DNA from: Methylobacter sp. S3L5C
Lineage (GTDB): Bacteria > Pseudomonadota > Gammaproteobacteria > Methylococcales > Methylomonadaceae
Assembly (NCBI RefSeq): GCF_022788635.1
Contig: NZ_CP076024.1
Span: 4,007,503-4,071,502, forward strand
Length of the DNA stretch: 64,000 nucleotides
Reading direction: 5' to 3'
Under the pieces are notes generated by a model that saw nothing but the letters and a program-made list of their open reading frames with translations, had not been told where the DNA came from and made no database searches. The translations under genes and the position numbers were made by a program. This document shows positions 1 through 64,000 of this stretch, piece after piece (position 1 is the stretch's first letter; every line of letters starts with the position of its first letter).

Positions 1-1210
1 CATCTATTTCAGGCGCATCCGATTTACTTCTGGCAACCGCACCTTCTTCTACTACCTCATCAATAAGTACTGTTTCAATTCTGCCTATGCGTTGTTGTAA
101 ACGCTCAGCACTAATCTCGGCCTGATGCGCCATAAAACGCGCCAACCGCTCTTGCTTGAGCTCTTCAGGGACCAAATCCGGCAAATCATTGGCAACGGCC
201 CCTTTTACCGGAGAATAAGCAAAACAACCTACTCTATCCAGTTGTGCTTCCGTCATAAATTGCAATAATTGTTCAAACTCCTGATCAGTCTCCCCCGGAA
301 ATCCGACAATAAATGTACTGCGTAGAGTAATATCAGGACAAATTTCCCGCCACGCCTTAATTCGTTCCAAATTATTTTGGCTGGCCGCTGGACGCTTCAT
401 TAATTTAAGAATACGGCTATTTGCATGTTGAAAAGGAATATCCAAATAAGGCAAAATTTTTCCTTCTGCCATCAATGGAATCACTTCGTCAACATGAGGA
501 TACGGATAAACATAGTGCATACGCACCCAGATATCCAAATCACCCAAAGCCTCGGCTAAATCATAAAAACGCGTTTTAACAGAACGCCCTTTCCATTCCC
601 GACTTTGATATTTTAAATCCAAACCATAAGCACTGGTATCTTGTGACACCACCAACAATTCTTTTACGCCTGCATTTGCCAGTCGCTCCGCTTCCAACAA
701 GACATCATCAATGGGTCTGCTAACCAGATCTCCACGCATTGACGGGATTATGCAGAACGTACAACGGTGATTACAACCCTCGGATATTTTTAAATAGGCA
801 TAATGAGCCGGCGTTAACTTTATTCCCTGAGGCGGTAACAGACTGGTAAAAGGATCATGTCTGGGTGGTAAATATTGATGCACAGAAGCCACGACTTCTT
901 CTAATGCGTGCGCACCCGTGACTTTTAAAACCTGAGGATGACGCGCCCTGATTTCATCTTCACGGGAACCCAAACATCCGGTAACAATTACTTTACCGTT
1001 TTTTGCTAAAGCCTCACCAATACTATCTAGTGATTCTTCTACCGCAGCATCAATAAATCCGCAGGTATTAACAATCACTAAATCAGCATTCTGGTAAGTC
1101 GGTGAAATGTCATAACCTTCTGAACGAAGCTGGGTTAAAATTCTTTCGCTATCAACTAGCGCTTTCGGACAGCCTAAACTAATAAAGCCGACAGTGGGGA
1201 TCTTTGTCAT
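1..1210 (-). CDS. rimO: Ribosomal protein S12 methylthiotransferase RimO (3' end outside window)
   Basis: RimO is a radical-SAM enzyme that adds a methylthio group to the conserved aspartate of ribosomal protein S12. Reading the minus strand from the ATG at 1210 gives [20 protein letters not shown], the N-terminal UPF0004 domain with its cluster cysteines (LGCPKA, NTCGFID, VTGCLG). The radical-SAM signature [17 protein letters not shown] (CX3CX2C) and the IVGFPGET motif follow. The last readable part is the start of the C-terminal TRAM domain ([11 protein letters not shown]). About 403 codons are present, so only the last few dozen residues lie beyond the window. The choice of RimO over MiaB rests on the short N-terminus and the GCPKALVD motif. 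No partner gene lies beside it on this strand. Confidence 0.95.
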
Positions 1211-1837
1211 AAATATGTGTAAGGTATAGAAGTAGAGTAATGTTTTTTTGATAATCAGACGCAAAAGTTGTCATCATGCCGATAAACTCACTAGCGCTTG
1301 AATTTGCTTTTTATTGACGAACTAAAGCCGTCATTCTATCACTTTAGGCGATATCCAAGCATGAATATACCAAAATTACACAGAGTTTTTATTCATTTCC
1401 AAAAACGGCAAGGATAGATAGTTAAGACTAAAAACCCTGGATTCACGGTATTCCTGTAGACTATAGCTATCTAATTAAGCGGGACTGAGCTACTACCAAT
1501 GCGCTAAAATTAATCGACATAACAAATTTTTAAATTGATAAGTTATAAAATCAAACAAAAAAACGGCAGCTACTGGCAGAAACTGGCTGGCTTATAATCG
1601 CCAAAGTGCCCAAGTTAACTGATCAGCCATGACAAGAATGAATTTTTTAATACCAGACTTTAATTAAAACAGGTACATTACCATCGGTAAACTATACTGC
1701 TAGATTAATTCACCACGTTTTTAAAGGACTAATAACAAAATTTATTTATTGCTTCTGCTTTTTTGTATGGCGAGCATGTGCATCCATTACATTCCAGATT
1801 TTTACCAAAAATAACCTGGATAAAGAGAAGTTATATA
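1211..1837. other. Intergenic region between rimO and the transglycosylase
   Basis: These 627 bases separate two divergently transcribed genes and should hold both promoters. I see no convincing open frame, RNA gene or strong hairpin. An in-frame ATG at 1763 could extend the downstream gene by 25 residues, but those residues do not look like a signal peptide. Confidence 0.5.
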
Positions 1838-3709
1838 ATGCGACTATTAGTCTTGGTATTAAATTTACTGGTTGGTTCGATATTGTTGACACAATCCACC
1901 CATATTTTGGCAGCCTCTATGGAAATTGAGGCTAATAAAAACAATATCAAGCGGGGAAATGCCTCGCACTTACGAGTAAAAAATAAAAAAAATCAATTAT
2001 CTCGTGTTAAGCAAAATAACTTAACAAATCCGGGTAATGTTTGGGAGCGTATTCGTATCGGCATGAAAATCCCCCGGCCAAGAAAAGTTGAGGCAATTTC
2101 AAATCAACTCCTTGTAAATAACAATATTTTGCCTGTGCGATCATTTACCGAGAGGCGTCTTCATACTCGCATTAGTATTAATCATGAAACGATTACGACT
2201 TTAAATACCCATATTATCTCAGCGCCAGATGACCGTATCAACCCGACACCACACTTCACTGTAATAACTCGCTCACAACGAGTGCTTGCCCTACAAAAAC
2301 TCAAACTGCCAGTAACGGCCTCTGCACCTGTTGATAAATCCACGCCTTATGGCCGCCTTAAACTTAACGCCACTCTTTCTTCAAGAATTCGTGATAAGGT
2401 AGAGTCACAAGAACAATCAGTTTCATCAAGAAGCAATACCTTGCATGAAGACTCTGCCTATCAAATACAGTCTCACTCGGGTATTGAATTTCATCCAAGA
2501 CTGCACCAGCTTGACCTTAAAAACCCAAGCGATCCCCTTATCAACAGTAATTTACCACCACTAAAAACCGTCAAAACGAATCTGCCTGATAAAGCGGCCA
2601 TAACGGCTTACACTTCTGCGCAAGATTCAACAGTTTTAACACCAAACCACGACAAGGAAGCGATTAAGTATGATCGGGTTAATAAACATGTGGTTTGGTA
2701 TACGCAACACCACGATTATCTGCTTCAAGTCAGTGAACGCGCACGCCCGTATCTTTATCACATCGTTGAGAGCCTTAGTGAGCATAAATTACCTTATGAA
2801 CTGGCTTTATTACCCATTGTAGAAAGTGCCTATCAAGCCACCGCACTATCCCCAAAAAGTGCCGCAGGATTATGGCAGTTTATTCCAAGCACAGGGCATG
2901 ATTTTGATCTGCCTCAAAGTGAAAAGTATGATGGCAGACTTGATATTACCGCCTCTACTCAGGCGGCAATGCGTTATATGTCATTTTTAAACCAGCATTT
3001 CAAAGGTGACTGGTTACTGGCTTTGGCTGCCTACAATTGCGGACTGGGTGCTGTCGATAACGCAGTTAGTCGTAATATCGTCGACGGTCTTGATACCGAT
3101 TACTGGTCTTTACGCTTGCCTGAAGAAACGCAGGAGTATGTACCCCGTTTACTGGCATTATCCAGCATATTTGCCAATCCTGATGCGCATGGATTAAAGC
3201 TTGCCCAGGTTAGAAATGAACCCTATTTCGTTAAAGTTAAAATAGAGCGTAAACACGATATTGACTATCTGGCTGAAAAAGATTTTAGGGAGGTCGCACA
3301 ACTTGCCAATCTCAGTTATGAACAATTTAGTCGCCTTAACCCTGGCTATCTAAACTCCAAACTGGCAGTTAATGGACCATTTACCTTGCTCATGCCGGCG
3401 GCTAACGCCAATCAATTGCATCAACAACTGGCCAGTATTGCTCAATTTATGAATAAACCGCCCACAATGGCAGCAATTAATGGCCCCTTAAAGAGAAGAG
3501 CGCCATTAATGTTTGAAGGGCAAAAAACCGTATTATCCCGGCTTATTGATTTATCATCTGTTAAAGATAAAAATCCGGTATCTGTCTCTGAGCCGTTCTT
3601 ATCACTTATTTTAAATACCAATCAAACAACACCACGTTTGGCAACCCAGTCTGGAATATCACCCATTGATTTAAACCCGGATACAAAACGGGTAGAAAAA
3701 AATATATAG
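1838..3709 (+). CDS. Membrane-bound lytic murein transglycosylase, MltD-like
   Basis: This is a periplasmic enzyme that cleaves the glycan strands of peptidoglycan. The start at 1838 is preferred because GAGAAG precedes it and the protein then opens with a clean signal segment (MRLLVLVLNLLVGSILL). A long low-complexity linker of about 270 residues follows. The SLT domain carries ALLPIVESAY, with the probable catalytic Glu at about residue 329, then SPKSAAGLWQFIPSTG and ALAAYNCGLGAV. A LysM-like module (about residues 470-535, with FREVAQLANLSYEQFSRLNP) would bind peptidoglycan. At 623 residues it is longer than typical MltD because of the N-terminal linker, and only one LysM-like unit is clear. 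It converges with a second transglycosylase 60 bases downstream. The family is clear; the exact MltD assignment is less so. Confidence 0.85.
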   Translation: MRLLVLVLNLLVGSILLTQSTHILAASMEIEANKNNIKRGNASHLRVKNKKNQLSRVKQNNLTNPGNVWERIRIGMKIPRPRKVEAISNQLLVNNNILPVRSFTERRLHTRISINHETITTLNTHIISAPDDRINPTPHFTVITRSQRVLALQKLKLPVTASAPVDKSTPYGRLKLNATLSSRIRDKVESQEQSVSSRSNTLHEDSAYQIQSHSGIEFHPRLHQLDLKNPSDPLINSNLPPLKTVKTNLPDKAAITAYTSAQDSTVLTPNHDKEAIKYDRVNKHVVWYTQHHDYLLQVSERARPYLYHIVESLSEHKLPYELALLPIVESAYQATALSPKSAAGLWQFIPSTGHDFDLPQSEKYDGRLDITASTQAAMRYMSFLNQHFKGDWLLALAAYNCGLGAVDNAVSRNIVDGLDTDYWSLRLPEETQEYVPRLLALSSIFANPDAHGLKLAQVRNEPYFVKVKIERKHDIDYLAEKDFREVAQLANLSYEQFSRLNPGYLNSKLAVNGPFTLLMPAANANQLHQQLASIAQFMNKPPTMAAINGPLKRRAPLMFEGQKTVLSRLIDLSSVKDKNPVSVSEPFLSLILNTNQTTPRLATQSGISPIDLNPDTKRVEKNI

Positions 3710-3769
3710 CTATGCATTTACCAAGATACTAAAAATTTCTCGCTAAAATAATAATGCGAAAAAGTGCTA

Positions 3770-4789
3770 TTACGGGAAATACTGCACAGGGTTACTGGCA
3801 ATGTCTCGTGCAGCCAAAAATTGCGCATAATAGTTACGAGAAGCAAAACCGAACGCTGGACCAGTATAAGTCTTTACGATATGGGTAAAGTCATGGCCAA
3901 CTTGATTTTGTGCCCGTTTCATACCTCCGATGCCGTGATTATAAGAGGTAATCGCCGTGGGCCAGTCATGCAGCTTACTGTAAGCATAGCTCAGATAGCG
4001 GGCCGCGCCGATGGCGGAAGCAAAAGGATCAAGGCGTCGATCAACCCTGTTACCTGCAGGCATAAAAGTTTTTGCTGCACCTTTGGTAAATTGCCACATA
4101 CCCACGGCACCGGCAGAAGATTTTGCCGCCGGTTGAAACGACGATTCGACATGCGGTAAATAAGCCAGATCTTCAGGCAAACCGGCATCACGGAATATTT
4201 TTCTAAATTGCATGTTATAACGACGACTGATATCGAGTCCATGTTTAAAGCGTTCCCGGATTCCACGTTGCGACCGCACCCGCTCGGCGGCACCGTTTAA
4301 TACGCTGTTAAGTTGCTTACCGGTACTTTGCAGTTTGGCAATTATTTGCTTGTCAGTAGTATTCAACTGCGCGTTGTAACGCAACTTACTCTCCAAAACC
4401 GTTAATTGGACTTTCCAAAAATCACGGTGCTGATTAACTATTTCTTTTTGCTCACTGGTCATGCTTTCGTCGACATAGCCGGGTAAATCGATAACCTCGT
4501 AAATGACATCTAAATAGCGGTCATCATGAAACGCTACTTGCGAGCGATGCCAAAGCGTATAGGTTTTTCGCCAGAACTCCACAGCAGGCTCCAATTCATC
4601 AGGTTTTTGAAATATGCCGGAGCGAGACGATAGTCCATAGCCTTTTTGCGGAGTAGTCACACGAGGTTTAGTCATGGTTCGGTCTGCCATGGCGTTATCA
4701 TACTTGGTCGTAGGCGCAGTGCTACTGCAAGAATTTAACAGAACGACAATGGCCGGCAATAGCCAAATGCGCATAATTAATTGATTCAT
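3770..4789 (-). CDS. Lytic transglycosylase, SLT-domain lipoprotein
   Basis: This is a second peptidoglycan lytic transglycosylase, predicted to be a lipoprotein. The signal segment ends in the lipobox LLNSC, with the acylated Cys at residue 21. The first 170 residues contain helical, charged stretches with no clear domain. The SLT domain fills the C-terminal half: DLAYLPHVESSFQP (probable catalytic Glu215), SSAGAVGMWQF, RLDPFASAIGAARYL and ITSYNHGIGGM. No LysM module follows, unlike its convergent neighbour. A start at Met6 (MRIWLL) is also possible and would shorten the N-terminus by five residues. The gene stands alone between two plus-strand genes. Confidence 0.85.
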   Translation of the reverse strand: MNQLIMRIWLLPAIVVLLNSCSSTAPTTKYDNAMADRTMTKPRVTTPQKGYGLSSRSGIFQKPDELEPAVEFWRKTYTLWHRSQVAFHDDRYLDVIYEVIDLPGYVDESMTSEQKEIVNQHRDFWKVQLTVLESKLRYNAQLNTTDKQIIAKLQSTGKQLNSVLNGAAERVRSQRGIRERFKHGLDISRRYNMQFRKIFRDAGLPEDLAYLPHVESSFQPAAKSSAGAVGMWQFTKGAAKTFMPAGNRVDRRLDPFASAIGAARYLSYAYSKLHDWPTAITSYNHGIGGMKRAQNQVGHDFTHIVKTYTGPAFGFASRNYYAQFLAARDIASNPVQYFP

Positions 4790-5124
4790 TTGTTAGTAAA
4801 TTAATCCAATATCGACTGGTTTAAAGAGTGTGTTTTGCATGTTTAGATCAATTTTAATACAAATTTGAGGTGAATTTAAACATCCAAAACTCACGCATTA
4901 ATAGGCTTGCACTTTTACTCCAGTTTTTAAGATGAAGTCAAGAAATTTGTTTTTACTTGGTTTTTTTTCAACATAGCCAACTCGCCAGTATTTTTTGGCA
5001 TCAACCTTATTTCAGCCATGATTACCGTAAATATTTTGCTATGATGGATAATCTAACGTACTAAACGAAAAAGTAACCACCCGTAAGAGCTGAACCTGTC
5101 TATAATTAAAACAGATATGCGAAT
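4790..5124. other. Intergenic region
   Basis: These 335 bases separate two divergently transcribed genes and contain long A/T runs. I see no open frame, RNA gene or strong hairpin. Confidence 0.4.
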
Positions 5125-6903
5125 ATGACAACCCAAATTAAAATCTTTCGCTATTTTCTCACTTGCCTACTGACAGTAGCCAGCATTTCTATAGCACTGG
5201 CCGAGATTAGCTCATGTAAAGAAACCAGCGATACGCATATCTGGATCTCGCCCCTTAACCCTAAAACCGATGAGCCGGTCAAAATCATGGCCGTATCCAC
5301 TGACGCCCCATTGTCGGATCTGACCCTGATAGACAGCCAAGACCAGCGTATATCCTTAAAATATAGCCACCGAGGTGGTCCACCTTGGAGTCTAAACGGC
5401 GTCTTGAAAAGACTCAACGAAGGAACTTATCGGGTAGTAACCAGCCGGGATAATCAGTTTACCGCCTGCCACAAATTCACCATTGGCAACGAAAATACAC
5501 AGAAAAACGCCAATTCGTGGGGACTTGCCACCGAAGCCTTTTATTCTGCCTGGATCGAAGCGTTGTTTGATGCTCCGCTGGAAGAAAACCTGAGCTTCCC
5601 TTCCCTTAAGCCGGTGTTAAGCAACAACCAACGCAATTTCCTGCACAACCATCTCGGTCTTAATGAAGACAACAGCCTGGCACTGACACCTGATTGCGCA
5701 GATCTGCCCTACACCTTGCGAGCTTATTTTGCCTGGAAGGTCGGCCTGCCAATCGCCTTTCGCACATGCGGGCGTGGCGCGGCCAATACCCCACCGCATT
5801 GTGGAGCAGCCAATATCAAGACCGAATTCACCCACGGCATCAGCTCACCAGCCAGCTTCAGGCTTGTCAACGAGCAATTAGTAAATACCGTTCATTCAGG
5901 GTCGCTCCGAACCGGACTTGAGGACGAGTCCACAGACCTATATCCCATAGCTCTCAGTCGTCAGTCGCTTTGGCCGGGGACTGTCTATACCGACCCCTAC
6001 GGCCATGTCCTGATACTGGTTAAATGGGTGCCGCAGACAACGACTCAGCCTGGTATCTTGCTGGCCGTCGATGCCCAACCAGATAACTCTATTACCCGAA
6101 AACGCTTTTGGGAAGGCACTTTTCTATTTGCCAACCTTGCCAGTGCCGGCCCCGGATTTAAGTCTTTCCGGCCCTTGGTTCGCAGAACCTCAAACGAGTT
6201 TCGGACACTCTCCAATGACGAACTGGTCGACAACCCAGGCTTTACGCCCTTTTCTCTGGAACAGAATCAACTCTCTCCCGATGATTTTTACACCAAGTTA
6301 GACAAACTCATCAACCCCAAAGGTCTTGAAGTAAAACAAGTTTACGAAGCGACCCTGAACGCCTTGGTGGAACAAATCGAGACGCGCGTAACCTCCGTAG
6401 ACAACAGCGAGGCATATTTTCGCAAACATCCCGGGAGCATAATTACCATGCCTGACGGCGCAGCAATTTTTCAAACCATCGGCCCTTGGGAAGATTATTC
6501 CACGCCATCGCGCGACATGCGCCTTATCATCGCTATTAACGTACTAAAAGGATTGCCAGAAAAAATCACGCGCCATCCCGACTTGTTCCTGATAAACAAC
6601 AGGGATCCTGCAGACGCACAGGCCGAAATTGAGCAGCATCACGCAAGGCGTATCCAGGAACTCAGCATACACTATACGCGCACCGACGGCAGCTTGTGGG
6701 AGCTATCTGTAGCCGAGGTGCTGGCACGAAAGCCTGCCTATGAAATGACTTATAATCCCAATGACTGTAGCGAAATACGATGGGGTGCAAAGCCGGGTAC
6801 GGAGGAGTATTCCACTTGCCGCCGTCACGCACCAGCAGCACAGCACACAAAAATGGAGCATTACCGGCTTTGGTTCCGCGAAGCACGAAGACCGACACTA
6901 TGA
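5125..6903 (+). CDS. Secreted protein of unknown function with a possible papain-like Cys/His pair
   Basis: I do not recognise a named family. The 592-residue product starts with a standard signal peptide (FRYFLTCLLTVASISIALAE), so it is exported. Residues 35-125 look like an immunoglobulin-type beta domain (VKIMAVSTDAPLSDL, GTYRVVTSRD). The segment around residues 188-215 (PDCADLPYTLRAYFAWKVGL, then PIAFRTC) resembles the active-site helix of transglutaminase/NlpC-type cysteine enzymes, with Cys191 as candidate nucleophile. The candidate His294 lies in DPYGHVLILVKW, the usual beta strand for that fold, and an acidic residue follows in LLAVDAQPD. This assignment is by fold pattern only. The gene appears to be monocistronic; its nearest neighbour downstream is on the other strand. 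Confidence 0.65.
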   Translation: MTTQIKIFRYFLTCLLTVASISIALAEISSCKETSDTHIWISPLNPKTDEPVKIMAVSTDAPLSDLTLIDSQDQRISLKYSHRGGPPWSLNGVLKRLNEGTYRVVTSRDNQFTACHKFTIGNENTQKNANSWGLATEAFYSAWIEALFDAPLEENLSFPSLKPVLSNNQRNFLHNHLGLNEDNSLALTPDCADLPYTLRAYFAWKVGLPIAFRTCGRGAANTPPHCGAANIKTEFTHGISSPASFRLVNEQLVNTVHSGSLRTGLEDESTDLYPIALSRQSLWPGTVYTDPYGHVLILVKWVPQTTTQPGILLAVDAQPDNSITRKRFWEGTFLFANLASAGPGFKSFRPLVRRTSNEFRTLSNDELVDNPGFTPFSLEQNQLSPDDFYTKLDKLINPKGLEVKQVYEATLNALVEQIETRVTSVDNSEAYFRKHPGSIITMPDGAAIFQTIGPWEDYSTPSRDMRLIIAINVLKGLPEKITRHPDLFLINNRDPADAQAEIEQHHARRIQELSIHYTRTDGSLWELSVAEVLARKPAYEMTYNPNDCSEIRWGAKPGTEEYSTCRRHAPAAQHTKMEHYRLWFREARRPTL

Positions 6904-7066
6904 AATACTGTTGGGGTTACGGTACTATTTCCATTACATCCCGGCATCCCGACTAATTTCTACCGAAAAATACCTGATTCATCAATTTAAACCAGCTAAG
7001 CGATAACATCTCCCTGATTAATATTCAGGGCTATAGCTATGATTAGTCAGCATTAAAAACCAGAAA

Positions 7067-9214
7067 CTAACCCCGCCGCCAGGAATGAAAACGTTCCAGA
7101 CAATGAAGTAAACCTTGCGGTGCGTGCTCTCGCTTCCAGACTCCGGCAACATATTTATTGGCTTCTGCGAGCGTCGGGTAGATATGGATCGTACCTAATA
7201 TTTTATTTAAACCGATGCCGTATTTCATTGCCAATACAAACTCGGCAATCAAATTTCCGGCATCTTCACCAACGATGGTAACGCCGAGAATCTTGTCTTT
7301 GCCAGGCAACGTTAACACTTTAACAAAACCGTGTGCCTCGCCATCGGCGATAGCGCGATCCAGTTCACCAATATGGTAAGTCGATACTTCATAGGCGACG
7401 CCTTGCTCTTTTGCCTGAACTTCGTTTAAACCAACCCGCGCCACTTCAGGATCGGTAAAAGTGGCCCAAGGTATCACTGAGTAATCGGTGCGAAACCGCT
7501 TAAATTGACCAAACAAAGCGTTCACAGACGCATACCAGGCTTGATGGGCAGCTACATGGGTAAACTGATAAGGCCCCGCGACATCGCCGCACGCATAAAT
7601 ATTGGGATAATTGGTTTCCTGAAAGGCATTGATCGCTATAGTTTTTTTGGGTGATAAAATAATATCCAACGCTTCCATCCCATAACCTTTAACATTGGCA
7701 ACACGACCTACAGCGATCAGCACCTGATCAAAGGCAATGCTGACCAACGACCCTTGGTGATCAGTAATCAGGCGTTTTTCAGTATTTTCAAGTATAAATT
7801 CCTTGGCAGTATGACCAAGGCGTAAATCAATGCCTTCCTGTTCAAAACCAACCATAACTGCTTGCGATACTTCCAGGTCTTCACGACCTAATAACTTTGC
7901 AGCCTGCTCGACAATAGTCACCTTACTGCCCAGACGGGCGAAACATTGTGCCAGTTCGCAGCCAATTGGGCCACCGCCAAGCACCAGCAGACGCTTGGGT
8001 AATTCACGTAGGCTCCAGATAGTATCCGAAGTAAGAGGATCAATACTGTCAATGCCCGGTATTGATGGCAAAAACGGAGTTGCTCCGGCGGCGATAATGA
8101 TCGAGCGCGTCGTTAAGGTTTTTATACCGGCATCGGTACTAACCTGAACTTCCCACGGAGAAATTATTTTGGCTTCGCCACTCACGATATCGACGCCAAG
8201 TTGAGTATAACGCTCAATTGAATCATGCGGCTCAATGGTTTTGATCACTGATTGTACCCGATTCATTACCTCGGCAAAATCAAATTCTGCCTGCGCCTGT
8301 TTGATGCCAAATTCTTGCGATCGCTTAAGCTGCGCCAGCCATCTGGCTGAACGGATCAGGGCTTTGGATGGTACACAGCCGGTATTAAGGCAATCGCCAC
8401 CCATTTTATTTTTTTCAATCAAGGTGACTTTGGCTTTTACGGTAGCTGCGATATAAGCCGCAACCAAACCACCGGAACCGGCACCTATCACAATGACATT
8501 ATTATCGAAACGCTGGGGCTTTAACCACTGATCGTAAATTTTACGATTTTTTAAGACTTGCACTATTTTTTGAGCCAGCAAAGGAAACAACCCTAATAAT
8601 ATGAACGAGCCCAGTAATACTGGCGACAATATCCCGGATAGTGAGTCTATTTTAGCCAACTGGGTACCGGCATTGACATAAACAATAGTACCCGCCAACA
8701 TTCCAATCTGACTGACCCAGTAAAACGTCCGTGTTTTCAGGGCTGTTAAGCCCATCGCCAAATTAATGATGAAAAATGGAAATAGAGGTATCAGACGCAG
8801 CGTAAACAAATAAAAGGCACCCTCACGGTTAACACCTTCGTCAATTTCTTGCCAACGCTCCCCAAATCGCGATTTAACGGTATCCCTAAATAAAAACCGT
8901 GCCGCCAAAAATGCCAGCGTTGCACCAATGCTGGAAGCAAAAGAAACAATCACCGTACCCCAAAATAATCCGAACACCGCTCCACCCGCGAGAGTCAGTA
9001 CCGTAGCGCCAGGCAGCGACAAGCCGGTAACGGCAATATACACCAAGCCATAGATGATAATAGTGAAACGAGGATTGATCATGCGGAAGGCTTCGATAGC
9101 TGCCTGCTGCGATTTTAAGGCCTCTAACGTCAGATATTGCTGGAAATCGAAAATAAAAAAAGCCAGCAATAAGGTGCCAATAATTATAAGTAACAAAGTT
9201 TTTGATACTTTCAT
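7067..9214 (-). CDS. TVP38/TMEM64 membrane domain fused to a pyridine nucleotide-disulfide oxidoreductase
   Basis: Two known modules share one 715-residue chain. Residues 1-230 are a TVP38/TMEM64 (VTT, SNARE-associated) membrane domain with about six hydrophobic segments and the motif LRLIPLFPFFIINLAMGL. From about residue 238 a class I flavoprotein disulfide reductase begins: VIVIGAGSGGLVAAY binds FAD, GGDCLNTGCVPSKALI carries the redox-active CX4C, LVLGGGPIGCELAQ binds NAD(P)H, and NIYACGDVAGPYQFTHVAA is the second FAD motif. The C-terminal dimerisation region contains HIYPTLAEANKY, which resembles mercuric reductase. MerA's N-terminal metal domain and C-terminal Cys pair are absent, so mercury reduction is not supported. 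The substrate is unknown. The fusion itself is a recurrent bacterial architecture. Confidence 0.85.
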   Translation of the reverse strand: MKVSKTLLLIIIGTLLLAFFIFDFQQYLTLEALKSQQAAIEAFRMINPRFTIIIYGLVYIAVTGLSLPGATVLTLAGGAVFGLFWGTVIVSFASSIGATLAFLAARFLFRDTVKSRFGERWQEIDEGVNREGAFYLFTLRLIPLFPFFIINLAMGLTALKTRTFYWVSQIGMLAGTIVYVNAGTQLAKIDSLSGILSPVLLGSFILLGLFPLLAQKIVQVLKNRKIYDQWLKPQRFDNNVIVIGAGSGGLVAAYIAATVKAKVTLIEKNKMGGDCLNTGCVPSKALIRSARWLAQLKRSQEFGIKQAQAEFDFAEVMNRVQSVIKTIEPHDSIERYTQLGVDIVSGEAKIISPWEVQVSTDAGIKTLTTRSIIIAAGATPFLPSIPGIDSIDPLTSDTIWSLRELPKRLLVLGGGPIGCELAQCFARLGSKVTIVEQAAKLLGREDLEVSQAVMVGFEQEGIDLRLGHTAKEFILENTEKRLITDHQGSLVSIAFDQVLIAVGRVANVKGYGMEALDIILSPKKTIAINAFQETNYPNIYACGDVAGPYQFTHVAAHQAWYASVNALFGQFKRFRTDYSVIPWATFTDPEVARVGLNEVQAKEQGVAYEVSTYHIGELDRAIADGEAHGFVKVLTLPGKDKILGVTIVGEDAGNLIAEFVLAMKYGIGLNKILGTIHIYPTLAEANKYVAGVWKREHAPQGLLHCLERFHSWRRG

Positions 9215-9492
9215 AGCGCGCTCCCTGTTTTGTTCAATAAAATATCGACTAAGAGTTCAGACTCTTTAACAAGATTGAACATACATGAATTCCTTTTGAA
9301 TAAAATTAATAACGTAAGTTAGTCGATTAATAAGCTATTTTCGGCTTTCGCCTTAAAGGAATAATAAACGAGATTTAACCGGTGTTGCCGAATTTAAATT
9401 TGCTCATTATTGGTACAGCATACTCAAATGCTTGCTGGTACTTGGCTGGCTGATAAGTAAAATAACAATATACACGTTACAGAATTACAGGC

Positions 9493-9523
9493 AAAAAAAA
9501 GGCTTATCAAATGATAAGCCTTT
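9493..9523 (-). terminator. Rho-independent terminator of the gltX-tRNA unit
   Basis: On the minus strand a 9-bp stem AGGCTTATC / GATAAGCCT with a 4-base ATTT loop is followed by a run of eight T residues. It lies a few bases after the CCA end of the last tRNA, so it should end the gltX-tRNA transcript. Confidence 0.9.
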
Positions 9524-9530
9524 AATTTTA

Positions 9531-9606
9531 TGGCGTCCCCAAGGGGGTTCGAACCCCTGTTACCGCCGTGAAAGGGCAGTGTCCTAGGCCACTAGACGAT
9601 GGGGAC
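9531..9606 (-). tRNA. tRNA-Glu (anticodon TTC)
   Basis: The 76-base minus-strand sequence begins GTCCCCATCGTCTAGTGG, has anticodon loop CTTTCAC (anticodon TTC), a T-loop GGTTCGAACCC, and ends GGGGACGCCA with an encoded CCA. The acceptor stem GTCCCCA/TGGGGAC pairs fully. It appears identical to the copy at 9706-9781, and both lie downstream of the glutamyl-tRNA synthetase gene. Confidence 0.96.
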
Positions 9607-9705
9607 TAAACTGGGTTTAGTCTGGCCTGATAAGGCTATCCATAAAGGATAAAACTATAGATTTTTATTAACAAATAAAAACCGGTCAATCATTAGCTAT
9701 TAAAA

Positions 9706-9781
9706 TGGCGTCCCCAAGGGGGTTCGAACCCCTGTTACCGCCGTGAAAGGGCAGTGTCCTAGGCCACTAGACGATGGGGAC
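9706..9781 (-). tRNA. tRNA-Glu (anticodon TTC), second copy
   Basis: This 76-base cloverleaf matches the neighbouring tRNA-Glu, with anticodon TTC and an encoded CCA end. A 99-base AT-rich spacer separates the two. It is the middle tRNA of three read in the same direction as gltX. Confidence 0.96.
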
Positions 9782-9809
9782 TAGAATTCTAATAAACTTT
9801 TTCTTTTTT

Positions 9810-9885
9810 TGGTGGAGCCAAGCGGAATCGAACCGCTGACCTCAACACTGCCAGTGTTGCGCTCTACCAATTGAGCTATGGCCCC
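9810..9885 (-). tRNA. tRNA-Ala (anticodon GGC)
   Basis: The minus strand reads GGGGCCATAGCTCAATTGG, a D-arm typical of tRNA-Ala, then the anticodon loop CTGGCAG (anticodon GGC), the T-arm GCGGTTCGATTCCGC and the acceptor end GGCTCCACCA with an encoded CCA. The first acceptor bases pair GGGGCCA with TGGCTCC, leaving one G-T wobble. It is the tRNA nearest the gltX stop codon. Confidence 0.95.
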
Positions 9886-9931
9886 AACTAAAGAACGAGG
9901 ATTATATAGGATATATACGTAAAGTCCAACA

Positions 9932-11335
9932 CTAATTTAAACTTCTTATGTAGATAATGGCTTTTTCTATTCTGGCCAAGGTTTTTTCTTGTCCCAGCAA
10001 TGATAAAGTAACATCAATTGCCGGCGAAACTGCCGATCCACAGATAGCGACACGTAAAGGCTGAGCGACTTTACCCATATTAAGTCCCAGGGTTTCGGCT
10101 AGATTGACAATAATTTCATGTACACTCTCACCAGTCCAGTCAGTGACTGCTACCAGTTCATCGTGCAAACTGGCTAAAACATGGTCTGATCCCACTGTGA
10201 AATTCTTTTTAACGGCTTTTTCATCGTAAGATTCAAAATCCTTATAAAAATAAACACTGGCAGCGGCCATATCAACCAGCGTTTTGCTACGTTCTCTTTG
10301 CGCTCTTACGATATTAATCAATTCCGGGCCATCAGCAGGATCAATATCCAACTGTCCCATGTGCCAGCTTAAATGGCGTGCAACATGGGCAGGGTCGCTA
10401 TTCATAATATATTGATGGTTTAACCACAACAACTTTTCCATATTAAAAGTAGATGCCGACACATTAACATCATCCAATTCAAAATACTCAACCATCTCAT
10501 CCATGGAAAATATTTCCTGATCGCCATGAGACCAGCCCAATCGCACCAGATAATTTAGCAATGCTTCCGGCAGATAGCCGTCATCACGAAACTGCATAAC
10601 GCTGACCGCGCCATGACGTTTGGATAAGCGCGCACCGTCAGCACCCAAAATCATGGGTAAATGCGCATACTTTGGCAACTCGGCACCCAGTGCCTTAAGA
10701 ATGTTCATCTGTCTGGGCGTGTTATTAATATGATCGTCACCTCGAATAACATGAGTGACTTTCATATCCATATCATCAACAACAACCGTTAAATTGTAAG
10801 TTGGCGTGCCATCAGCTCTGGCGATAATCAAATCATCAAGTTCTTTGTTGGCAACGACAATATCGCCTTTAACCAAATCCGAAATAGTAACAACACCATC
10901 AACCGGATTTTTAAAGCGTATAACTGGCTCCCGATCTAGTTGCGACTCGTCTGAATCCCTGCATTTACCGTTGTAACGAGGCTTTTCTTTATTGGCCATT
11001 TGCTCGGTGCGCAATTGTTCCAGCTCCTCTTTGCTGCAGTAACAATAGTAAGCATCGCCCTGCACCAATAACTGCTGGATAATTTCCTTATAGCGATCAA
11101 AATGATGGGTTTGATAAAAAGGCCCGGCATCGTAATCCAGCCCCAACCACGACATACCTTCCAAAATGGCATTAACCGATTCCTGTGTTGATCGTTCCAG
11201 ATCGGTGTCTTCAATCCGTAGAATAAATTTACCGCCATGTTTACGCGCATAAAGCCATGAAAACAAAGCGGTACGCGCACCACCGACATGCAAATAACCG
11301 GTTGGACTGGGGGCAAAACGTGTTGATATAGTCAT
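9932..11335 (-). CDS. gltX: Glutamyl-tRNA synthetase
   Basis: GltX charges tRNA-Glu with glutamate in the cytoplasm. The 467-residue product has the usual class I length. The HIGH-type motif is [10 protein letters not shown] near residue 10, and the KMSKS-type motif is ARLSKRHGA near residue 237. The Glu-specific core ([27 protein letters not shown]) is clear. A cysteine cluster, YCYCSKEEL ... YNGKCR, sits at the zinc-binding position of bacterial GltX. The ATG at 11335 gives the canonical N-terminus TRFAPSPTG. Two tRNA-Glu genes and a tRNA-Ala follow on the same strand before a strong terminator, so one transcript probably carries enzyme and substrate tRNAs. Confidence 0.97.
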
Positions 11336-12156
11336 AATGATAATAGTTAATTATTTGGTTAATAAAATTCTGTTTAGGGGAGTCACTATTTTCCTAACAA
11401 CGTCATCCAGGGCTTCCTGCTGGGGATGACACGAAGAATTACACTACTGCTATGCCTTCCGGCGGTCTCAGACGCCCTGCTTTACTCTCTGGACACCCAA
11501 CAAGGGGATATCCAGAATCATGCACGCAATGGCTTGACGCTGTTCGGGACACTCCGATATTTTCACTACGTTAACGCTTCGTGAAGACATCTACGTCCTG
11601 CGCTGCTGAGAACTATTTTCCACCACTCTCCTGTTCGTTTCGTTTCCGGGAAAACAGCACCGGAATTGGTTTAGAAAAACTTATTCGCAGCGTTTGATAA
11701 CTTAAATACAACAACATCCTTGGCAAGGTCATTTTTTTCTAAAATAACCATCAACGCAAAAAATTCCTTTATCTGCTTGGCTTTTAAGCCGCCATTTTAA
11801 CATCGTTTTTTACACTTAACTCGGGATCATAACACCGCTACGAAGTTATCTAAATCTCAAGTATCTGCACTCAATACCTGCAACCGCTTCTCCATAACCA
11901 ACGCGCTTAGTCTATTATACGCAAACTCCTGCAATAAAACTGGCAACCTGCCTGTCAATTGCTAATGACTTTGTTAATACCAAAAAAACTCGGGTAATTA
12001 TATAACTTAATTAATTAACGCTAAACATCAAAACCAACCGGCTATTTTAATTAAATCAAGACAATGCTAGAATCCAAACTCATTCGATGATACCGCATAA
12101 TATTTACCTCATTTTGATCGTTTTATTATTAAAAATAACAATAAGGGGATTTTTCA
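11336..12156. other. Intergenic region with one hairpin, no gene recognised
   Basis: These 821 bases lie between gltX and the OmpA-family gene. An inverted repeat GTCATCC (11402-11408) / GGATGAC (11424-11430) lies near the gltX end. The stretch 11440-11700 is richer in GC than its surroundings and resembles decayed repeat sequence, but no frame could be assigned. The remaining 450 bases are AT-rich and must contain the promoter of the downstream gene. Confidence 0.45.
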
Positions 12157-13371
12157 ATGCAAAAAATACTAAAAACAGCTACATTCGTTGCAGCCCTGAT
12201 ACTCTCAGGCTGTGCCTCACAACCTGTAAGTACTTTTGAAACCTTTCAAGCCCAGGACTTGAATGGCTTGCTATCTTCCGGCCAATATGTACAAAAAGCA
12301 GACAATTTTTTTGTTATTAATGACTCTTCATCATCAATGGCAGATGAATACCTGGGCGCAGGTTACCCTGCCCAACCAAGTCCCACAAAATTCTCGGTTG
12401 AAAAAGAAATTCTTAACCGTATTAATCACACAATTCCCGACTTAAAATTAACGTCAAGTATCCGCAGTTTTGGCTTTGGCGATTGTTTGTCCTGGGGATT
12501 TACCCAACTTAATCAGGCTCCTGCAAGCTACTCAAAACCGGTTTTTGGCAGTGGCATAGATGCATTGACTTGTGCCAGTGGAGGTTCGCCCATCGCCAGT
12601 GGAATTGAGGGCACAACCGAAGATTTATCAACAACAGTCGGTAATATTGCTGTATTAATACTCAGTGATGGTCACGATCTGGACTCGGATGGTGTTAATG
12701 AACTTCAGACCTTAAAACAAAAGTACGGCGACAGACTCTGTGTTTATTCTGTTTGGGTAGGTAATCAAGAAGAACAATCCGGCATAACTTTGTTAAATCA
12801 ACTGGCTAATATTTCTGGCTGTGGATTTGGCACAACGGCTGACAGAATTTCCAGCTCTGGCAACATGGCTAATTTTGTAAAAAGCATTTTCCTGAAAACC
12901 GGCACTCCCATTGCTGCCGACTGCTCGACGCTTGACTCAGATGCTGATGGTGTTAACGACTGCATTGATAAATGCCCTAATACAATACCCGGAGCAAAAG
13001 TTAGCATACTGGGCTGCTGGATTGTTGATGTGAAATTTGACAACAATAAAGCCGATATTAAACCAGAATACTTTCAAAACCTTGACAACGCCGCCAAGCG
13101 TATACAGGAGCATCCAGAGCTGTTAATTGAAGTACAAGGCCATACCAGTAAAACAGGCTCATTCCAGCACAACATGAAATTATCCGAGCGCCGCGCCTTG
13201 GCTGTTAAAAACTACCTGATTAACGGCACTCATTCAACCAATATCACTTCCCGTGGTTATGGTTGGACTCAACCGATCGACACCAATGAAACAGAAGCCG
13301 GACGTGCCAACAATCGCCGTGTGCAACTGGAAGTTAATGGTCAAGCCCAACAACCTCTAAATCCTCAATAA
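12157..13371 (+). CDS. OmpA-family lipoprotein with a von Willebrand A-like domain
   Basis: This is a predicted outer-membrane lipoprotein anchored to peptidoglycan. The signal peptide ends in the lipobox LILSGC, with Cys19 acylated. Residues about 48-240 form a VWA-type domain: NDSSSSM matches the MIDAS DxSxS pattern and VLILSDGHDLDSDG is the typical later strand. A short Ca-binding-like linker, DSDADGVNDCIDKCPNT, precedes the C-terminal OmpA domain. That domain (VKFDNNKADIKP, VQGHTSKTG, LSERRALAVKNYL, NRRVQLEV) holds the residues that contact diaminopimelate in OmpA/Pal. A GGGG-rich ribosome site (AAGGGGATTTTTC) lies just before the ATG. The cargo or ligand of the VWA domain is unknown. Confidence 0.85.
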   Translation: MQKILKTATFVAALILSGCASQPVSTFETFQAQDLNGLLSSGQYVQKADNFFVINDSSSSMADEYLGAGYPAQPSPTKFSVEKEILNRINHTIPDLKLTSSIRSFGFGDCLSWGFTQLNQAPASYSKPVFGSGIDALTCASGGSPIASGIEGTTEDLSTTVGNIAVLILSDGHDLDSDGVNELQTLKQKYGDRLCVYSVWVGNQEEQSGITLLNQLANISGCGFGTTADRISSSGNMANFVKSIFLKTGTPIAADCSTLDSDADGVNDCIDKCPNTIPGAKVSILGCWIVDVKFDNNKADIKPEYFQNLDNAAKRIQEHPELLIEVQGHTSKTGSFQHNMKLSERRALAVKNYLINGTHSTNITSRGYGWTQPIDTNETEAGRANNRRVQLEVNGQAQQPLNPQ

Positions 13372-13384
13372 CCCTCATCATCAC

Positions 13385-13430
13385 TACCAGACTGAATCCT
13401 CTTAAAATTATTAACAGTTTCAGTCTGGTA
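13385..13430 (+). terminator. Long-stem inverted repeat after the OmpA-family gene
   Basis: A 12-bp perfect stem, TACCAGACTGAA / TTCAGTCTGGTA, encloses a 22-base loop just after the stop codon. A short T-rich tail follows. The loop is large for an intrinsic terminator, so it may instead stabilise the transcript end. Confidence 0.5.
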
Positions 13431-13507
13431 GAAATCATTTTGGAAATAACCTTAGTTATTTATTGCACAGTAACAAGCTTGAACGTCTGCGTGACAGACT
13501 GAAAAAA

Positions 13508-14245
13508 TCAATTATCCGTAATCTTCCTGGAATAAAACCACATCTGATAAATGCTGAGCAGAATTTGCAGGCCCATGGACAAGCCCATTAACGCACCGCT
13601 ATAAACAACTACATAGGCAAACGCAGGCGTGGATTTGGTAATAAACCAGGACAAAATATCCAAAAGCATGGCAGCAAAAGGTATGACCACCGCGACTCTT
13701 TTTACATAAACATTAAGATCACAGAGCAAAAACATTTTACCTATAAAAAATAGAATAAAGGCAATGCCAAATAAATGAATATGCGACACACGAACCAAAG
13801 TAGGAATTGTTGCACCACCGGCATGCGCAACCTCTGATACCGTCGCATAATGCGTTAAATCCGGTAATGATGGATTAATACCAGGTGTATGACACAAAAT
13901 ACAATCACGATTTAAAATCGGAACGATTTTTTCGTTATATTCCGGCTCGTTGGCGCCACGTTCTATCCATTGCAAAATGACATCCTTATCGCTTTTATAT
14001 TTTAAATTGGATTCCATAATCCCGTTAATTGCCGTACCCAATTGTGTTTGATTACTTGATCCATGATAACTAATGACTACATCTTCAATAGACAGCCCTG
14101 CTTTACCGTCAAGCCCTTGATGGGTGTAATACATATTCGCAAGCGCCATCAGGTAACCCAAGCCTATGGTTAACAAAAACACCGTATTTAAAATTCGTTC
14201 GCTAACCGAAATATCTTTAAAGCGAGTATAACGTTCTTTGACCAT
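13508..14245 (-). CDS. Multi-pass membrane protein with one c-type heme motif
   Basis: I do not recognise a named family. The 245-residue product has a hydrophobic segment at about residues 20-40, then a polar loop of about 110 residues containing RDCILCHTPG, a CXXCH heme attachment motif at Cys115. Three further hydrophobic segments follow (LFGIAFILFFIGKMFLL, VAVVIPFAAMLLDILSWF, VVVYSGALMGLSMGLQILL). The heme loop would therefore lie in the periplasm if covalent heme is attached. His155 and His157 (RVSHIHLFG) at the edge of the second segment are candidate membrane heme ligands. A redox or electron-transfer role is inference. No partner redox gene is adjacent. Confidence 0.7.
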   Translation of the reverse strand: MVKERYTRFKDISVSERILNTVFLLTIGLGYLMALANMYYTHQGLDGKAGLSIEDVVISYHGSSNQTQLGTAINGIMESNLKYKSDKDVILQWIERGANEPEYNEKIVPILNRDCILCHTPGINPSLPDLTHYATVSEVAHAGGATIPTLVRVSHIHLFGIAFILFFIGKMFLLCDLNVYVKRVAVVIPFAAMLLDILSWFITKSTPAFAYVVVYSGALMGLSMGLQILLSIYQMWFYSRKITDN

Positions 14246-14735
14246 AATATTTTTTATGCAATGAGTATCGTTGTGAAATTTTCTAAAAGCATAGTTATAG
14301 GCAAGATCATTTTACCTTGCCCATACTTTGTATGATGCGTAAATAGATTCGGCAAAAACAGTCAGGTTAATTGAACTTGGAACGTCAACCAGCCATTTAC
14401 CATGAAAGCATTATTATTATTCTGGTCATCAGTATTGGCACTCTTATGTTGAGAGTAACCAATATACCGCAAACTAATACGAAAATTCATCAGATATAAA
14501 AACGACTTGAATTTATCAAACGATACAGACAACAAAGATGCCTGATATTTTCGATATACTTGCAACTCATATTGCCGTATTGAGCCAAGTAACTATTCAA
14601 AAAATGTTTTACCAAAAATAAAATACGCAGATATAAAACTGCTGAAAGTAAAACATGCGACTAAATAGCTGTATGTGGTGGCGGTATTTTTTTATTATTC
14701 TAACAATAATAATTTTTATCGTCAGTTATCTACTA
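14246..14735. other. Intergenic region with a possible beta-barrel remnant
   Basis: A 67-codon minus-strand frame at 14362-14565 ends in NNNNAFMVNGWLTFQVQLT. That alternating pattern with a short polar end is like the last strands of an outer-membrane barrel, but there is no signal peptide or full barrel, so I treat it as a fragment at most. The rest of the 490 bases is AT-rich with nothing recognisable. Confidence 0.3.
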
Positions 14736-15461
14736 TTAAAAATTGACGAATAAAGATCCCATTATCAGGTGATGCATGGTGTTGTTGGTATGCGTGTTAT
14801 CGTCCAAATATTGATTAAGATAACCGCCTTCCGCTCGAACGCTTTTATTGAAAGTCCAGCCCAGGCCTGCAAAGGCACGGTTTTGATCAAAACCGGACTG
14901 GCCACCGGCCGGTGTTGAATTGACTCGTATAAAAAACTCGTCCCAAGTAATCAAACTTAAGCGCGGCTCAAATTGCAAAGGATGCATCAATCGAATCATC
15001 TGCCGTGGACGAACCCTAACCTGATCACCATTACCTGGTATAAAATTACTTTCAATCATAGTTCTAAAACTAAGAGTTCCGATACTGGTCGGCATGACAT
15101 AACGAAAACCAGGCCAGACATCTTGCTGGGATTTAGAATTTTTACCAACGTTTTGGGTAGGCAGCCAGGTGTAACCAGCCCAAATCGTGGCGCGATCACT
15201 CAATGAATAACCCACCGCAGCCCTCGCCATACCTTGATACCAATGATTCCAGTTATCGTCCCATCGGGACTGTCCCTCCACCCAGACACGCGCCTTTTCC
15301 AGGCTTGGATCTACAACTTTCAAACTACCTTCTGCAACAACTTGCATCCAACTACCCGCATCCTGAAGTAAATCATCGGGTGGGGGCGTTGCTGCCATGT
15401 TGGCAGAACTAAAAATGGCTACCAAAATGCCCAGTATTTTTATTTTATTATTCTTCTTCAT
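14736..15461 (-). CDS. Outer-membrane beta-barrel protein, DUF2490-like
   Basis: This 241-residue secreted protein begins with a signal peptide (KIKILGILVAIFSSANMAA). The body consists of alternating aromatic strands typical of a DUF2490 barrel: WVEGQSRWDDNWNHWYQGMA, RATIWAGYTWLP, VWPGFRYVMP, LSFRTMIESNFI, RVRPRQMIRLMHPL, NRAFAGLGWTF and VRAEGGYLNQYL. It ends in a terminal Phe (MGSLFVNF), the usual BAM recognition signal. No function is established for the family. It has no obvious operon partner. Confidence 0.75.
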   Translation of the reverse strand: MKKNNKIKILGILVAIFSSANMAATPPPDDLLQDAGSWMQVVAEGSLKVVDPSLEKARVWVEGQSRWDDNWNHWYQGMARAAVGYSLSDRATIWAGYTWLPTQNVGKNSKSQQDVWPGFRYVMPTSIGTLSFRTMIESNFIPGNGDQVRVRPRQMIRLMHPLQFEPRLSLITWDEFFIRVNSTPAGGQSGFDQNRAFAGLGWTFNKSVRAEGGYLNQYLDDNTHTNNTMHHLIMGSLFVNF

Positions 15462-15593
15462 GAAAGCTTACTCTGTTATTTATTAGCGCTAAAAATCCAA
15501 CCTGTTTTTTAAATCAAATTGAGCACTGGGTTGAACGGGTAATTTTATTATCAGTGCAATTGCTGAAACTTGATAAAAATACGGGTAAATTCA

Positions 15594-15863
15594 TCAAGAC
15601 CCCGAAGGTGATAAAGCCGCTATAAAACGACCAATATAGCTAGATGCTATTTTTAGCACTATAGGAGGCATCAATTGTGAGTATTTATCATGCATTATTC
15701 GAGGCTTCCATATAATCGGAACACCTTGTTGAATGAACACGGGTGGTACCTTGTGTACATTAATTATGGCGGGCGGATAAGAATAATAGGATATAAAGTC
15801 AGTCGAACCATAATCCTTCAAATTCAAGCCCTGTTGCGCTATTTTATGGAATTTTTTTTTCAT
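15594..15863 (-). CDS. Small hypothetical protein
   Basis: This 89-codon frame starts at an ATG preceded by GAGAG (on the minus strand). The product begins MKKKFHKIAQQGLNLKDYG and is rich in Tyr, Pro and Ile, with no motif or signal peptide I recognise. It sits between the DUF2490-like gene and an IS-free intergenic stretch. Coding status is uncertain because composition is close to that of the neighbouring non-coding DNA. Confidence 0.3.
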   Translation of the reverse strand: MKKKFHKIAQQGLNLKDYGSTDFISYYSYPPAIINVHKVPPVFIQQGVPIIWKPRIMHDKYSQLMPPIVLKIASSYIGRFIAALSPSGS

Positions 15864-16895
15864 ATTATGTCTCTCGGTTAAAGCCAAATTAATTTATTAA
15901 AAAGAACTTTTAACTTAAAGCCATTTCCGTGCCAACTTTGAATAATCAAAAAAACATGAGTAATATCAATCTTAACGACTAAAAAATAGAGTCTACAAAT
16001 GAAGCAAAAAAGTGTTGCTGGTTCAAATAAGCCGTTTAACAAAGGTTCTTTTCAACTGCCAGCAGTTTTATAGTCGATTTCATAACCACATCCAAGAATA
16101 CTCAGATGACTAACACGCCGTTAATGTCTACATTGGAATTTACCAGCACCAGAGCTTCTGATAATGGTAAATTCTTTACGGTAAAACAGTGCTACCCTTA
16201 TTAAGGGTATCAATGCAAACAGGTACATTTTTTCAATCGTGTTTTTTAAGGACTGACTACCGTAGCAATGGCCTGAAGTTTTCATTTTTAAATCATGGAT
16301 GAAATTAAACACCTGATCGTATTTTTATTTCGAAGGCGCGGGTGGCGGTGACCCGGACGGTGGTGGTGGAATATGTAAGGGTGGCGTCGCAGCTGGAAGA
16401 GCGGATAGCCCGGAAAATTGTCCTGACACCGGAACCTGATGGCCTTTCGCATACATACATTGATAGTAAGTTGTAGCCCACTAAAAACACGCAACCACCT
16501 GTTATTTAAGCACTTATTGTTTAAGAAAAAGAAAGTTTTGTATCAAAATTCTCTGACAGTTCTTTGATACTTTATAAAGCATAACCCATGCCCTGCTATC
16601 AAATCAATTTTTACCAAAAAAGGACATTGCTTGCCGCCACAAAACAGGCTAAAAATTAACCGTTAGTCTATACAAGAACATGCATAGGAATCACAAGCCC
16701 TTATAATACGGGGCTTGTAGACTGACAGGCGGTTTTTATTCTAGTTTGGGTACGCCTACGGGTACACTTTCAAATATGGCTGTTTGTTTTCAGGGCAGAT
16801 AATTAAAATTATTATTGACTTCTCTGATTTACGGATTGGCTCAAATGACATTAAGAGTCACCTTTACAACCCTTGTTGGCACAGGTGGGCTATCA
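15864..16895. other. Intergenic kilobase, border of the foreign island
   Basis: No complete gene is visible. It holds a GC-rich gene fragment (16309-16476, listed separately), an 8-bp hairpin ACAAGCCC / GGGCTTGT at 16693-16718, and a direct repeat of GGGTAC at 16748 and 16760. The rest is AT-rich without recognisable content. A change in gene content to small island-type genes begins just after it. Confidence 0.45.
16309..16476 (+). pseudogene. GC-rich C-terminal gene fragment
   Basis: A 55-codon frame with no start codon runs from just after a TAA to a TAG and encodes KARVAVTRTVVVEYVRVASQ followed by LEERIARKIVLTPEPDG. Its GC content is far above that of the AT-rich flanks, and the repeated Val/Arg/Glu pattern looks like real protein. 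I cannot name the parent family. It is most likely the remaining 3' end of an imported gene. Confidence 0.4.
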
Positions 16896-17234
16896 TTATT
16901 TAACTTTATACGAACCTATTTTATTGCCGCAAAACATTTCCCACACACCTTCTTGATTTTCAGTTGAACTTGAAATAAATCGAGTAAATCCTGAGTAAGC
17001 ACCATAACTATTCTTTGAATTAACTTCGCCGCATACAACAGGGTACCCGCTTTCAATCCTAGATATAAATACGTCTCTGAATTTTGCGCTATCCACATCT
17101 TTTAAATAATGTTTAAGTATATATATTTGATTTTCAATAGAAACAAAGTCTTTTTTAGTGACCTTATCAGCCGCCGCCGCTGTCGACATCAGTACAGCGG
17201 CGACTAACGCAATTATTACATATATTCTTTTCAT
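16896..17234 (-). CDS. Small secreted protein of a family common in prophages and islands
   Basis: The 112-residue product has a signal peptide (IYVIIALVAAVLMSTAAAA) and a compact domain with two cysteines (VVCGEVNSKNSYGAYSGFTR, then FCGNKI). The core pattern DSAKFRDVF ... VCGEVNSKNSYG is one I associate with small hypothetical proteins of mobile regions in gammaproteobacteria. The two Cys residues could form a disulfide after export. Function is unknown. It is encoded next to another small exported protein and a resolvase gene, which fits cargo of the island. Confidence 0.65.
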   Translation of the reverse strand: MKRIYVIIALVAAVLMSTAAAADKVTKKDFVSIENQIYILKHYLKDVDSAKFRDVFISRIESGYPVVCGEVNSKNSYGAYSGFTRFISSSTENQEGVWEMFCGNKIGSYKVK

Positions 17235-17336
17235 CTTTTTTTTGCTTTGATTACTTTAGTTTCCGTCTATGAGGGTCGGTGGTTTTTGTACCACTAACCC
17301 TCATACCCCTTTAATAAACCATTAAAAATCCTTTTA

Positions 17337-17693
17337 TTAATGACCACGATAACTAGACTTGAAGTCATAGCGGTGATCTTTAGGAGGTGTGGTCATCATA
17401 CAAATCCTGAACAACTCCTCTGTTGACTGCTCTCTAGTGTAGGATATTGGTAAATCATAAGCCAGACCAATATAAGTTCTAACGTCTTGTTCTGGGTTCA
17501 CAGTAGCGACCACTTGACTAAAAGACTCACCACTCTTTCGCAAAGCAAAAGCAACTCCGCCCATGTTAGATAATTCTTTACATTGGCGGCTATCATATTG
17601 CGCCTTCGTCTCTATTGGCTTAGCCAGACCAGCACATCCAACAGATGTTAATAAAACAACTACAATTGGTAAAATTAACCCATTATTTTTCAT
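17337..17693 (-). CDS. Small hypothetical lipoprotein
   Basis: The start at 17693 gives a 118-residue product with a clean lipoprotein signal (MKNNGLILPIVVVLLTSVGC). An upstream ATG would add 14 residues that spoil the signal. The mature part contains YDSRQCKELSNMGGVAF and DLPISYTREQSTEELFRICM, with two cysteines and no known motif. It is read in the same direction as the small secreted protein downstream, about 100 bases away. Confidence 0.55.
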   Translation of the reverse strand: MKNNGLILPIVVVLLTSVGCAGLAKPIETKAQYDSRQCKELSNMGGVAFALRKSGESFSQVVATVNPEQDVRTYIGLAYDLPISYTREQSTEELFRICMMTTPPKDHRYDFKSSYRGH

Positions 17694-17894
17694 AAAAATT
17701 TTATATAGGGTCTGTAAGCCCAGAAAGTTATCCATACAAGATGGTTACATTTTTGAGTGTAACTCATTAATGTAAATATATGATTACAAAATAAGAGGTT
17801 TTTCATTTAAAGCATCATTCCAATTAAAATAGATTTACAAACTGTAAACGACCGTTTATAATTTGTAACAGGTTAACACAACAGGGCAAAACTA

Positions 17895-18563
17895 ATGAAA
17901 GCAATCATCTACACAAGGGTATCAACAGCCGAACAGGGAAAATCAGGTTTAGGCTTAAAAGCGCAACTTGATTCAGTTACCGAGTTTTGCCAAGCTGAAA
18001 ATATTGAAGTTGTCGCCCACTATGAGGAAACCGAAACCGGCAAAGGTTCTAATGCTTTGGATAAAAGACCGCAATTAGCAGAAGCGTTAAAACATGCTAA
18101 AAAAATAGGCGCTCACTTAGTTGTCGCCAAGCTTGACCGCCTAAGTAGAAACGTGGCGTTCATATCAAGCTTGATGGAAACCAAAGTTCCATTTATTGTG
18201 GCTCAACTCGGTAAAGATGCCGACCCCTTCATGATGCACTTGTACGCGGCTCTATCAGAAAAAGAGCGTAACCTTATCAGTGAACGAACCAAAGCCGCGT
18301 TGGCTATCATTAAAAAAGATCCAACTAGATTACCGCTAGGCAACCGAACCAATTTAGACGAAGCGCGGGAAAAATCGAATGCTACTAACAGGCATGAAGC
18401 GTCAACTTTTGCCAAGACCGTCATAGACACTATTCAACAGTGTAGAAATCAGGGTGACTCTCTTCCAGCTATCGCGGCAAAGCTAAATAGTATGGGAGTT
18501 AAGACAAGACGCGGCGGTAAATGGTATGCGTCAACAGTAACGAATATTTTGAAGCGCGCTTAG
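17895..18563 (+). CDS. Serine recombinase (resolvase/invertase family)
   Basis: This enzyme cuts and rejoins DNA at short sites through a serine nucleophile. The N-terminal catalytic domain is complete: [18 protein letters not shown] has the active-site Ser, [12 protein letters not shown] carries the DRLSR motif, and [18 protein letters not shown] is the linking helix. The last 60 residues contain the [20 protein letters not shown] segment, a helix-turn-helix that binds DNA. At 222 residues it is a small resolvase, not a large phage-type serine integrase. An intrinsic terminator follows at once. It marks one side of the foreign island, whose other side carries a tyrosine integrase. Confidence 0.9.
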
Positions 18564-18590
18564 TTAACCAAGCCCTATCCTGTACTCAAT

Positions 18591-18616
18591 AAGCCACTTA
18601 ATTAGTGGCTTTTTTT
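18591..18616 (+). terminator. Intrinsic terminator after the resolvase gene
   Basis: An 8-bp stem AAGCCACT / AGTGGCTT with a 5-base loop runs into a tract of T residues 28 bases after the resolvase stop codon. Confidence 0.85.
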
Positions 18617-18692
18617 ATGACTAAAATAAATATGGTAACGTTACTATGTTGTGGTAATATATCAACTAAATTAATAAGTTAGAGTTTAAGCA

Positions 18693-19118
18693 ATGAAATT
18701 AATCGGTAAAAAAGCCCTATCCCCTAAACAAAAAATGCAACGACAACGAATGAAAGCCGCCTTTAGAGTCCAAGCCGCAGAAGAGGGCGGCTGTAAATTA
18801 CTGCTAACACTGATAAACAATAGCCAACTGCTCACATTAGCGAAGCTTTATTCCCTAGCCAATAAGAACCCCAACAGGGGGAATCAAAAGATAGATGATA
18901 GAAAGTTAGAGGATATTATTTATTACGGCTTAAAGAGGTACATAGAAACCTTTAAAGCTGAGTTGGCACAATGGGAGGGCATACCATCAGATTTAATTGA
19001 ACTCTGTGATTCAACAAATTACCCGCAGGACTTTAACGCCTTAAGTGAAGCACAAATGAACGCCACAAAATTATTTAATGACTGGGAACGGTCACAACAA
19101 AAGGAAACAAACCAATGA
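18693..19118 (+). CDS. Hypothetical island protein
   Basis: The 141-residue product is basic at the N-terminus (SPKQKMQRQRMKAAF) and helical throughout. I recognise no domain. Its stop codon overlaps the next start (ATGA), so it is translationally coupled to the following gene and forms the first gene of a three-gene unit. Position within the island suggests a DNA-related or element-maintenance role, but nothing in the sequence proves it. Confidence 0.6.
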   Translation: MKLIGKKALSPKQKMQRQRMKAAFRVQAAEEGGCKLLLTLINNSQLLTLAKLYSLANKNPNRGNQKIDDRKLEDIIYYGLKRYIETFKAELAQWEGIPSDLIELCDSTNYPQDFNALSEAQMNATKLFNDWERSQQKETNQ

Positions 19119-19510
19119 TTACAGCAACCAGCACAGCCAATACAGCCGCAACCCTGCGAGAAGTAGAAGATGACCTATTCCCATCAAACCCTTACAACCT
19201 TACGATTGCACAAGCAGTCAGATTAATCGATAGATTGCACAGCGCGGTTATTGATAGCAATGGCTTAACTGATATTGATACAGATTACAGGGGGATGTTA
19301 CAAGAGATTATTAGATTTGATTGGACACCAGACGCTATTAAGCGTGGGGTTAAGCGCGGTAGTCGTATCAAACACGGTTACTTAAATTGTAAGCGATCAC
19401 CACGCGGTAAAAATTGCAGAATCTTATTTAGGGAACAGGAAGTTATTGAATGGTTTGAAGCTAACATTAAGCCTGAACTGTTAGCAAGATCAACCCACGC
19501 GCTACATTGA
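19115..19510 (+). CDS. Hypothetical island protein, possibly excisionase-like
   Basis: The 131-residue product overlaps the preceding gene by four bases. Its C-terminal part (WTPDAIKRGVKRGSRI, then LFREQEVIEWFEANI) resembles the wing and helix of small DNA-binding proteins, and the helix-ending EVIEWFE is seen in MerR/excisionase-type folds. No direct motif confirms this. It lies three bases before the next gene, within the same unit. Confidence 0.5.
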   Translation: MITATSTANTAATLREVEDDLFPSNPYNLTIAQAVRLIDRLHSAVIDSNGLTDIDTDYRGMLQEIIRFDWTPDAIKRGVKRGSRIKHGYLNCKRSPRGKNCRILFREQEVIEWFEANIKPELLARSTHALH

Positions 19511-20108
19511 GCCATGCCTGTGAAACCTGCCAGAACGGTTAAGACTACGGATGAAATAAAGCAAGCCGTTGTCTACAGAGACGCGGGGTATAGTCTCGCT
19601 TCAATAGCGGCTAAAACATCTATAAGCCCGTCCACTTTGAAGCGCCATTTTTCAAAGCTGGGGACATCTAAGGGCGCTTTGACTTCTCAGGCGGTTAACG
19701 ATGCCAGATTAGAGTTATTGAATGATGGCGGATTTATATCAGACCTCAAGCAACAAATAGCTTCTTCATTGCTGGACGATCTGCAACAATCAAAGGATTT
19801 AAGGGAATCAATCGCAGTCTGTTTAAGCGAGTTGATGAACGATGCCAATGCAACAGCGGCTATGAAAGCGCGTTCGCTTGCCAGCTTATCAACTTCTTTG
19901 GTTCTAAGTCAAAAGATGATGCGCCTTACATTGCTTATCGATAAGCAAGAGGTGGAGCAATCAGAGTTGCCGAATTTATTTATCTCAGAGCTAACCGGTG
20001 ATGATATAGAGGTGATGCGGTAATTGTCAATGTAGTTGTCGCCTCGACGGTTAAATCTTACTCTGGTTTGTTTTCTAAATAATCACTTCCTTGGTAGCAT
20101 TTTTTTGT

Positions 20109-21137
20109 TTAGACCTTGTCTGGGTTAAGGTGGGCTGTCTGGATTTTTTCCCAATTACGGGAACTTCCAGTCCAGCGTTGCGGATGTTTAGCACGTGCTG
20201 CTTCGTAGACGACTTTACGGTTATCCAGAAGCTTGTCGTCCAAGCCTTCATGGCGTTGCGCTGGAGTAATAAACCGAATAGCGCTGTGACGATGCTCATG
20301 GTTGTACCATTCCACTAAGCTTGTGACCCACTGACGCGCTTCCGTAACATCGGCGAACGGCTTTAGCGGATAGTTAGGACGATATTTCAAGGTCTTAAAC
20401 AACGATTCTGAGTACGGATTATCGTTGCTAACCGATGGCCGACTAAACGAAGGCATGACACCCAGTTGTTGCAAGGTCGCCAGCATAGTCGATCCCTTCA
20501 TCGGACTGCCGTTGTCAGAATGCAGGATAAGCTGTTCTGCCTGTATCCCTTCACGATGACAGAGATCACGTAACAATTCGCCAGCCAAGGCGCTGTTTTC
20601 TTCTTCATACACCTGCCAACCGACGATCTTTCGGCTGAAAATATCAACAAATAGATACAGATAGAAAAACTGTCCACGGATCAGTGATGGCAGATAAGTA
20701 ATGTCCCAACTGTACAGTTGATTAGGTGCTGTAGCACATGCCGCGCGTGGCTTTGTTCGTGTTTGAGCCGGACGTTCGCTACGCCGATGGGTAAGCTGTT
20801 TTTCCTCGCGCAGGATGCGATAGAAGGTCGACTCAGACGCCAGATAGCTACCTTGGTCGGCCAGTCGTGGCACGATCTGACTCGGTGGCAGATGACCAAA
20901 TTCATCTGAATTAGCGACGATCAGCACCTCGGCACGCTCGATTGCTGTTAGTTTGTGTGGCGGTTGATAGTCACGCAAGGGGCGTTGATCGCAGTGAATC
21001 GTCTCACCTGTCTGCCAGCGTTGTAAGGTACGCTCACTAAGTCCTAATACTTCACAGGCTTTAGCTTGACGTGCTCCCGCAGTTACTGATTCATTAAGTA
21101 AAGCAATCACTTGTTCGCGCTCTTCGTGGCCAGTCAT
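20109..21137 (-). CDS. IS3-family transposase OrfB (DDE integrase core), copy 1
   Basis: The 342-residue protein has an N-terminal HTH (CEVLGLSERTLQRWQTGE) and an rve integrase core. The catalytic acids are visible as LYSWDITYLP, LILHSDNGSPM and NPYSESLFKTLK (D, D, E). Its ATG overlaps the orfA stop (ATGA), so translation is coupled and not produced by the usual -1 frameshift fusion. It appears full length. Confidence 0.92.
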   Translation of the reverse strand: MTGHEEREQVIALLNESVTAGARQAKACEVLGLSERTLQRWQTGETIHCDQRPLRDYQPPHKLTAIERAEVLIVANSDEFGHLPPSQIVPRLADQGSYLASESTFYRILREEKQLTHRRSERPAQTRTKPRAACATAPNQLYSWDITYLPSLIRGQFFYLYLFVDIFSRKIVGWQVYEEENSALAGELLRDLCHREGIQAEQLILHSDNGSPMKGSTMLATLQQLGVMPSFSRPSVSNDNPYSESLFKTLKYRPNYPLKPFADVTEARQWVTSLVEWYNHEHRHSAIRFITPAQRHEGLDDKLLDNRKVVYEAARAKHPQRWTGSSRNWEKIQTAHLNPDKV

Positions 21138-21634
21138 TCGACCTCTCCCCCCAAGAGCGCCCGGAACTTTTTTTGCAGTACCAACAGCGCTGCGGCTTCT
21201 GCTAAGGCTTTGTCTTTACGCAATAAATTGCGCTCAAGGCTTTGGACTTCTTCTTTCAATATACGCAGGACCCGCGCTTCTTCACGCTTGTCTACTAAGT
21301 CATCCTGGCGGCAGAAATCAGCTTTCCATTGTTCCAACTGATGAATAAAAACGCCGCGTTCACGACACCAGGCATTTAAGTCTTCACCGATCAAATTATA
21401 GGTTTTTTGTAAAGCAGTAAAGCGTTCTTCAGAGCTCCAATCTTCGGGACGCTTTGATTTTAGCGGTGCAAGTTTGACGTCCTGTTCCTTCTGTTTCATC
21501 CAAGCCTTCAAGGTTGTTAAATGGATATTCAATTCGTTTGCGACGGACTGAACTGATTGGTCATTACTACGATTGTATACTTTTACCAGGGCCTGCTCTC
21601 TGAAGCCTACTGAATACCTTTTATATTTTTTCAT
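21134..21634 (-). CDS. IS3-family OrfA DNA-binding protein, copy 1
   Basis: OrfA binds the IS ends. The 166-residue product starts MKKYKRYSVGFREQALVK and holds a HTH (NELNIHLTTLKAWMKQ) and a C-terminal coiled coil (LEEVQSLERN-type heptads ending LLRKDKALAEAAALL). I chose the ATG at 21634 over one four codons upstream because GAGAGTAGAA precedes it. Confidence 0.88.
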   Translation of the reverse strand: MKKYKRYSVGFREQALVKVYNRSNDQSVQSVANELNIHLTTLKAWMKQKEQDVKLAPLKSKRPEDWSSEERFTALQKTYNLIGEDLNAWCRERGVFIHQLEQWKADFCRQDDLVDKREEARVLRILKEEVQSLERNLLRKDKALAEAAALLVLQKKFRALLGGEVE

Positions 21635-21785
21635 TTCTACTCTCAAATTTTATTTTTTCTTAAAAGTTGAGGCGACAACTATTCTGACGCAGGGGGTGAT
21701 GCGGAAACAACAACTTGACGCTTATGGCATAGACTCAACAGACTGTATAGATTTGGAAGACAACGAGGTAATGGAAGAAGGTTGA

Positions 21786-22019
21786 TAGGTAGGTAAGCGT
21801 TGACTTAACGATGATCTTATAAAGACCCTACAAAAAGGGGGGTAGTCTTAGAAGGGAGGTTTAAACATCGGTGATCAAACCCCCTTTAACGGGTGGTGAT
21901 TTTGAGATTTCAAAATTCTGGGAAAAACATATACAAAAAAGCCGGTCATTACTGTGACTCTAATCACTAAACCGGCTTTATATCAGCAACCCTCCTACAG
22001 ACAGCAAGCATATTATATC
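21786..22019. other. Spacer inside the island
   Basis: The 234 bases hold a G-rich run near 21838 and an inverted repeat with AAAGCCGGT / ACCGGCTTT arms around 21940-21980 enclosing about 26 bases. The hairpin could be a terminator or part of a replication or transfer site; the sequence does not decide. Confidence 0.35.
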
Positions 22020-22490
22020 ATGAACACGACCACCGAATTAAGCACAATTTCAGACCAAAAAAGCGTAATTCCAACCCAAAAGTGGAACAGAGTAGAAAAA
22101 AGAAGATCAAGAAAAAGGAAAGAGTTAAAAGCCTGTATGCCAGAAGCGGCAAGGGCTACACTGTTTGACATGAAACGCGATATTGTTAACCCTGATTCTT
22201 TATCTGTAAGTAAAGCTTACACAGTTAATGCTACTAACCAAAGCCACTATAAAGAAACAAATATCAAAGTTTTCAAGCATTGCTTCTTTAAAGAAAACCA
22301 ACCGGAATACCCAAGACTTCCATCACTCCATAAACTTTTTGTAGCTCAGTTTATGTTAAATAATGCTTTGCCTGAAACAATAGACGATGCATTAGAGCAA
22401 CCAATATCAATACCTTTTGTCCTACGTTACAGCCTAGAACAGCAAGGACAGACCCAAAGACAAATAAATAAAAAAATTTGCCGCGTTCTA

Positions 22491-23311
22491 GGTTCTGTTG
22501 ACGTTTCACCTCAGCCATAAAAGCACCGAGGAAAATGATAGCATCCCCATGTAATTAATAGCTTTTTTCTCATATCGTGTAGCAATTCTGCGATAGTGCT
22601 TGAGCTTACCGAACATACATTCAATGGCATGCCGCTCCTTATAATGCCAATAATCGCACTCAATATCTTCTTTTCGGTTCGATTTAGGTGGGATAACCGC
22701 TTTTATTTCACGACTGGCTAACCACTCCCGCAACTCGTTCGTGTCGTAGGCTTTGTCTGCTAAAACGGCTGAAGCATTAACATTTTCCAATAAAGATATG
22801 GCTTGCTTGCATTCAGCCTCCTGCCCGCCTGTCAGGATAAATTTGATGGGCATGCCCAAGCCATCACAAAGCGCGTGAATCTTACAACCAAATCCACCTT
22901 TGGAGCGCCCAAGTGCTTCATTCTCAGCAGAACTATATGCCGCTCCAGCTGCGCAGGCATGTGCTCTAATAACTGAACCATCCATGGAAACATCTTGTAA
23001 ATCAGCGTCTTCAGCAAGATGACAGAGAATTTCACCCCATATGCCATTGATACACCAACGTGAAAAACGCTTGAAGATGCTATTCCATTTACCATACGTT
23101 GACGGTAATACACGCCACTGTGCTCCCGTACGTAATATCCACAAAATGGCATTAACAAACTGCCTGCAAATATCGGGTAAACCGATATGAACTCCAGGCA
23201 ATTTTTTTAAGCTTGCCAAAATACGAGTCCACTCTTCATCACTTAATGTTATCCGCTTCATTTCATTCAAAACGACTTATTCTACCGGATTGGTGAAACG
23301 TCAACAGAACC
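22491..23311 (-). mobile_element. IS5-family insertion sequence, copy 1 (821 bp)
   Basis: Perfect terminal inverted repeats GGTTCTGTTGACGTTTCACC bound the element, flanked by a TA target duplication as in the IS5 family, IS427-type group. The transposase is one uninterrupted frame. A copy with an identical protein and the same length lies at 47778-48598 in the opposite orientation. Confidence 0.93.
22506..23270 (-). CDS. IS5-family transposase, copy 1
   Basis: The 254-residue DDE transposase carries LQDVSMDGSVIRAH, SAVLADKAYDTNELR and ERHAIECMFGKLKHYRR, the three catalytic segments of the family. Full length and with no internal stop, it should be active. Confidence 0.93.
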   Translation of the reverse strand: MNEMKRITLSDEEWTRILASLKKLPGVHIGLPDICRQFVNAILWILRTGAQWRVLPSTYGKWNSIFKRFSRWCINGIWGEILCHLAEDADLQDVSMDGSVIRAHACAAGAAYSSAENEALGRSKGGFGCKIHALCDGLGMPIKFILTGGQEAECKQAISLLENVNASAVLADKAYDTNELREWLASREIKAVIPPKSNRKEDIECDYWHYKERHAIECMFGKLKHYRRIATRYEKKAINYMGMLSFSSVLLWLR

Positions 23312-23941
23312 TAACAGAAACATTAAACAGACCCCCTTTATTCTGGGTCTATCCTGAGCACGATGATAAGCAACCCGAAGTTTTAACGCACGTTAACGGT
23401 GAAATATTAATTTTCCATCACGAGTACAGAAAAGTTATAAAAGCTTTCCTGAAAATTCACGGAAAAAACAACCCTGACGGCACGATAAACAAAAACATAA
23501 AAGGCAATAGGATAATCAAGACATCAAGCGATGACAGCGAGGAAAACAACGCTGACGGCACGAAAAACAAAAAAATGCAGGGTAATAAGATAATCAAGAC
23601 ATCAAGCCATAACCGCAACCGGTGGGCGGTTAAAGTATCGCCATTCTACTCAATCTTTAACTGGGTTAGCTACTCAACAAAGCAACAAGTAAAGAGCCGT
23701 ACTCAGCACATGTTGGAGACCCCTAGAAAGCCGTACCAAGATAAAGATAAGCTGGGGTACATATCGGCGGAATTGAAGCGCCAGTCAACCAAATTTTACC
23801 AAGAAAATGTCCGGTAAAAAAAGACGATAAGTCACCACTGACTTACCGCAACCTATTGCTTTTCAATGAATTTTTACATTGCCGGCAACAAATAGTTTCT
23901 GCTACAGTAAGCCCTCTAAAAATCAAATCAGGCTTAAAAAA

Positions 23942-24115
23942 ATGAGAACCCAAATAATTACACTTGAAGACTTATGCAACATCTTGGAAGCGGCAACCAT
24001 TACCGCCACGATTGATCAGGGCTTTATGATAAGCCACACGATTGTGCATCCAGCCTTAGGCAAAGTCCAAACTGTGCAGGCAGATAATAATTGCCTTTTA
24101 ATTTCCCAGCCCTAA
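23942..24115 (+). CDS. Small hypothetical protein between the Rep-like gene and the integrase
   Basis: The ATG at 23942 gives a 57-residue product (MRTQIITLEDLCNILEAATI) with no recognisable domain or signal peptide. A longer frame exists from 23879, but the shorter start looks more protein-like. It ends four bases before the convergent integrase stop codon. Small genes beside integrases often encode excisionases, but no HTH is evident here. Confidence 0.4.
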   Translation: MRTQIITLEDLCNILEAATITATIDQGFMISHTIVHPALGKVQTVQADNNCLLISQP

Positions 24116-24118
24116 GCA

Positions 24119-25774
24119 TTAAGAAGTGTTAGACGGAAACGCCAAACCATAGTCTAACGCTTCAATGATGCCTTTTAGTTCCATTAAATTATTCCCACCG
24201 TCTCCGATTATATCAACATCAATATAATTGAGTGTTACGCTAAAGTCTTTACCGTTTTCGTCTGTTACTCCGCTACAATGTCCCACTATTGGCTGTATTC
24301 TACCCATTGCATCCATTCCACCAATACCGGAATTTTTCAGACCCAAAACAAGATGCGACATAAAAGACCCACGCAAGCAATGCATACCTAAAACATTTTT
24401 ACCTATTGTTTTGTCATCGTACAGACCAACGTTTTTTAAATGATTTCTAAAAAAAACGATAGCATCATAACTGGCTCTACCTAACTTGGGTTTAAAATCA
24501 TTAAAGATGCGATCATGCCCCAATGCCTTGACCCGATTAACATAATCCAGCAATCCACATTCAATCAGCTTTGAGTGAATCGGAACTTTACGTAAGCTAT
24601 GTTTATTCTTAGAGGATTTTATAAGCCCCTCACCGGAATCATCCTCAGTTAAGTTCAGATACCATAAACCGCTAACGCTATCCTTCAAAATATCGGTTTG
24701 TGGATTTAGCTGGCAAATCTCATTAACACGACCGCCTGTAAATAATCCCAACATAGGTAACCAGAATTTATGCGGCTCTTCAACAGCGTAGCCCCTCATA
24801 GTAACGCAACACATCAACCGCTCAATCTCATGACCCCATAACGCCCGCTGTTTGTTTTCACCTTTAGCCCGTAACCCTCCAAAGTCTTTATAGTTAATAT
24901 GCTCAACTGATAGGTTCAAATTGTAGGATGCATAGTTAGATTTTAGGAATCTAAAAAATTGTCTCGCAGCGCCAAGATAAGTTTGTTTAAAAGTCGTTGC
25001 ACCCATTAGTACAGCACCGGATTTTTCACACTCAACTATACGCTCCTGCAATGACAATTTGCCAAAAGCATCAGAGTGACCACCCCGACCACCAGGACAC
25101 TTAACAAGCAGTTTAAAAAAATTATTGACCGTATCTTGATTGATTAGCGTAATAGGAACATCACCGGCATAAGGGATAAATACATTTTTAAAAGATTCGA
25201 GCTTTGCCCTGCTCTTTAGATGACCCGCGAAAAATTCACCATAGACGACCGATAATAACGGGGCGTTACTATCTATCACCTTTTCATTAATTGGGACTTG
25301 CTTGGTAGATACGATGCTTGAAGAAGTTAGTTTATCAAAAGCATCCGCTTTGATTTTATAACTCAGTGCGTCCAACTCTTCACGATGCCTTATCATCAAT
25401 GCAAGATTATCATTCTGAAGATCATCAATCTTTATTGCTGTACGAACTTCACGACACATCGTATCAACAGCCTTTCGTTTGGCATTAAGTTTTAGCAAGC
25501 GGCTAGGCTCTTCATTCTCAAGGCTATCAAGTGCCTCACTCAACAACACATCATCAATGGATTTATTTTTTATCATTAGGTTATCAAGACATAAGAAAAG
25601 TTTTTTTGCCTCACCAGCAAGTTTATAAGCGGCTGGAATTGCATCTTTACGGTTTTGAGTGCGTAGGGATTGCGTAAACTCAGAAGTGTTTAGGATTAGG
25701 CGGAAACGTTCAGGAACAGACACGCGAAAATAGAGCGTGTTACCTCTTCGGTATAGGTGCGAAATTTTGGACAT
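24119..25774 (-). CDS. Tyrosine site-specific integrase
   Basis: The enzyme integrates or excises DNA through a tyrosine nucleophile. The 551-residue protein starts with an N-terminal segment typical of large integrases (MSKISHLYRRGNTLYFRVSV) and a long central helical region. The catalytic core is complete: LFTGGRVNEICQL (Arg), KHSLRKVPIH, GMHCLRGSFMSHL (HxxR), QPIVGHCSG (His) and SVTLNYIDVD (candidate Tyr). It is read towards the interior of the island and probably marks its right border. It is intact, while two neighbouring island genes are IS-split. Confidence 0.9.
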   Translation of the reverse strand: MSKISHLYRRGNTLYFRVSVPERFRLILNTSEFTQSLRTQNRKDAIPAAYKLAGEAKKLFLCLDNLMIKNKSIDDVLLSEALDSLENEEPSRLLKLNAKRKAVDTMCREVRTAIKIDDLQNDNLALMIRHREELDALSYKIKADAFDKLTSSSIVSTKQVPINEKVIDSNAPLLSVVYGEFFAGHLKSRAKLESFKNVFIPYAGDVPITLINQDTVNNFFKLLVKCPGGRGGHSDAFGKLSLQERIVECEKSGAVLMGATTFKQTYLGAARQFFRFLKSNYASYNLNLSVEHINYKDFGGLRAKGENKQRALWGHEIERLMCCVTMRGYAVEEPHKFWLPMLGLFTGGRVNEICQLNPQTDILKDSVSGLWYLNLTEDDSGEGLIKSSKNKHSLRKVPIHSKLIECGLLDYVNRVKALGHDRIFNDFKPKLGRASYDAIVFFRNHLKNVGLYDDKTIGKNVLGMHCLRGSFMSHLVLGLKNSGIGGMDAMGRIQPIVGHCSGVTDENGKDFSVTLNYIDVDIIGDGGNNLMELKGIIEALDYGLAFPSNTS

Positions 25775-25947
25775 TATAACAGCTCTTTTGTAACACGGTT
25801 TTGTAGCAAACCATGTAGAGCCTAAATAACGCGCGGATTGATAAACATGCTCAGAAATTATCTTTTAAAATCAACCGCCTTTAAAAACAGACCTTTTACA
25901 AAAGATAAATATCGTAAAAAAAGAAAGCATTAAAATCAGTCACTTAG

Positions 25948-26349
25948 CTAGGCATACAAACATTGAATATAAGCTATATCGAAACGCTGCTGTACAGTGT
26001 TCATAGAGCTGCCGGCAATACCTGTACCAACAAGACTGCCGGCTATTAAACCGCTACCGGCACCGATGGCAGCACCGCTCCCACCGCCGAAGGCTGCGCC
26101 TGCTGCTGCACCTAACGCTGTACCAACTACAGCACTGGTGACGCCACTTTTCACTCCGGCTTGATTGGCAGTAGTACCACCAACCTGAAAAGAAGCGTAT
26201 TGCTGACAAATAGCATCGTCGTTACGAAACTGCTCAAAAACCACACCAGTGCCGGGAAGCACCATAATACTTGGCCCATTGGGTAAACCGGCACAACCGC
26301 TGATGGCCAATATAATCGTGGCCAAAAACACGAGGGAAAAACGTAACAT
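25948..26349 (-). CDS. Glycine-zipper lipoprotein
   Basis: The 133-residue product has a lipobox (LAISGC, Cys19), so it should be an envelope lipoprotein. The C-terminal half is a glycine zipper (ALGAAAGAAFGGGSGAAIGA, GLIAGSLVGTGIAG) that would insert in or pack against a membrane, followed by an amphipathic end with a Cys. The region QQYASFQVGGTTANQAG is common to a family of uncharacterised proteins. It is the second gene of a two-gene unit with the Gly/Tyr/Pro-rich protein, 11 bases downstream, and has its own AGGAG ribosome site. Confidence 0.75.
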   Translation of the reverse strand: MLRFSLVFLATIILAISGCAGLPNGPSIMVLPGTGVVFEQFRNDDAICQQYASFQVGGTTANQAGVKSGVTSAVVGTALGAAAGAAFGGGSGAAIGAGSGLIAGSLVGTGIAGSSMNTVQQRFDIAYIQCLYA

Positions 26350-26360
26350 GAATAAACTCC

Positions 26361-26762
26361 TTAGCGAGGTGCAGGTGGTATCGGATTAACTTGTTGCCAG
26401 CCAAGAGGACATTCCTTAACATAAGGATAATAGCCTTCGGGGTTATTACAGTAATACCAGTAACCCGCCGGATATTGTTGCTGTTGAGGCGGTGGCGGAG
26501 GCTGCTGAATGTAAACTGGCGGCGTTACCGGTATGGTAATTACAGTTGGTGGATAATAAGGATACCGATTAGGGTAATAAGGGTAAATCGGCGCATTTAA
26601 ATAAAAGCTATAATTAGAACGACCGCCATAACCATAAGCACCGCCATATCCGCCCCCATAATGTCTACCATCATAACCATAGCCTCTTCCAGCCCATAAA
26701 GAGGGACTGGTTATCGATCCAAGCAAAACAATGACCCAATAGAGCACGGAAATTTTTTTCAT
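26361..26762 (-). CDS. Secreted Gly/Tyr/Pro-rich protein
   Basis: I chose the start at 26762 because GGAGG precedes it and a signal peptide follows (ISVLYWVIVLLGSITSPSLWA). An upstream ATG would add 21 unlikely residues. The mature part is low in complexity: a Gly/Tyr segment (GYGYDGRHYGGGYGGAYGYG), then Pro/Tyr repeats, then YWYYCNNPEGYYPYVKECPL with two Cys, which resembles a small C-terminal domain seen on such proteins. Function unknown; probably surface-exposed or periplasmic. The lipoprotein gene follows after 11 bases. Confidence 0.7.
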   Translation of the reverse strand: MKKISVLYWVIVLLGSITSPSLWAGRGYGYDGRHYGGGYGGAYGYGGRSNYSFYLNAPIYPYYPNRYPYYPPTVITIPVTPPVYIQQPPPPPQQQQYPAGYWYYCNNPEGYYPYVKECPLGWQQVNPIPPAPR

Positions 26763-26825
26763 ATAAGCCTCCATTCCGCTTAAGCAGAACGCATCAAAAA
26801 TGTGAATCCGACGAAATGACGCCAA

Positions 26826-27075
26826 AAAAGTTCAAGTTATAGCATTATGCCCTTGTTTTATAATCAGGGATTATTTATATCAATATTGAGATATAATTGC
26901 CCTCCTCCCTCGATTTAACGGCAATATTTTAAACAATTTTAAGTCATTGAAATGACGTTTTTTTATCTAAAGGCATCATAAATCTACTATTTATTCGAGA
27001 AAATAACTCGTTTATTTTTAATTGGTTAATATTTAATATGGCTCTGGTTTTTACATAATATGGTTGCTATAGGCC
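26826..27075. other. AT-rich spacer before the transposase graveyard
   Basis: This stretch should hold the promoter of the two-gene envelope unit. Nothing else is recognisable in it. Confidence 0.35.
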
Positions 27076-27158
27076 TTAAAATAAATCGAGTTATTCTATT
27101 CATTTATACTCTTTCTCTTGATGCCGGATGAAGTTTCGTACAGTGACCTCATCCCTGC
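27076..27158 (-). pseudogene. C-terminal fragment of an IS200-type TnpA
   Basis: The minus strand reads GRDEVTVRNFIRHQEKEY and ends in LDLF, the C-terminal signature of IS200/IS605 Y1 transposases, with an internal stop. The same DNA, less decayed, occurs at 57009-57424. Only about 28 codons remain. Confidence 0.6.
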
Positions 27159-27600
27159 TGATATGCCCAGAGGAAGCCAGCTTCAGTTACAGTGCCAGTT
27201 TCACAGTTTGCTTAAAACAATCCTTTAGAATTTGCCATGACCTTTTCTAAAATCGCTGAGCACTCGAAAATTAGAACAATTCATTTGCGCGATGAACATG
27301 AAGGATAAATCTTCTTGGCAGCGTTTTTCGGGAGCTGAAAACCCCTTGCCTGTAAGCAAATATCAGAGTCGCAACGATGAGCTTGGGATGATAGGCGTTC
27401 TGGCCTTTAACTCCATTAAGACTTTCAAGGCTAATCGTATCAAGCTGTTAAAACAGGTCGGCGTAAAGAAAACACTCGTGATCTTTTGGGAGTAAATCAA
27501 AAATATTAGTGGGAAACAACAGGTGTTGATTAAATTCAACCGGACTTGAGTTGAGTTGAAAGGAACTGACATGGCATAGCCCAATAGTATTAAACTTGTA
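27159..27600 (-). pseudogene. Decayed IS1182-type transposase fragment
   Basis: Across shifting minus-strand frames one reads FDLLPKDHECFLYADLF, then GQNAYHPKLIVATLIFAY and RQGVFSSRK, then KRCQEDLSFMFIAQMNC and SNFRVLSDFRKGHG. This order is the N-terminal part of IS1182-family transposases. Several stops and frameshifts are present. Its downstream end is fused directly to the IS200 TnpA fragment. Confidence 0.6.
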
Positions 27601-27689
27601 TCTATTATGCGATAAAAAATTGAAATTTATAATAAATTTACTATTTTCCATTAAATTGTTAAACGCTAATTCAAATTAAAAGTGGTCAA

Positions 27690-29150
27690 GTATTAGGCAA
27701 TACCTTCGCCAAAATTTAAGCCGCTCTCGCATGAATCCTGCCAATTTCTGCGGCTTGGAAGATACGGTCGTCGATTAAAAATGTGTCATCATTTTTGTCC
27801 AGCGAATTAATAATCCGCTGCGTGTATTTTCGGGCTCTGAAGATGGTTTTCAAATCCAGCATACTGCCCTTGTTGGTTCCCTCTATTTTTGCCGATAAAA
27901 GCGGTGAAAAAGTGACCATGAACAAGGAGAAGTTAGCCGCATTGTTGACTTGCGTTTCTTTGACATTCATAAAATCTCCCAACCCCCAATATTGCTTGGC
28001 ATCGCGGAAGTTAAACTCGATTTGAAACCGCAAAGCGTAGTAGCTGATCAATTTTTCACTGGCCAGTGTCAGGTCATCACTAAACAACAGTACCTTTGCG
28101 ATCCGTCCTGTTTTTAGGTTGGTCTTTACAATGATGGCGACATTGAGCAATTCAGGAAAGTTTTTGTGCCAAACGTGTACCTGATAGGTACACGTTTGAA
28201 TGCCTTTTTCCACGGCCTCCGATTTCCGATGCGCGTCCGTTAATGTTTCCAGTGTTAGTTTTTCACCGTATTTACGCGGCTTACCTTTTCCTGAATACTC
28301 GCCCGAGTAGGGCAAGTAAAGCGTTGAATCATGGCGTAGCTTGCAAATAAGGTGTAGCCCCGTTTGTATAACGGCTTGTAGGCCAGCATTGTTGCCCAGT
28401 GCGCCATCGTAAACAAAGTAGACGATTCCCAAATTCAACCCTATCAACGTTAATACCGCATTAATACAGGCTTGCAACTGTCGTTGAAAAGACCATAGTT
28501 TAACAACTTTCCGGTTTTTGTTAACACTGCCCTTAGGCCTGCCAGGTTTCGAGTTTTTTGGTTTAACGGCCTTGGGCGCACTGGTTTGAACATCGCCACG
28601 TACCAGCTATTCGGTGATTAAAGGGTAAGCCGTCCGTGTTTCGACAGATAACAATGACAGGTTTAAAAAACACAGCCCAGGCAATGGCTTGTTGTAAATC
28701 GAAGAAAAAAAACCCCTAAGCCATGCGTTTCTTTCCCTGATTTGGTCACCATGACCTCATCCCCAATCAGCAACCATATACCTTTAGTTTCCTGTGTATG
28801 TTGCTTTATGAGTTGTCAACGTAACGCTGACCACGCTATTTTTCTTTAAAAAAACGCTGTACCGTCCGATAGCTGCCATCCTTTTCAGTCCAACGCGACA
28901 AACTCAGCATGGTTACCCGCCCCGTCATCGACAGCATGGCTTCAATAAGCAGGGTCATCTGCTTTAGCGTGCAGGCTTTTAAATGTGGACTTACGGTATT
29001 TAGTATTGCTATGATTTCGTTCATGGTCAGTTTGGCTGCGAATGCTCTGTTAGAAGCGGTATTCTACCTTCTCTGACCTTTCTCCTTCCTCCGATATCTG
29101 TAAATTACTCATCCCAATTGGCGAAGGTATTGATTAGGGGCAAGTAATTT
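27690..29150 (-). mobile_element. Broken IS4/IS701-type insertion sequence
   Basis: Inverted repeats AATACCTTCGCCAA (27699-27712) and TTGGCGAAGGTATT (29119-29132) flank a broken transposase gene. The outer limits given here are approximate because no target duplication could be read. Confidence 0.65.
27716..29024 (-). pseudogene. DDE transposase, IS4/IS701 type, with frameshifts
   Basis: The N-terminal piece (28836-29024, ending TVQRFFKEK) and the C-terminal piece (27716-28477) are in different frames. The middle reads through frameshifts (WLLIGDEVMVTKSGKET, then KNSKPGRPKGSVNKNRK). The C-terminal piece contains YFVYDGALGNNAGLQ and ALRFQIEFNFRDAKQYWGL, the catalytic region. At least two frameshifts and one stop make it inactive. 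Confidence 0.75.
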
Positions 29151-29184
29151 ATGAGTTATTCTCGGACAGCTTCCTAGTACTCAG

Positions 29185-29811
29185 TCAATCTGATAATGTC
29201 GGATAAAGTTTCTTCAGTTTTATCCGTGCATCCTCCGTGGTAAACCGCCATTTCATAGGCCGAGCAATAGTATTTCTTTTTTCTTGCCACGCTAAAATTT
29301 CTGTTTTTAACATTTCTTGATCTGGAATGCGGCGATCCATACATTGCCGTGACAGGATGCTTAATTCTATCTCGGCCATATTTAACCAACTGCCATGCTT
29401 GGGCGTGTAGTGTATTTCTAGTTTTTCAAGAATTCTTCTCGCCTCTTTTGGCTCAAATGCCTTATATAAAGAGGCACCAGTATGGGTATTCAGATTATCC
29501 ATAACCAGGGTAATACGTTTAGCCTGCGGGTAATGGACATCAACCAGGTTACGAATTTGATGCGCCCAATCAATGGCCGTTCTTTGATCGGTTACCTCAA
29601 CAAACCGTTTGCCCTGCAAGGGTTCAAAAAACATAAAAATATTGCTCACTCCATTACGCTCATATTCCGTGTCGTACCGAGCGACCGTGCCAGGCTTTGC
29701 CGGTATTGGTGTTCGCGTGTCTTTAATCTGTTGCTTGCTGCTTTCATCCATGCAAATCAGTGGTTGCGCTTCATCATAAGGTCGCTTGTAAACCTCAAGC
29801 GTATCTTCCAT
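29185..29811 (-). CDS. IS630 transposase catalytic part (second frame)
   Basis: The 208-residue frame holds the DDE core: PLICMDESSKQQI, ITLVMDNLNTHTG and SWLNMAEIELSIL. It is probably made as a fusion with the upstream frame by -1 slippage on eight A residues near 29882-29889, since the -1 frame continues as KNELKPWQNKEWCIPAKKNA into this region. The ATG at 29811 is then internal. Confidence 0.8.
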   Translation of the reverse strand: MEDTLEVYKRPYDEAQPLICMDESSKQQIKDTRTPIPAKPGTVARYDTEYERNGVSNIFMFFEPLQGKRFVEVTDQRTAIDWAHQIRNLVDVHYPQAKRITLVMDNLNTHTGASLYKAFEPKEARRILEKLEIHYTPKHGSWLNMAEIELSILSRQCMDRRIPDQEMLKTEILAWQEKRNTIARPMKWRFTTEDARIKLKKLYPTLSD

Positions 29812-29873
29812 AGCACAAACAAACTCAGCATTTTTTTTAGCCGGAATACACCACTCTTTATTTTGCCAGGGTT

Positions 29874-30320
29874 TTAATTCGTTTTTTTTAAGGTTTGCCG
29901 GATAGTTTCATGCGATACACTTTCAATATAACCCAGCTCAACCATCTGCTGTCCAAGTAAACGTAATGTCCAGCGACTACGCCCTTCAGGTGCATCGCCA
30001 CAACTTAACGCGATCAAACGGGCTTCATTCTCTCCATCAATAGTACGACTTCTAACCCGAATTGACTTTGCCCGGTTTAAAGCCGATTCCAAGCCTTCTT
30101 GAACCAGTCGCTCCCGGACTCGTTCAACGGTACGTCTTGAAATACCAAAAGCTTCACTTATTGGCCGGTCCAGCCATTTTTCTCCTAACTCGCTAACATC
30201 CGCTTTCAGCAGTATTTCAGCGTGTAACCTTTTATGAGCGGCCACTTTTCCGGTATGAATCAAACTTCCCAAATAAGCGCGTTCATCTTCCGTTAGTCGT
30301 ACTATGTATTTCTTTTTCAA
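29874..30320 (-). CDS. IS630 transposase N-terminal part (DNA binding)
   Basis: The 148-residue frame contains the winged HTH of IS630 proteins: GISRRTVERVRERLVQEG, then LALS-like linker and ELGYIESVSHETIRQTLKK. It ends at TAA four codons after an A8 run. With a -1 shift on that run it would continue into the catalytic frame. Confidence 0.8.
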   Translation of the reverse strand: MKKKYIVRLTEDERAYLGSLIHTGKVAAHKRLHAEILLKADVSELGEKWLDRPISEAFGISRRTVERVRERLVQEGLESALNRAKSIRVRSRTIDGENEARLIALSCGDAPEGRSRWTLRLLGQQMVELGYIESVSHETIRQTLKKTN

Positions 30321-30395
30321 TGGTGTTTATTAATGGCAATGTAAAGACATTATATGGGGGCTATCATTCGACATATCAACGCTGACTGAGTACTA

Positions 30396-30503
30396 GAGTA
30401 ATTTGACGGATAATCGACGCAGAACTTCCTCTGGCAATTCCAGCAATTCTTCTTCAGTTAATTGCAGTAGATCGTGGTCGCTTAATCTCATAGGAAATAA
30501 CAT
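30396..30503 (-). pseudogene. N-terminal fragment of an IS66-type transposase
   Basis: From an ATG at 30503 the frame reads MRLSDHDLLQLTEEELLELP, then EEVLRRLSVKLL, and is cut at the IS630 border. This acidic leucine-rich start resembles IS66 TnpC-type proteins. Nothing of the rest survives on the other side of the IS630. Confidence 0.5.
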
Positions 30504-31133
30504 AGCGCTTTTTTAACCCAATTTTTAGGTTTTTGACGTAGGGACAGAATAATTACCATTACGCCAAGAGGGTGTAAATAAAGCCTGTCCAAATCTACGA
30601 GAAACCTGTCTAGCCGTTATCAACCGTTACTCATTATTAGTATGGCTTACGCGGGGAGTCGCAATTTTTGAGTATAGATTACCCTCACTACCAGCGTGGA
30701 AACCCTCAAAAACACCGCGACTAATTAGATTGCAACGCAAACTCCATTCTGGTCAGTTGTTCGTCACACAACAAGGCGATGCAACTCACATGCGAAGATG
30801 TAAATAATGTTGTGTAACTGCTTATTTTCATCATTACATTAAGTCGTTACGTTCTATCAACACACACATAATCAATATTCTCTTGAACGCTATAAAAACA
30901 TCGGGATATCTCTTTATTTGATATCTAAATCGAATAATATCGTTTTCTTAAGTAAAAAAAACACACTAAGCTGTTTTCCAATAGTACAAATGTGAATGAA
31001 TTTTAGGAGCAAACTTGTGCCATTAAAAAAATCAATAAGCCTTCTAAGCTTTATCACGGCATTTTTGATATTTACTGAGATAAAGTAGTTAGATTGTTAA
31101 AATTCTTATCAAATAACAGGATTATATTCAATT
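30504..31133. other. Intergenic region upstream of the OsmC gene
   Basis: The 630 bases are AT-rich and carry no long frame. A 23-codon GTG-started frame with a good ribosome site is listed separately. The remainder probably contains the osmC promoter. Confidence 0.4.
31017..31088 (+). CDS. Possible short hydrophobic peptide or gene remnant
   Basis: GTG at 31017, preceded by TTAGGAGCAAAC, opens a 23-residue frame (VPLKKSISLLSFITAFLIF) that looks like a signal peptide and stops at TAG. It lies 45 bases before the osmC start. It may be a leader peptide or the surviving 5' end of a secreted-protein gene. Confidence 0.25.
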   Translation: MPLKKSISLLSFITAFLIFTEIK

Positions 31134-31574
31134 ATGAGTTTATTAAATTTTTCAATCAATGGAAAAAGTACTTCTGCAACCCGCTATGAAGGGACTGCTC
31201 GCCAATTTTCTATTGTGGTTGACGAACCACCAATTTTAGGTGGTGAAGATAGTGCTGCAAACCCAGTTGAATATATCTTGGCAGGCTATGCAGGGTGTTT
31301 AAATGTAGTATTTAACATCGTCGCAAAAGAATTGGATATTTCAATTAATCAATTAAATATCAATATAAACGGGGATATTAATCCAGAAAAGTTTTTAGGA
31401 ATTTCTAATAAAGAACGAGCAGGCTTTCAATCGCTGAATGCTCATATCGAATTAAATACTGATGCATCTTTCGAAAAAGAACAACTATTGATTTTAAAAG
31501 TTAAGGAAAGATGTCCCGTAAACGATAATCTTTTGAATCCAACCCCCGTAAACTATATCTTTACGAACAGTTAA
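31134..31574 (+). CDS. OsmC-family protein
   Basis: OsmC/Ohr proteins reduce organic hydroperoxides or handle reactive sulfur and acyl species through two cysteines. This 146-residue protein has the family fold signature NPVEYILAGYAGCLNVVFN (first Cys) and LKVKERCPVNDNLL (second Cys). The exact pattern is of the YhfA/OsmC type, not Ohr. It lies just upstream of mtoX. Methanethiol oxidation yields H2O2, sulfide and formaldehyde, so a protective role beside mtoX is plausible but inferred. Confidence 0.85.
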   Translation: MSLLNFSINGKSTSATRYEGTARQFSIVVDEPPILGGEDSAANPVEYILAGYAGCLNVVFNIVAKELDISINQLNININGDINPEKFLGISNKERAGFQSLNAHIELNTDASFEKEQLLILKVKERCPVNDNLLNPTPVNYIFTNS

Positions 31575-31581
31575 AAGCCAA

Positions 31582-31607
31582 TTGGCATGGAGTTATTGCC
31601 ATGCCAA
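31582..31607 (+). terminator. Hairpin after the OsmC gene
   Basis: A 9-bp stem TTGGCATGG / CCATGCCAA with an 8-base loop lies 8 bases after the stop codon. The T-run expected of an intrinsic terminator is missing, so termination is only probable. Confidence 0.45.
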
Positions 31608-31910
31608 AAGTAGCATAACGTTTCATCCCATAAAGAAGTTAATTAACCTAAAGAACGATTTATCCTGAGGCAGCCCTGAAACCCTTGGTATCACTGGCAT
31701 ACAGGCGACATATAAATTTCAAAGCCGGCAATAATATTATTGATAACATCATAAATATAAAAAAGATATCCTTTGCTGTAGAATTCATGGTTGTGTTTCA
31801 TTAAATACTCAAAAATATCAACTAATATGGCCTTTTTCTAACCGAATAATAAAGACATCAGTCGTTTATTATATCAACACAATTACAACAATATTTGAGG
31901 GGGGAGCACC
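31608..31910. other. Upstream region of mtoX
   Basis: The 303 bases contain no gene. I looked for sigma-54 elements like those at the sfn and ssu genes and found none with correct spacing. A strong ribosome site, GAGGGGGGAGCACC, precedes the mtoX ATG. Confidence 0.4.
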
Positions 31911-32186
31911 ATGAATTTTAAACTAACTACTTTTAGTGCAACTTTTATATTAAGCTTTGCCTGCTTTTCTGCCAGCGCCGATGAAACCTGCGCTTCTCCA
32001 TACATGGCTAAAATTACTGGTCAGGAAGATTTTGTTTATATTTGGACCCTAGGCGCAGAAGGCGTTGGTGACGAACAGGACAAACTCGTTACGGTCGATG
32101 TTAATCCTAAATCGACTAAATACGGCAAGGTAATTGGTAACTTGTCTGTCGGTGGACGTAATGAAGCTCACCATTCGGACTTTACT

Positions 32187-33118
32187 AGACATCTTTCCTA
32201 AATACAGCCATAGCGTAAGTTAACAAGAGCAGCCACTAAATTCCATGTCAAGGAGTAATGCTTGTGTTTGCCCCGATAAACATCTTTGGCAATCCTGAAA
32301 ATTTTGCATCGGCGATTAACATGCTCAATAAAAATACGCTGTTTTGATAGTGCCTTATTATCGGCTTTGTCTTCTGCCGAAAGCGGTTGGCCTTTTTTCT
32401 TTTTAACCGGTAGAGTCGAGTTCTGATGGTGTTTCTTTATCCCTTGGTATCCGGAATCCGCCAACAACAGGGCATCAGGATGTAACAATAGACGGCTATC
32501 TTTGAAGATCGAAAAATCATGCTGTTGACCTTTACCTATCACTACGGAGAGTATAGTCATCGTCAATAGGCAGATCACGAGTTGGACTTTGATCGTGTGG
32601 CGTTTTTTTTCCTGAAAAGTACGCTTTCTGGTTTTTAACAGGGCGCTCGATAGGCTGCTCCGAAACATCAATGACCACGGTAGCTGCGGGATCTTCCAAC
32701 AGTGCTTTGCGGTTGGGCAGTTTTTCGATTTTGATCAATAGTCTTACAGTGCGAGTATAGATTTTATGGCAATACGATTCGCTGATGTCGAAGACCGCAG
32801 CCAGATTTATCAACGTCGGATAGTGACGAAGATAATAGAGTGTCAGTAACAAGCGGTCTTCCAAAGCCATCTTGGAGTCTTTTCGTCCCCGTCTAGTCAG
32901 TGGATTAAGGACTTTTTGTTCGTCCAGGTAAGTCACCAGCTTACCGTGAAGATGCAGAAAATCTTCTGGTGACAGGCCGACAGTCCTTAAAAATTCTTCA
33001 GGCTTGTGTCTTGGCAATTGGGCATAAGGAGTCATGGCTATCCGTGTTTTCAGAGGTAGATCGCTATTTTAACCCTATCAAAGCCAAATTCTATGTCAAT
33101 TATTTAGGAAAGATGTCT
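32187..33118 (-). mobile_element. IS5-family (ISL2-type) insertion sequence in mtoX, 932 bp
   Basis: The terminal repeats AGACATCTTTCCTAAATA and its complement bound the element, flanked by a 3-bp duplication ACT, which fits the ANT target of the ISL2 group. It lies in the opposite orientation to mtoX. Confidence 0.9.
32198..33035 (-). CDS. ISL2-type transposase in two frames
   Basis: The N-terminal frame (32532-33035) has RRGRKDSKMALEDRLLLTL, a HTH region, and the first catalytic segment VVIDVSEQPIERP. The C-terminal frame (from 32671 down to 32198) has DALLLADSGYQGIKKH and RIFIEHVNRRCKIFR. The frames meet at an eight-A run near 32607-32614, where SGKKTPHDQ in one frame becomes GKKRHTIKVQL in the other. 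This is either programmed frameshifting or a disabling mutation; the run favours the former. Confidence 0.7.
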
Positions 33119-34290
33119 ACTGATGATCGGAAATTTCTATGGGCTGGTGGACTAGATACCAATAAGATATTCATCTTCGACGTAGCCACTGATCCGGCCA
33201 AGCCAAAATTGACTAAAACAATTACCGATTTTGTCACCAAAAGTGGTGGTGTGGTTGGTCCACACAGCCTGTATGCCTTACCGGGGCGAATGATTATTAC
33301 CGGTCTATCCAACAATAAAGATCATGGTGGTCGTACCGCCATTGTTGAATACAGTAACGCGGGTGATTATATAGTCACCTATTGGCTACCGACCGACAGT
33401 AATTTAGAAGGTGCCATTAAATCCGGAAAATATGCTGACGGTTATAACTACGATGTAAGAGTCTTACCTCGCAAAAATCTAATGCTGACTTCTTCGTTTA
33501 CGGGTTGGTCCAATTACATGATGGATTTCGGCAAGATGCTGACAGATCCTGAAGCGATGAAACGCTTCGGCAACACAGTAGTACAGTGGGACTTAAATAG
33601 TCGCCAACCTAAAAAGGTGTTCGATGTTCCCGGTGCTCCCTTAGAAATTCGCTGCGCTTGGGCCGAACAACATAACTATTGCTTTACCAGCACCGCACTG
33701 ACCTCAAAGATCTGGCTGATTTATCAAGACGACAAAAATGAATGGCAAGCTAAAGATGTTGCTGATATTGGTGATCCTGCCAAAATCCCGCTACCAGTAG
33801 ACCTCTCTATCTCTAGCGATGACAAAACCCTGTGGGTCAACACTTTTATGGATGGCAAGACTCGTCGCTTTGACATCAGCGATCCGTTTAATCCAAAACA
33901 AGTGTTTGAACAAAAAATCGGGGCTCAAGTTAATATGGTATCGTCGAGCTGGGATGGCAAAAGATTGTATTACACCTCTTCATTATTAGCTAACTGGGAC
34001 AAAAAAGGCACCGATAATGAGCAGTTTTTCAAGGCTTATAACTGGGATGGTAATAAGTTGACCGAGCAATTCTCGATTGACTTTACTAAAGAAAAGTTAG
34101 GTAGAGCACATCAAATGCGCTTTGGTGCATATTCCTTGTATGGCAAAAAAGCTAAATCATAAATTCTGATTTAACATCCGTTTCTTGACCTTCGCCCTCT
34201 TCATTTGCCTTCAAGCATTATGGAGCGGGCGCTATTGAATCAACCCCGGTTAGCACGATATCCAAATTTAAAAGGTAACAACAAGAAATC

Positions 34291-36237
34291 ATGAAAAGTC
34301 CTTATTTCCTTAGCCTTTTCTTAATTCTGATAACAACAACAGTTCTAGCCCAAGAATCAAAGTCATTAGCAGTTGGTTACTCCGATCTGCCATTCCAACC
34401 TGCAGCACCCGGCAGTTATACCTTGCCAATCATCGGCCCTGCTGCCAACGGCGAAATTTTAACTATCGAAAAAAAATCCAAACGACTTCACCAATTTATG
34501 GGCGGTAAGTTAGTATTGCTGAGTTTTATTTATGCCACTTGCAATGACATAAACGGCTGTCCGTTGGCAACCCAAGTGCTGCATAAGATTAGCCAACAAT
34601 TACAAAAAGAACCTGAGTTAGCCGGCAAATTACGACTGTTAACCTTGAGCTTCGACCCGACTCACGATACTCCAGACATGATGCGCCATTACGGCCAGAA
34701 TTTTAAAACAGGCAATTTAGATTGGCAGTTTCTGACCACCCGCGACGAAATAGCCTTACAACCCATGCTCGATGCTTATCAACAAAATGTGCAGAAAATT
34801 TATGATGACAAAGGTCAATTCACCCGCACCTTTTCGCATTTACTGCGAGTGTATCTAATTGACACAAACAAAAATATTCGCAATATCTATAGTATTGATT
34901 TTTTGCATGCCGATACCGTTATCAACGATGTAAAAACTTTATTGGCAGAAACCCCGCACCAAGTCGAATCTCAGCCCACCAAAATTGAAATGTTTTATGA
35001 GGCCGGCGACAACAAACAAAATTATCAAAAAATTGATTACCAAACGCGTTCCAAGGCGCTGCCTCAGCGCCAAGGTAAAGCAGCCGAGCTGATTAAATTT
35101 GCGAAAAGCCCACCGTTAGGTTTGCCTATACTGCCTCAACCTAAAGACAACCCGACGACATCGCTCAAAATCACATTGGGTCGTAAATTATTTTACGACC
35201 GTCGTCTGTCTTTAAATAATACCTTTTCCTGCGCTATGTGTCATATCCCTGAGCAAGGTTTCAGCAGTAATGAAATAAGTACTGCAGTAGGTATAGAAGG
35301 TCGAAGTGTAAGACGTAATAGCCCTACTCTGTATAATGTCGGTTACGCGCAACTACTATTTCACGATGGTCGCGAAAACAATTTGGAACAGCAAGTGTGG
35401 GGACCACTACTGGCACACAACGAAATGGCTAATCCATCCATCGGGTATGTGATCGATAAAATAAAAAATAGCCCTGATTATAGCGGCCTGTTTGAAAAAG
35501 CTTTTAACAAAGGCCCGAATATGGAAACGATAGGACAGGCGATAGCGAGTTATGAACGCACACTTAATTCCGCTGACTCGATTTTTGACCGCTGGCATTA
35601 CGGTAAGCAGTCTCAAGTTGTAAATGATGAGGTTAAACGGGGATTTGCTTTATTTACTAACAAAGCCGCTTGCGGCGACTGCCACACTATTAATGAGCAA
35701 TCAGCCTTATTCACCGATCACAAACGCCACAACACAGGGGTCGGTTACGCTGCCTCTATGCAAAAAAAACCAGAACAACAAAACGTTCAAGTAGCTCCCG
35801 GTGTATTTGTTAATGTTCCCCAACAAAGCTTAACGGGCTTAAATACCGAAAAGCCCAGTGACTTGGGCTATTACGAAATCAGTCAAAATCCCAAGGACCG
35901 CTGGACTTATAAAACGCCTTCACTTCGTAATATAACACTGACAGCACCTTATATGCATAACGGTTCGTTAGCCACACTGGAAGATGTCGTGCGTTTTTAC
36001 AATCAGGGCGGCATTGCCAATGAAAATTTGTCACCGTTAATAAAGCCATTGAATTTATCAGATTCAGAAATAGCGGATTTGATCTCTTTTTTAAAAGTGC
36101 TGACTGGCAACAATATTAAAGATCTGGTGTCAGATGCTAATACTGCTACCGCAAATATAAAAAACAAAGTCAGAGGCTTAAACATGCCTCGTTTCTTGGC
36201 ACCATCAGCAAAGGAAAGGGTTTTGGTCGGCGTTTGA
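34291..36237 (+). CDS. SCO1/SenC-MauG fusion protein, 3' end altered by an IS4 element
   Basis: One exported chain joins two maturation modules. After a signal peptide (YFLSLFLILITTTVLA), residues about 55-230 are a SCO1/SenC thioredoxin-like copper chaperone: LVLLSFIYATCNDINGCPLA supplies two Cys (CX5C, not the usual CX3C) and TFSHLLRVYLIDTN the copper-binding His. Residues about 285-610 are a MauG/cytochrome c peroxidase diheme domain with NTFSCAMCHIPEQGFS, KAACGDCHTIN and APYMHNGSLATLEDV. SCO1/senC and mauG are known as separate genes beside mtoX, where they are thought to mature the enzyme. Native codons run to about 36137, and the last 33 (TATANIKNKVRGLNMPRFL onwards) are read from the IS. 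The domains themselves are complete, so the protein may still work. Confidence 0.87.
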   Translation: MKSPYFLSLFLILITTTVLAQESKSLAVGYSDLPFQPAAPGSYTLPIIGPAANGEILTIEKKSKRLHQFMGGKLVLLSFIYATCNDINGCPLATQVLHKISQQLQKEPELAGKLRLLTLSFDPTHDTPDMMRHYGQNFKTGNLDWQFLTTRDEIALQPMLDAYQQNVQKIYDDKGQFTRTFSHLLRVYLIDTNKNIRNIYSIDFLHADTVINDVKTLLAETPHQVESQPTKIEMFYEAGDNKQNYQKIDYQTRSKALPQRQGKAAELIKFAKSPPLGLPILPQPKDNPTTSLKITLGRKLFYDRRLSLNNTFSCAMCHIPEQGFSSNEISTAVGIEGRSVRRNSPTLYNVGYAQLLFHDGRENNLEQQVWGPLLAHNEMANPSIGYVIDKIKNSPDYSGLFEKAFNKGPNMETIGQAIASYERTLNSADSIFDRWHYGKQSQVVNDEVKRGFALFTNKAACGDCHTINEQSALFTDHKRHNTGVGYAASMQKKPEQQNVQVAPGVFVNVPQQSLTGLNTEKPSDLGYYEISQNPKDRWTYKTPSLRNITLTAPYMHNGSLATLEDVVRFYNQGGIANENLSPLIKPLNLSDSEIADLISFLKVLTGNNIKDLVSDANTATANIKNKVRGLNMPRFLAPSAKERVLVGV

Positions 36238-37655
36238 CTGCTCTTGGCTGGCTCTTACGTTTTTGTTTTCCAATGGCCGTTGATGCCATCGCTTTTAATA
36301 ATTCACGCAAGGCGCTTATGAGTTGGTTCCCTGTCAAGCCTACCATCTGCTTGGCGGCTTGAATGACCAGTTGCACTGCTGACCTGAAACTCAGTTGGCG
36401 GGGTATCTTCTCATGCAGGCTGGCTGCCTGTGCCAAATTGCCACGAATGATGTTGTATGCCAATAAGTGGATAGCTATCTCCTTGCTTACCATGTCAGGT
36501 TTTTTGCACCGTAATATTTCCATGCCCATATTGGTTTTGATGGAACGAAAATCCAGCTCAATTTTCCAGCGCTGCTTATAAAGCATAGCCAGCTCTTGCT
36601 TATGAAAGCCCTTTGCATTTAGTAAGGTGGTCAAATAGATTCTGCCGTTTACCGCAAACTCTCGGACGGTAATCGATTCCGGCAAGTCGCTATAGTCCTG
36701 CTTGGACATCCACACCGGTTTCCGTTTGGGTTTCGTCCAGTCAATCAAATGATCTCTTGCACCCAGGTAGACACCCAAGCTGAAATCTACTTTTTTCCGG
36801 GCATGTAGTGGAAATAGCACAGGAATTTCACGAGCCTGCAAGAGCGCAATAATGGCGAAGGTACAGTAATAGCGGTCCGCCATCAGCAAGTCGCCAACTG
36901 ACAGGCTGCCAAACAGTTGACTGAGTAACGATGTTTCGCCAGTTCCTTTGCCTTGATAGGCTCCCAGGCTATAGTCGAGCACGGTTCCTGCAGCCAAAGA
37001 AATCAACACAACCATGCGAGCAATCGGAAAGCCCAAACCAGGCTTTTGACTATCCAGCTGAGGAAAGTCTGCCTGATTCTCTGGTGTATCTGGCATTTGC
37101 ACCGTTGCTCCATCAGTAAGGACAACGTTATAACCCTTCCATCGCCACGCGGCCAGAGACTGGTTATGAAGACGCAAACCAGCAGCTGTGGTGGCTGCTC
37201 TGAGTTCCTTTAGTGGTAAGCGTTGTCGGGCTTTACAGTAAGGTCCCGTGTTAACCGTATTGGCTGATTGTCCATCGACGATACGATCAATCAATACGCC
37301 TGCCACTGCCTGTTTACAGGAACCGTCATCACTTAATACTTGGAAAATGAAAGCTTTAAGCGTGACTAAGGGCAAGAACACCGAGGAGCGTTTATGCGGG
37401 GTATTGGCGATAATGTTGGTAATGCTGTCGGCTGAAAAAAATCCTCAACACCTAGTCCTTGGGATTGCAAAAATGACTTTTTGAAGCGGTCAATTTGCTG
37501 CTGAATACGGTTTTTTTTAATAGCTGGCATGGTTAAGTTATTGATCAGACTTTGTAATACTCAAAATTCTACCAGAATAGTGCTTGATCTTTATCTTATT
37601 ATTTGCGTATCTAACTGTAACTTATAGATTAATTACATTTGCGGTAGCAGTATTA
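36138..37655 (-). mobile_element. IS4-family insertion sequence, copy 1 (1518 bp)
   Basis: Terminal inverted repeats TAATACTGCTACCGCAAAT bound the element. No target duplication can be read (left flank GTCAGATGC, right flank GACTATCACT). A nearly identical copy in the same orientation lies at 58432-59948. The absence of a duplication suggests recombination between copies or a deletion after insertion. Confidence 0.85.
36170..37381 (-). CDS. IS4-family transposase, copy 1
   Basis: The 403-residue DDE transposase has YNVVLTDGATVQMPDTPE, SVGDLLMADRYYCTFAI and the YREK-type segment LYKQRWKIELDFRSIKTNM. It is uninterrupted, unlike copy 2. A short conserved stretch upstream (37382-37560) may encode further N-terminal residues in another frame. 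Confidence 0.88.
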   Translation of the reverse strand: MFLPLVTLKAFIFQVLSDDGSCKQAVAGVLIDRIVDGQSANTVNTGPYCKARQRLPLKELRAATTAAGLRLHNQSLAAWRWKGYNVVLTDGATVQMPDTPENQADFPQLDSQKPGLGFPIARMVVLISLAAGTVLDYSLGAYQGKGTGETSLLSQLFGSLSVGDLLMADRYYCTFAIIALLQAREIPVLFPLHARKKVDFSLGVYLGARDHLIDWTKPKRKPVWMSKQDYSDLPESITVREFAVNGRIYLTTLLNAKGFHKQELAMLYKQRWKIELDFRSIKTNMGMEILRCKKPDMVSKEIAIHLLAYNIIRGNLAQAASLHEKIPRQLSFRSAVQLVIQAAKQMVGLTGNQLISALRELLKAMASTAIGKQKRKSQPRAVKRRPKPFPLLMVPRNEACLSL

Positions 37656-37727
37656 GACTATCACTCCTGATGATCGCCAATAATTTATCCGGCAGAAGCT
37701 TTCGAGAGAAACTAATTCTTTATACAT
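37656..37727 (-). pseudogene. Possible 5' stub of a gene cut by the IS4 copy
   Basis: An ATG at 37727, preceded by TTGGAG, opens a frame (MYKELVSLESFCRINYWRSS) that runs without stop into the IS border after 24 codons. It may be the truncated start of the gene that once followed sfnC. Short length makes this uncertain. Confidence 0.25.
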
Positions 37728-37944
37728 TTTAAACTCCAATAAAATATTTTTAGACACAGGTTTGGCATCCGTAACAAGTTACTTAGTTACCAATATTGAC
37801 GCATATTTAACCTTTGGATGGTTTTGAGATTATTCACCACCCGCTTCAAATAATTCTAAAGATAGCCCAACCAAAGCTTTACCCCCCTGCGTCAGAATAG
37901 TTGTCGCCTCAAATTTTAAGAAAAAATAAAATTTGAGATTCAAA

Positions 37945-38445
37945 ATGAAAAAATATAAAAGGTATTCAGTAGGCTTCAGAGAGCAGGCCCTGGTAAAAGT
38001 ATACAATCGTGGTAATGACCAATCAGTTCAGTCCGTCGCAAACGAATTGAATATCCATTTAACAACCTTGAAGGCTTGGATGAAACAGAAGGAACAGAAC
38101 GTCAAACCTGCACCCCGGAAATCAAAGCGTCCCGAGGATTGGAGTTCTGAAGAACGTTTTACCGCTTTACAAAAAACCTATAATTTGATCGGTGAAGACT
38201 TAAATGCCTGGTGTCGTGAACGCGGCGTTTTTATTCATCAACTGGAGCAGTGGAAAACAGATTTTTGTAGCCAGGGTGACTCAGTAGGCAAACGTGAAGA
38301 AGCGCGGATTTTACGTACATTGAAAGAAGAAAACCAAACTCTTGAGCGCGAATTATTACGTAAAGACAAGGCCTTGGCAGAGGCCGCAGCGCTGTTGGTG
38401 CTGCAAAAAAAGTTCCGTGCGCTCTTGGGGGGAGAGGTCGAATGA
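37945..38445 (+). CDS. IS3-family OrfA, copy 2
   Basis: The 166-residue OrfA starts MKKYKRYSVGFREQALVK and keeps the HTH NELNIHLTTLKAWMKQ and the C-terminal coiled coil. It differs from copies 1 and 3 at about 20 positions, for example ENQTLERELLRKDK in place of EVQSLERNLLRKDK. Its stop overlaps the orfB start. Confidence 0.88.
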   Translation: MKKYKRYSVGFREQALVKVYNRGNDQSVQSVANELNIHLTTLKAWMKQKEQNVKPAPRKSKRPEDWSSEERFTALQKTYNLIGEDLNAWCRERGVFIHQLEQWKTDFCSQGDSVGKREEARILRTLKEENQTLERELLRKDKALAEAAALLVLQKKFRALLGGEVE

Positions 38446-39470
38446 CTCCCCACGAAGAGCGCAAGCAAGTGATTGTTTTACTGAATGAATCGGTAACAGC
38501 GGGGGCTCGCAAAGCTAAAGCCTGTGAGGTGCTGGGCCTGAGCGAACGGACCTTGCAACGCTGGCAGACCGGTGAGACGATTCACTGCGATCAACGCCCT
38601 TTGCGTGACTATCAACCGCCACACAAACTAACAGCAATCGAGCGCACCGAGGTGCTGACACTCGCCAATTCAGATGAATTTGGTCATCTGCCACCGAGTC
38701 AGATCGTGCCACGACTGGCCGACCAAGGCAGCTATCTGGCGTCTGAGTCGACCTTCTATCGCATCCTGCGCGAGGAAAAACAGCTTACCCATCGGCGTAG
38801 CGAACGGCCAGTTCAAATACGCACCAAGCCGCGCGCGGTCTGTGCTACAGCACCTAATCAACTGTACAGTTGGGACATTACTTATCTGCCATCACTGATC
38901 CGTGGACAGTTTTTCTATCTGTATCTATTTGTTGATATTTTCAGCCGAAAGATCGTCGGTTGGCAGGTATATGAAGAAGAAAACAGCGCCTTGGCTGGCG
39001 AATTGTTACGTGATCTTTGTCATCGTGAAGGTATACAGGCAGAACAGCTTATCCTGCATTCTGACAACGGCAGCCCAATGAAGGGATCGACTATGCTGGC
39101 GACCTTGCAACAGCTTGGTGTCATGCCTTCGTTTAGTCGGCCATCGGTTAGCAACGATAATCCGTACTCAGAATCGCTGTTTAAGACCTTGAAATATCGT
39201 CCTAACTATCCGCTAAAGCCGTTCGCCGATGTTACGGAAGCGCGTCAGTGGGTCACAAGCTTAGTGGAATGGTACAACCATGAGCATCGTCACAGCGCTA
39301 TCCGCTTTGTTACACCAGCACAACGTCATGAAGGCTTGGACGACAAGCTTCTGGATAACCGTAAAGCCGTCTACAAAGCAGCACGTGCTAAACATCCGCA
39401 ACGCTGGACTGGAAGCTCCCGTAATTGGGGAAAAATCCAGACAGTCCACCTTAACCCAGACAAGGCCTAA
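38442..39470 (+). CDS. IS3-family transposase OrfB, copy 2
   Basis: The 342-residue protein keeps the catalytic segments LYSWDITYLP, LILHSDNGSPM and NPYSESLFKTLK. It begins MTPHEERKQVIVLLNESV, with scattered substitutions relative to copies 1 and 3. No lesion is visible. Confidence 0.9.
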   Translation: MTPHEERKQVIVLLNESVTAGARKAKACEVLGLSERTLQRWQTGETIHCDQRPLRDYQPPHKLTAIERTEVLTLANSDEFGHLPPSQIVPRLADQGSYLASESTFYRILREEKQLTHRRSERPVQIRTKPRAVCATAPNQLYSWDITYLPSLIRGQFFYLYLFVDIFSRKIVGWQVYEEENSALAGELLRDLCHREGIQAEQLILHSDNGSPMKGSTMLATLQQLGVMPSFSRPSVSNDNPYSESLFKTLKYRPNYPLKPFADVTEARQWVTSLVEWYNHEHRHSAIRFVTPAQRHEGLDDKLLDNRKAVYKAARAKHPQRWTGSSRNWGKIQTVHLNPDKA

Positions 39471-40819
39471 ACAAAAAAATGCTATCAAGGAAGTGATTAT
39501 TCAGAAAACAAACCAGAGTAAGATTTAACCGTCGATGCGACAACTACATTGACAATTACCGTTTACCAATCCATTCTCGAGCGATGTTGTTGGATGGCCC
39601 CATACTGATACCTGCTCGGGCATCGCGGAAGATGCGTTCAAGCTGGCCTTTTTTGTAACCATAACCGCCGCTGACATCCATGGCATTGCGTGCCGAGATG
39701 TTAGCAACTTCTGAGGCATGGACTTTGAATTCAGTTAACGACAGCAGGATTTGCCCTTGTGGTTCACCATTGGCTTGCAATTGGTCTAATTGTCTGGCTA
39801 AATCGTGCTGCCAAGGGCGCAGGCTCTCCACTAATATTTTGGACTCACCCAATTGTTGTCGCAGTACTTGATAATCAGACAGTTTTCGGTTGAAATCGCG
39901 ATGGATCGTACCCGTTAGATGATCAACAGCTTTTTCTAATGCTGCTCTGGCTACGCCATGCCAAACAGCCCCCAAACCGACTAAATATACCGGTGAAACG
40001 CCGTGGTAAACAATATCTTTACCCTGCCCTTCTTCACCTAGGCGATCAATACTTTTGATGTGCACATTTTTGTAAGTAATTGGACCGCTGTGGTTACCAC
40101 GAACGCCAAGTGCATCCCAAACGCCATGGCTAATACCATCCAGCTTGGAATCGACGATGAAAAAACTAATATCGGTAGCGCTTTTAGCGCCAGGTGAGCG
40201 CGTTTGAAAAATATAGTAATCTGCTTGTCCTGCACTGGTAGTAAATGATTTTTCGGCATTGAGCAGATAGTTATTGTCATTATCACGGGCAGCCTCACTA
40301 AAATTAAACCACCAGTGTCCGCCTGATGCTTTTTCGCTGGTAGAATAGGTGCCGATTAAACCGTCCCGCGCGGGTTTCAACCAACGTTCTTTTTGATCGT
40401 GATTACCAAATAAGTTGATGGTCTGAGCAGCGCCAGTGTGCATCACATAAACCAGTCCGGTAGAAGCGCAGACACGACCGATCTCTTCAGCAACGATTGA
40501 AAAGGCAACGTAATCCAGGCCTAGACCGCCGTATTCTTTAGAAACAAGCACCCCATTCCAACCAGCCAGAGCAAGGGCTTCAAGGTTTTCTCTAGGAAAA
40601 ATACCTTGGTCAGTTTGTTCAGCATTAAGTCGAATGACTTCGTCAACCAACGTACGGATTTCAGAACGGATTTTTTCGTAATCATGTATAGGCATAATTT
40701 ATTCCTTAAACAGTTTTAGGAAATTGCGTTACGCACCGCCATAATTTTGTTCTGCAGCATACAATCCCGTATCGCAATGTATTTACGGTCATAATTCAAC
40801 ATATTTTTATGTTGTGGCA

Positions 40820-41911
40820 TTAAGCAGTCGCAGTTACTTTTTGTTGTGATTCAAGCTCTCGTACGAGTGGCAGAACGTTCTTGCCAAAGTAACTGACCTC
40901 TTCCTGAAAATGCAAAAAGCCTGATAGAATCAGATCGACTCCAACCGCCTTAAATTCAACAATACGTTCAGCAATCTGTTGAGGTGTTCCAATCAAGTTG
41001 GTTTTAAAACCATCGTTATATTGCACTAAATCTTCAAATGTTGATTTGGCCCAATTTCCCTCAAGCTCAGAAGTCGATGCCCCTGCTTGTTTTGCTGCGT
41101 GCCCAAAAGCATTGACCGCTTCATGGTTGGCTTTAGCTATAATTTCAGCCAATACTGCTTTGGCTTCCTCTTCAGTATCACGAGCAATAATAAAAGCATT
41201 CACACCTATCTTTATCTTATGGTTATTAGCAGTCGCCTTTTCCCGAATATCATCAACCTGTGCCTTAATACCCTCCACAGTATTGCCATTAGTAAAATAC
41301 CAATCAGAAACTTGAGATGCCATATCCCTGGCAGCACGAGAACTCCCGCCTTGAAATACTTCGGGATGAGGTTGCTGTAATGGCTTTGGTTTTAATGAGT
41401 AATCATGGAGTCGATAAAAATCACCTTGGTAAGTAAAGCTATCGGTTGTCCAGATACCTTTCAAAACCTCAATGAATTCTTGAGAGCGGCGATAACGCTC
41501 ATCATGCTCCAACCATGGTTGCCCAATGGCTAAAAATTCACCTTTGAACCAACCAGAAACAATATTTACCGCAATACGACCTTCAGTAAGATTATCAATG
41601 GTTGATAATTGCTTGGCAGCCAAGACCGGGTCCCACGGGCCAGGTAAAATAGCGGCAATGACTTTAATTTTAGTGGTTGCAGCAAGCAGGGCATGTGAAA
41701 AAGCCACTGACTCATGTTGGAATTCAGCACCATAACCAGCAGTAAATCTGATCTGGGTCAGCGCATATTCAAAACCACTTTTTTCTGCAATTTGTGCCAG
41801 CTTACGATTGTAATCAATATCCCAACTTGTTCTCTGTTCGATATCACTGACGACTAAACCACCGCTAACATTAGGTACCCAATAGGCAAATTTAAGTTGT
41901 TCTACACTCAT
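40820..41911 (-). CDS. sfnG: Dimethylsulfone monooxygenase SfnG (FMNH2-dependent)
   Basis: SfnG oxidises dimethylsulfone to methanesulfinate and formaldehyde with FMNH2 and O2. The 363-residue protein is a luciferase-like (LLM) TIM barrel: [92 protein letters not shown] and LIGTPQQIAERIVEFKAVGV. The NVSGGLV start and AYWVPNV strand are those of SfnG and not of SsuD. It lies 30 bases after msuE, whose product supplies FMNH2, and before the sfnC-like gene. All key segments are intact. Confidence 0.92.
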   Translation of the reverse strand: MSVEQLKFAYWVPNVSGGLVVSDIEQRTSWDIDYNRKLAQIAEKSGFEYALTQIRFTAGYGAEFQHESVAFSHALLAATTKIKVIAAILPGPWDPVLAAKQLSTIDNLTEGRIAVNIVSGWFKGEFLAIGQPWLEHDERYRRSQEFIEVLKGIWTTDSFTYQGDFYRLHDYSLKPKPLQQPHPEVFQGGSSRAARDMASQVSDWYFTNGNTVEGIKAQVDDIREKATANNHKIKIGVNAFIIARDTEEEAKAVLAEIIAKANHEAVNAFGHAAKQAGASTSELEGNWAKSTFEDLVQYNDGFKTNLIGTPQQIAERIVEFKAVGVDLILSGFLHFQEEVSYFGKNVLPLVRELESQQKVTATA

Positions 41912-41941
41912 ATTTTTTCCTGAATTACTTTATTTTAAAAT

Positions 41942-42538
41942 TTAGGCTTTTGCTAAATCTTGATGATTAATTACCGGGGACGCTTGTTCGGGTACCAAAT
42001 TACGATGCTTAAGATGCGGCAATGCTTTTTCTACCGCCAAATCAAGTCGTGCTTCTAGTGCTTTGCTGGCTACTTGGTAATTAACAAACTCGGCCTCAGT
42101 AGCATAAACACCAATTGGCAGTGTTAATGCCTGGAAGAAACCAAATAAAGGCCGAAGTTGATGTTCGATAATCAGGGCATGTCGGTCACTACCGCCGGTT
42201 GCGCTGAGTATCACCGGAACATCAATGAGTGCTTCATGATGAACCAAGTCAAATAGATGTTTAAACAAACCCGTGTAAGAGCCTCGATAAACTGGCGTTC
42301 CAACTATCAGCAAGTCTGCCGTTTCAATGGCCTCTATATCCTTTTTAATAGGCTCAGGTAAAGCATCACGAGTTCCTGCCGCGCCAAGCAAGCTACTTAT
42401 TTGGCCTAATTCAATCAAATGAAGTTCGATAGGGATTTGTTTATCGAGGCGTTTAATTATTTCTTCAATAATGGTGAGCGTTCTTGACGGCTGACCAGCT
42501 CCACCGGACACAGCAGTTATTTTTAGTTTATGACTCAT
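41942..42538 (-). CDS. msuE: NAD(P)H-dependent FMN reductase MsuE
   Basis: MsuE reduces FMN to supply the two-component monooxygenases SfnG and MsuD/SsuD. The 198-residue flavodoxin-like protein has the N-terminal phosphate loop VSGGAGQPSRTLTIIEEI and the flavin-binding segment DLLIVGTPVYRGSYTGLFKH, with ILSATGGSDRHALIIEHQLR after it. It is the first gene of msuE-sfnG-sfnC and has a sigma-54-type promoter about 80 bases upstream. Confidence 0.9.
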   Translation of the reverse strand: MSHKLKITAVSGGAGQPSRTLTIIEEIIKRLDKQIPIELHLIELGQISSLLGAAGTRDALPEPIKKDIEAIETADLLIVGTPVYRGSYTGLFKHLFDLVHHEALIDVPVILSATGGSDRHALIIEHQLRPLFGFFQALTLPIGVYATEAEFVNYQVASKALEARLDLAVEKALPHLKHRNLVPEQASPVINHQDLAKA

Positions 42539-42617
42539 AATTCTCTCCAGTTAAATGTTTTTAACAAATCAATTTAAAATAGTGAATACACATAAATTAA
42601 ATGAACATTTTAATAAG

Positions 42618-42633
42618 AGCAGAAACTGTGCCA
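42618..42633 (-). promoter_or_regulatory. Sigma-54 promoter of msuE-sfnG-sfnC
   Basis: The minus strand reads TGGCACAGTTTCTGCT: GG at -24 and GC at -12 with correct spacing. It matches the promoters at 51089-51104 and 51342-51357 base for base at the key positions. Confidence 0.8.
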
Positions 42634-42718
42634 TGTATAATTATCGATAATTATCAATAAGTTAATGTAATTCAAGCGAAGGGGATTTGTTGATTATCAT
42701 GCCTGTTTGCTGATGCCT

Positions 42719-42734
42719 TGCTGCTATGGCAGCA
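42719..42734. promoter_or_regulatory. Candidate SfnR binding palindrome (msuE upstream site 1)
   Basis: TGCTGCTATGGCAGCA is a near-perfect palindrome about 85-100 bases upstream of the msuE sigma-54 promoter, a usual enhancer distance. It matches the consensus TGCTGYTATRRCAGCA at all 16 positions. Confidence 0.65.
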
Positions 42735-42799
42735 TTTTTCATAAACTATCAGCTCACCTACATTCAGTCTGTTTTTTTTGGACATCTATATTTGTATGC

Positions 42800-42815
42800 T
42801 GCTGCTCTATAAGCA
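42800..42815. promoter_or_regulatory. Candidate SfnR binding site (msuE upstream site 2, weaker)
   Basis: TGCTGCTCTATAAGCA matches the consensus at 13 of 16 positions and lies about 170-180 bases upstream of the msuE promoter. The left arm is perfect, the right arm partial. Confidence 0.4.
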
Positions 42816-42913
42816 ACCCATCAGCATAAAATTAGAACTTCAGCAATTAACCTTAATTGAAAAATATAAAAATACTTAATAATCAATGGGTTAATTATTG
42901 GCATATTAAGTGC

Positions 42914-42951
42914 TTGACAGATAGTAAGCGTTTATTTGATATACAAACGCT
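42914..42951 (+). promoter_or_regulatory. Sigma-70-type promoter of sfnB with an overlapping operator-like repeat
   Basis: TTGACA (42914-42919) and TGATAT (42937-42942) are 17 bases apart. An inverted repeat AGCGTTT (42927-42933) / AAACGCT (42945-42951) straddles the -10 element, a position suited to a repressor or other regulator. The sfnB ATG is 40 bases further on. Confidence 0.5.
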
Positions 42952-42990
42952 GGCTTTTTTAATTAGCAATTACTTTCACACGGAGCATTT

Positions 42991-44226
42991 ATGCCATCAT
43001 CACCAAGAATCCTTGCCGAAGCTGCTCTGGAAATCATTCCCAGACCAAGCGCGCATATCATTAAATCAGATGCAGAGGCGATTGAAGTGGCTAAAAAAAT
43101 AGCCATAGAAATTGCCAAAGGAGCAGCCACTCGTGACAAAGAACGAATCTTGCCCCGTAAAGAACTTGACCTTTTTTCCCAAAGTGGCTTATGGGGTATA
43201 ACCATACCTAAAGAATATGGTGGTGCATTTGTTTCAAATAAAACCTTGGCTGAGGTAATCACTATCGTTTCCGAAGCAGATCCATGTGTCGGACAAATAC
43301 CACAAAATCATCTCTACATGATAGAAGCCATTCGTCTTGATGGTACCGAGTTTCAAAAGAAGTATTTTTTTGACTTGGCCCTCAAAGGCTTAAGATTCGG
43401 CAATGCTTTTTCTGAGATTGGAACAAAACAAGTTACGGATATAAATACCCGTCTCACGCCTACTAAAGACGGCTATTTACTTTCCGGTAAAAAATTCTAT
43501 TCTTCGGGTGCGCTACTTGCTGATTGGGTTCCTGTCGTCGCAAAAGATGAAAACGACAACACCGTGGTTGCTTTCGTAAAAAAAGGATCAGATGGTCTGA
43601 CTATTATCGACGACTGGTCAAGTTTTGGTCAGCGCACTACCGCCAGTGGAACCACTATCCTGGAAAATATTTTCATCCCCACAGCCTATGTACTACCCCA
43701 CTATCTTGCTTTTGAAAACCCAACTACCATGGGCCCCATCGCACAAATTATTCAAGCAGCCGTCGATACCGGTATTGCTCGCGCCGCATTGAAGGACACA
43801 CTGTATTTTGTACGCAACCATACTCGTCCCTGGATAGATACAAGTTTAGAACATGGCTATGAAGACCCGTTGACACTAAAGGATATTGGTAATATTCAAA
43901 TTCAGGTACATGCAACCGAAGCGTTATTAAGTCGAGCCGGTGAATTAATTGATCATGCCCAACTGAAGTCCAATGAGGATACAGTCGCAGCGGCATCCAT
44001 TGCTGTAGCAGAGGCAAAAATATTTAGTACGGAAACGGCTTTGCTGGCAGGTAGTAAATTATTCGAATTAGCGGGTACCCGTTCAACATTAGGAGAATAT
44101 AATCTTGATCGTCATTGGCGCAATGCACGAACTCATACACTGCATGATCCAGTGCGCTGGAAATACTATGCGGTAGGTAATTATGTATTAAACGGCATTA
44201 ATCCGCCTCGTCATCCCTGGTTTTGA
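42991..44226 (+). CDS. sfnB: SfnB-family sulfur acquisition oxidoreductase
   Basis: SfnB proteins are acyl-CoA dehydrogenase-fold flavoproteins found in sulfur-starvation clusters. Their exact substrate is not established. The 411-residue product has ITIPKEYGGAFVSNKTLAEV, VGQIPQNHLYMIEAIRL, GNAFSEIGTKQV, GKKFYSSGALLADWVPV, IIDDWSSFGQRTTASGT and FELAGTRSTLGEYNLDRHWR, then ARTHTLHDPVRWKYYAVGNY. The His-Asp pair near the end is typical of the DszC/SfnB branch. It is transcribed away from msuE, ends at a bidirectional terminator, and is the one sfn gene without an obvious sigma-54 promoter. Confidence 0.9.
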   Translation: MPSSPRILAEAALEIIPRPSAHIIKSDAEAIEVAKKIAIEIAKGAATRDKERILPRKELDLFSQSGLWGITIPKEYGGAFVSNKTLAEVITIVSEADPCVGQIPQNHLYMIEAIRLDGTEFQKKYFFDLALKGLRFGNAFSEIGTKQVTDINTRLTPTKDGYLLSGKKFYSSGALLADWVPVVAKDENDNTVVAFVKKGSDGLTIIDDWSSFGQRTTASGTTILENIFIPTAYVLPHYLAFENPTTMGPIAQIIQAAVDTGIARAALKDTLYFVRNHTRPWIDTSLEHGYEDPLTLKDIGNIQIQVHATEALLSRAGELIDHAQLKSNEDTVAAASIAVAEAKIFSTETALLAGSKLFELAGTRSTLGEYNLDRHWRNARTHTLHDPVRWKYYAVGNYVLNGINPPRHPWF

Positions 44227-44335
44227 ATTATAGATTTTCAGGTAAATAATTTAAATACCTACAGATACTATCCTTTTATAGGTTGGTATCTGTATAAATT
44301 TAAAATAACGTGCAATAGAAATTTAACATCACTCT

Positions 44336-44364
44336 AAAAAGCCCATATTATTTATGGGCTTTTT
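44336..44364. terminator. Bidirectional terminator between sfnB and ribB
   Basis: A 12-bp stem AAAAAGCCCATA / TATGGGCTTTTT with a 5-base loop gives T-runs on both strands. It lies between the convergent sfnB and ribB stop codons and can serve both. Confidence 0.9.
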
Positions 44365-44614
44365 AGTCTTGAAGATTAGATGCGCACTTCTTCAATGGTA
44401 CATCTAGCGTTAGATAGCCCCCCTCTATAATTCACATATTCAGAATGTTCCAGAAGATTTTGTTTACGGTACGCGATCAAATCTTCAATAGTAATAATCT
44501 TAAGATCGTGTTGTTTTGCAAAGGCAAACAAATCCGGTCGACGAGCCATGCTGCCGTCATCATTCACAATTTCACAAAGCACTCCTACTGAATTTAAACC
44601 TGCCAGGCTAGTTA

Positions 44615-46518
44615 GTGTTTGAACGGTAATAAATTATTTAATACAAAACAATAAGTTGCGATAAAATAGGCTATTGAAAATCAAATAACAGCCTATTGGC
44701 GTATAAAATGCTGAATTTAAGTAACTTGCTGATAATTATGATTATTATTTTCATCGAAAAGGGCTTGGCAAAAGCTACCTCCCGGATAAGCGCCTCAGCT
44801 TTCAAATTCTCGTTGGAAAACTCCCGATGAGAAAGGTATTTTCTCCACAAATGAGCATCGGTCAACGCGATATTGCTGATATCAAAATAGATGTTTCCTC
44901 CCGTGATGACATTCCGATCATCTTGCTGGGCTTGCAACACATTTATACGACTCAGCCATTAAGGGATGCTGTTTTTAAAATACTGGAGGATGTGGTGCCT
45001 ACTAAAATTGACGCCGAAGTGACAAAAATCGTTGCCATCGACAAAGGCCGCCCCGGTATGAATCAATGGTCGATTTTGGTGTTAGGATCGCTACGCGTAG
45101 GACTGAATACAGACTATGATCGCATTCTGGAGTTGGCCAATCAGCATAACACCCTACGTGAAATGCTCGGTCTTGGTTGCTTTGATGCCGACAAACGCTA
45201 TCGCCTGCAAACCTTGAAAGACAATCTCAAGCTGTTTACGCCAGCGATCATGGCGCGTATTAGTACTGAAGTTATTCGAGCCGGCTATCAATTACTGGAT
45301 CTGGATATTCATGCGCTGATCAGAGGCCGTTGCGATTCTTTTGTGTTAAAAACCAACGTGCATTTTCCAACCGATATCAGTTTACTGCATGATGCGATCC
45401 GGATTCTGATTCGGACGTGCGTCAAATGGAGCTTGCAACATGCCTTGCCTGAATGGCGATTGCATAAGCACAACCTGTCTAAATTTAAAAGGCGGTATCG
45501 CACGCTGCAAAAACTCAAACATTCCACGTCAAAAAATGACGCTATCAAGGCCGCCAAAGCACTTGAGATCAAACAGGCCTACCAGGACTATATTGATTTG
45601 GCAGGGTTTTATCTTGAGCGCACTAAAGCCAGTATGTTGACGTTAAAAAATCACTTTCACATACCAGAAGTGTTGCTTACCGATCTGAGCACTTTTAGCC
45701 TGCATGCCGAACGTCAAATCGAGCAGATTAGACGTCGCGCTATTCAAGGAGAAACCATTCCCCATGATGAAAAAGTCTTTTCCCTGTTCCAGACCCACAC
45801 CGAATGGATCAGCAAAGGCAAAGCCGGAGTCCCGGTTGAACTGGGCTTGCGGGTCTGTATCATGGAAGACCATCAGGGCTTTATATTGCACAGTCAAGTC
45901 ATGCAAAAGACTACCGACGACAAAGTCGCCGTGCCGATGGTTAAAGCGACTCAAGTAAAATTCCCAAGTTTTAACGCCTGTAGCTTTGACAAAGGTTTCC
46001 ACAGTCCGGCCAATCAAACCGACCTGAAAGCCCTCCTTGAGCAAGTCGTTTTACCCAAAAAAGGCAAGCTATCCAAAGCCGACCAGAATCGTGAATACAC
46101 CGCGGAATTTAAACAGGCAAAAAAGCAACATTCCGCCGTAGAATCGGCTATTAATGCGTTAGAAGTACATGGGCTGGATAAGTGCCTTGATCATGGCATT
46201 GAAGCCTTCGAGCGTTATGTTGGCTTAGCCGTGTTATCGCGTAACATTCAAAAGCTCGGCACAATTAAACGCGACATGGAACGGCTAAGGCTTGTTAACG
46301 AGCAACAAAAACTAGCTGCCTGACGCTTTTTTGAGAACAGCCAACAGGTTATCCACAGGAAAGGTGCGCTTATAATTTGTGATTATTAGAAATAATTCTG
46401 AAAAACTGATGGTAAATCAGAAAATAAGTCGTTTGTTCCACTCCGGAAAGATTTTTCCAAAAAATATTTCCGGATGTTGAGCTGGTTTTTTTGAAAAGTG
46501 GCTTTTTCGTTCAGGCAC
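44615..46518 (+). mobile_element. ISNCY-type insertion sequence in ribB (1904 bp)
   Basis: The ends GTGTTTGAACG and CGTTCAGGCAC are imperfect inverted repeats, flanked by TAGTTA on both sides. It lies opposite to ribB. A 200-base piece of a related element persists at 56496-56696. Confidence 0.85.
44827..46323 (+). CDS. ISNCY-type transposase
   Basis: The 498-residue protein is uninterrupted. It has a HTH-like start (LREMLGLGCFDADKRYRLQT) and a C-terminal catalytic region (SFDKGFHSPANQTDLKALL, KKQHSAVESAINALEVHGLD, LAVLSRNIQKLG). I assign the family from overall likeness to unclassified (ISNCY, ISDol1-like) transposases. Catalytic residues are not certain. Confidence 0.75.
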   Translation: MRKVFSPQMSIGQRDIADIKIDVSSRDDIPIILLGLQHIYTTQPLRDAVFKILEDVVPTKIDAEVTKIVAIDKGRPGMNQWSILVLGSLRVGLNTDYDRILELANQHNTLREMLGLGCFDADKRYRLQTLKDNLKLFTPAIMARISTEVIRAGYQLLDLDIHALIRGRCDSFVLKTNVHFPTDISLLHDAIRILIRTCVKWSLQHALPEWRLHKHNLSKFKRRYRTLQKLKHSTSKNDAIKAAKALEIKQAYQDYIDLAGFYLERTKASMLTLKNHFHIPEVLLTDLSTFSLHAERQIEQIRRRAIQGETIPHDEKVFSLFQTHTEWISKGKAGVPVELGLRVCIMEDHQGFILHSQVMQKTTDDKVAVPMVKATQVKFPSFNACSFDKGFHSPANQTDLKALLEQVVLPKKGKLSKADQNREYTAEFKQAKKQHSAVESAINALEVHGLDKCLDHGIEAFERYVGLAVLSRNIQKLGTIKRDMERLRLVNEQQKLAA

Positions 46519-47777
46519 TAGTTAAATCATAAGCCGCTTCAGTATGTCCCGGTCTATCCAAAACACCACCTTGCCGCGCTTTTAAAGGAAAGATGTGTCC
46601 TGGTCTTAAAAAATCTACTGGTTGTGTTGAAATATCTGCCAAGGCCCGTAACGTCGATGCTCGATCATGTGCAGAGATTCCCGTTGATGTTCCATATCGA
46701 TAATCAACGCTAACCGTGAATGCTGTTCTATGCGACTCGGTATTATTATTTACCATCAACGGCAATTGAAGTTGCGCTAGTCTCTCGGCCCCCAGTGCAA
46801 CACAGATAACGCCACTACTATGCCTGACAAGAAAGGCCATTTGACTACTGGTAATTTTTTCGGCAGCAATAATCAAATCACCTTCGTTTTCTCTGTTAGT
46901 ATCATCGACAACTACCACAAACTGACCATTGGCAATCGCTTGAATGGCATCGCTAACACTATCAAACGTCTCTAAGTTTCCTCCCATTTCCTAAGCCTTA
47001 ATATTTAAAAGTTGTTCGGCATTCTGATAAAAAACTTTATCGAGAACAGTATCTTTGAAGCCAAGTGCAGCAAAATCGTCAATCGTTTGTTTCAAATCAC
47101 GAAACGGGTAAGAAGACCCAAACAGAAGTTGCTCACCTAAACAAGAATTTGCCGCTTCAACATAAAGCGTTGAACCCGGTTGAAAAATATACATATCCGG
47201 GACAAGATAAATATTGGCATAGCGAAATGCAGCGCCAATAATTTCATTCACAAAAGGGTAATAGCCATGAAAACAAATAATTTTAAGTAATGGATATTTT
47301 CTAGCCAGCCTGGCTACTGCATTTGGGTGCGCATAATCAAAATCGGGTGTTGTCGGGCCACTCATCAAGCAAACAGGAACACCTAGATGAATGCACGCTT
47401 CATACACAGGAAACAGTGATGGATCATCAACATACAAAGCCGGTTCAGCAAATCCTGGTTCTATATTAATGGCCTTAAATCCTAACTGCTTGACCGATCT
47501 TTCGATTTCATCGAGCGCACTTTGTTCACCTCTGGTTTGTATATCCACAGAGCCAAGCCCAATCAGTTTTTGGCTTTGCGCAATTAATTTGGCAATCTCA
47601 TCATTACCTATCGTCAGACTTGGCGTTTCTCTCCCTACGATTACCGCCTTATCTACACCGGCATGATCAATTTCAGCAAGATAGCCTTCTAACGTAGAAG
47701 ATCGCCTGAAATGTTCGATGTCTTTTGATCCCACTCGTTGATTAAGCCATTTAGCCGTTTCATAACCTGGAGTATTA

Positions 47778-48598
47778 GGTTCTGTTGACGTTTCACCAAT
47801 CCGGTAGAATAAGTCGTTTTGAATGAAATGAAGCGGATAACATTAAGTGATGAAGAGTGGACTCGTATTTTGGCAAGCTTAAAAAAATTGCCTGGAGTTC
47901 ATATCGGTTTACCCGATATTTGCAGGCAGTTTGTTAATGCCATTTTGTGGATATTACGTACGGGAGCACAGTGGCGTGTATTACCGTCAACGTATGGTAA
48001 ATGGAATAGCATCTTCAAGCGTTTTTCACGTTGGTGTATCAATGGCATATGGGGTGAAATTCTCTGTCATCTTGCTGAAGACGCTGATTTACAAGATGTT
48101 TCCATGGATGGTTCAGTTATTAGAGCACATGCCTGCGCAGCTGGAGCGGCATATAGTTCTGCTGAGAATGAAGCACTTGGGCGCTCCAAAGGTGGATTTG
48201 GTTGTAAGATTCACGCGCTTTGTGATGGCTTGGGCATGCCCATCAAATTTATCCTGACAGGCGGGCAGGAGGCTGAATGCAAGCAAGCCATATCTTTATT
48301 GGAAAATGTTAATGCTTCAGCCGTTTTAGCAGACAAAGCCTACGACACGAACGAGTTGCGGGAGTGGTTAGCCAGTCGTGAAATAAAAGCGGTTATCCCA
48401 CCTAAATCGAACCGAAAAGAAGATATTGAGTGCGATTATTGGCATTATAAGGAGCGGCATGCCATTGAATGTATGTTCGGTAAGCTCAAGCACTATCGCA
48501 GAATTGCTACACGATATGAGAAAAAAGCTATTAATTACATGGGGATGCTATCATTTTCCTCGGTGCTTTTATGGCTGAGGTGAAACGTCAACAGAACC
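47778..48598 (+). mobile_element. IS5-family insertion sequence, copy 2 (821 bp)
   Basis: Same length and terminal repeats (GGTTCTGTTGACGTTTCACC) as the copy at 22491-23311, here on the plus strand with TA duplications at 47776 and 48599. It splits the amidohydrolase gene near its 5' end. Confidence 0.93.
47819..48583 (+). CDS. IS5-family transposase, copy 2
   Basis: The 254-residue protein is identical to that of copy 1, with the same DDE segments. Identity points to recent movement of this element within the genome. Confidence 0.93.
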   Translation: MNEMKRITLSDEEWTRILASLKKLPGVHIGLPDICRQFVNAILWILRTGAQWRVLPSTYGKWNSIFKRFSRWCINGIWGEILCHLAEDADLQDVSMDGSVIRAHACAAGAAYSSAENEALGRSKGGFGCKIHALCDGLGMPIKFILTGGQEAECKQAISLLENVNASAVLADKAYDTNELREWLASREIKAVIPPKSNRKEDIECDYWHYKERHAIECMFGKLKHYRRIATRYEKKAINYMGMLSFSSVLLWLR

Positions 48599-48694
48599 TA
48601 GGGGTAGCTCCAAAAAAATCGTGCAAATAAGCAGGACGATTTCTCATATCAATAATTTTTTGCATAATTTTTTATCTATTTTTTATCTATTTTT

Positions 48695-49897
48695 TTATGA
48701 GTAAAAACTGTGAGAAGGATAATTTCCGTTTAGTGCCCAATCACCCAATTCATTTAATTTATAATCCAAAGGATCATGTAATGTATAAACGCGCAAATTT
48801 CGCCAAAATCTATCCAGCTTGAGCGTAAAGGTTGTGGATCTGGCGCCAGCGACTTCAAATATGCGCGATGTCACATCCAAACCCGTCTTGGTGATATTTA
48901 CTTTTGCTGCAAAAATGGCAAGTGCAACTTCACCTCGCTCTTCTGCAGTCAGGCTTAAGCCTTTTTCCCAGGCATTATCTAAAAGTCTGGCCGCATGATC
49001 TGCCAACACCCTTGATGCTTCGAGACTGGCCCAAAACTCACCATAATGTAAAAGGGTATAAGGATCTTCCTGAATGTTTTTGGCTAGTGACCCTGACCAG
49101 ACACGTGAATTTTTTTGAGTATATTTCACCGCTTCAGACAATGCACCTTCAGTAATTCCAAGATAAATGTTGGTAAAAATTAATTGAGCTATTAAAGATC
49201 GTAGACTTGAAAATGGAGAACTAAGCGGTCCCGGGTTAATTAATAACTCATGCTCTTCTACCCTAAGCGCTGTAAATTCAACGCTACCACTATCTGTCTG
49301 GCGTTGCCCCATATTATTCCAGTCATTATTGAGATGAATACCAGAACGTTGTGTCGGAATAGCTGCCACAATAAATTTTTTAGTGCCCTCTTCAATCGCA
49401 GAAATAATCAGGCGATCCGAATCCGTTGCACCCGAACAAAAACTCTTTTGACCATTAAAGAATAAATGATTATCTTGATGTGTTGCGATAGTCCTGGTGT
49501 CCAAAGGATTGAGTGCATTACCCCACCATAAATTTTTTTCTGCAGTTTCTTTAAATAATTTTTGCCACTGGTCTGTTGTTCCATACAATCGAATGGACGC
49601 TAGCATAAGAAATTGAAAGGCGAACACTTGAGCTAAGGAGCTATCAGTTTTAGCGATAGTTCTAACCGTTTTATAAATAGTTGACCAATTAGCGCCCAAT
49701 CCTCCGAACTCTTCTGGAATTGAAAGCTTAAGCAATCCACTTTCCCGAATTGCCTGCCTTTGTTCTAATGGTGTTCCCCCTTCAGCATCCCGTTCCGCAG
49801 CGGTTTCATAAAAATACTGACTTAGTTCTTCTGCTACTTCATGAATTTGCCCAACAAATCTTGGACTTGATGGTTCATCCAGGTTAACTGCTTTCAT
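48695..49897 (-). CDS. DszC-like acyl-CoA dehydrogenase-fold monooxygenase
   Basis: The 400-residue protein belongs to the flavin-dependent DszC/SfnB branch of the acyl-CoA dehydrogenase fold, which oxygenates sulfur compounds. Motifs: LKLSIPEEFGGLGANWSTIY, GNALNPLDTRTIA, NGQKSFCSGATDSDRLIISA, LNNDWNNMGQRQTDSGSVEF and EVAGARSTTFTLKLDRFWRN, then RVYTLHDPLDYKLNELGDWA. I chose the start at 49897 because it lies 10 bases after the ssuD stop; a much longer open frame upstream overlaps ssuD and is not protein-like. It closely resembles the IS-split gene at 51482-54385, so the cluster carries two paralogues. Substrate unknown. Confidence 0.87.
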   Translation of the reverse strand: MKAVNLDEPSSPRFVGQIHEVAEELSQYFYETAAERDAEGGTPLEQRQAIRESGLLKLSIPEEFGGLGANWSTIYKTVRTIAKTDSSLAQVFAFQFLMLASIRLYGTTDQWQKLFKETAEKNLWWGNALNPLDTRTIATHQDNHLFFNGQKSFCSGATDSDRLIISAIEEGTKKFIVAAIPTQRSGIHLNNDWNNMGQRQTDSGSVEFTALRVEEHELLINPGPLSSPFSSLRSLIAQLIFTNIYLGITEGALSEAVKYTQKNSRVWSGSLAKNIQEDPYTLLHYGEFWASLEASRVLADHAARLLDNAWEKGLSLTAEERGEVALAIFAAKVNITKTGLDVTSRIFEVAGARSTTFTLKLDRFWRNLRVYTLHDPLDYKLNELGDWALNGNYPSHSFYS

Positions 49898-49907
49898 TAT
49901 TTTAACC

Positions 49908-51050
49908 TTATGCTGATACTGGTTCTTGAGATTTACCAAGAGCTTCACCGAATGGTCCAGTGAGATTAATTTTAATCCCTGCTTCATGGCTTGGGGTAAG
50001 ATCAATCGGTAACAATGGAAATAAAAGCTCTGCGACCCGATATGATTCTTCCAAATGTGGATAGCCCGAGAAAATAAAGTAATCAATACCCAAGTCAGCA
50101 TATTCCTTAATTCGGCTAGTAACTTCTGTTGGATTGCCAACCAAAGCAGTACCGGCACCGCCCCTAACCAAGCCAACACCAGCCCATAAATTGGGAGCAA
50201 CAACGAGATTATCCCGACTGCCTTTATGTAACTCAGTCATTTTTTTTTGTCCTACCGAATCAAAGTTGGCAACTGCTGATTGTGCGGCAGTAATAGTTTC
50301 ATCGGTCACATAGGACAACAACTCATCAGCGGCTTTCCATGCCTCACTACTGGTTTCTCTTACAATAACATGCAGACGAATTCCAAATTTTAACGTTCTG
50401 CCTAATTTGGCTGCCTTATCACGCACTCTGTTTATTTTTTCCGCTACTGCCGCAAGTGGCTCTCCCCATGTTAAAAACACATCAATATGTTCAGCACTAA
50501 GGTCTATAGCGGCATCCGATGAACCACCTATGAATAATGGGGGGTATGGCTTCTGAATTGAGCCGGAAGGAAGGCTTGCCCCTTTAACCTTAATATAATC
50601 GCCATCAAAATTCGTTGTTTCACCTGATAGTACAGCTTTCCAGATTGTTAAAAATTCACTCGCTTCCAAATAGCGTTCGTCATGCTCTAGAAAACTACCA
50701 TCCGCTTGTTGCTCAACAGGATCGCCACCGGCAACAACATTAATCAATAGTCTACCCCCGGAAATACGATCCAAGGTTGAAGCCATTCGTGCCGATACGG
50801 TCGGCGAAGTGAATCCTGGGCGGACTGCAACTAAAAACTTGAGGTTTTTAGTTCTATTAATCAAGGATGAAGCAATCACCCAAGGATCTTCACATGCGCG
50901 TCCCGATGGTACTAATACCCCTTCAAAACCCAAGTTATCAGCGGCTTGTGCAATTTGTTTTAGATAAGAATAAGTGACTGGTCTGGCACCATGTTCGGCA
51001 CCTAGGTAACGGTTATCCCCATGCGTGGGAAGGAACCAGAATATTTTCAT
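49908..51050 (-). CDS. ssuD: FMNH2-dependent alkanesulfonate monooxygenase (SsuD/MsuD type)
   Basis: SsuD cleaves alkanesulfonates to sulfite and an aldehyde; acting on methanesulfonate (MsuD) it gives formaldehyde. The 380-residue LLM-fold protein begins [17 protein letters not shown] and has [75 protein letters not shown] and [20 protein letters not shown]. The ATG at 51050 is preceded by AAAGGAAAA; an upstream ATG would add 23 poor residues. It leads an operon with the dszC-like gene, the amidohydrolase and ribB. A sigma-54 promoter lies about 40 bases upstream. SsuD and MsuD cannot be told apart by eye. Confidence 0.92.
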
Positions 51051-51088
51051 GTTAATTTTCCTTTTAGAAAGAACTCTATTGAATTTAT

Positions 51089-51104
51089 AGCGATTATCGT
51101 GCCA
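51089..51104 (-). promoter_or_regulatory. Sigma-54 promoter of the ssuD operon
   Basis: The minus strand reads TGGCACGATAATCGCT, with GG at -24 and GC at -12 in the spacing seen at the msuE promoter. The binding palindromes at 51156 and 51187 lie upstream of it. Confidence 0.75.
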
Positions 51105-51155
51105 TAAAAATTTCAACATAAATTCATTAAGTTAGCATTCATGCGTTACTGTTCC

Positions 51156-51171
51156 TGCTGCTACAGAAGCA
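51156..51171. promoter_or_regulatory. Candidate SfnR binding site (ssuD/dszC2 region, site 1)
   Basis: TGCTGCTACAGAAGCA matches the consensus TGCTGYTATRRCAGCA at 14 of 16 positions. It lies 52 bases upstream of the ssuD promoter and about 170 upstream of the divergent one. Confidence 0.55.
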
Positions 51172-51186
51172 GCTCAGCACTATCTA

Positions 51187-51202
51187 TGCTGTTATAGCAG
51201 CA
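51187..51202. promoter_or_regulatory. Candidate SfnR binding site (ssuD/dszC2 region, site 2)
   Basis: TGCTGTTATAGCAGCA matches the consensus at all 16 positions. It lies 83 bases from the ssuD promoter and 140 from the divergent one, good enhancer distances for both. Confidence 0.65.
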
Positions 51203-51309
51203 GAATATTCGGAAAAAATTCAAATTTTATATTTACCGGTCTTGAAATAAGCATCTCAGTGCGTTTTGCTATCAACGCAAGTTATTGATGCTGCTTATTA
51301 ATCAATAAA

Positions 51310-51325
51310 TGCTGCTGGAACAGCA
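51310..51325. promoter_or_regulatory. Candidate SfnR binding site (ssuD/dszC2 region, site 3)
   Basis: TGCTGCTGGAACAGCA matches the consensus at 14 of 16 positions. It lies only 16 bases before the plus-strand sigma-54 promoter but about 205 from the ssuD one, so it may mainly serve ssuD or repress its near neighbour. Confidence 0.5.
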
Positions 51326-51341
51326 TCTTAAGCTCTGTAAT

Positions 51342-51357
51342 TGGCACGTTATCTGCT
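51342..51357 (+). promoter_or_regulatory. Sigma-54 promoter of the dszC2-sfnR unit
   Basis: TGGCACGTTATCTGCT has GG at -24 and GC at -12, spaced as in the other two. It is about 125 bases before the ATG of the split dszC-like gene, so it would also drive the regulator gene that follows. Confidence 0.8.
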
Positions 51358-51933
51358 GTTAATTCTAGAAATAAACTATTAATAGTTTAATTTTTCTCTA
51401 TTTTAATAGGTCATATTCTTTGGACTTGTATCTCATTAGAGCAGTTTTTAATTGAATTAGAGCGTTATTGATATAAAAAATATGGTGTTAACTTTGAATA
51501 AAAATGTATTTACGACCAACGAAAAATTTTTAAATGAAAATGTGGAAAGCCCATTAGAGATTGCCCGAAGATTATCTAAACAATTTGCTCAAACTGCGGC
51601 TGAAAGAGATTATCTTGGTGGGACTCCAAAATTGGAAAAAGACCAAATCCGTGAAAGTGGCTTGCTTTCTTTAATCATTCCCAAGGAATATGGAGGGCTG
51701 GGAGCCAATTGGTCAGAAGCTATGCTGGTAATCAGAGAAATTGCAAAAGCAGATAGCTCGCTTGCCCATTTATTTGGATTTCAACATTTGATGTTAGCGA
51801 CAGTTTATCTTTTTTCAAAACCGGAACAATGGAAGCCTTGGTTTGAGCAAACAGCTCAGCTCAACTGGTTTCCCCCTGCGTCAGAATAGTTGTCGCCTCA
51901 ACTTTTAAGAAAAAATAAAATTTGAGAGTAGAA

Positions 51934-52434
51934 ATGAAAAAATATAAAAGGTATTCAGTAGGCTTCAGAGAGCAGGCCCTGGTAAAAGTATACAATCGTA
52001 GTAATGACCAATCAGTTCAGTCCGTCGCAAACGAATTGAATATCCATTTAACAACCTTGAAGGCTTGGATGAAACAGAAGGAACAGGACGTCAAACTTGC
52101 ACCGCTAAAATCAAAGCGTCCCGAAGATTGGAGCTCTGAAGAACGCTTTACTGCTTTACAAAAAACCTATAATTTGATCGGTGAAGACTTAAATGCCTGG
52201 TGTCGTGAACGCGGCGTTTTTATTCATCAGTTGGAACAATGGAAAGCTGATTTCTGCCGCCAGGATGACTTAGTAGACAAGCGTGAAGAAGCGCGGGTCC
52301 TGCGTATATTGAAAGAAGAAGTCCAAAGCCTTGAGCGCAATTTATTGCGTAAAGACAAAGCCTTAGCAGAAGCCGCAGCGCTGTTGGTACTGCAAAAAAA
52401 GTTCCGGGCGCTCTTGGGGGGAGAGGTCGAATGA
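51934..52434 (+). CDS. IS3-family OrfA, copy 3
   Basis: The 166-residue OrfA is identical to that of copy 1 (HTH NELNIHLTTLKAWMKQ, C-terminal coiled coil). Its TGA overlaps the orfB ATG. Confidence 0.88.
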   Translation: MKKYKRYSVGFREQALVKVYNRSNDQSVQSVANELNIHLTTLKAWMKQKEQDVKLAPLKSKRPEDWSSEERFTALQKTYNLIGEDLNAWCRERGVFIHQLEQWKADFCRQDDLVDKREEARVLRILKEEVQSLERNLLRKDKALAEAAALLVLQKKFRALLGGEVE

Positions 52435-53459
52435 CTGGCCACGAAGAGCGCGAACAAGTGATTGCTTTACTTAATGAATCAGTAACTGCGGGAGCACGTC
52501 AAGCTAAAGCCTGTGAAGTATTAGGACTTAGTGAGCGTACCTTACAACGCTGGCAGACAGGTGAGACGATTCACTGCGATCAACGCCCCTTGCGTGACTA
52601 TCAACCGCCACACAAACTAACAGCAATCGAGCGTGCCGAGGTGCTGATCGTCGCTAATTCAGATGAATTTGGTCATCTGCCACCGAGTCAGATCGTGCCA
52701 CGACTGGCCGACCAAGGTAGCTATCTGGCGTCTGAGTCGACCTTCTATCGCATCCTGCGCGAGGAAAAACAGCTTACCCATCGGCGTAGCGAACGTCCGG
52801 CTCAAACACGAACAAAGCCACGCGCGGCATGTGCTACAGCACCTAATCAACTGTACAGTTGGGACATTACTTATCTGCCATCACTGATCCGTGGACAGTT
52901 TTTCTATCTGTATCTATTTGTTGATATTTTCAGCCGAAAGATCGTCGGTTGGCAGGTGTATGAAGAAGAAAACAGCGCCTTGGCTGGCGAATTGTTACGT
53001 GATCTCTGTCATCGTGAAGGGATACAGGCAGAACAGCTTATCCTGCATTCTGACAACGGCAGTCCGATGAAGGGATCGACTATGCTGGCGACCTTGCAAC
53101 AACTGGGTGTCATGCCTTCGTTTAGTCGGCCATCGGTTAGCAACGATAATCCGTACTCAGAATCGTTGTTTAAGACCTTGAAATATCGTCCTAACTATCC
53201 GCTAAAGCCGTTCGCCGATGTTACGGAAGCGCGTCAGTGGGTCACAAGCTTAGTGGAATGGTACAACCATGAGCATCGTCACAGCGCTATTCGGTTTATT
53301 ACTCCAGCGCAACGCCATGAAGGCTTGGACGACAAGCTTCTGGATAACCGTAAAGTCGTCTACGAAGCAGCACGTGCTAAACATCCGCAACGCTGGACTG
53401 GAAGTTCCCGTAATTGGGAAAAAATCCAGACAGCCCACCTTAACCCAGACAAGGTCTAA
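52431..53459 (+). CDS. IS3-family transposase OrfB, copy 3
   Basis: The 342-residue DDE integrase is identical to copy 1, with LYSWDITYLP, LILHSDNGSPM and NPYSESLFKTLK. No lesion is visible. Confidence 0.92.
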   Translation: MTGHEEREQVIALLNESVTAGARQAKACEVLGLSERTLQRWQTGETIHCDQRPLRDYQPPHKLTAIERAEVLIVANSDEFGHLPPSQIVPRLADQGSYLASESTFYRILREEKQLTHRRSERPAQTRTKPRAACATAPNQLYSWDITYLPSLIRGQFFYLYLFVDIFSRKIVGWQVYEEENSALAGELLRDLCHREGIQAEQLILHSDNGSPMKGSTMLATLQQLGVMPSFSRPSVSNDNPYSESLFKTLKYRPNYPLKPFADVTEARQWVTSLVEWYNHEHRHSAIRFITPAQRHEGLDDKLLDNRKVVYEAARAKHPQRWTGSSRNWEKIQTAHLNPDKV

Positions 53460-54381
53460 ACAAAAAAATGCTACCAAGGAAGTGATTATTTAGAAAACAA
53501 ACCAGAGTAAGATTTAACCGTCGAGGCGACAACTACATTGACAATTACCGGTTTTGGGGTAATGCTGTTAATCCGTTAGATGAAAGATTAATCGCAAAGG
53601 TATTTCCTAATTGGTATGAGTTTTCTGGTAAAAAAAGCTTTTGTTCCGGGGCGATAGATTCTGAAATGCTAATCATTTCCGCGAAGGAAAAAGTGAACGG
53701 CAACCTCTTAATTGCTGCGATTCCAACAGGTAGAAGTGGTGTCACACTAATCAATGACTGGGATAATATAGGCCAACGTCAGACAGATAGCGGCAGTGTG
53801 ATTTTTGAAAAAGTTCGTGTTGAAGAACATGAAATCTTAAAAGATCCCGGTCCTTTGTCAACACCATTTTCATGCCTGCGACCATTAGTCGCTCAACTGA
53901 TATTAACGAATATTTATTTAGGCATCGCTGAGGGTGCTTTTGAAGATGCCAAACAATATAGCCTTCATGAAGCAAGACCATGGCATACCTCAAATATGGC
54001 AGCAGTTAATCATGATCCCTATATTCTTAAACATTATGGAGATTTCTGGGTTGGGATTGAAAGCACTAAAGCATTAACTGATCTTGCTGCCATAAAATTG
54101 GATAATGCTTGGAAAAAAAATGCCCAGCTTTCTGATGATGAGCGTGGCGAAGTAGCAATCCGAATTAACTCAGCAAAAATTTTAGCGACAAGAACAGGAC
54201 TAGACATTACCAGTAAAATGTTCGAAGTCATGGGGTCACGAGCTACACATGCCGGATTAAGGTTGGATCGTCACTGGCGAAACCTTAGAACACATACCCT
54301 GCATGATCCATTAGATTACAAAGTTAAGGAACTTGGCGAGTGGGCACTAAACAATATTTATCCTAAACCAACATTTTACTC

Positions 54382-55515
54382 ATGAATATTATGAACAATT
54401 ATTCTATTGATAGAACGTCCAAAAAAGCATTTGAGCTTCATAATATAGACGAGAAAAATCAACAAACCAATTTATTGGTCTTACCGAATGCACAAGAGCT
54501 GAGCAAGTCAATTAGAGCCACTGCACAGGTATTTGAGGATCCAAAATCTATTGCGCTACTTGCTCGGATAAAATTGATCGCGCCTAGTGATGCAAATGTC
54601 TTAATTATAGGTGAAACGGGCACTGGTAAGGAATTGATAGCACGCCACGTTCATGGTTTAAGTAATCGAAGAGATAAACCATTTGTTGCTGTTAATTGCG
54701 GGGCATTTTCAGACACACTGGTGGAAAGTGAGTTATTTGGTCACGAAAAGGGAGCTTTCACTGGAGCATTTTCTGCTAAAGCCGGCTGGTTTGAAGCAGC
54801 AAATTCCGGCACACTTTTTCTTGATGAAATTGGCGACTTGCCACTCAGTATTCAAGTAAAACTGCTACGTGTTCTCCAAGAACGGGAAATAGTGAGGCTT
54901 GGTTCAACAACCCCGACGACTATTGACGTCAGACTGGTAGCGGCGACTAATGTAAAATTGGAAGAAGCCGTTCGAGCCGGACATTTTCGAGAAGATTTAT
55001 ATTATCGGTTAAGAGTTGCCCACATTGAACTACCAACATTACGAAATCGTCCAGGAGACATCCTTCCATTAGCTAAATATTTCATCTCTGAATATACGCG
55101 TCGACTGAAATATGGTGATATTAAGTTAGATGAACAAGCCAAGAAAAAAATATTACGGCACCCTTGGCCAGGCAACATAAGAGAACTTGAGAATGTCATC
55201 CATCATGCTCTGCTACTTTGCAAGAATAATATTGTTACTAGTGAAGATCTCCTGCTTTCTTGTATTCAGCTTCACAATCGAGGTGAAAATAGCACGAATT
55301 ATGGTCTTGAGCAAAATAAACTAAATGATGCACTACATCAATTATTTGAATCCAATACAGAAAATATTTATGACCATCTTGAAGATACAATCGTGAGAAC
55401 TGCTTATAACTATTGCCATAATAACGCGGTTCAAACGGCTAAATTATTAGGTATTAGCCGAAATATAGTGAGGGCAAGGTTGATTAAAATGGGGGCTATT
55501 AATGCCATCAGATAA
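54382..55515 (+). CDS. sfnR: Sigma-54-dependent activator, SfnR type
   Basis: SfnR-type proteins activate sulfone and sulfonate genes with sigma-54 RNA polymerase. The 377-residue protein lacks an N-terminal sensor domain, as SfnR does. The AAA+ domain has Walker [17 protein letters not shown] (about residues 76-91), the sigma-54 contact loop GAFTGA (124-129), Walker [12 protein letters not shown] and the arginine-finger region [17 protein letters not shown]. The C-terminal Fis-type HTH is [21 protein letters not shown]. Its start overlaps the stop of the split dszC-like gene, and sigma-54 promoters with matching palindromes lie upstream of three units here. Without a sensor domain, its level is probably controlled by transcription. 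Confidence 0.88.
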
Positions 55516-55755
55516 AAATGCATTAAATTGATTGATCACTAAATCATCGTGTATACGGTAGCAGTATCGAATTAAATTCGTCACAGTTTAGGCATTCAGA
55601 ATAGATGATTTTTGAAGATGCCAAACTCAATACCTTTAACAGCGTGCTGACAGTCTATGTTGGCAACCAACATTTTAAAAAAACTACTTGCTCTAGTGGC
55701 AAAGATAACTCAATACGCTTTAAGGAAACTTTCAATATTTAATAACAATATAACC
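55516..55755. other. Spacer between sfnR and ribA
   Basis: A 45-codon frame at 55605-55742 (MIFEDAKLNTFNSVLTVYVG) has no ribosome site and no recognisable motif. I looked for an FMN riboswitch before ribA and saw none of its conserved segments. Confidence 0.35.
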
Positions 55756-56364
55756 ATGAAAAATCTAGTTAAAATTTCCTCATCTATTTTACCCACAGAA
55801 TTTGGTGATTATGTCATTTATGCATATAAAGATAGTAGGACTTCTGTTGAACATGTTGCCTTGATTATGGGTAAAGTCAATTTTAAGGAGAATGTACTCA
55901 CTAGAATACATTCAGAATGCCTGACTGGAGATATTTTTTCTTCAAATCGTTGTGACTGTGGAAAACAATTAAAGCTAGCTCAACAAATGATTGCAGAAGA
56001 AAGTGCTGGAATTATCATTTATCTTCGTGATCATGAAGGGAGAGGGATAGGTCTTGGTAATAAAATCCGCGCTTACGCACTTCAGGATCAAGGTTTTGAC
56101 ACAGTTGAAGCCAATATTGCTTTAGGTCTTCCCGTAGATGCACGGTCTTTTGAAGTCGCATCAGAAATTCTTCAAAACATCAATGTTAATTCGATTAGGC
56201 TGATGAGTAATAACCCTAACAAATTCAATGCCCTTAAAACCCTGGGTATTTGTGTTAACAGCTTGGTCCCATTAACAACCACGCCAAATAAAAGTAATTT
56301 TCAATACCTACAAACTAAAAAAATGAAATTAGGACACTTACTAAATAACATTCATAAGATATAG
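55756..56364 (+). CDS. ribA: GTP cyclohydrolase II (RibA)
   Basis: RibA performs the first step of riboflavin synthesis, opening GTP with loss of formate and pyrophosphate. The 202-residue protein has the zinc site HSECLTGDIFSSNRCDCG (Cys55, Cys66, Cys68), the catalytic loop RDHEGRGIGLGNKIRAYALQ and DTVEANIALGLPVDARSF, then SIRLMSNNPNKFNALKTLGI. It is RibA alone, without the RibB fusion. The ATG at 55756 matches the family start; an upstream in-frame ATG adds 33 basic residues with no family likeness. It closes the sulfur island on the plus strand and pairs functionally with the IS-split ribB. Confidence 0.92.
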   Translation: MKNLVKISSSILPTEFGDYVIYAYKDSRTSVEHVALIMGKVNFKENVLTRIHSECLTGDIFSSNRCDCGKQLKLAQQMIAEESAGIIIYLRDHEGRGIGLGNKIRAYALQDQGFDTVEANIALGLPVDARSFEVASEILQNINVNSIRLMSNNPNKFNALKTLGICVNSLVPLTTTPNKSNFQYLQTKKMKLGHLLNNIHKI

Positions 56365-56495
56365 GCTTTCAGATAAATAATATCCTAAGCAGTTAAAAAC
56401 TCCTTTGAAAAATAGACTTATTTCTACGAAAAAAATCTTCCAAGGAGCACATAAATGATAAAACTCGCGACCACATGCTGAATGCTGACTGGAAG

Positions 56496-56696
56496 GATTA
56501 GACACCTCGCCATTCAAGGCAAAACCATTCCCCATGACGAAAAAGCCTTATCCTTGTTCCAGCCGCATACCGGATGGATTAGCAAAGGTAAAGCCGGAGT
56601 TTAGTTGATCTGGGCTTACGGACCTGCATCATGGAAGACAGTCATGGCTTTATCTTGCACAGTCAAATCATGAAAAAGACCACTGACGACAAAGTT
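56496..56696 (+). pseudogene. Fragment of an ISNCY-type transposase
   Basis: The sequence around TTCAAGG-AAAACCATTCCCCATGA and the following frame match the middle of the transposase at 44827-46323 (about 45720-45925), with substitutions and a base-loss frameshift. No ends are preserved. Confidence 0.75.
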
Positions 56697-56821
56697 GTAT
56701 ATTTTAGCCCAAGCTGAACACTTTCTGGGTTTTTCCAGAATCGGTGTTCAAGTTGCCAGAATCCTGCCTAACGCATTGTTTATTTAATCAGACTATCTTT
56801 TCAGCCTTTTATGGAAAGAAT

Positions 56822-56924
56822 ATGTCAGCGAAGAGAACAGCAATGCGAAAATTACGAGAAGTCCTTAGACTCAGCTACAGCGTCGGATTAAGTATCCGAA
56901 AAATCAGTGCCAGTACCAAAGTCA
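56822..56924 (+). pseudogene. N-terminal fragment of an IS21-type IstA
   Basis: ATG at 56822 opens MSAKRTAMRKLREVLRLSYS then VGLSIRKISASTKV, the conserved start of IstA of the IS21 family, then diverges. The 120 bases before it may be the left end of that IS. Confidence 0.65.
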
Positions 56925-56928
56925 AAAA

Positions 56929-56947
56929 CCTCCGACAAAACCGGAGG
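56929..56947. repeat. Hairpin near an IS200-type end
   Basis: CCTCCG / CGGAGG with a 7-base loop lies 62 bases beyond the tnpA stop. IS200/IS605 elements use such subterminal hairpins as recognition sites, so it probably marks the right end of the relic. Confidence 0.45.
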
Positions 56948-57008
56948 CTTGAAAATGTGAACCACATAAAGCGGATTAATAATTGTGCCACCTAAAGGTG
57001 ACAATGCC

Positions 57009-57424
57009 TTAAAATAAATCGAGTTGTTCTATTCGTTTATCCTCTTCTTCTTGATGCCTGATATAGTTTCGTACAGTGACTTCATCCCTGCCCACTGTTG
57101 AAACATAATATCCTCTTGCCCAAAAACTTTGTCCGGTGAAATTCTTTCTTCGCCCCATAAAAGTTCGTGCAATGGATATAGCGCTTTTACCCTTTAAATA
57201 AAGCCAACAACCTTGATACTGAATATTTGGGTGGAATTGAGATTAGAATATGGACATGACATGATCTGATCTGATCTGATCTGACATCAAATGTCCTTCC
57301 TCAATCTTGTATTCCTTTTGTAAGGCTAAATCTTTTAGTATTGATCCCAGATATTGCCTCAACTCCTTATAAAGGCTTTTTTTCATATACTTTGGAATCC
57401 AAAGTATCAGCAATTCTCATTATG
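57009..57424 (-). pseudogene. IS200-type TnpA with frameshift
   Basis: On the minus strand the frame begins KSLYKELRQYLGSILKDLAL and KEYKIEEGHLMSD. It is disrupted in the region of the catalytic HUH motif and resumes as AISIARTFMGRRKNFTGQSF, WARGYYVSTVGRDEVTVR and HQEEEDKRIEQLDLF. A pentamer repeat (57262-57281) sits where the HUH motif should be. Inactive. Confidence 0.8.
57262..57281 (+). repeat. Tandem pentamer TGATC x4
   Basis: Four perfect TGATC units inside the tnpA pseudogene. Expansion from the normal coding sequence would account for the loss of frame and of the HUH motif. Confidence 0.85.
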
Positions 57425-57472
57425 ATGTTAATGACCTAAAATGGCAGACCGATTCCTATTGAGACCTGTGAT

Positions 57473-58431
57473 ATGAGTGCCCCCTTTGGATTAAATGCCT
57501 TGACCTTTAGTGATGTAGTCAAGCAATTGCATACCACTTTTGAAACTTTTTCTGATCCTCGAACCGGCAAGAATACAAACTATACGATGACTGATGCTGG
57601 ACTGAGTGCATTTTCAGTATTTTTCATGCAAAGCCCGTCATTTTTAGATTTTCAGCGGACCATGCAGGATACACAAGGGAAAAATAATGCACAAACACTG
57701 TTCGGTGTTTTTAAGATCCCAACAGACAATCACATCCGGAGCCTGCTTGATGCGGTAGAGCCTGCGACAGTGTATCCGCTGTTTGATTTTGTATTTGACG
57801 GTTTGCAACGGGCGGGGGGTGATTGATACTTTTCGCTCAACAGACAATCGATTACTGCTGGCATTGGATGGAATCCGACTATTTTTTGCTGGTGCACCGT
57901 GTGGGTATCACAAAAGCTCCACGGCGCCTGCTGTTCAATTAAAACACACCGTAACGGTAAAGTCAGCTATTCGCATAAAGTAATAACACCGGTGCTGGTT
58001 AAGTCTGGCAGTGACAAGGTTATTTCACTGGCGCCAGAATTTGTTCGCCCGCAGGACGGTCATGAAAAACAGGATTGCGAGATCAACGCCTCTCTGCGCT
58101 GGCTGGAAAGTCGGGGTAGCCAGTGGCACTACCGTACTCGGTGATGATTTGTACTGTCATGAGCCATTTTGTCGGGCGTTGCTGGCCAAAGGACTTGAAT
58201 TTACCCTGGTCTGCAAACCGGATTCTCATAAGACATTGTATGAATGGATTGATGATCTGACCCGTAACGGTATTGTTAAAACCTTGGTGCAGACTCGCTG
58301 GACCGGCAAACGCCATGAAACAGACACCTATCGTTATGTCAGCAACGTGCCCTTGCGTGATGCCGATGATGCATTAATGGTGAACTGGTGTGAAATCACC
58401 ACCCGCACGGCAGACGGTAAGGTACTGTATC
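57473..58431 (+). pseudogene. DDE transposase broken by frameshifts and cut by IS4 copy 2
   Basis: The N-terminal frame (57473-57826) reads MSAPFGLNALTFSDVVKQLH, then DTQGKNNAQTLFGVFKIPTD and NHIRSLLDAVEP. The following parts (RSTDNRLLLALDGIRLFF, ISLAPEFVRPQDGHEKQDCE, TVLGDDLYCHEPFCRALL) are in shifting frames. The last piece reads MVNWCEITTRTADGKVLYL and is cut by the IS4 copy. The order is that of a known DDE transposase type, but I do not assign a family. Confidence 0.7.
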
Positions 58432-59948
58432 TAATACTACTACCGCAAATATAAAAAACAAAGTCAGAGGCTTAAACATGCCTCGTTTCTTGGCACCATC
58501 AGCAAAGGAAAGGGTTTTGGTCGGCGTTTGACTGCCTTTGGCTGGCTCTTACGTTTTTGTTTTCCAATGGCCGTTGATGCCATTGCTTTTAATAATTCAC
58601 GCAAGGCGCTTATGAGTTGGTTCCCTGTCAAGCCTACCATCTGCTTGGCGGCTTGAATGACCAGTTGCACTGCTGACCTGAAACTCAGTTGGCGGGGTAT
58701 CTTCTCATGCAGGCTGGCTGCCTGTGCCAAATTGCCACGAATGATGTTGTATGCCAATAAGTGGATAGCTATCTCCTTGCTTACCATGTCAGGTTTTTTG
58801 CACCGTAATATTTCCATGCCCATATTGGTTTTGATGGAACGAAAATCCAGCTCAATTTTCCAGCGCTGCTTATAAAGCATAGCCAGCTCTTGCTTATGAA
58901 AGCCCTTTGCATTTAGTAAGGTGGTCAAATAGATTCTGCCGTTTACCGCAAACTCCCGGACGGTAATCGATTCCGGCAAGTCGCTATAGTCCTGCTTGGA
59001 CATCCATACCGGTTTCCGTTTGGGTTTCGTCCAGTCAATCAAATGATCTCTTGCACCCAGGTAGACACCCAAACTGAAATCTACTTTTTTCCGGGCATGT
59101 AGTGGAAATAGCACAGGAATTTCACGAGCCTACAAGAGCGCAATAATTGCGAAGGTACAGTAATAGCGGTCCGCCATCAGCAAGTCGCCAACTGACAGGC
59201 TGCCAAACAGTTGACTGAGTAACGATGTTTCGCCAGTTCCTTTGCCTTGATAGGCTCCCAAGCTATAGTCGAGCACGGTTCCTGCAGCCAAAGAAATCAA
59301 CACAACCATGCGAGCAATCGGAAAGCCCAAGCCAGGCTTTTGACTATCCAGCTGAGGAAAGTCTGCCTGATTCTCTGGTGTATCTGGCATTTGCACCGTT
59401 GCTCCATCAGTAAGGACAACGTTATAACCCTTCCATCGCCACGCGGCCAGAGACTGGTTATGAAGACGCAAACCAGCAGCTGTGGTGGCTGCTCTGAGTT
59501 CCTTTAGTGGTAAGCGTTGTCGGGCTTTACAGTAAGGTCCCGTGTTAACCGTATTGGCTGGTTGTCCATCGACGATACGATCAATCAATACGCCTGCCAC
59601 TGCCTGTTTACAGGAACCGTCATCACTTAATACTTGGAAAATGAAAGCTTTAAGCGTGACTAAGGGCAAGAACACCGAGGAGCGTTTATGCGGGGTATTG
59701 GCGATAATGTTGGTAATGCTGTCGGCTGAAAAAAATCCTCAACACCTAGTCCTTGGGATTGCAAAAATGACTTTTTGAAGCGGTCAATTTGCTGCTGAAT
59801 ACGGTTTTTTTAATAGCTGGCATGGTTAAGTTATTGATCAGACTTTGTAATACTCAAAATTCTACCAGAATAGTGCTTGATCTTTATCTTATTATTTGCG
59901 TATCTAACTGTAACTTATAGATTAATTATATTTGCGGTAGCAGTATTA
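58432..59948 (-). mobile_element. IS4-family insertion sequence, copy 2 (1517 bp)
   Basis: Nearly identical to copy 1 (36138-37655), with the same inverted repeats and orientation. Its flanks are two unrelated transposase fragments and show no target duplication, which points to a rearrangement at this site. Confidence 0.87.
58464..59675 (-). pseudogene. IS4-family transposase, copy 2, with a nonsense mutation
   Basis: Identical to copy 1 at nearly every residue, but the codon CAG in the segment FAIIALLQAREIPVLF is TAG here (near 59130). The result is two separate frames, 59130-59675 and 58464-59114. The copy cannot make a full transposase unless the amber codon is suppressed. Confidence 0.88.
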
Positions 59949-60578
59949 GTGGCTGATGTTTTCGCGCCATTGCTGGAAATCATTCAGCAAGAGCAAGAAG
60001 CAAAAAATCAAGGACAAGTCTGGTTGATAGATTCTTTTCCGGTGGCGCTGGCCAAGCAAGGACACAGATTTAAAGCGCGCGTAGCAAGCGAGTTAGCCGA
60101 TGCAGGTTATTGTTCAACCAAGAAATTGTACTATTATGGGGTTCGGGTTCATATTGTCGGGCGTCGCCAAGCGGGCACGTTACCTAACCCTGAATATATT
60201 GGTGTAACGGGAGCAAGTTGCCATGATGGAACAGTATTTGATCAGATTAGGCCTGAATTGAATAACAACGCGCTTTATAGCGACAAGGCCTATCACCGAT
60301 CCGATGCAAAAGAAGTCAGAGAGGCTCAAAACCTGACGGTATTAACGCCGGTAAAAAAACAAAAAGGCCAAACGTATTTGGAACCATAGGATCAATGGTT
60401 GTCGACGGCCATTTCTCGTGTCCGACAACCCATTGAAACCTTATTCGGCTGGATTGAGCAACAAACCGGCATTGAATGCGCTGGCAAGGTGCGATCATAC
60501 AACGGTCTAATGGTTCATGTATTTGGCAAGTTGGCCGCCGCCATGTTCTTTTGGAATCATTTACGAGTTAGCTCTTAA
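59949..60578 (+). pseudogene. IS982-type transposase fragment with an internal stop
   Basis: The frame lacks its start, which is lost at the IS4 border. It reads VWLIDSFPVALAKQGHRFKA, YYGVRVHIVGRRQAG, NNALYSDKAYHRSDAKEV, then a TAG at 60387, then RVRQPIETLFGWIEQQTGIE and SYNGLMVHVFGKLAAAMFF. The last two segments are typical of the IS982 family. Inactive. Confidence 0.75.
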
Positions 60579-60808
60579 TTCACATTTTAGTTCCTCTTAA
60601 AAGGCTTGGATAAATATGTCTTGTTGTCAAAAAACAAGTCTATCTTATTAAATTACCCATAAAATTTTTGTAAAAAAATACGGTAACTATATAAAAATTT
60701 TATAAAAACAGTTCAGCCATTGATAGTAAGATCCGCGTAAACAAACGGGACATTTTGACCGTTTGTAATATAAGTAACTGGGTTTGGGGCCGACCGGTTT
60801 TAAAGCTG
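60579..60808. other. Spacer between the IS graveyard and kdpE
   Basis: AT-rich DNA with no open frame or clear terminator. It is the downstream flank of kdpDE and probably the old border of core chromosome. Confidence 0.35.
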
Positions 60809-61504
60809 TTAGACTTTAAGCCGATAGCCGACACCTGATTCCGTTAATAAATACTGGGGCTGAGTTGAGTCGATTTCCAGTTTCTGTCTGAGCTGGCTCA
60901 TGTAAATCCGTAGATAATGCGAATTATCCCTATAGGACGGCCCCCAAACTTCCTTGAGCAGGTATTGATGTGTCAATACCTTGCCGGCATTTTTAATTAG
61001 CACTGACAATAGCCGGTACTGAATCGGCGTCAGATGAACTTCCCCGTCGCCAACAAAGACCTGACGTTTCAGTAAATCGACTTTCAGCGCGCCGGCGTTA
61101 AAAATACCGCTCTGCTCCTGGGCCGGACTGCCCACCGAATGACGCATAGCTACCCGTATCCGCGCAAGCAATTCACCTAAACCAAACGGCTTGGTCAGGT
61201 AATCGTCAGCACCCGCATCCAGCGCATCGACTTTATGCTGTTCGGTGCTGCGTGCTGACAAAATAATAATAGGCAATGCCGACCATTCCCGTATGGCTTT
61301 GATAACCTCAACACCCTCCATGTCGGGCAATCCCAGATCCAGGATAATGAGGTCAGGTTTGCGCACGCCTGCTTCAACAATACCTTGCCGGCCCAGGTTT
61401 GCTTCGAATACCTTAAAGCCATGCACGCCAAGGCCGGTTCGCAAAAACAGGCGTATCGCTGGATCATCTTCTATAACAACAATAACAGGGCTGGCAATAG
61501 TCAT
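60809..61504 (-). CDS. kdpE: Response regulator KdpE
   Basis: KdpE activates the high-affinity potassium uptake operon kdpFABC when phosphorylated by KdpD. The 231-residue OmpR-type regulator has the acidic pocket IVVIEDDPAIRLF, the phospho-acceptor Asp56 in LIILDLGLPDMEG, the conserved Lys in ADDYLTKPFGLGEL, and a C-terminal winged helix (HLTPIQYRLLSVLIKNAGKV, LTHQYLLKEVWGP, YLRIYMSQLRQKLE). It follows kdpD by 22 bases. No kdpFABC gene lies in the window; they may lie upstream of kdpD. Confidence 0.95.
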   Translation of the reverse strand: MTIASPVIVVIEDDPAIRLFLRTGLGVHGFKVFEANLGRQGIVEAGVRKPDLIILDLGLPDMEGVEVIKAIREWSALPIIILSARSTEQHKVDALDAGADDYLTKPFGLGELLARIRVAMRHSVGSPAQEQSGIFNAGALKVDLLKRQVFVGDGEVHLTPIQYRLLSVLIKNAGKVLTHQYLLKEVWGPSYRDNSHYLRIYMSQLRQKLEIDSTQPQYLLTESGVGYRLKV

Positions 61505-61526
61505 GGCTAGTCAATAAATCAATAAA

Positions 61527-64000
61527 TTATTCTTCTGGGTCCAGCATCGGCGATGCGTGATCCAGAGGAATTACAAACGAAAATATGGCACCTCCCGTGG
61601 GCCGGTTTTGCACCTGAATGGTACCGCCATGCGCATCAATGATAGCCTTGCAAATTGCCAAGCCAAGTCCCACCCCGCTTTGCGCCGCCTCGTGGCGAAC
61701 CCGATAAAACTTTTCAAACAGCTTGTTTTCGAGGCCCTTGGGAATACCCTGCCCCTGATCGGCAATCGAAATTTCCATCGCGCCAAAAAAAACTTCTGCC
61801 ATGATCTCCACAGGACTTCTTTCTGGTGTATAACGAAGGAGATTTTCCAGAAGATTGATCAAAACTTGTTCGATCATAACTGCATCAACATAAATCATCG
61901 GCGTGCCGGGCGGCAATTTAACAGTTACCAAGCGGCCTGCAAGACGCTTTTGCAAGAGAGTCAACACGGCTCCGATAATTTCTTCAAGCGGGAACCATTG
62001 TTTATTCAACTCAATGGTGCCTGCGTCAAGCCGAGCCATATCCAGAATATTGTTAACCAGACTCGACATCCGCAACCCTTCATTGTAAATAGCGCGGCTC
62101 AGTTCAAGCTTGTCTTCTGCCTTTAGGGCGTGGTCTTCCTCTACTAAAGTACTGGCTGAACCTACGATGGTTGCGAGCGGCGTACGCAAATCATGAGAAA
62201 TGGAACTGAGTAGTGAGTTCCGCAAGCGTTCGGCTTCTATTTCCAGCTGAGTTTTTCTGGCTTGCTCGGTCAACCGTACACGGGTAATCGCTTGGGCAAT
62301 CTGCCCAAGAAAGGTTTCCAGTAATTTCTGTTGTTCAGGCAGGAACACCCTGCGCAAGTTAACAGGAAGTAAAACCAAAACTCCCAGCACGGATTCCTTG
62401 TTACTCAATGGAAAATAAATAGCCTCGGCACCCGGCAAGGTATGGGTCCCCTGGCCGGCAAGCTCGTTATGATCCATAACCCACTGCGCAACACTTAGGT
62501 CAGCAGCCCGTAGCGATTCAGACATAGCGTGACCTGCAGGATAAACAATACGGCCGTTAGTATCAGGAAAAAGAATAACGTTTCGGCTACCGAACTCCGA
62601 ATAGAGATGATGTACCGCCGCACGCACTATTTCATCTTCACTCTGGCTCGCTGTCAGATCACGGCTCATCGCATAAAGAACCGTCGCACGCCGCTCCCTG
62701 TGTCCCGCCACCTTGGCTTGGGAGCGCACATTAGCCATCAAATTGCTGATTAATATTGCCACGATCAACATCGCCAGGAGTGTCACCAGGTATTGGCTAT
62801 CGGATACCGAAAAACTGAAATAAGGTGTTACGAACAAAAAATCAAATATCGCAACGCCGAGAAGAGAGGCTAAAATAGAAGGACCGCGACCGAAACGCAT
62901 GGCAATAAAAACCACGCCTAGTAAAAAAACCATAACCAGATTGGCCAGCTCAAACCTGCCGAACATCAGATAGGCGAGCACGGTAATGGCAACTATCACG
63001 GCCACCGCCCAGACATAACCCAGAGTGTCTTTTTTTCGCGATGACAATTTCCCGCCAAGTCCCGGCAACGGATTTTTCCGATACAGGGAAACCTCTGCTT
63101 TATCCCCACTACCATCCCTGTCATATCTGGGACTGCCCAGTAGATACAGATTAATATTGTGCGCATCGCTAATCAACACATCCACCAACGAACCCAACAG
63201 CAAACGCTTCCAGCCTCGACGGGTCGGTTTCCCCATGACGATCTTGGTCACATTTCTTTCATTGGAAAACTTAATGATGGCGGAGCTCATATCGGGCGCA
63301 CTCAATGTTACTGTCTCGGCACCCAACTGCTCGGCAAGACGGAGTATGCGCAGCACACCATCACGTTTTTCAGCTGACAAGCGTTGCAGCTCGGGCGTTT
63401 CGACATACACTACGATCCATTCAGCTCGCAGGCTGGTTGCAAGACGTTTCCCCGAGCGAACCAGACGTTCTGCCAAAGCATTAGAGCCGATACAAACCAT
63501 AATACGCTCATTAACCTGCCAGACTTCGCTGATAGAATTATCCTCGCGATAATTCAACATCTGGGTGTCGACCTGGTTAGCGGTTTGCCGCAGTGCCAGT
63601 TCCCGTAACGCAATCAGATTGCCTTTGCGGAAAAAATGCTTAATCGCTTCCTCGGCCTGTTGCGGCAAATAAACCTTGCCGTCTTTGAGTCTGTCGAGCA
63701 GTTCGTCTGGCGGCAGGTCCACCAATTCAATTTCATTGGCGGCTTCAAACACCGTATCCGGCACGGTTTCCCAAACCCGTATGCCGGAAATCTGGCCTAT
63801 ATCGTCATTAAGACTTTCCAGATGCTGGACATTGAGGGCCGTATACACATCGATGCCGGCATCAAGAAGCTCTTCAATATCCTGCCACCGCTTGGGATGC
63901 CTGCAACCCTGTGCATTGGTGTGTGCCAGTTCGTCAACCAGAATAACCGAGGGCTTGCGCTTGAGGGCTGCATCCAGATCGAACTCCCGCAAAGTCGTCC
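61527..64000 (-). CDS. kdpD: Potassium sensor histidine kinase KdpD (5' end outside window)
   Basis: KdpD senses K+ or turgor and phosphorylates KdpE. About 824 codons are visible and the frame runs off the window edge, so no start is present. The visible part begins inside the N-terminal KdpD domain after Walker A: SVILVDELAHTNAQGCRHPK and RWQDIEELLDAGIDVYTALN. A USP-like domain follows (IMVCIGSNALAERLVRSGKR), then four transmembrane segments (about 63010-62750), a GAF-like region, the H-box LSSISHDLRTPLATIVGSAS and the ATPase boxes (VLINLLENLLRYTPE, ISIADQGQGIPKGL, GVGLGLAICKAIIDAHGG). All kinase motifs are intact. Confidence 0.96.
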   Translation of the reverse strand, partial: TTLREFDLDAALKRKPSVILVDELAHTNAQGCRHPKRWQDIEELLDAGIDVYTALNVQHLESLNDDIGQISGIRVWETVPDTVFEAANEIELVDLPPDELLDRLKDGKVYLPQQAEEAIKHFFRKGNLIALRELALRQTANQVDTQMLNYREDNSISEVWQVNERIMVCIGSNALAERLVRSGKRLATSLRAEWIVVYVETPELQRLSAEKRDGVLRILRLAEQLGAETVTLSAPDMSSAIIKFSNERNVTKIVMGKPTRRGWKRLLLGSLVDVLISDAHNINLYLLGSPRYDRDGSGDKAEVSLYRKNPLPGLGGKLSSRKKDTLGYVWAVAVIVAITVLAYLMFGRFELANLVMVFLLGVVFIAMRFGRGPSILASLLGVAIFDFLFVTPYFSFSVSDSQYLVTLLAMLIVAILISNLMANVRSQAKVAGHRERRATVLYAMSRDLTASQSEDEIVRAAVHHLYSEFGSRNVILFPDTNGRIVYPAGHAMSESLRAADLSVAQWVMDHNELAGQGTHTLPGAEAIYFPLSNKESVLGVLVLLPVNLRRVFLPEQQKLLETFLGQIAQAITRVRLTEQARKTQLEIEAERLRNSLLSSISHDLRTPLATIVGSASTLVEEDHALKAEDKLELSRAIYNEGLRMSSLVNNILDMARLDAGTIELNKQWFPLEEIIGAVLTLLQKRLAGRLVTVKLPPGTPMIYVDAVMIEQVLINLLENLLRYTPERSPVEIMAEVFFGAMEISIADQGQGIPKGLENKLFEKFYRVRHEAAQSGVGLGLAICKAIIDAHGGTIQVQNRPTGGAIFSFVIPLDHASPMLDPEE

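Follow-up and report, generated by a model that had tools for sequence, protein, structure and literature searches.

The window (the whole 64-kb stretch of DNA analysed) holds a cluster of organosulfur genes together with sfnR, which encodes an AAA+ sigma-54 activator (Table 1). As the earlier note had claimed, this activator is sensorless: its Sigma54_activat domain starts at residue 53 and Pfam finds no sensor or receiver domain. The protein is 58-78% identical to SfnR-like activators of genomes with sfnG clusters and groups with Methylophilaceae proteins; no curated SfnR model is among the 25 of 28 profile matches listed. We set the ssuD start at 51050 because, in the longer open reading frame, the family profile does not begin until residue 25. 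The gene before sfnR had been called dszC2, a name that fails against the 850-bit cut-off of the DszC model (NF043015), since the intact copy scores 354 bits and the two pieces of the broken copy, scored separately, 106 and 230 bits. Its place in the gene order of Pseudomonas, next to msuE, msuD and sfnR, suggests that it is MsuC-like.

Table 1. Genes and predicted control elements of the cluster, in window coordinates.
Feature	Sequence	Position	Strand	Remarks
sfnG, dimethylsulfone monooxygenase		40820-41911	minus	TIGR04021 above cut-off
msuE, FMN reductase		41942-42538	minus	TIGR03566 above cut-off
Sigma-54 box of msuE-sfnG	TGGCACAGTTTCTGC	42619-42633	minus	Palindrome start 101 bp upstream
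Perfect IHF consensus match between enhancer and msuE box	TATCAATAAGTTA	42652-42664	plus	
SfnR-type palindrome, exact	TGCTGCTATGGCAGCA	42719-42734		Extra half-site at 42708
SfnR-type palindrome, 1 arm mismatch	TGCTGCTCTATAAGCA	42800-42815		Extra CAGCA half-sites at 42822 and 42841
Perfect IHF consensus match before sfnB box	AATCAATGGGTTA	42881-42893	plus	
Sigma-54 box of sfnB	TGGCATATTAAGTGC	42899-42913	plus	Palindromes 99 and 180 bp upstream
sfnB family oxidoreductase		42991-44226	plus	TIGR04022 above cut-off
dszC/msuC-like monooxygenase downstream of ssuD		48695-49897	minus	NF043015, 354 bits; start judged from translation
ssuD/msuD alkanesulfonate monooxygenase		49908-51050	minus	PRK00719, TIGR03565 above cut-off
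Sigma-54 box of ssuD	TGGCACGATAATCGC	51090-51104	minus	Palindromes 98 bp (exact) and 67 bp (1-mismatch) upstream
Second palindrome of ssuD side, 1 arm mismatch	TGCTGCTACAGAAGCA	51156-51171		31 bp from next palindrome
Palindrome common to divergent ssuD and dszC/msuC-sfnR promoters	TGCTGTTATAGCAGCA	51187-51202		98 bp (ssuD) and 155 bp (dszC/msuC-sfnR)
Palindrome before dszC/msuC-sfnR box	TGCTGCTGGAACAGCA	51310-51325		32 bp before box
Sigma-54 box of dszC/msuC-sfnR operon	TGGCACGTTATCTGC	51342-51356	plus	Palindromes 155 and 32 bp upstream
Second dszC/msuC-like gene, 5' part		51482-51889	plus	106 and 230 bits for its two pieces
IS3-type insertion sequence, 1.68 kb		51872-53550	plus	Between promoter and sfnR; identical copy at 20018-21696
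Second dszC/msuC-like gene, 3' part		53666-54385	plus	Profile match
sfnR, AAA+ sigma-54 activator, 377 aa		54382-55515	plus	Fis-like HTH at C-terminus, assigned by eye

A pattern scan placed sigma-54 boxes before msuE, ssuD and the dszC/msuC-sfnR operon, all three at the positions claimed, but the count of three promoters was too low: a fourth box (42899), before sfnB, had been overlooked. The box pattern matches 4 times in the 64-kb window against 1.8 expected, and 4 matches were reached in 12 of 100 shuffles. Because this count is near chance, the boxes by themselves prove nothing. The 16-bp palindrome was re-found exactly at 42719 and 51187, and the partial copies at 42800, 51156 and 51310 have 3, 2 and 2 mismatches (13, 14 and 14 of 16 positions matching). 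The candidate site is better written as TGCTG-N6-CAGCA, arranged in arrays, than as the 16-mer. With up to one mismatch this shorter form occurs 11 times in the window against 1.8 expected, a number reached in 0 of 100 shuffles, and 5 of the 11 matches, including all 3 exact ones, fall within the two control regions. Its half-sites TGCTG and CAGCA are common words, at 3.5 per kb in the window. No palindrome lies near 100 bp at the promoter of the sfnR operon, where the distances are 155 and 32 bp instead.

Across the 4.8-Mb genome the exact 16-mer was found twice, both copies being in this cluster. The scan of palindromes near sigma-54 boxes that the earlier note had proposed found TGCTG-N6-CAGCA 17 times; a box lies within 400 bp downstream of all 3 copies in the window and of 0 of the 14 copies outside it. 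Looked at from the boxes, of which 170 were counted, the palindrome is in place at 2 of the 162 examined, both inside the window (the ssuD box is not among the 162 because it ends in CGC; for TGGCAT boxes the best 100 of 106 places were examined). Boxes were accordingly discarded as stand-alone evidence. Elsewhere in the genome a 1-mismatch palindrome accompanies three boxes, at distances of 67, 156 or 168 bp, and a search for further regulon members with up to two arm mismatches at 92-106 bp found none among the boxes checked. The full arrangement of box and palindrome was thus found only in this cluster. RpoN and IHF-alpha are both encoded in the genome.

We then compared related bacteria by ranking 5-bp-arm inverted repeats with spacers of 0-20 in dereplicated regions upstream of sulfur genes. 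Outside Pseudomonas the top-ranked repeat is TGCTG-N6-CAGCA, present in 12 of 25 regions (0.02 expected under a first-order Markov model), and in Pseudomonas it is TGTTG-N6-CAACA, present in 40 of 77 (0.07 expected) and absent in exact form from the other 37. The predicted layout in these relatives is the same, with a one-letter variant of the site (half-site TGTTG) in Pseudomonas. When one arm mismatch is allowed, a palindrome starts 97-103 bp before 13 of 14 boxes and, in Pseudomonas, 24 of 41, leaving 17 of 41 Pseudomonas boxes without one at that distance; with exact arms the counts are 7 of 14 and 15 of 41. A second palindrome lies 30-34 bp (about 31 bp) downstream of the first at 18 of 71 promoters, giving 19 sites where background density predicts about 0.15. 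IHF-like sites with up to one mismatch are enriched between enhancer and box, at 17 of 32 (3.4 when shuffled) and 22 of 37 (2.3 when shuffled). The window has 9 perfect matches to the IHF consensus; no IHF-like match was found in the stretch that separates the ssuD box from its palindromes.

The half-site type (C-type, TGCTG; T-type, TGTTG) tracks the helix-turn-helix (HTH) of SfnR, with few exceptions. Among 36 loci, box-linked palindromes are C-type without T-type at 12, with a Q-type HTH encoded beside 11 of these, and T-type only at 6, each time with an H-type HTH; a further 17 lack a box-linked palindrome and the last has a mixed one only. Where TGCTG gives way to TGTTG, the first helix has H in place of Q and S/N/Q in place of K/R, and the recognition helix usually has T in place of V/I/L. 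In the SfnR of the window the HTH residues concerned are Q351, K354 and the V363 region. The idea that this threonine alone sets the code was rejected, as a Comamonadaceae SfnR has RNIIRA and yet a TGTTG site, together with an H-type first helix, a counter-example that consists of one site. In Pseudomonas sp. 5P_3.1_Bac2 two SfnR paralogues and both half-site codes are present in one genome, and 16 loci of Q-type paralogues in Pseudomonas comprise 10 with C-type sites, 1 mixed and 5 with none; 9 of these 10 C-type sites lie at 125-128 bp and not at 100 bp. The exceptions include a Q-type SfnR with one TGTTG site as well (L393) and, in P. alcaligenes L237, a TGCTG site 226 bp before the box beside an H-type SfnR. 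The latter genome also encodes a Q-type paralogue. At 27 loci of less related paralogous activators TGCTG-N6-CAGCA was found at none and TGTTG-N6-CAACA at 2, once (L038) 68 bp before a box. Ten longer stretches at such paralogues contain TGCTG-N6-CAGCA once (L068), far from any box, and among repeats with 5-bp arms and a spacer of 6 no motif of their own emerged from the 27 loci, the commonest being found in 4.

Taken together, the cluster combines a sensorless SfnR-family activator, organosulfur genes, four boxes and a conserved candidate operator, which across relatives reads TGYTG-N6-CARCA near 100 bp upstream of boxes. We consider, at a probability of about 0.88, that it is an SfnR regulon for sulfur scavenging from sulfones and sulfonates with predicted SfnR sites, and the repeated palindrome is very probably where the cluster's own activator docks. 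The earlier note had read such a regulon from the palindrome, and the top repeat rank outside Pseudomonas, the near-fixed box distance and the co-variation with the HTH lend this support. In the mechanism that we propose, SfnR would bind TGCTG-N6-CAGCA palindromes as dimers. These sites begin about 100 bp upstream of the -24 element; some promoters have a further one at about 68 bp, which puts the two about three helical turns apart. IHF would bend the DNA between enhancer and box, which would account for the near-fixed enhancer distance, and so allow SfnR to contact the sigma-54 polymerase. This contact would drive msuE-sfnG, sfnB, ssuD and, by autoactivation, the operon of sfnR itself, presumably in response to sulfate limitation. 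Pseudomonas SfnR would use the same layout with TGTTG-N6-CAACA.

Binding of SfnR to the palindrome is a prediction from sequence, and CysB reportedly also controls sfn operons in Pseudomonas putida, so that the palindrome might instead be bound by another organosulfur regulator, for example a CysB/Cbl-like LysR protein, while a different activator serves the sigma-54 boxes. We regard this as unlikely, given that the half-site type goes with the type of SfnR HTH in all but a few cases, even for two paralogues in one genome, that the near-fixed box distance and pairs about 31 bp apart fit an enhancer-binding protein, and that TGCTG-N6-CAGCA is missing from all 27 loci of other paralogues. Still less probable, and already disfavoured, is that the palindromes have no function and arose by chance or were simply inherited with a few intergenic regions of common descent. 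Common half-site words, a near-chance number of boxes and residual relatedness of the dereplicated promoters would fit such an origin, but a top-ranked repeat in dereplicated regions of several genera, with constrained spacing and co-variation, speaks against it.

The present state of the circuit is a separate matter. Of the claim that dszC2 and sfnR form an operon behind a box, the box stands, but dszC2 is split by the 1.68-kb insertion sequence, which separates sfnR from one promoter and may thereby impair the circuit. The rve and HTH_Tnp_1 domains were detected on a 93.6% copy of the element at 37883-39564. It is possible, though we doubt it, that the cluster is a decaying relic: insertion sequences interrupting the sfnR operon and its neighbours would have left the sites and sfnR in place but put an end to proper expression of sfnR. 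This reading is compatible with an SfnR regulon. The IS3-type element before sfnR (present in identical form at another place in the window), a second element adjoining an amidohydrolase gene that is short at its 5' end, a short ribB and the lack of a sigma-70-like match in 51040-51490 would agree with decay, whereas sfnR is a full-length open frame and the promoter regions of msuE, sfnB and ssuD are unbroken. Sigma-70-like matches do occur upstream of sfnR, at chance level (3 on both strands against 2.4 expected).

With these results a widespread sulfur-starvation activator gains an operator and a promoter geometry that can be tested, and its regulon becomes predictable from DNA sequence alone. 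Although enhancer distance is often regarded as flexible, it seems to be under tight constraint here, perhaps via IHF, and the half-site switch with matching HTH changes would make the specificity between sigma-54 activators testable by swapping a few residues. There are hints of flavin supply genes in the sulfur-scavenging regulon of some relatives. With odds that we place slightly better than even, a few HTH residues would decide which of two interchangeable half-site codes, TGCTG or TGTTG, an SfnR protein uses on one rigid enhancer-IHF-promoter scaffold. Some Pseudomonas would carry both versions, in parallel regulons insulated from each other, and would thus have a natural orthogonal pair of sigma-54 activators. 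The literature searched, which did not extend to the primary SfnR papers, contained neither an SfnR site sequence nor a description of the enhancer spacing and half-site switch; the Pseudomonas site may have been published already.

The SfnR regulon of P. putida DS1 is said to comprise sfnFG, sfnECR and sfnA. The window resembles it in its sensorless SfnR-family activator, sigma-54 boxes, SfnG, SfnB and MsuE-type targets, and differs in its half-site, TGCTG as against the TGTTG found in Pseudomonas. In P. putida sfnECR is reportedly activated by CysB and repressed by SfnR, whereas sfnR in the window follows a sigma-54 box that has SfnR-type sites. Pseudomonas aeruginosa reportedly has two SfnR paralogues, SfnR1 and SfnR2, near its msu genes; strain PA7 has one H-type and one Q-type HTH and, unlike the window, no box-linked palindrome in the 20-kb region examined. 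The NtrC-type glnA enhancer consists of two palindromes about three helical turns apart, about 100 bp upstream of a sigma-54 promoter. Although the SfnR system has other half-sites, lacks a receiver domain and carries IHF-like sites in the interval from enhancer to box, its palindrome pairs share with that enhancer both their spacing and their distance to the promoter.

Every sigma-54 promoter sequence (box) and palindrome that the earlier note had placed in the two control regions, one between msuE(-sfnG) and sfnB and the other between ssuD and dszC/msuC-sfnR, was found where it had been reported. A fourth box, TGGCATATTAAGTGC, which the note had not listed, lies upstream of sfnB, so that each control region holds a divergent pair. 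The boxes by themselves are not significant, with 4 matches to the pattern in the window against 1.8 expected and at least 4 in 12 of 100 shuffles. The palindrome TGCTG-N6-CAGCA, unlike the boxes, is significant: allowing one mismatch it has 11 matches in the window (5 of them in the two control regions) against 1.8 expected, and 11 was reached in 0 of 100 shuffles. Genome-wide, the note's exact 16-mer occurs at two sites only, both in the window, and the 17 TGCTG-N6-CAGCA sites are followed by a box within 400 bp downstream at 3 of 3 places in the window and 0 of 14 elsewhere. In the reverse scan, which examined 162 distinct TGGCAYN6TGC boxes of 170 counted (six places were unlisted), only the msuE and sfnB boxes had a palindrome 92-106 bp upstream when up to two arm mismatches were allowed; the ssuD box, whose last bases are CGC, is not part of this set. 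Both scans thus find the full arrangement in the window cluster only and, as far as they could be run, the possibility that the palindrome is common away from sigma-54 promoters was not borne out.

Features discussed in the text (window coordinates unless a locus is named; distances run from palindrome start to box)
Feature	Strand	Position	Remark
msuE box	minus	42633-42619	palindrome at 101 bp
sfnB box	plus	42899-42913	palindrome at 99 bp
ssuD box	minus	51104-51090	palindrome at 98 bp
dszC/msuC-sfnR box	plus	51342-51356	palindrome common with ssuD at 155 bp; second (51310-51325) at 32 bp
Third half-sites		42708; 42822	msuE; sfnB
Perfect IHF matches		42652; 42881	two of nine in the 64-kb window
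Riboflavin genes		46511-46987; 55657-56364	near the cluster
IS3-type element		51872-53550	copies 20018-21696 (identical), 37883-39564 (93.6%)
IS5-type element		47775-48601	before shortened amidohydrolase; identical copy 22488-23314
ORF, 498 aa		44827-46323	adjoins shortened ribB; no Pfam match; possibly a transposase
TGTTG palindrome and box		L038 2945-3013	68 bp apart
ribA-like gene of G080		L061 8188-9710	own box; palindromes at 98 and 68 bp

The same palindrome was recovered de novo in relatives. The closest SfnR relatives among 151 genomes of the order, G080 and G108, both carry it beside boxes. All inverted repeats having 5-bp arms and a spacer of 0-20 were ranked in the 400 bp upstream of sulfur genes in the window, G080, G108 and the 80 named loci that scored best among 590 candidates in a scan for sfnG relatives, after dropping near-duplicates (36 to 25 non-Pseudomonas regions, 89 to 77 in Pseudomonas), the promoters still being related to one another. 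TGCTG-N6-CAGCA ranked first outside Pseudomonas (12 of 25 regions; first-order Markov expectation 0.02) and TGTTG-N6-CAACA first within it (40 of 77; expectation 0.07), the exact site being absent from the other 37 Pseudomonas regions. The converse sites are rare: 3 of the 77 Pseudomonas regions have TGCTG and 1 of the 25 others has TGTTG. With a spacer of 17 instead of 6, the two leading pairs of arms came second outside Pseudomonas and fourth within it, because the promoter consensus has a third half-site 11 bp past the second arm of the first palindrome.

The palindrome also keeps a nearly fixed place. With at most one arm mismatch it starts 97-103 bp before 13 of 14 non-Pseudomonas and 24 of 41 Pseudomonas boxes (exact arms, 7/14 and 15/41), with a peak at 101 bp. 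In a set of 71 dereplicated promoters, selected because they carry the site, a second palindrome occurs 30-34 bp downstream of the first in 18, where background density implies about 0.15. Matches to the IHF consensus with up to one mismatch lie between enhancer and box in 17 of 32 C-type (TGCTG) promoters against 3.4 when shuffled and in 22 of 37 T-type (TGTTG) promoters against 2.3, and start 26-36 bp before the box in 29 of the 71; the interval from the ssuD box to its palindromes contains no such match.

With few exceptions, the half-site follows the helix-turn-helix (HTH) of the neighboring SfnR. SfnRs beside TGCTG sites (Q-type) have Q and K/R in HTH helix 1 and RN[IV][VIL]RA in helix 2, and those beside TGTTG sites (H-type) have H and S/N/Q in helix 1, usually with RN[VI]TR. 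Box-linked palindromes are C-type without T-type at 12 of 36 loci, 11 with a Q-type HTH (two of which add mixed sites), and T-type only at 6, all H-type; one locus has a mixed site only and 17 have no box-linked palindrome. The exception is P. alcaligenes L237, whose genome also encodes a Q-type paralogue. Pseudomonas sp. 5P_3.1_Bac2 has both forms, three boxes with TGCTG at 98-101 bp lying within about 9 kb of the Q-type paralogue and two with TGTTG at 97-100 bp within about 5 kb of the H-type one. A second Pseudomonas sample comprised 30 loci out of a larger number of matches. Its 16 Q-type loci (query included) gave TGCTG at 10, one of which (L393) also has a TGTTG site, a mixed site at 1 and none at 5; the distance is 125-128 bp in 9 of the 10, largely one same promoter across related species. 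No exact box-linked site was found at the 14 H-type loci of this sample; a mixed site with one mismatch lies at 95 bp in L411, and the TGTTG palindrome of L415 is not accompanied by a box. As a negative control, 27 loci of more distantly related paralogous activators from the order were scanned: none has TGCTG-N6-CAGCA and 2 have TGTTG-N6-CAACA, and the box-linked site beside an SfnR-like paralogue at L038 counts against a clean separation. In a tree whose root is for drawing only, Q-type Pseudomonas paralogues fall outside the branch (89/85) uniting the window group with the H-type group of Pseudomonas, and TGCTG may therefore have been the earlier code.

Within the cluster, sfnG, msuE, sfnB and ssuD each exceed their curated NCBIfam cut-offs. 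Mobile elements have interrupted this cluster (table). The gene that the earlier note called dszC2 is present and not intact, being split by the IS3-type element that also parts that gene's promoter from sfnR; nor is the name supported, the DszC-like proteins scoring far below the NCBIfam DszC cut-off. To judge from Pseudomonas, where such genes neighbor msuE, msuD and sfnR, they are probably MsuC-like. In the window activator the sigma-54 interaction domain starts at residue 53, and a Pfam search found no sensor domain. The genome encodes RpoN, IHF-alpha and a PF02461 monooxygenase subunit, and the host is probably a methanotroph of its family. The SfnR of the window shares 73-78% identity with its counterparts in G080, G108 and four betaproteobacterial methylotrophs, and at most 66% with other activators found among the 151 genomes, hinting that the cluster has been exchanged between methylotrophs. 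Riboflavin genes accompany the cluster, a ribA-like gene adjoining sfnR in G080, Methylobacillus, Methylovorus and Methylophilus; together with the box and palindromes of the G080 gene, this suggests that FMN supply belongs to the regulon.

Control of the sfnR operon appears to differ in geometry. The 155-bp site recurs in G108, and a palindrome lies 34-46 bp before the box in G080, Methylovorus and Methylobacillus rhizosphaerae (L061, L227, L228). Judged from position, such a close palindrome (32-46 bp) could be a brake, the bound activator blocking rather than helping. A search of 51040-51490 for sigma-70-like sequences gave no match. In Azotobacter, a dszC/msuC-like gene lies directly upstream of sfnR, with a box near its 5' end and TGTTG sites 100 and 126 bp before that box, an arrangement that would fit autoactivation of sfnR.
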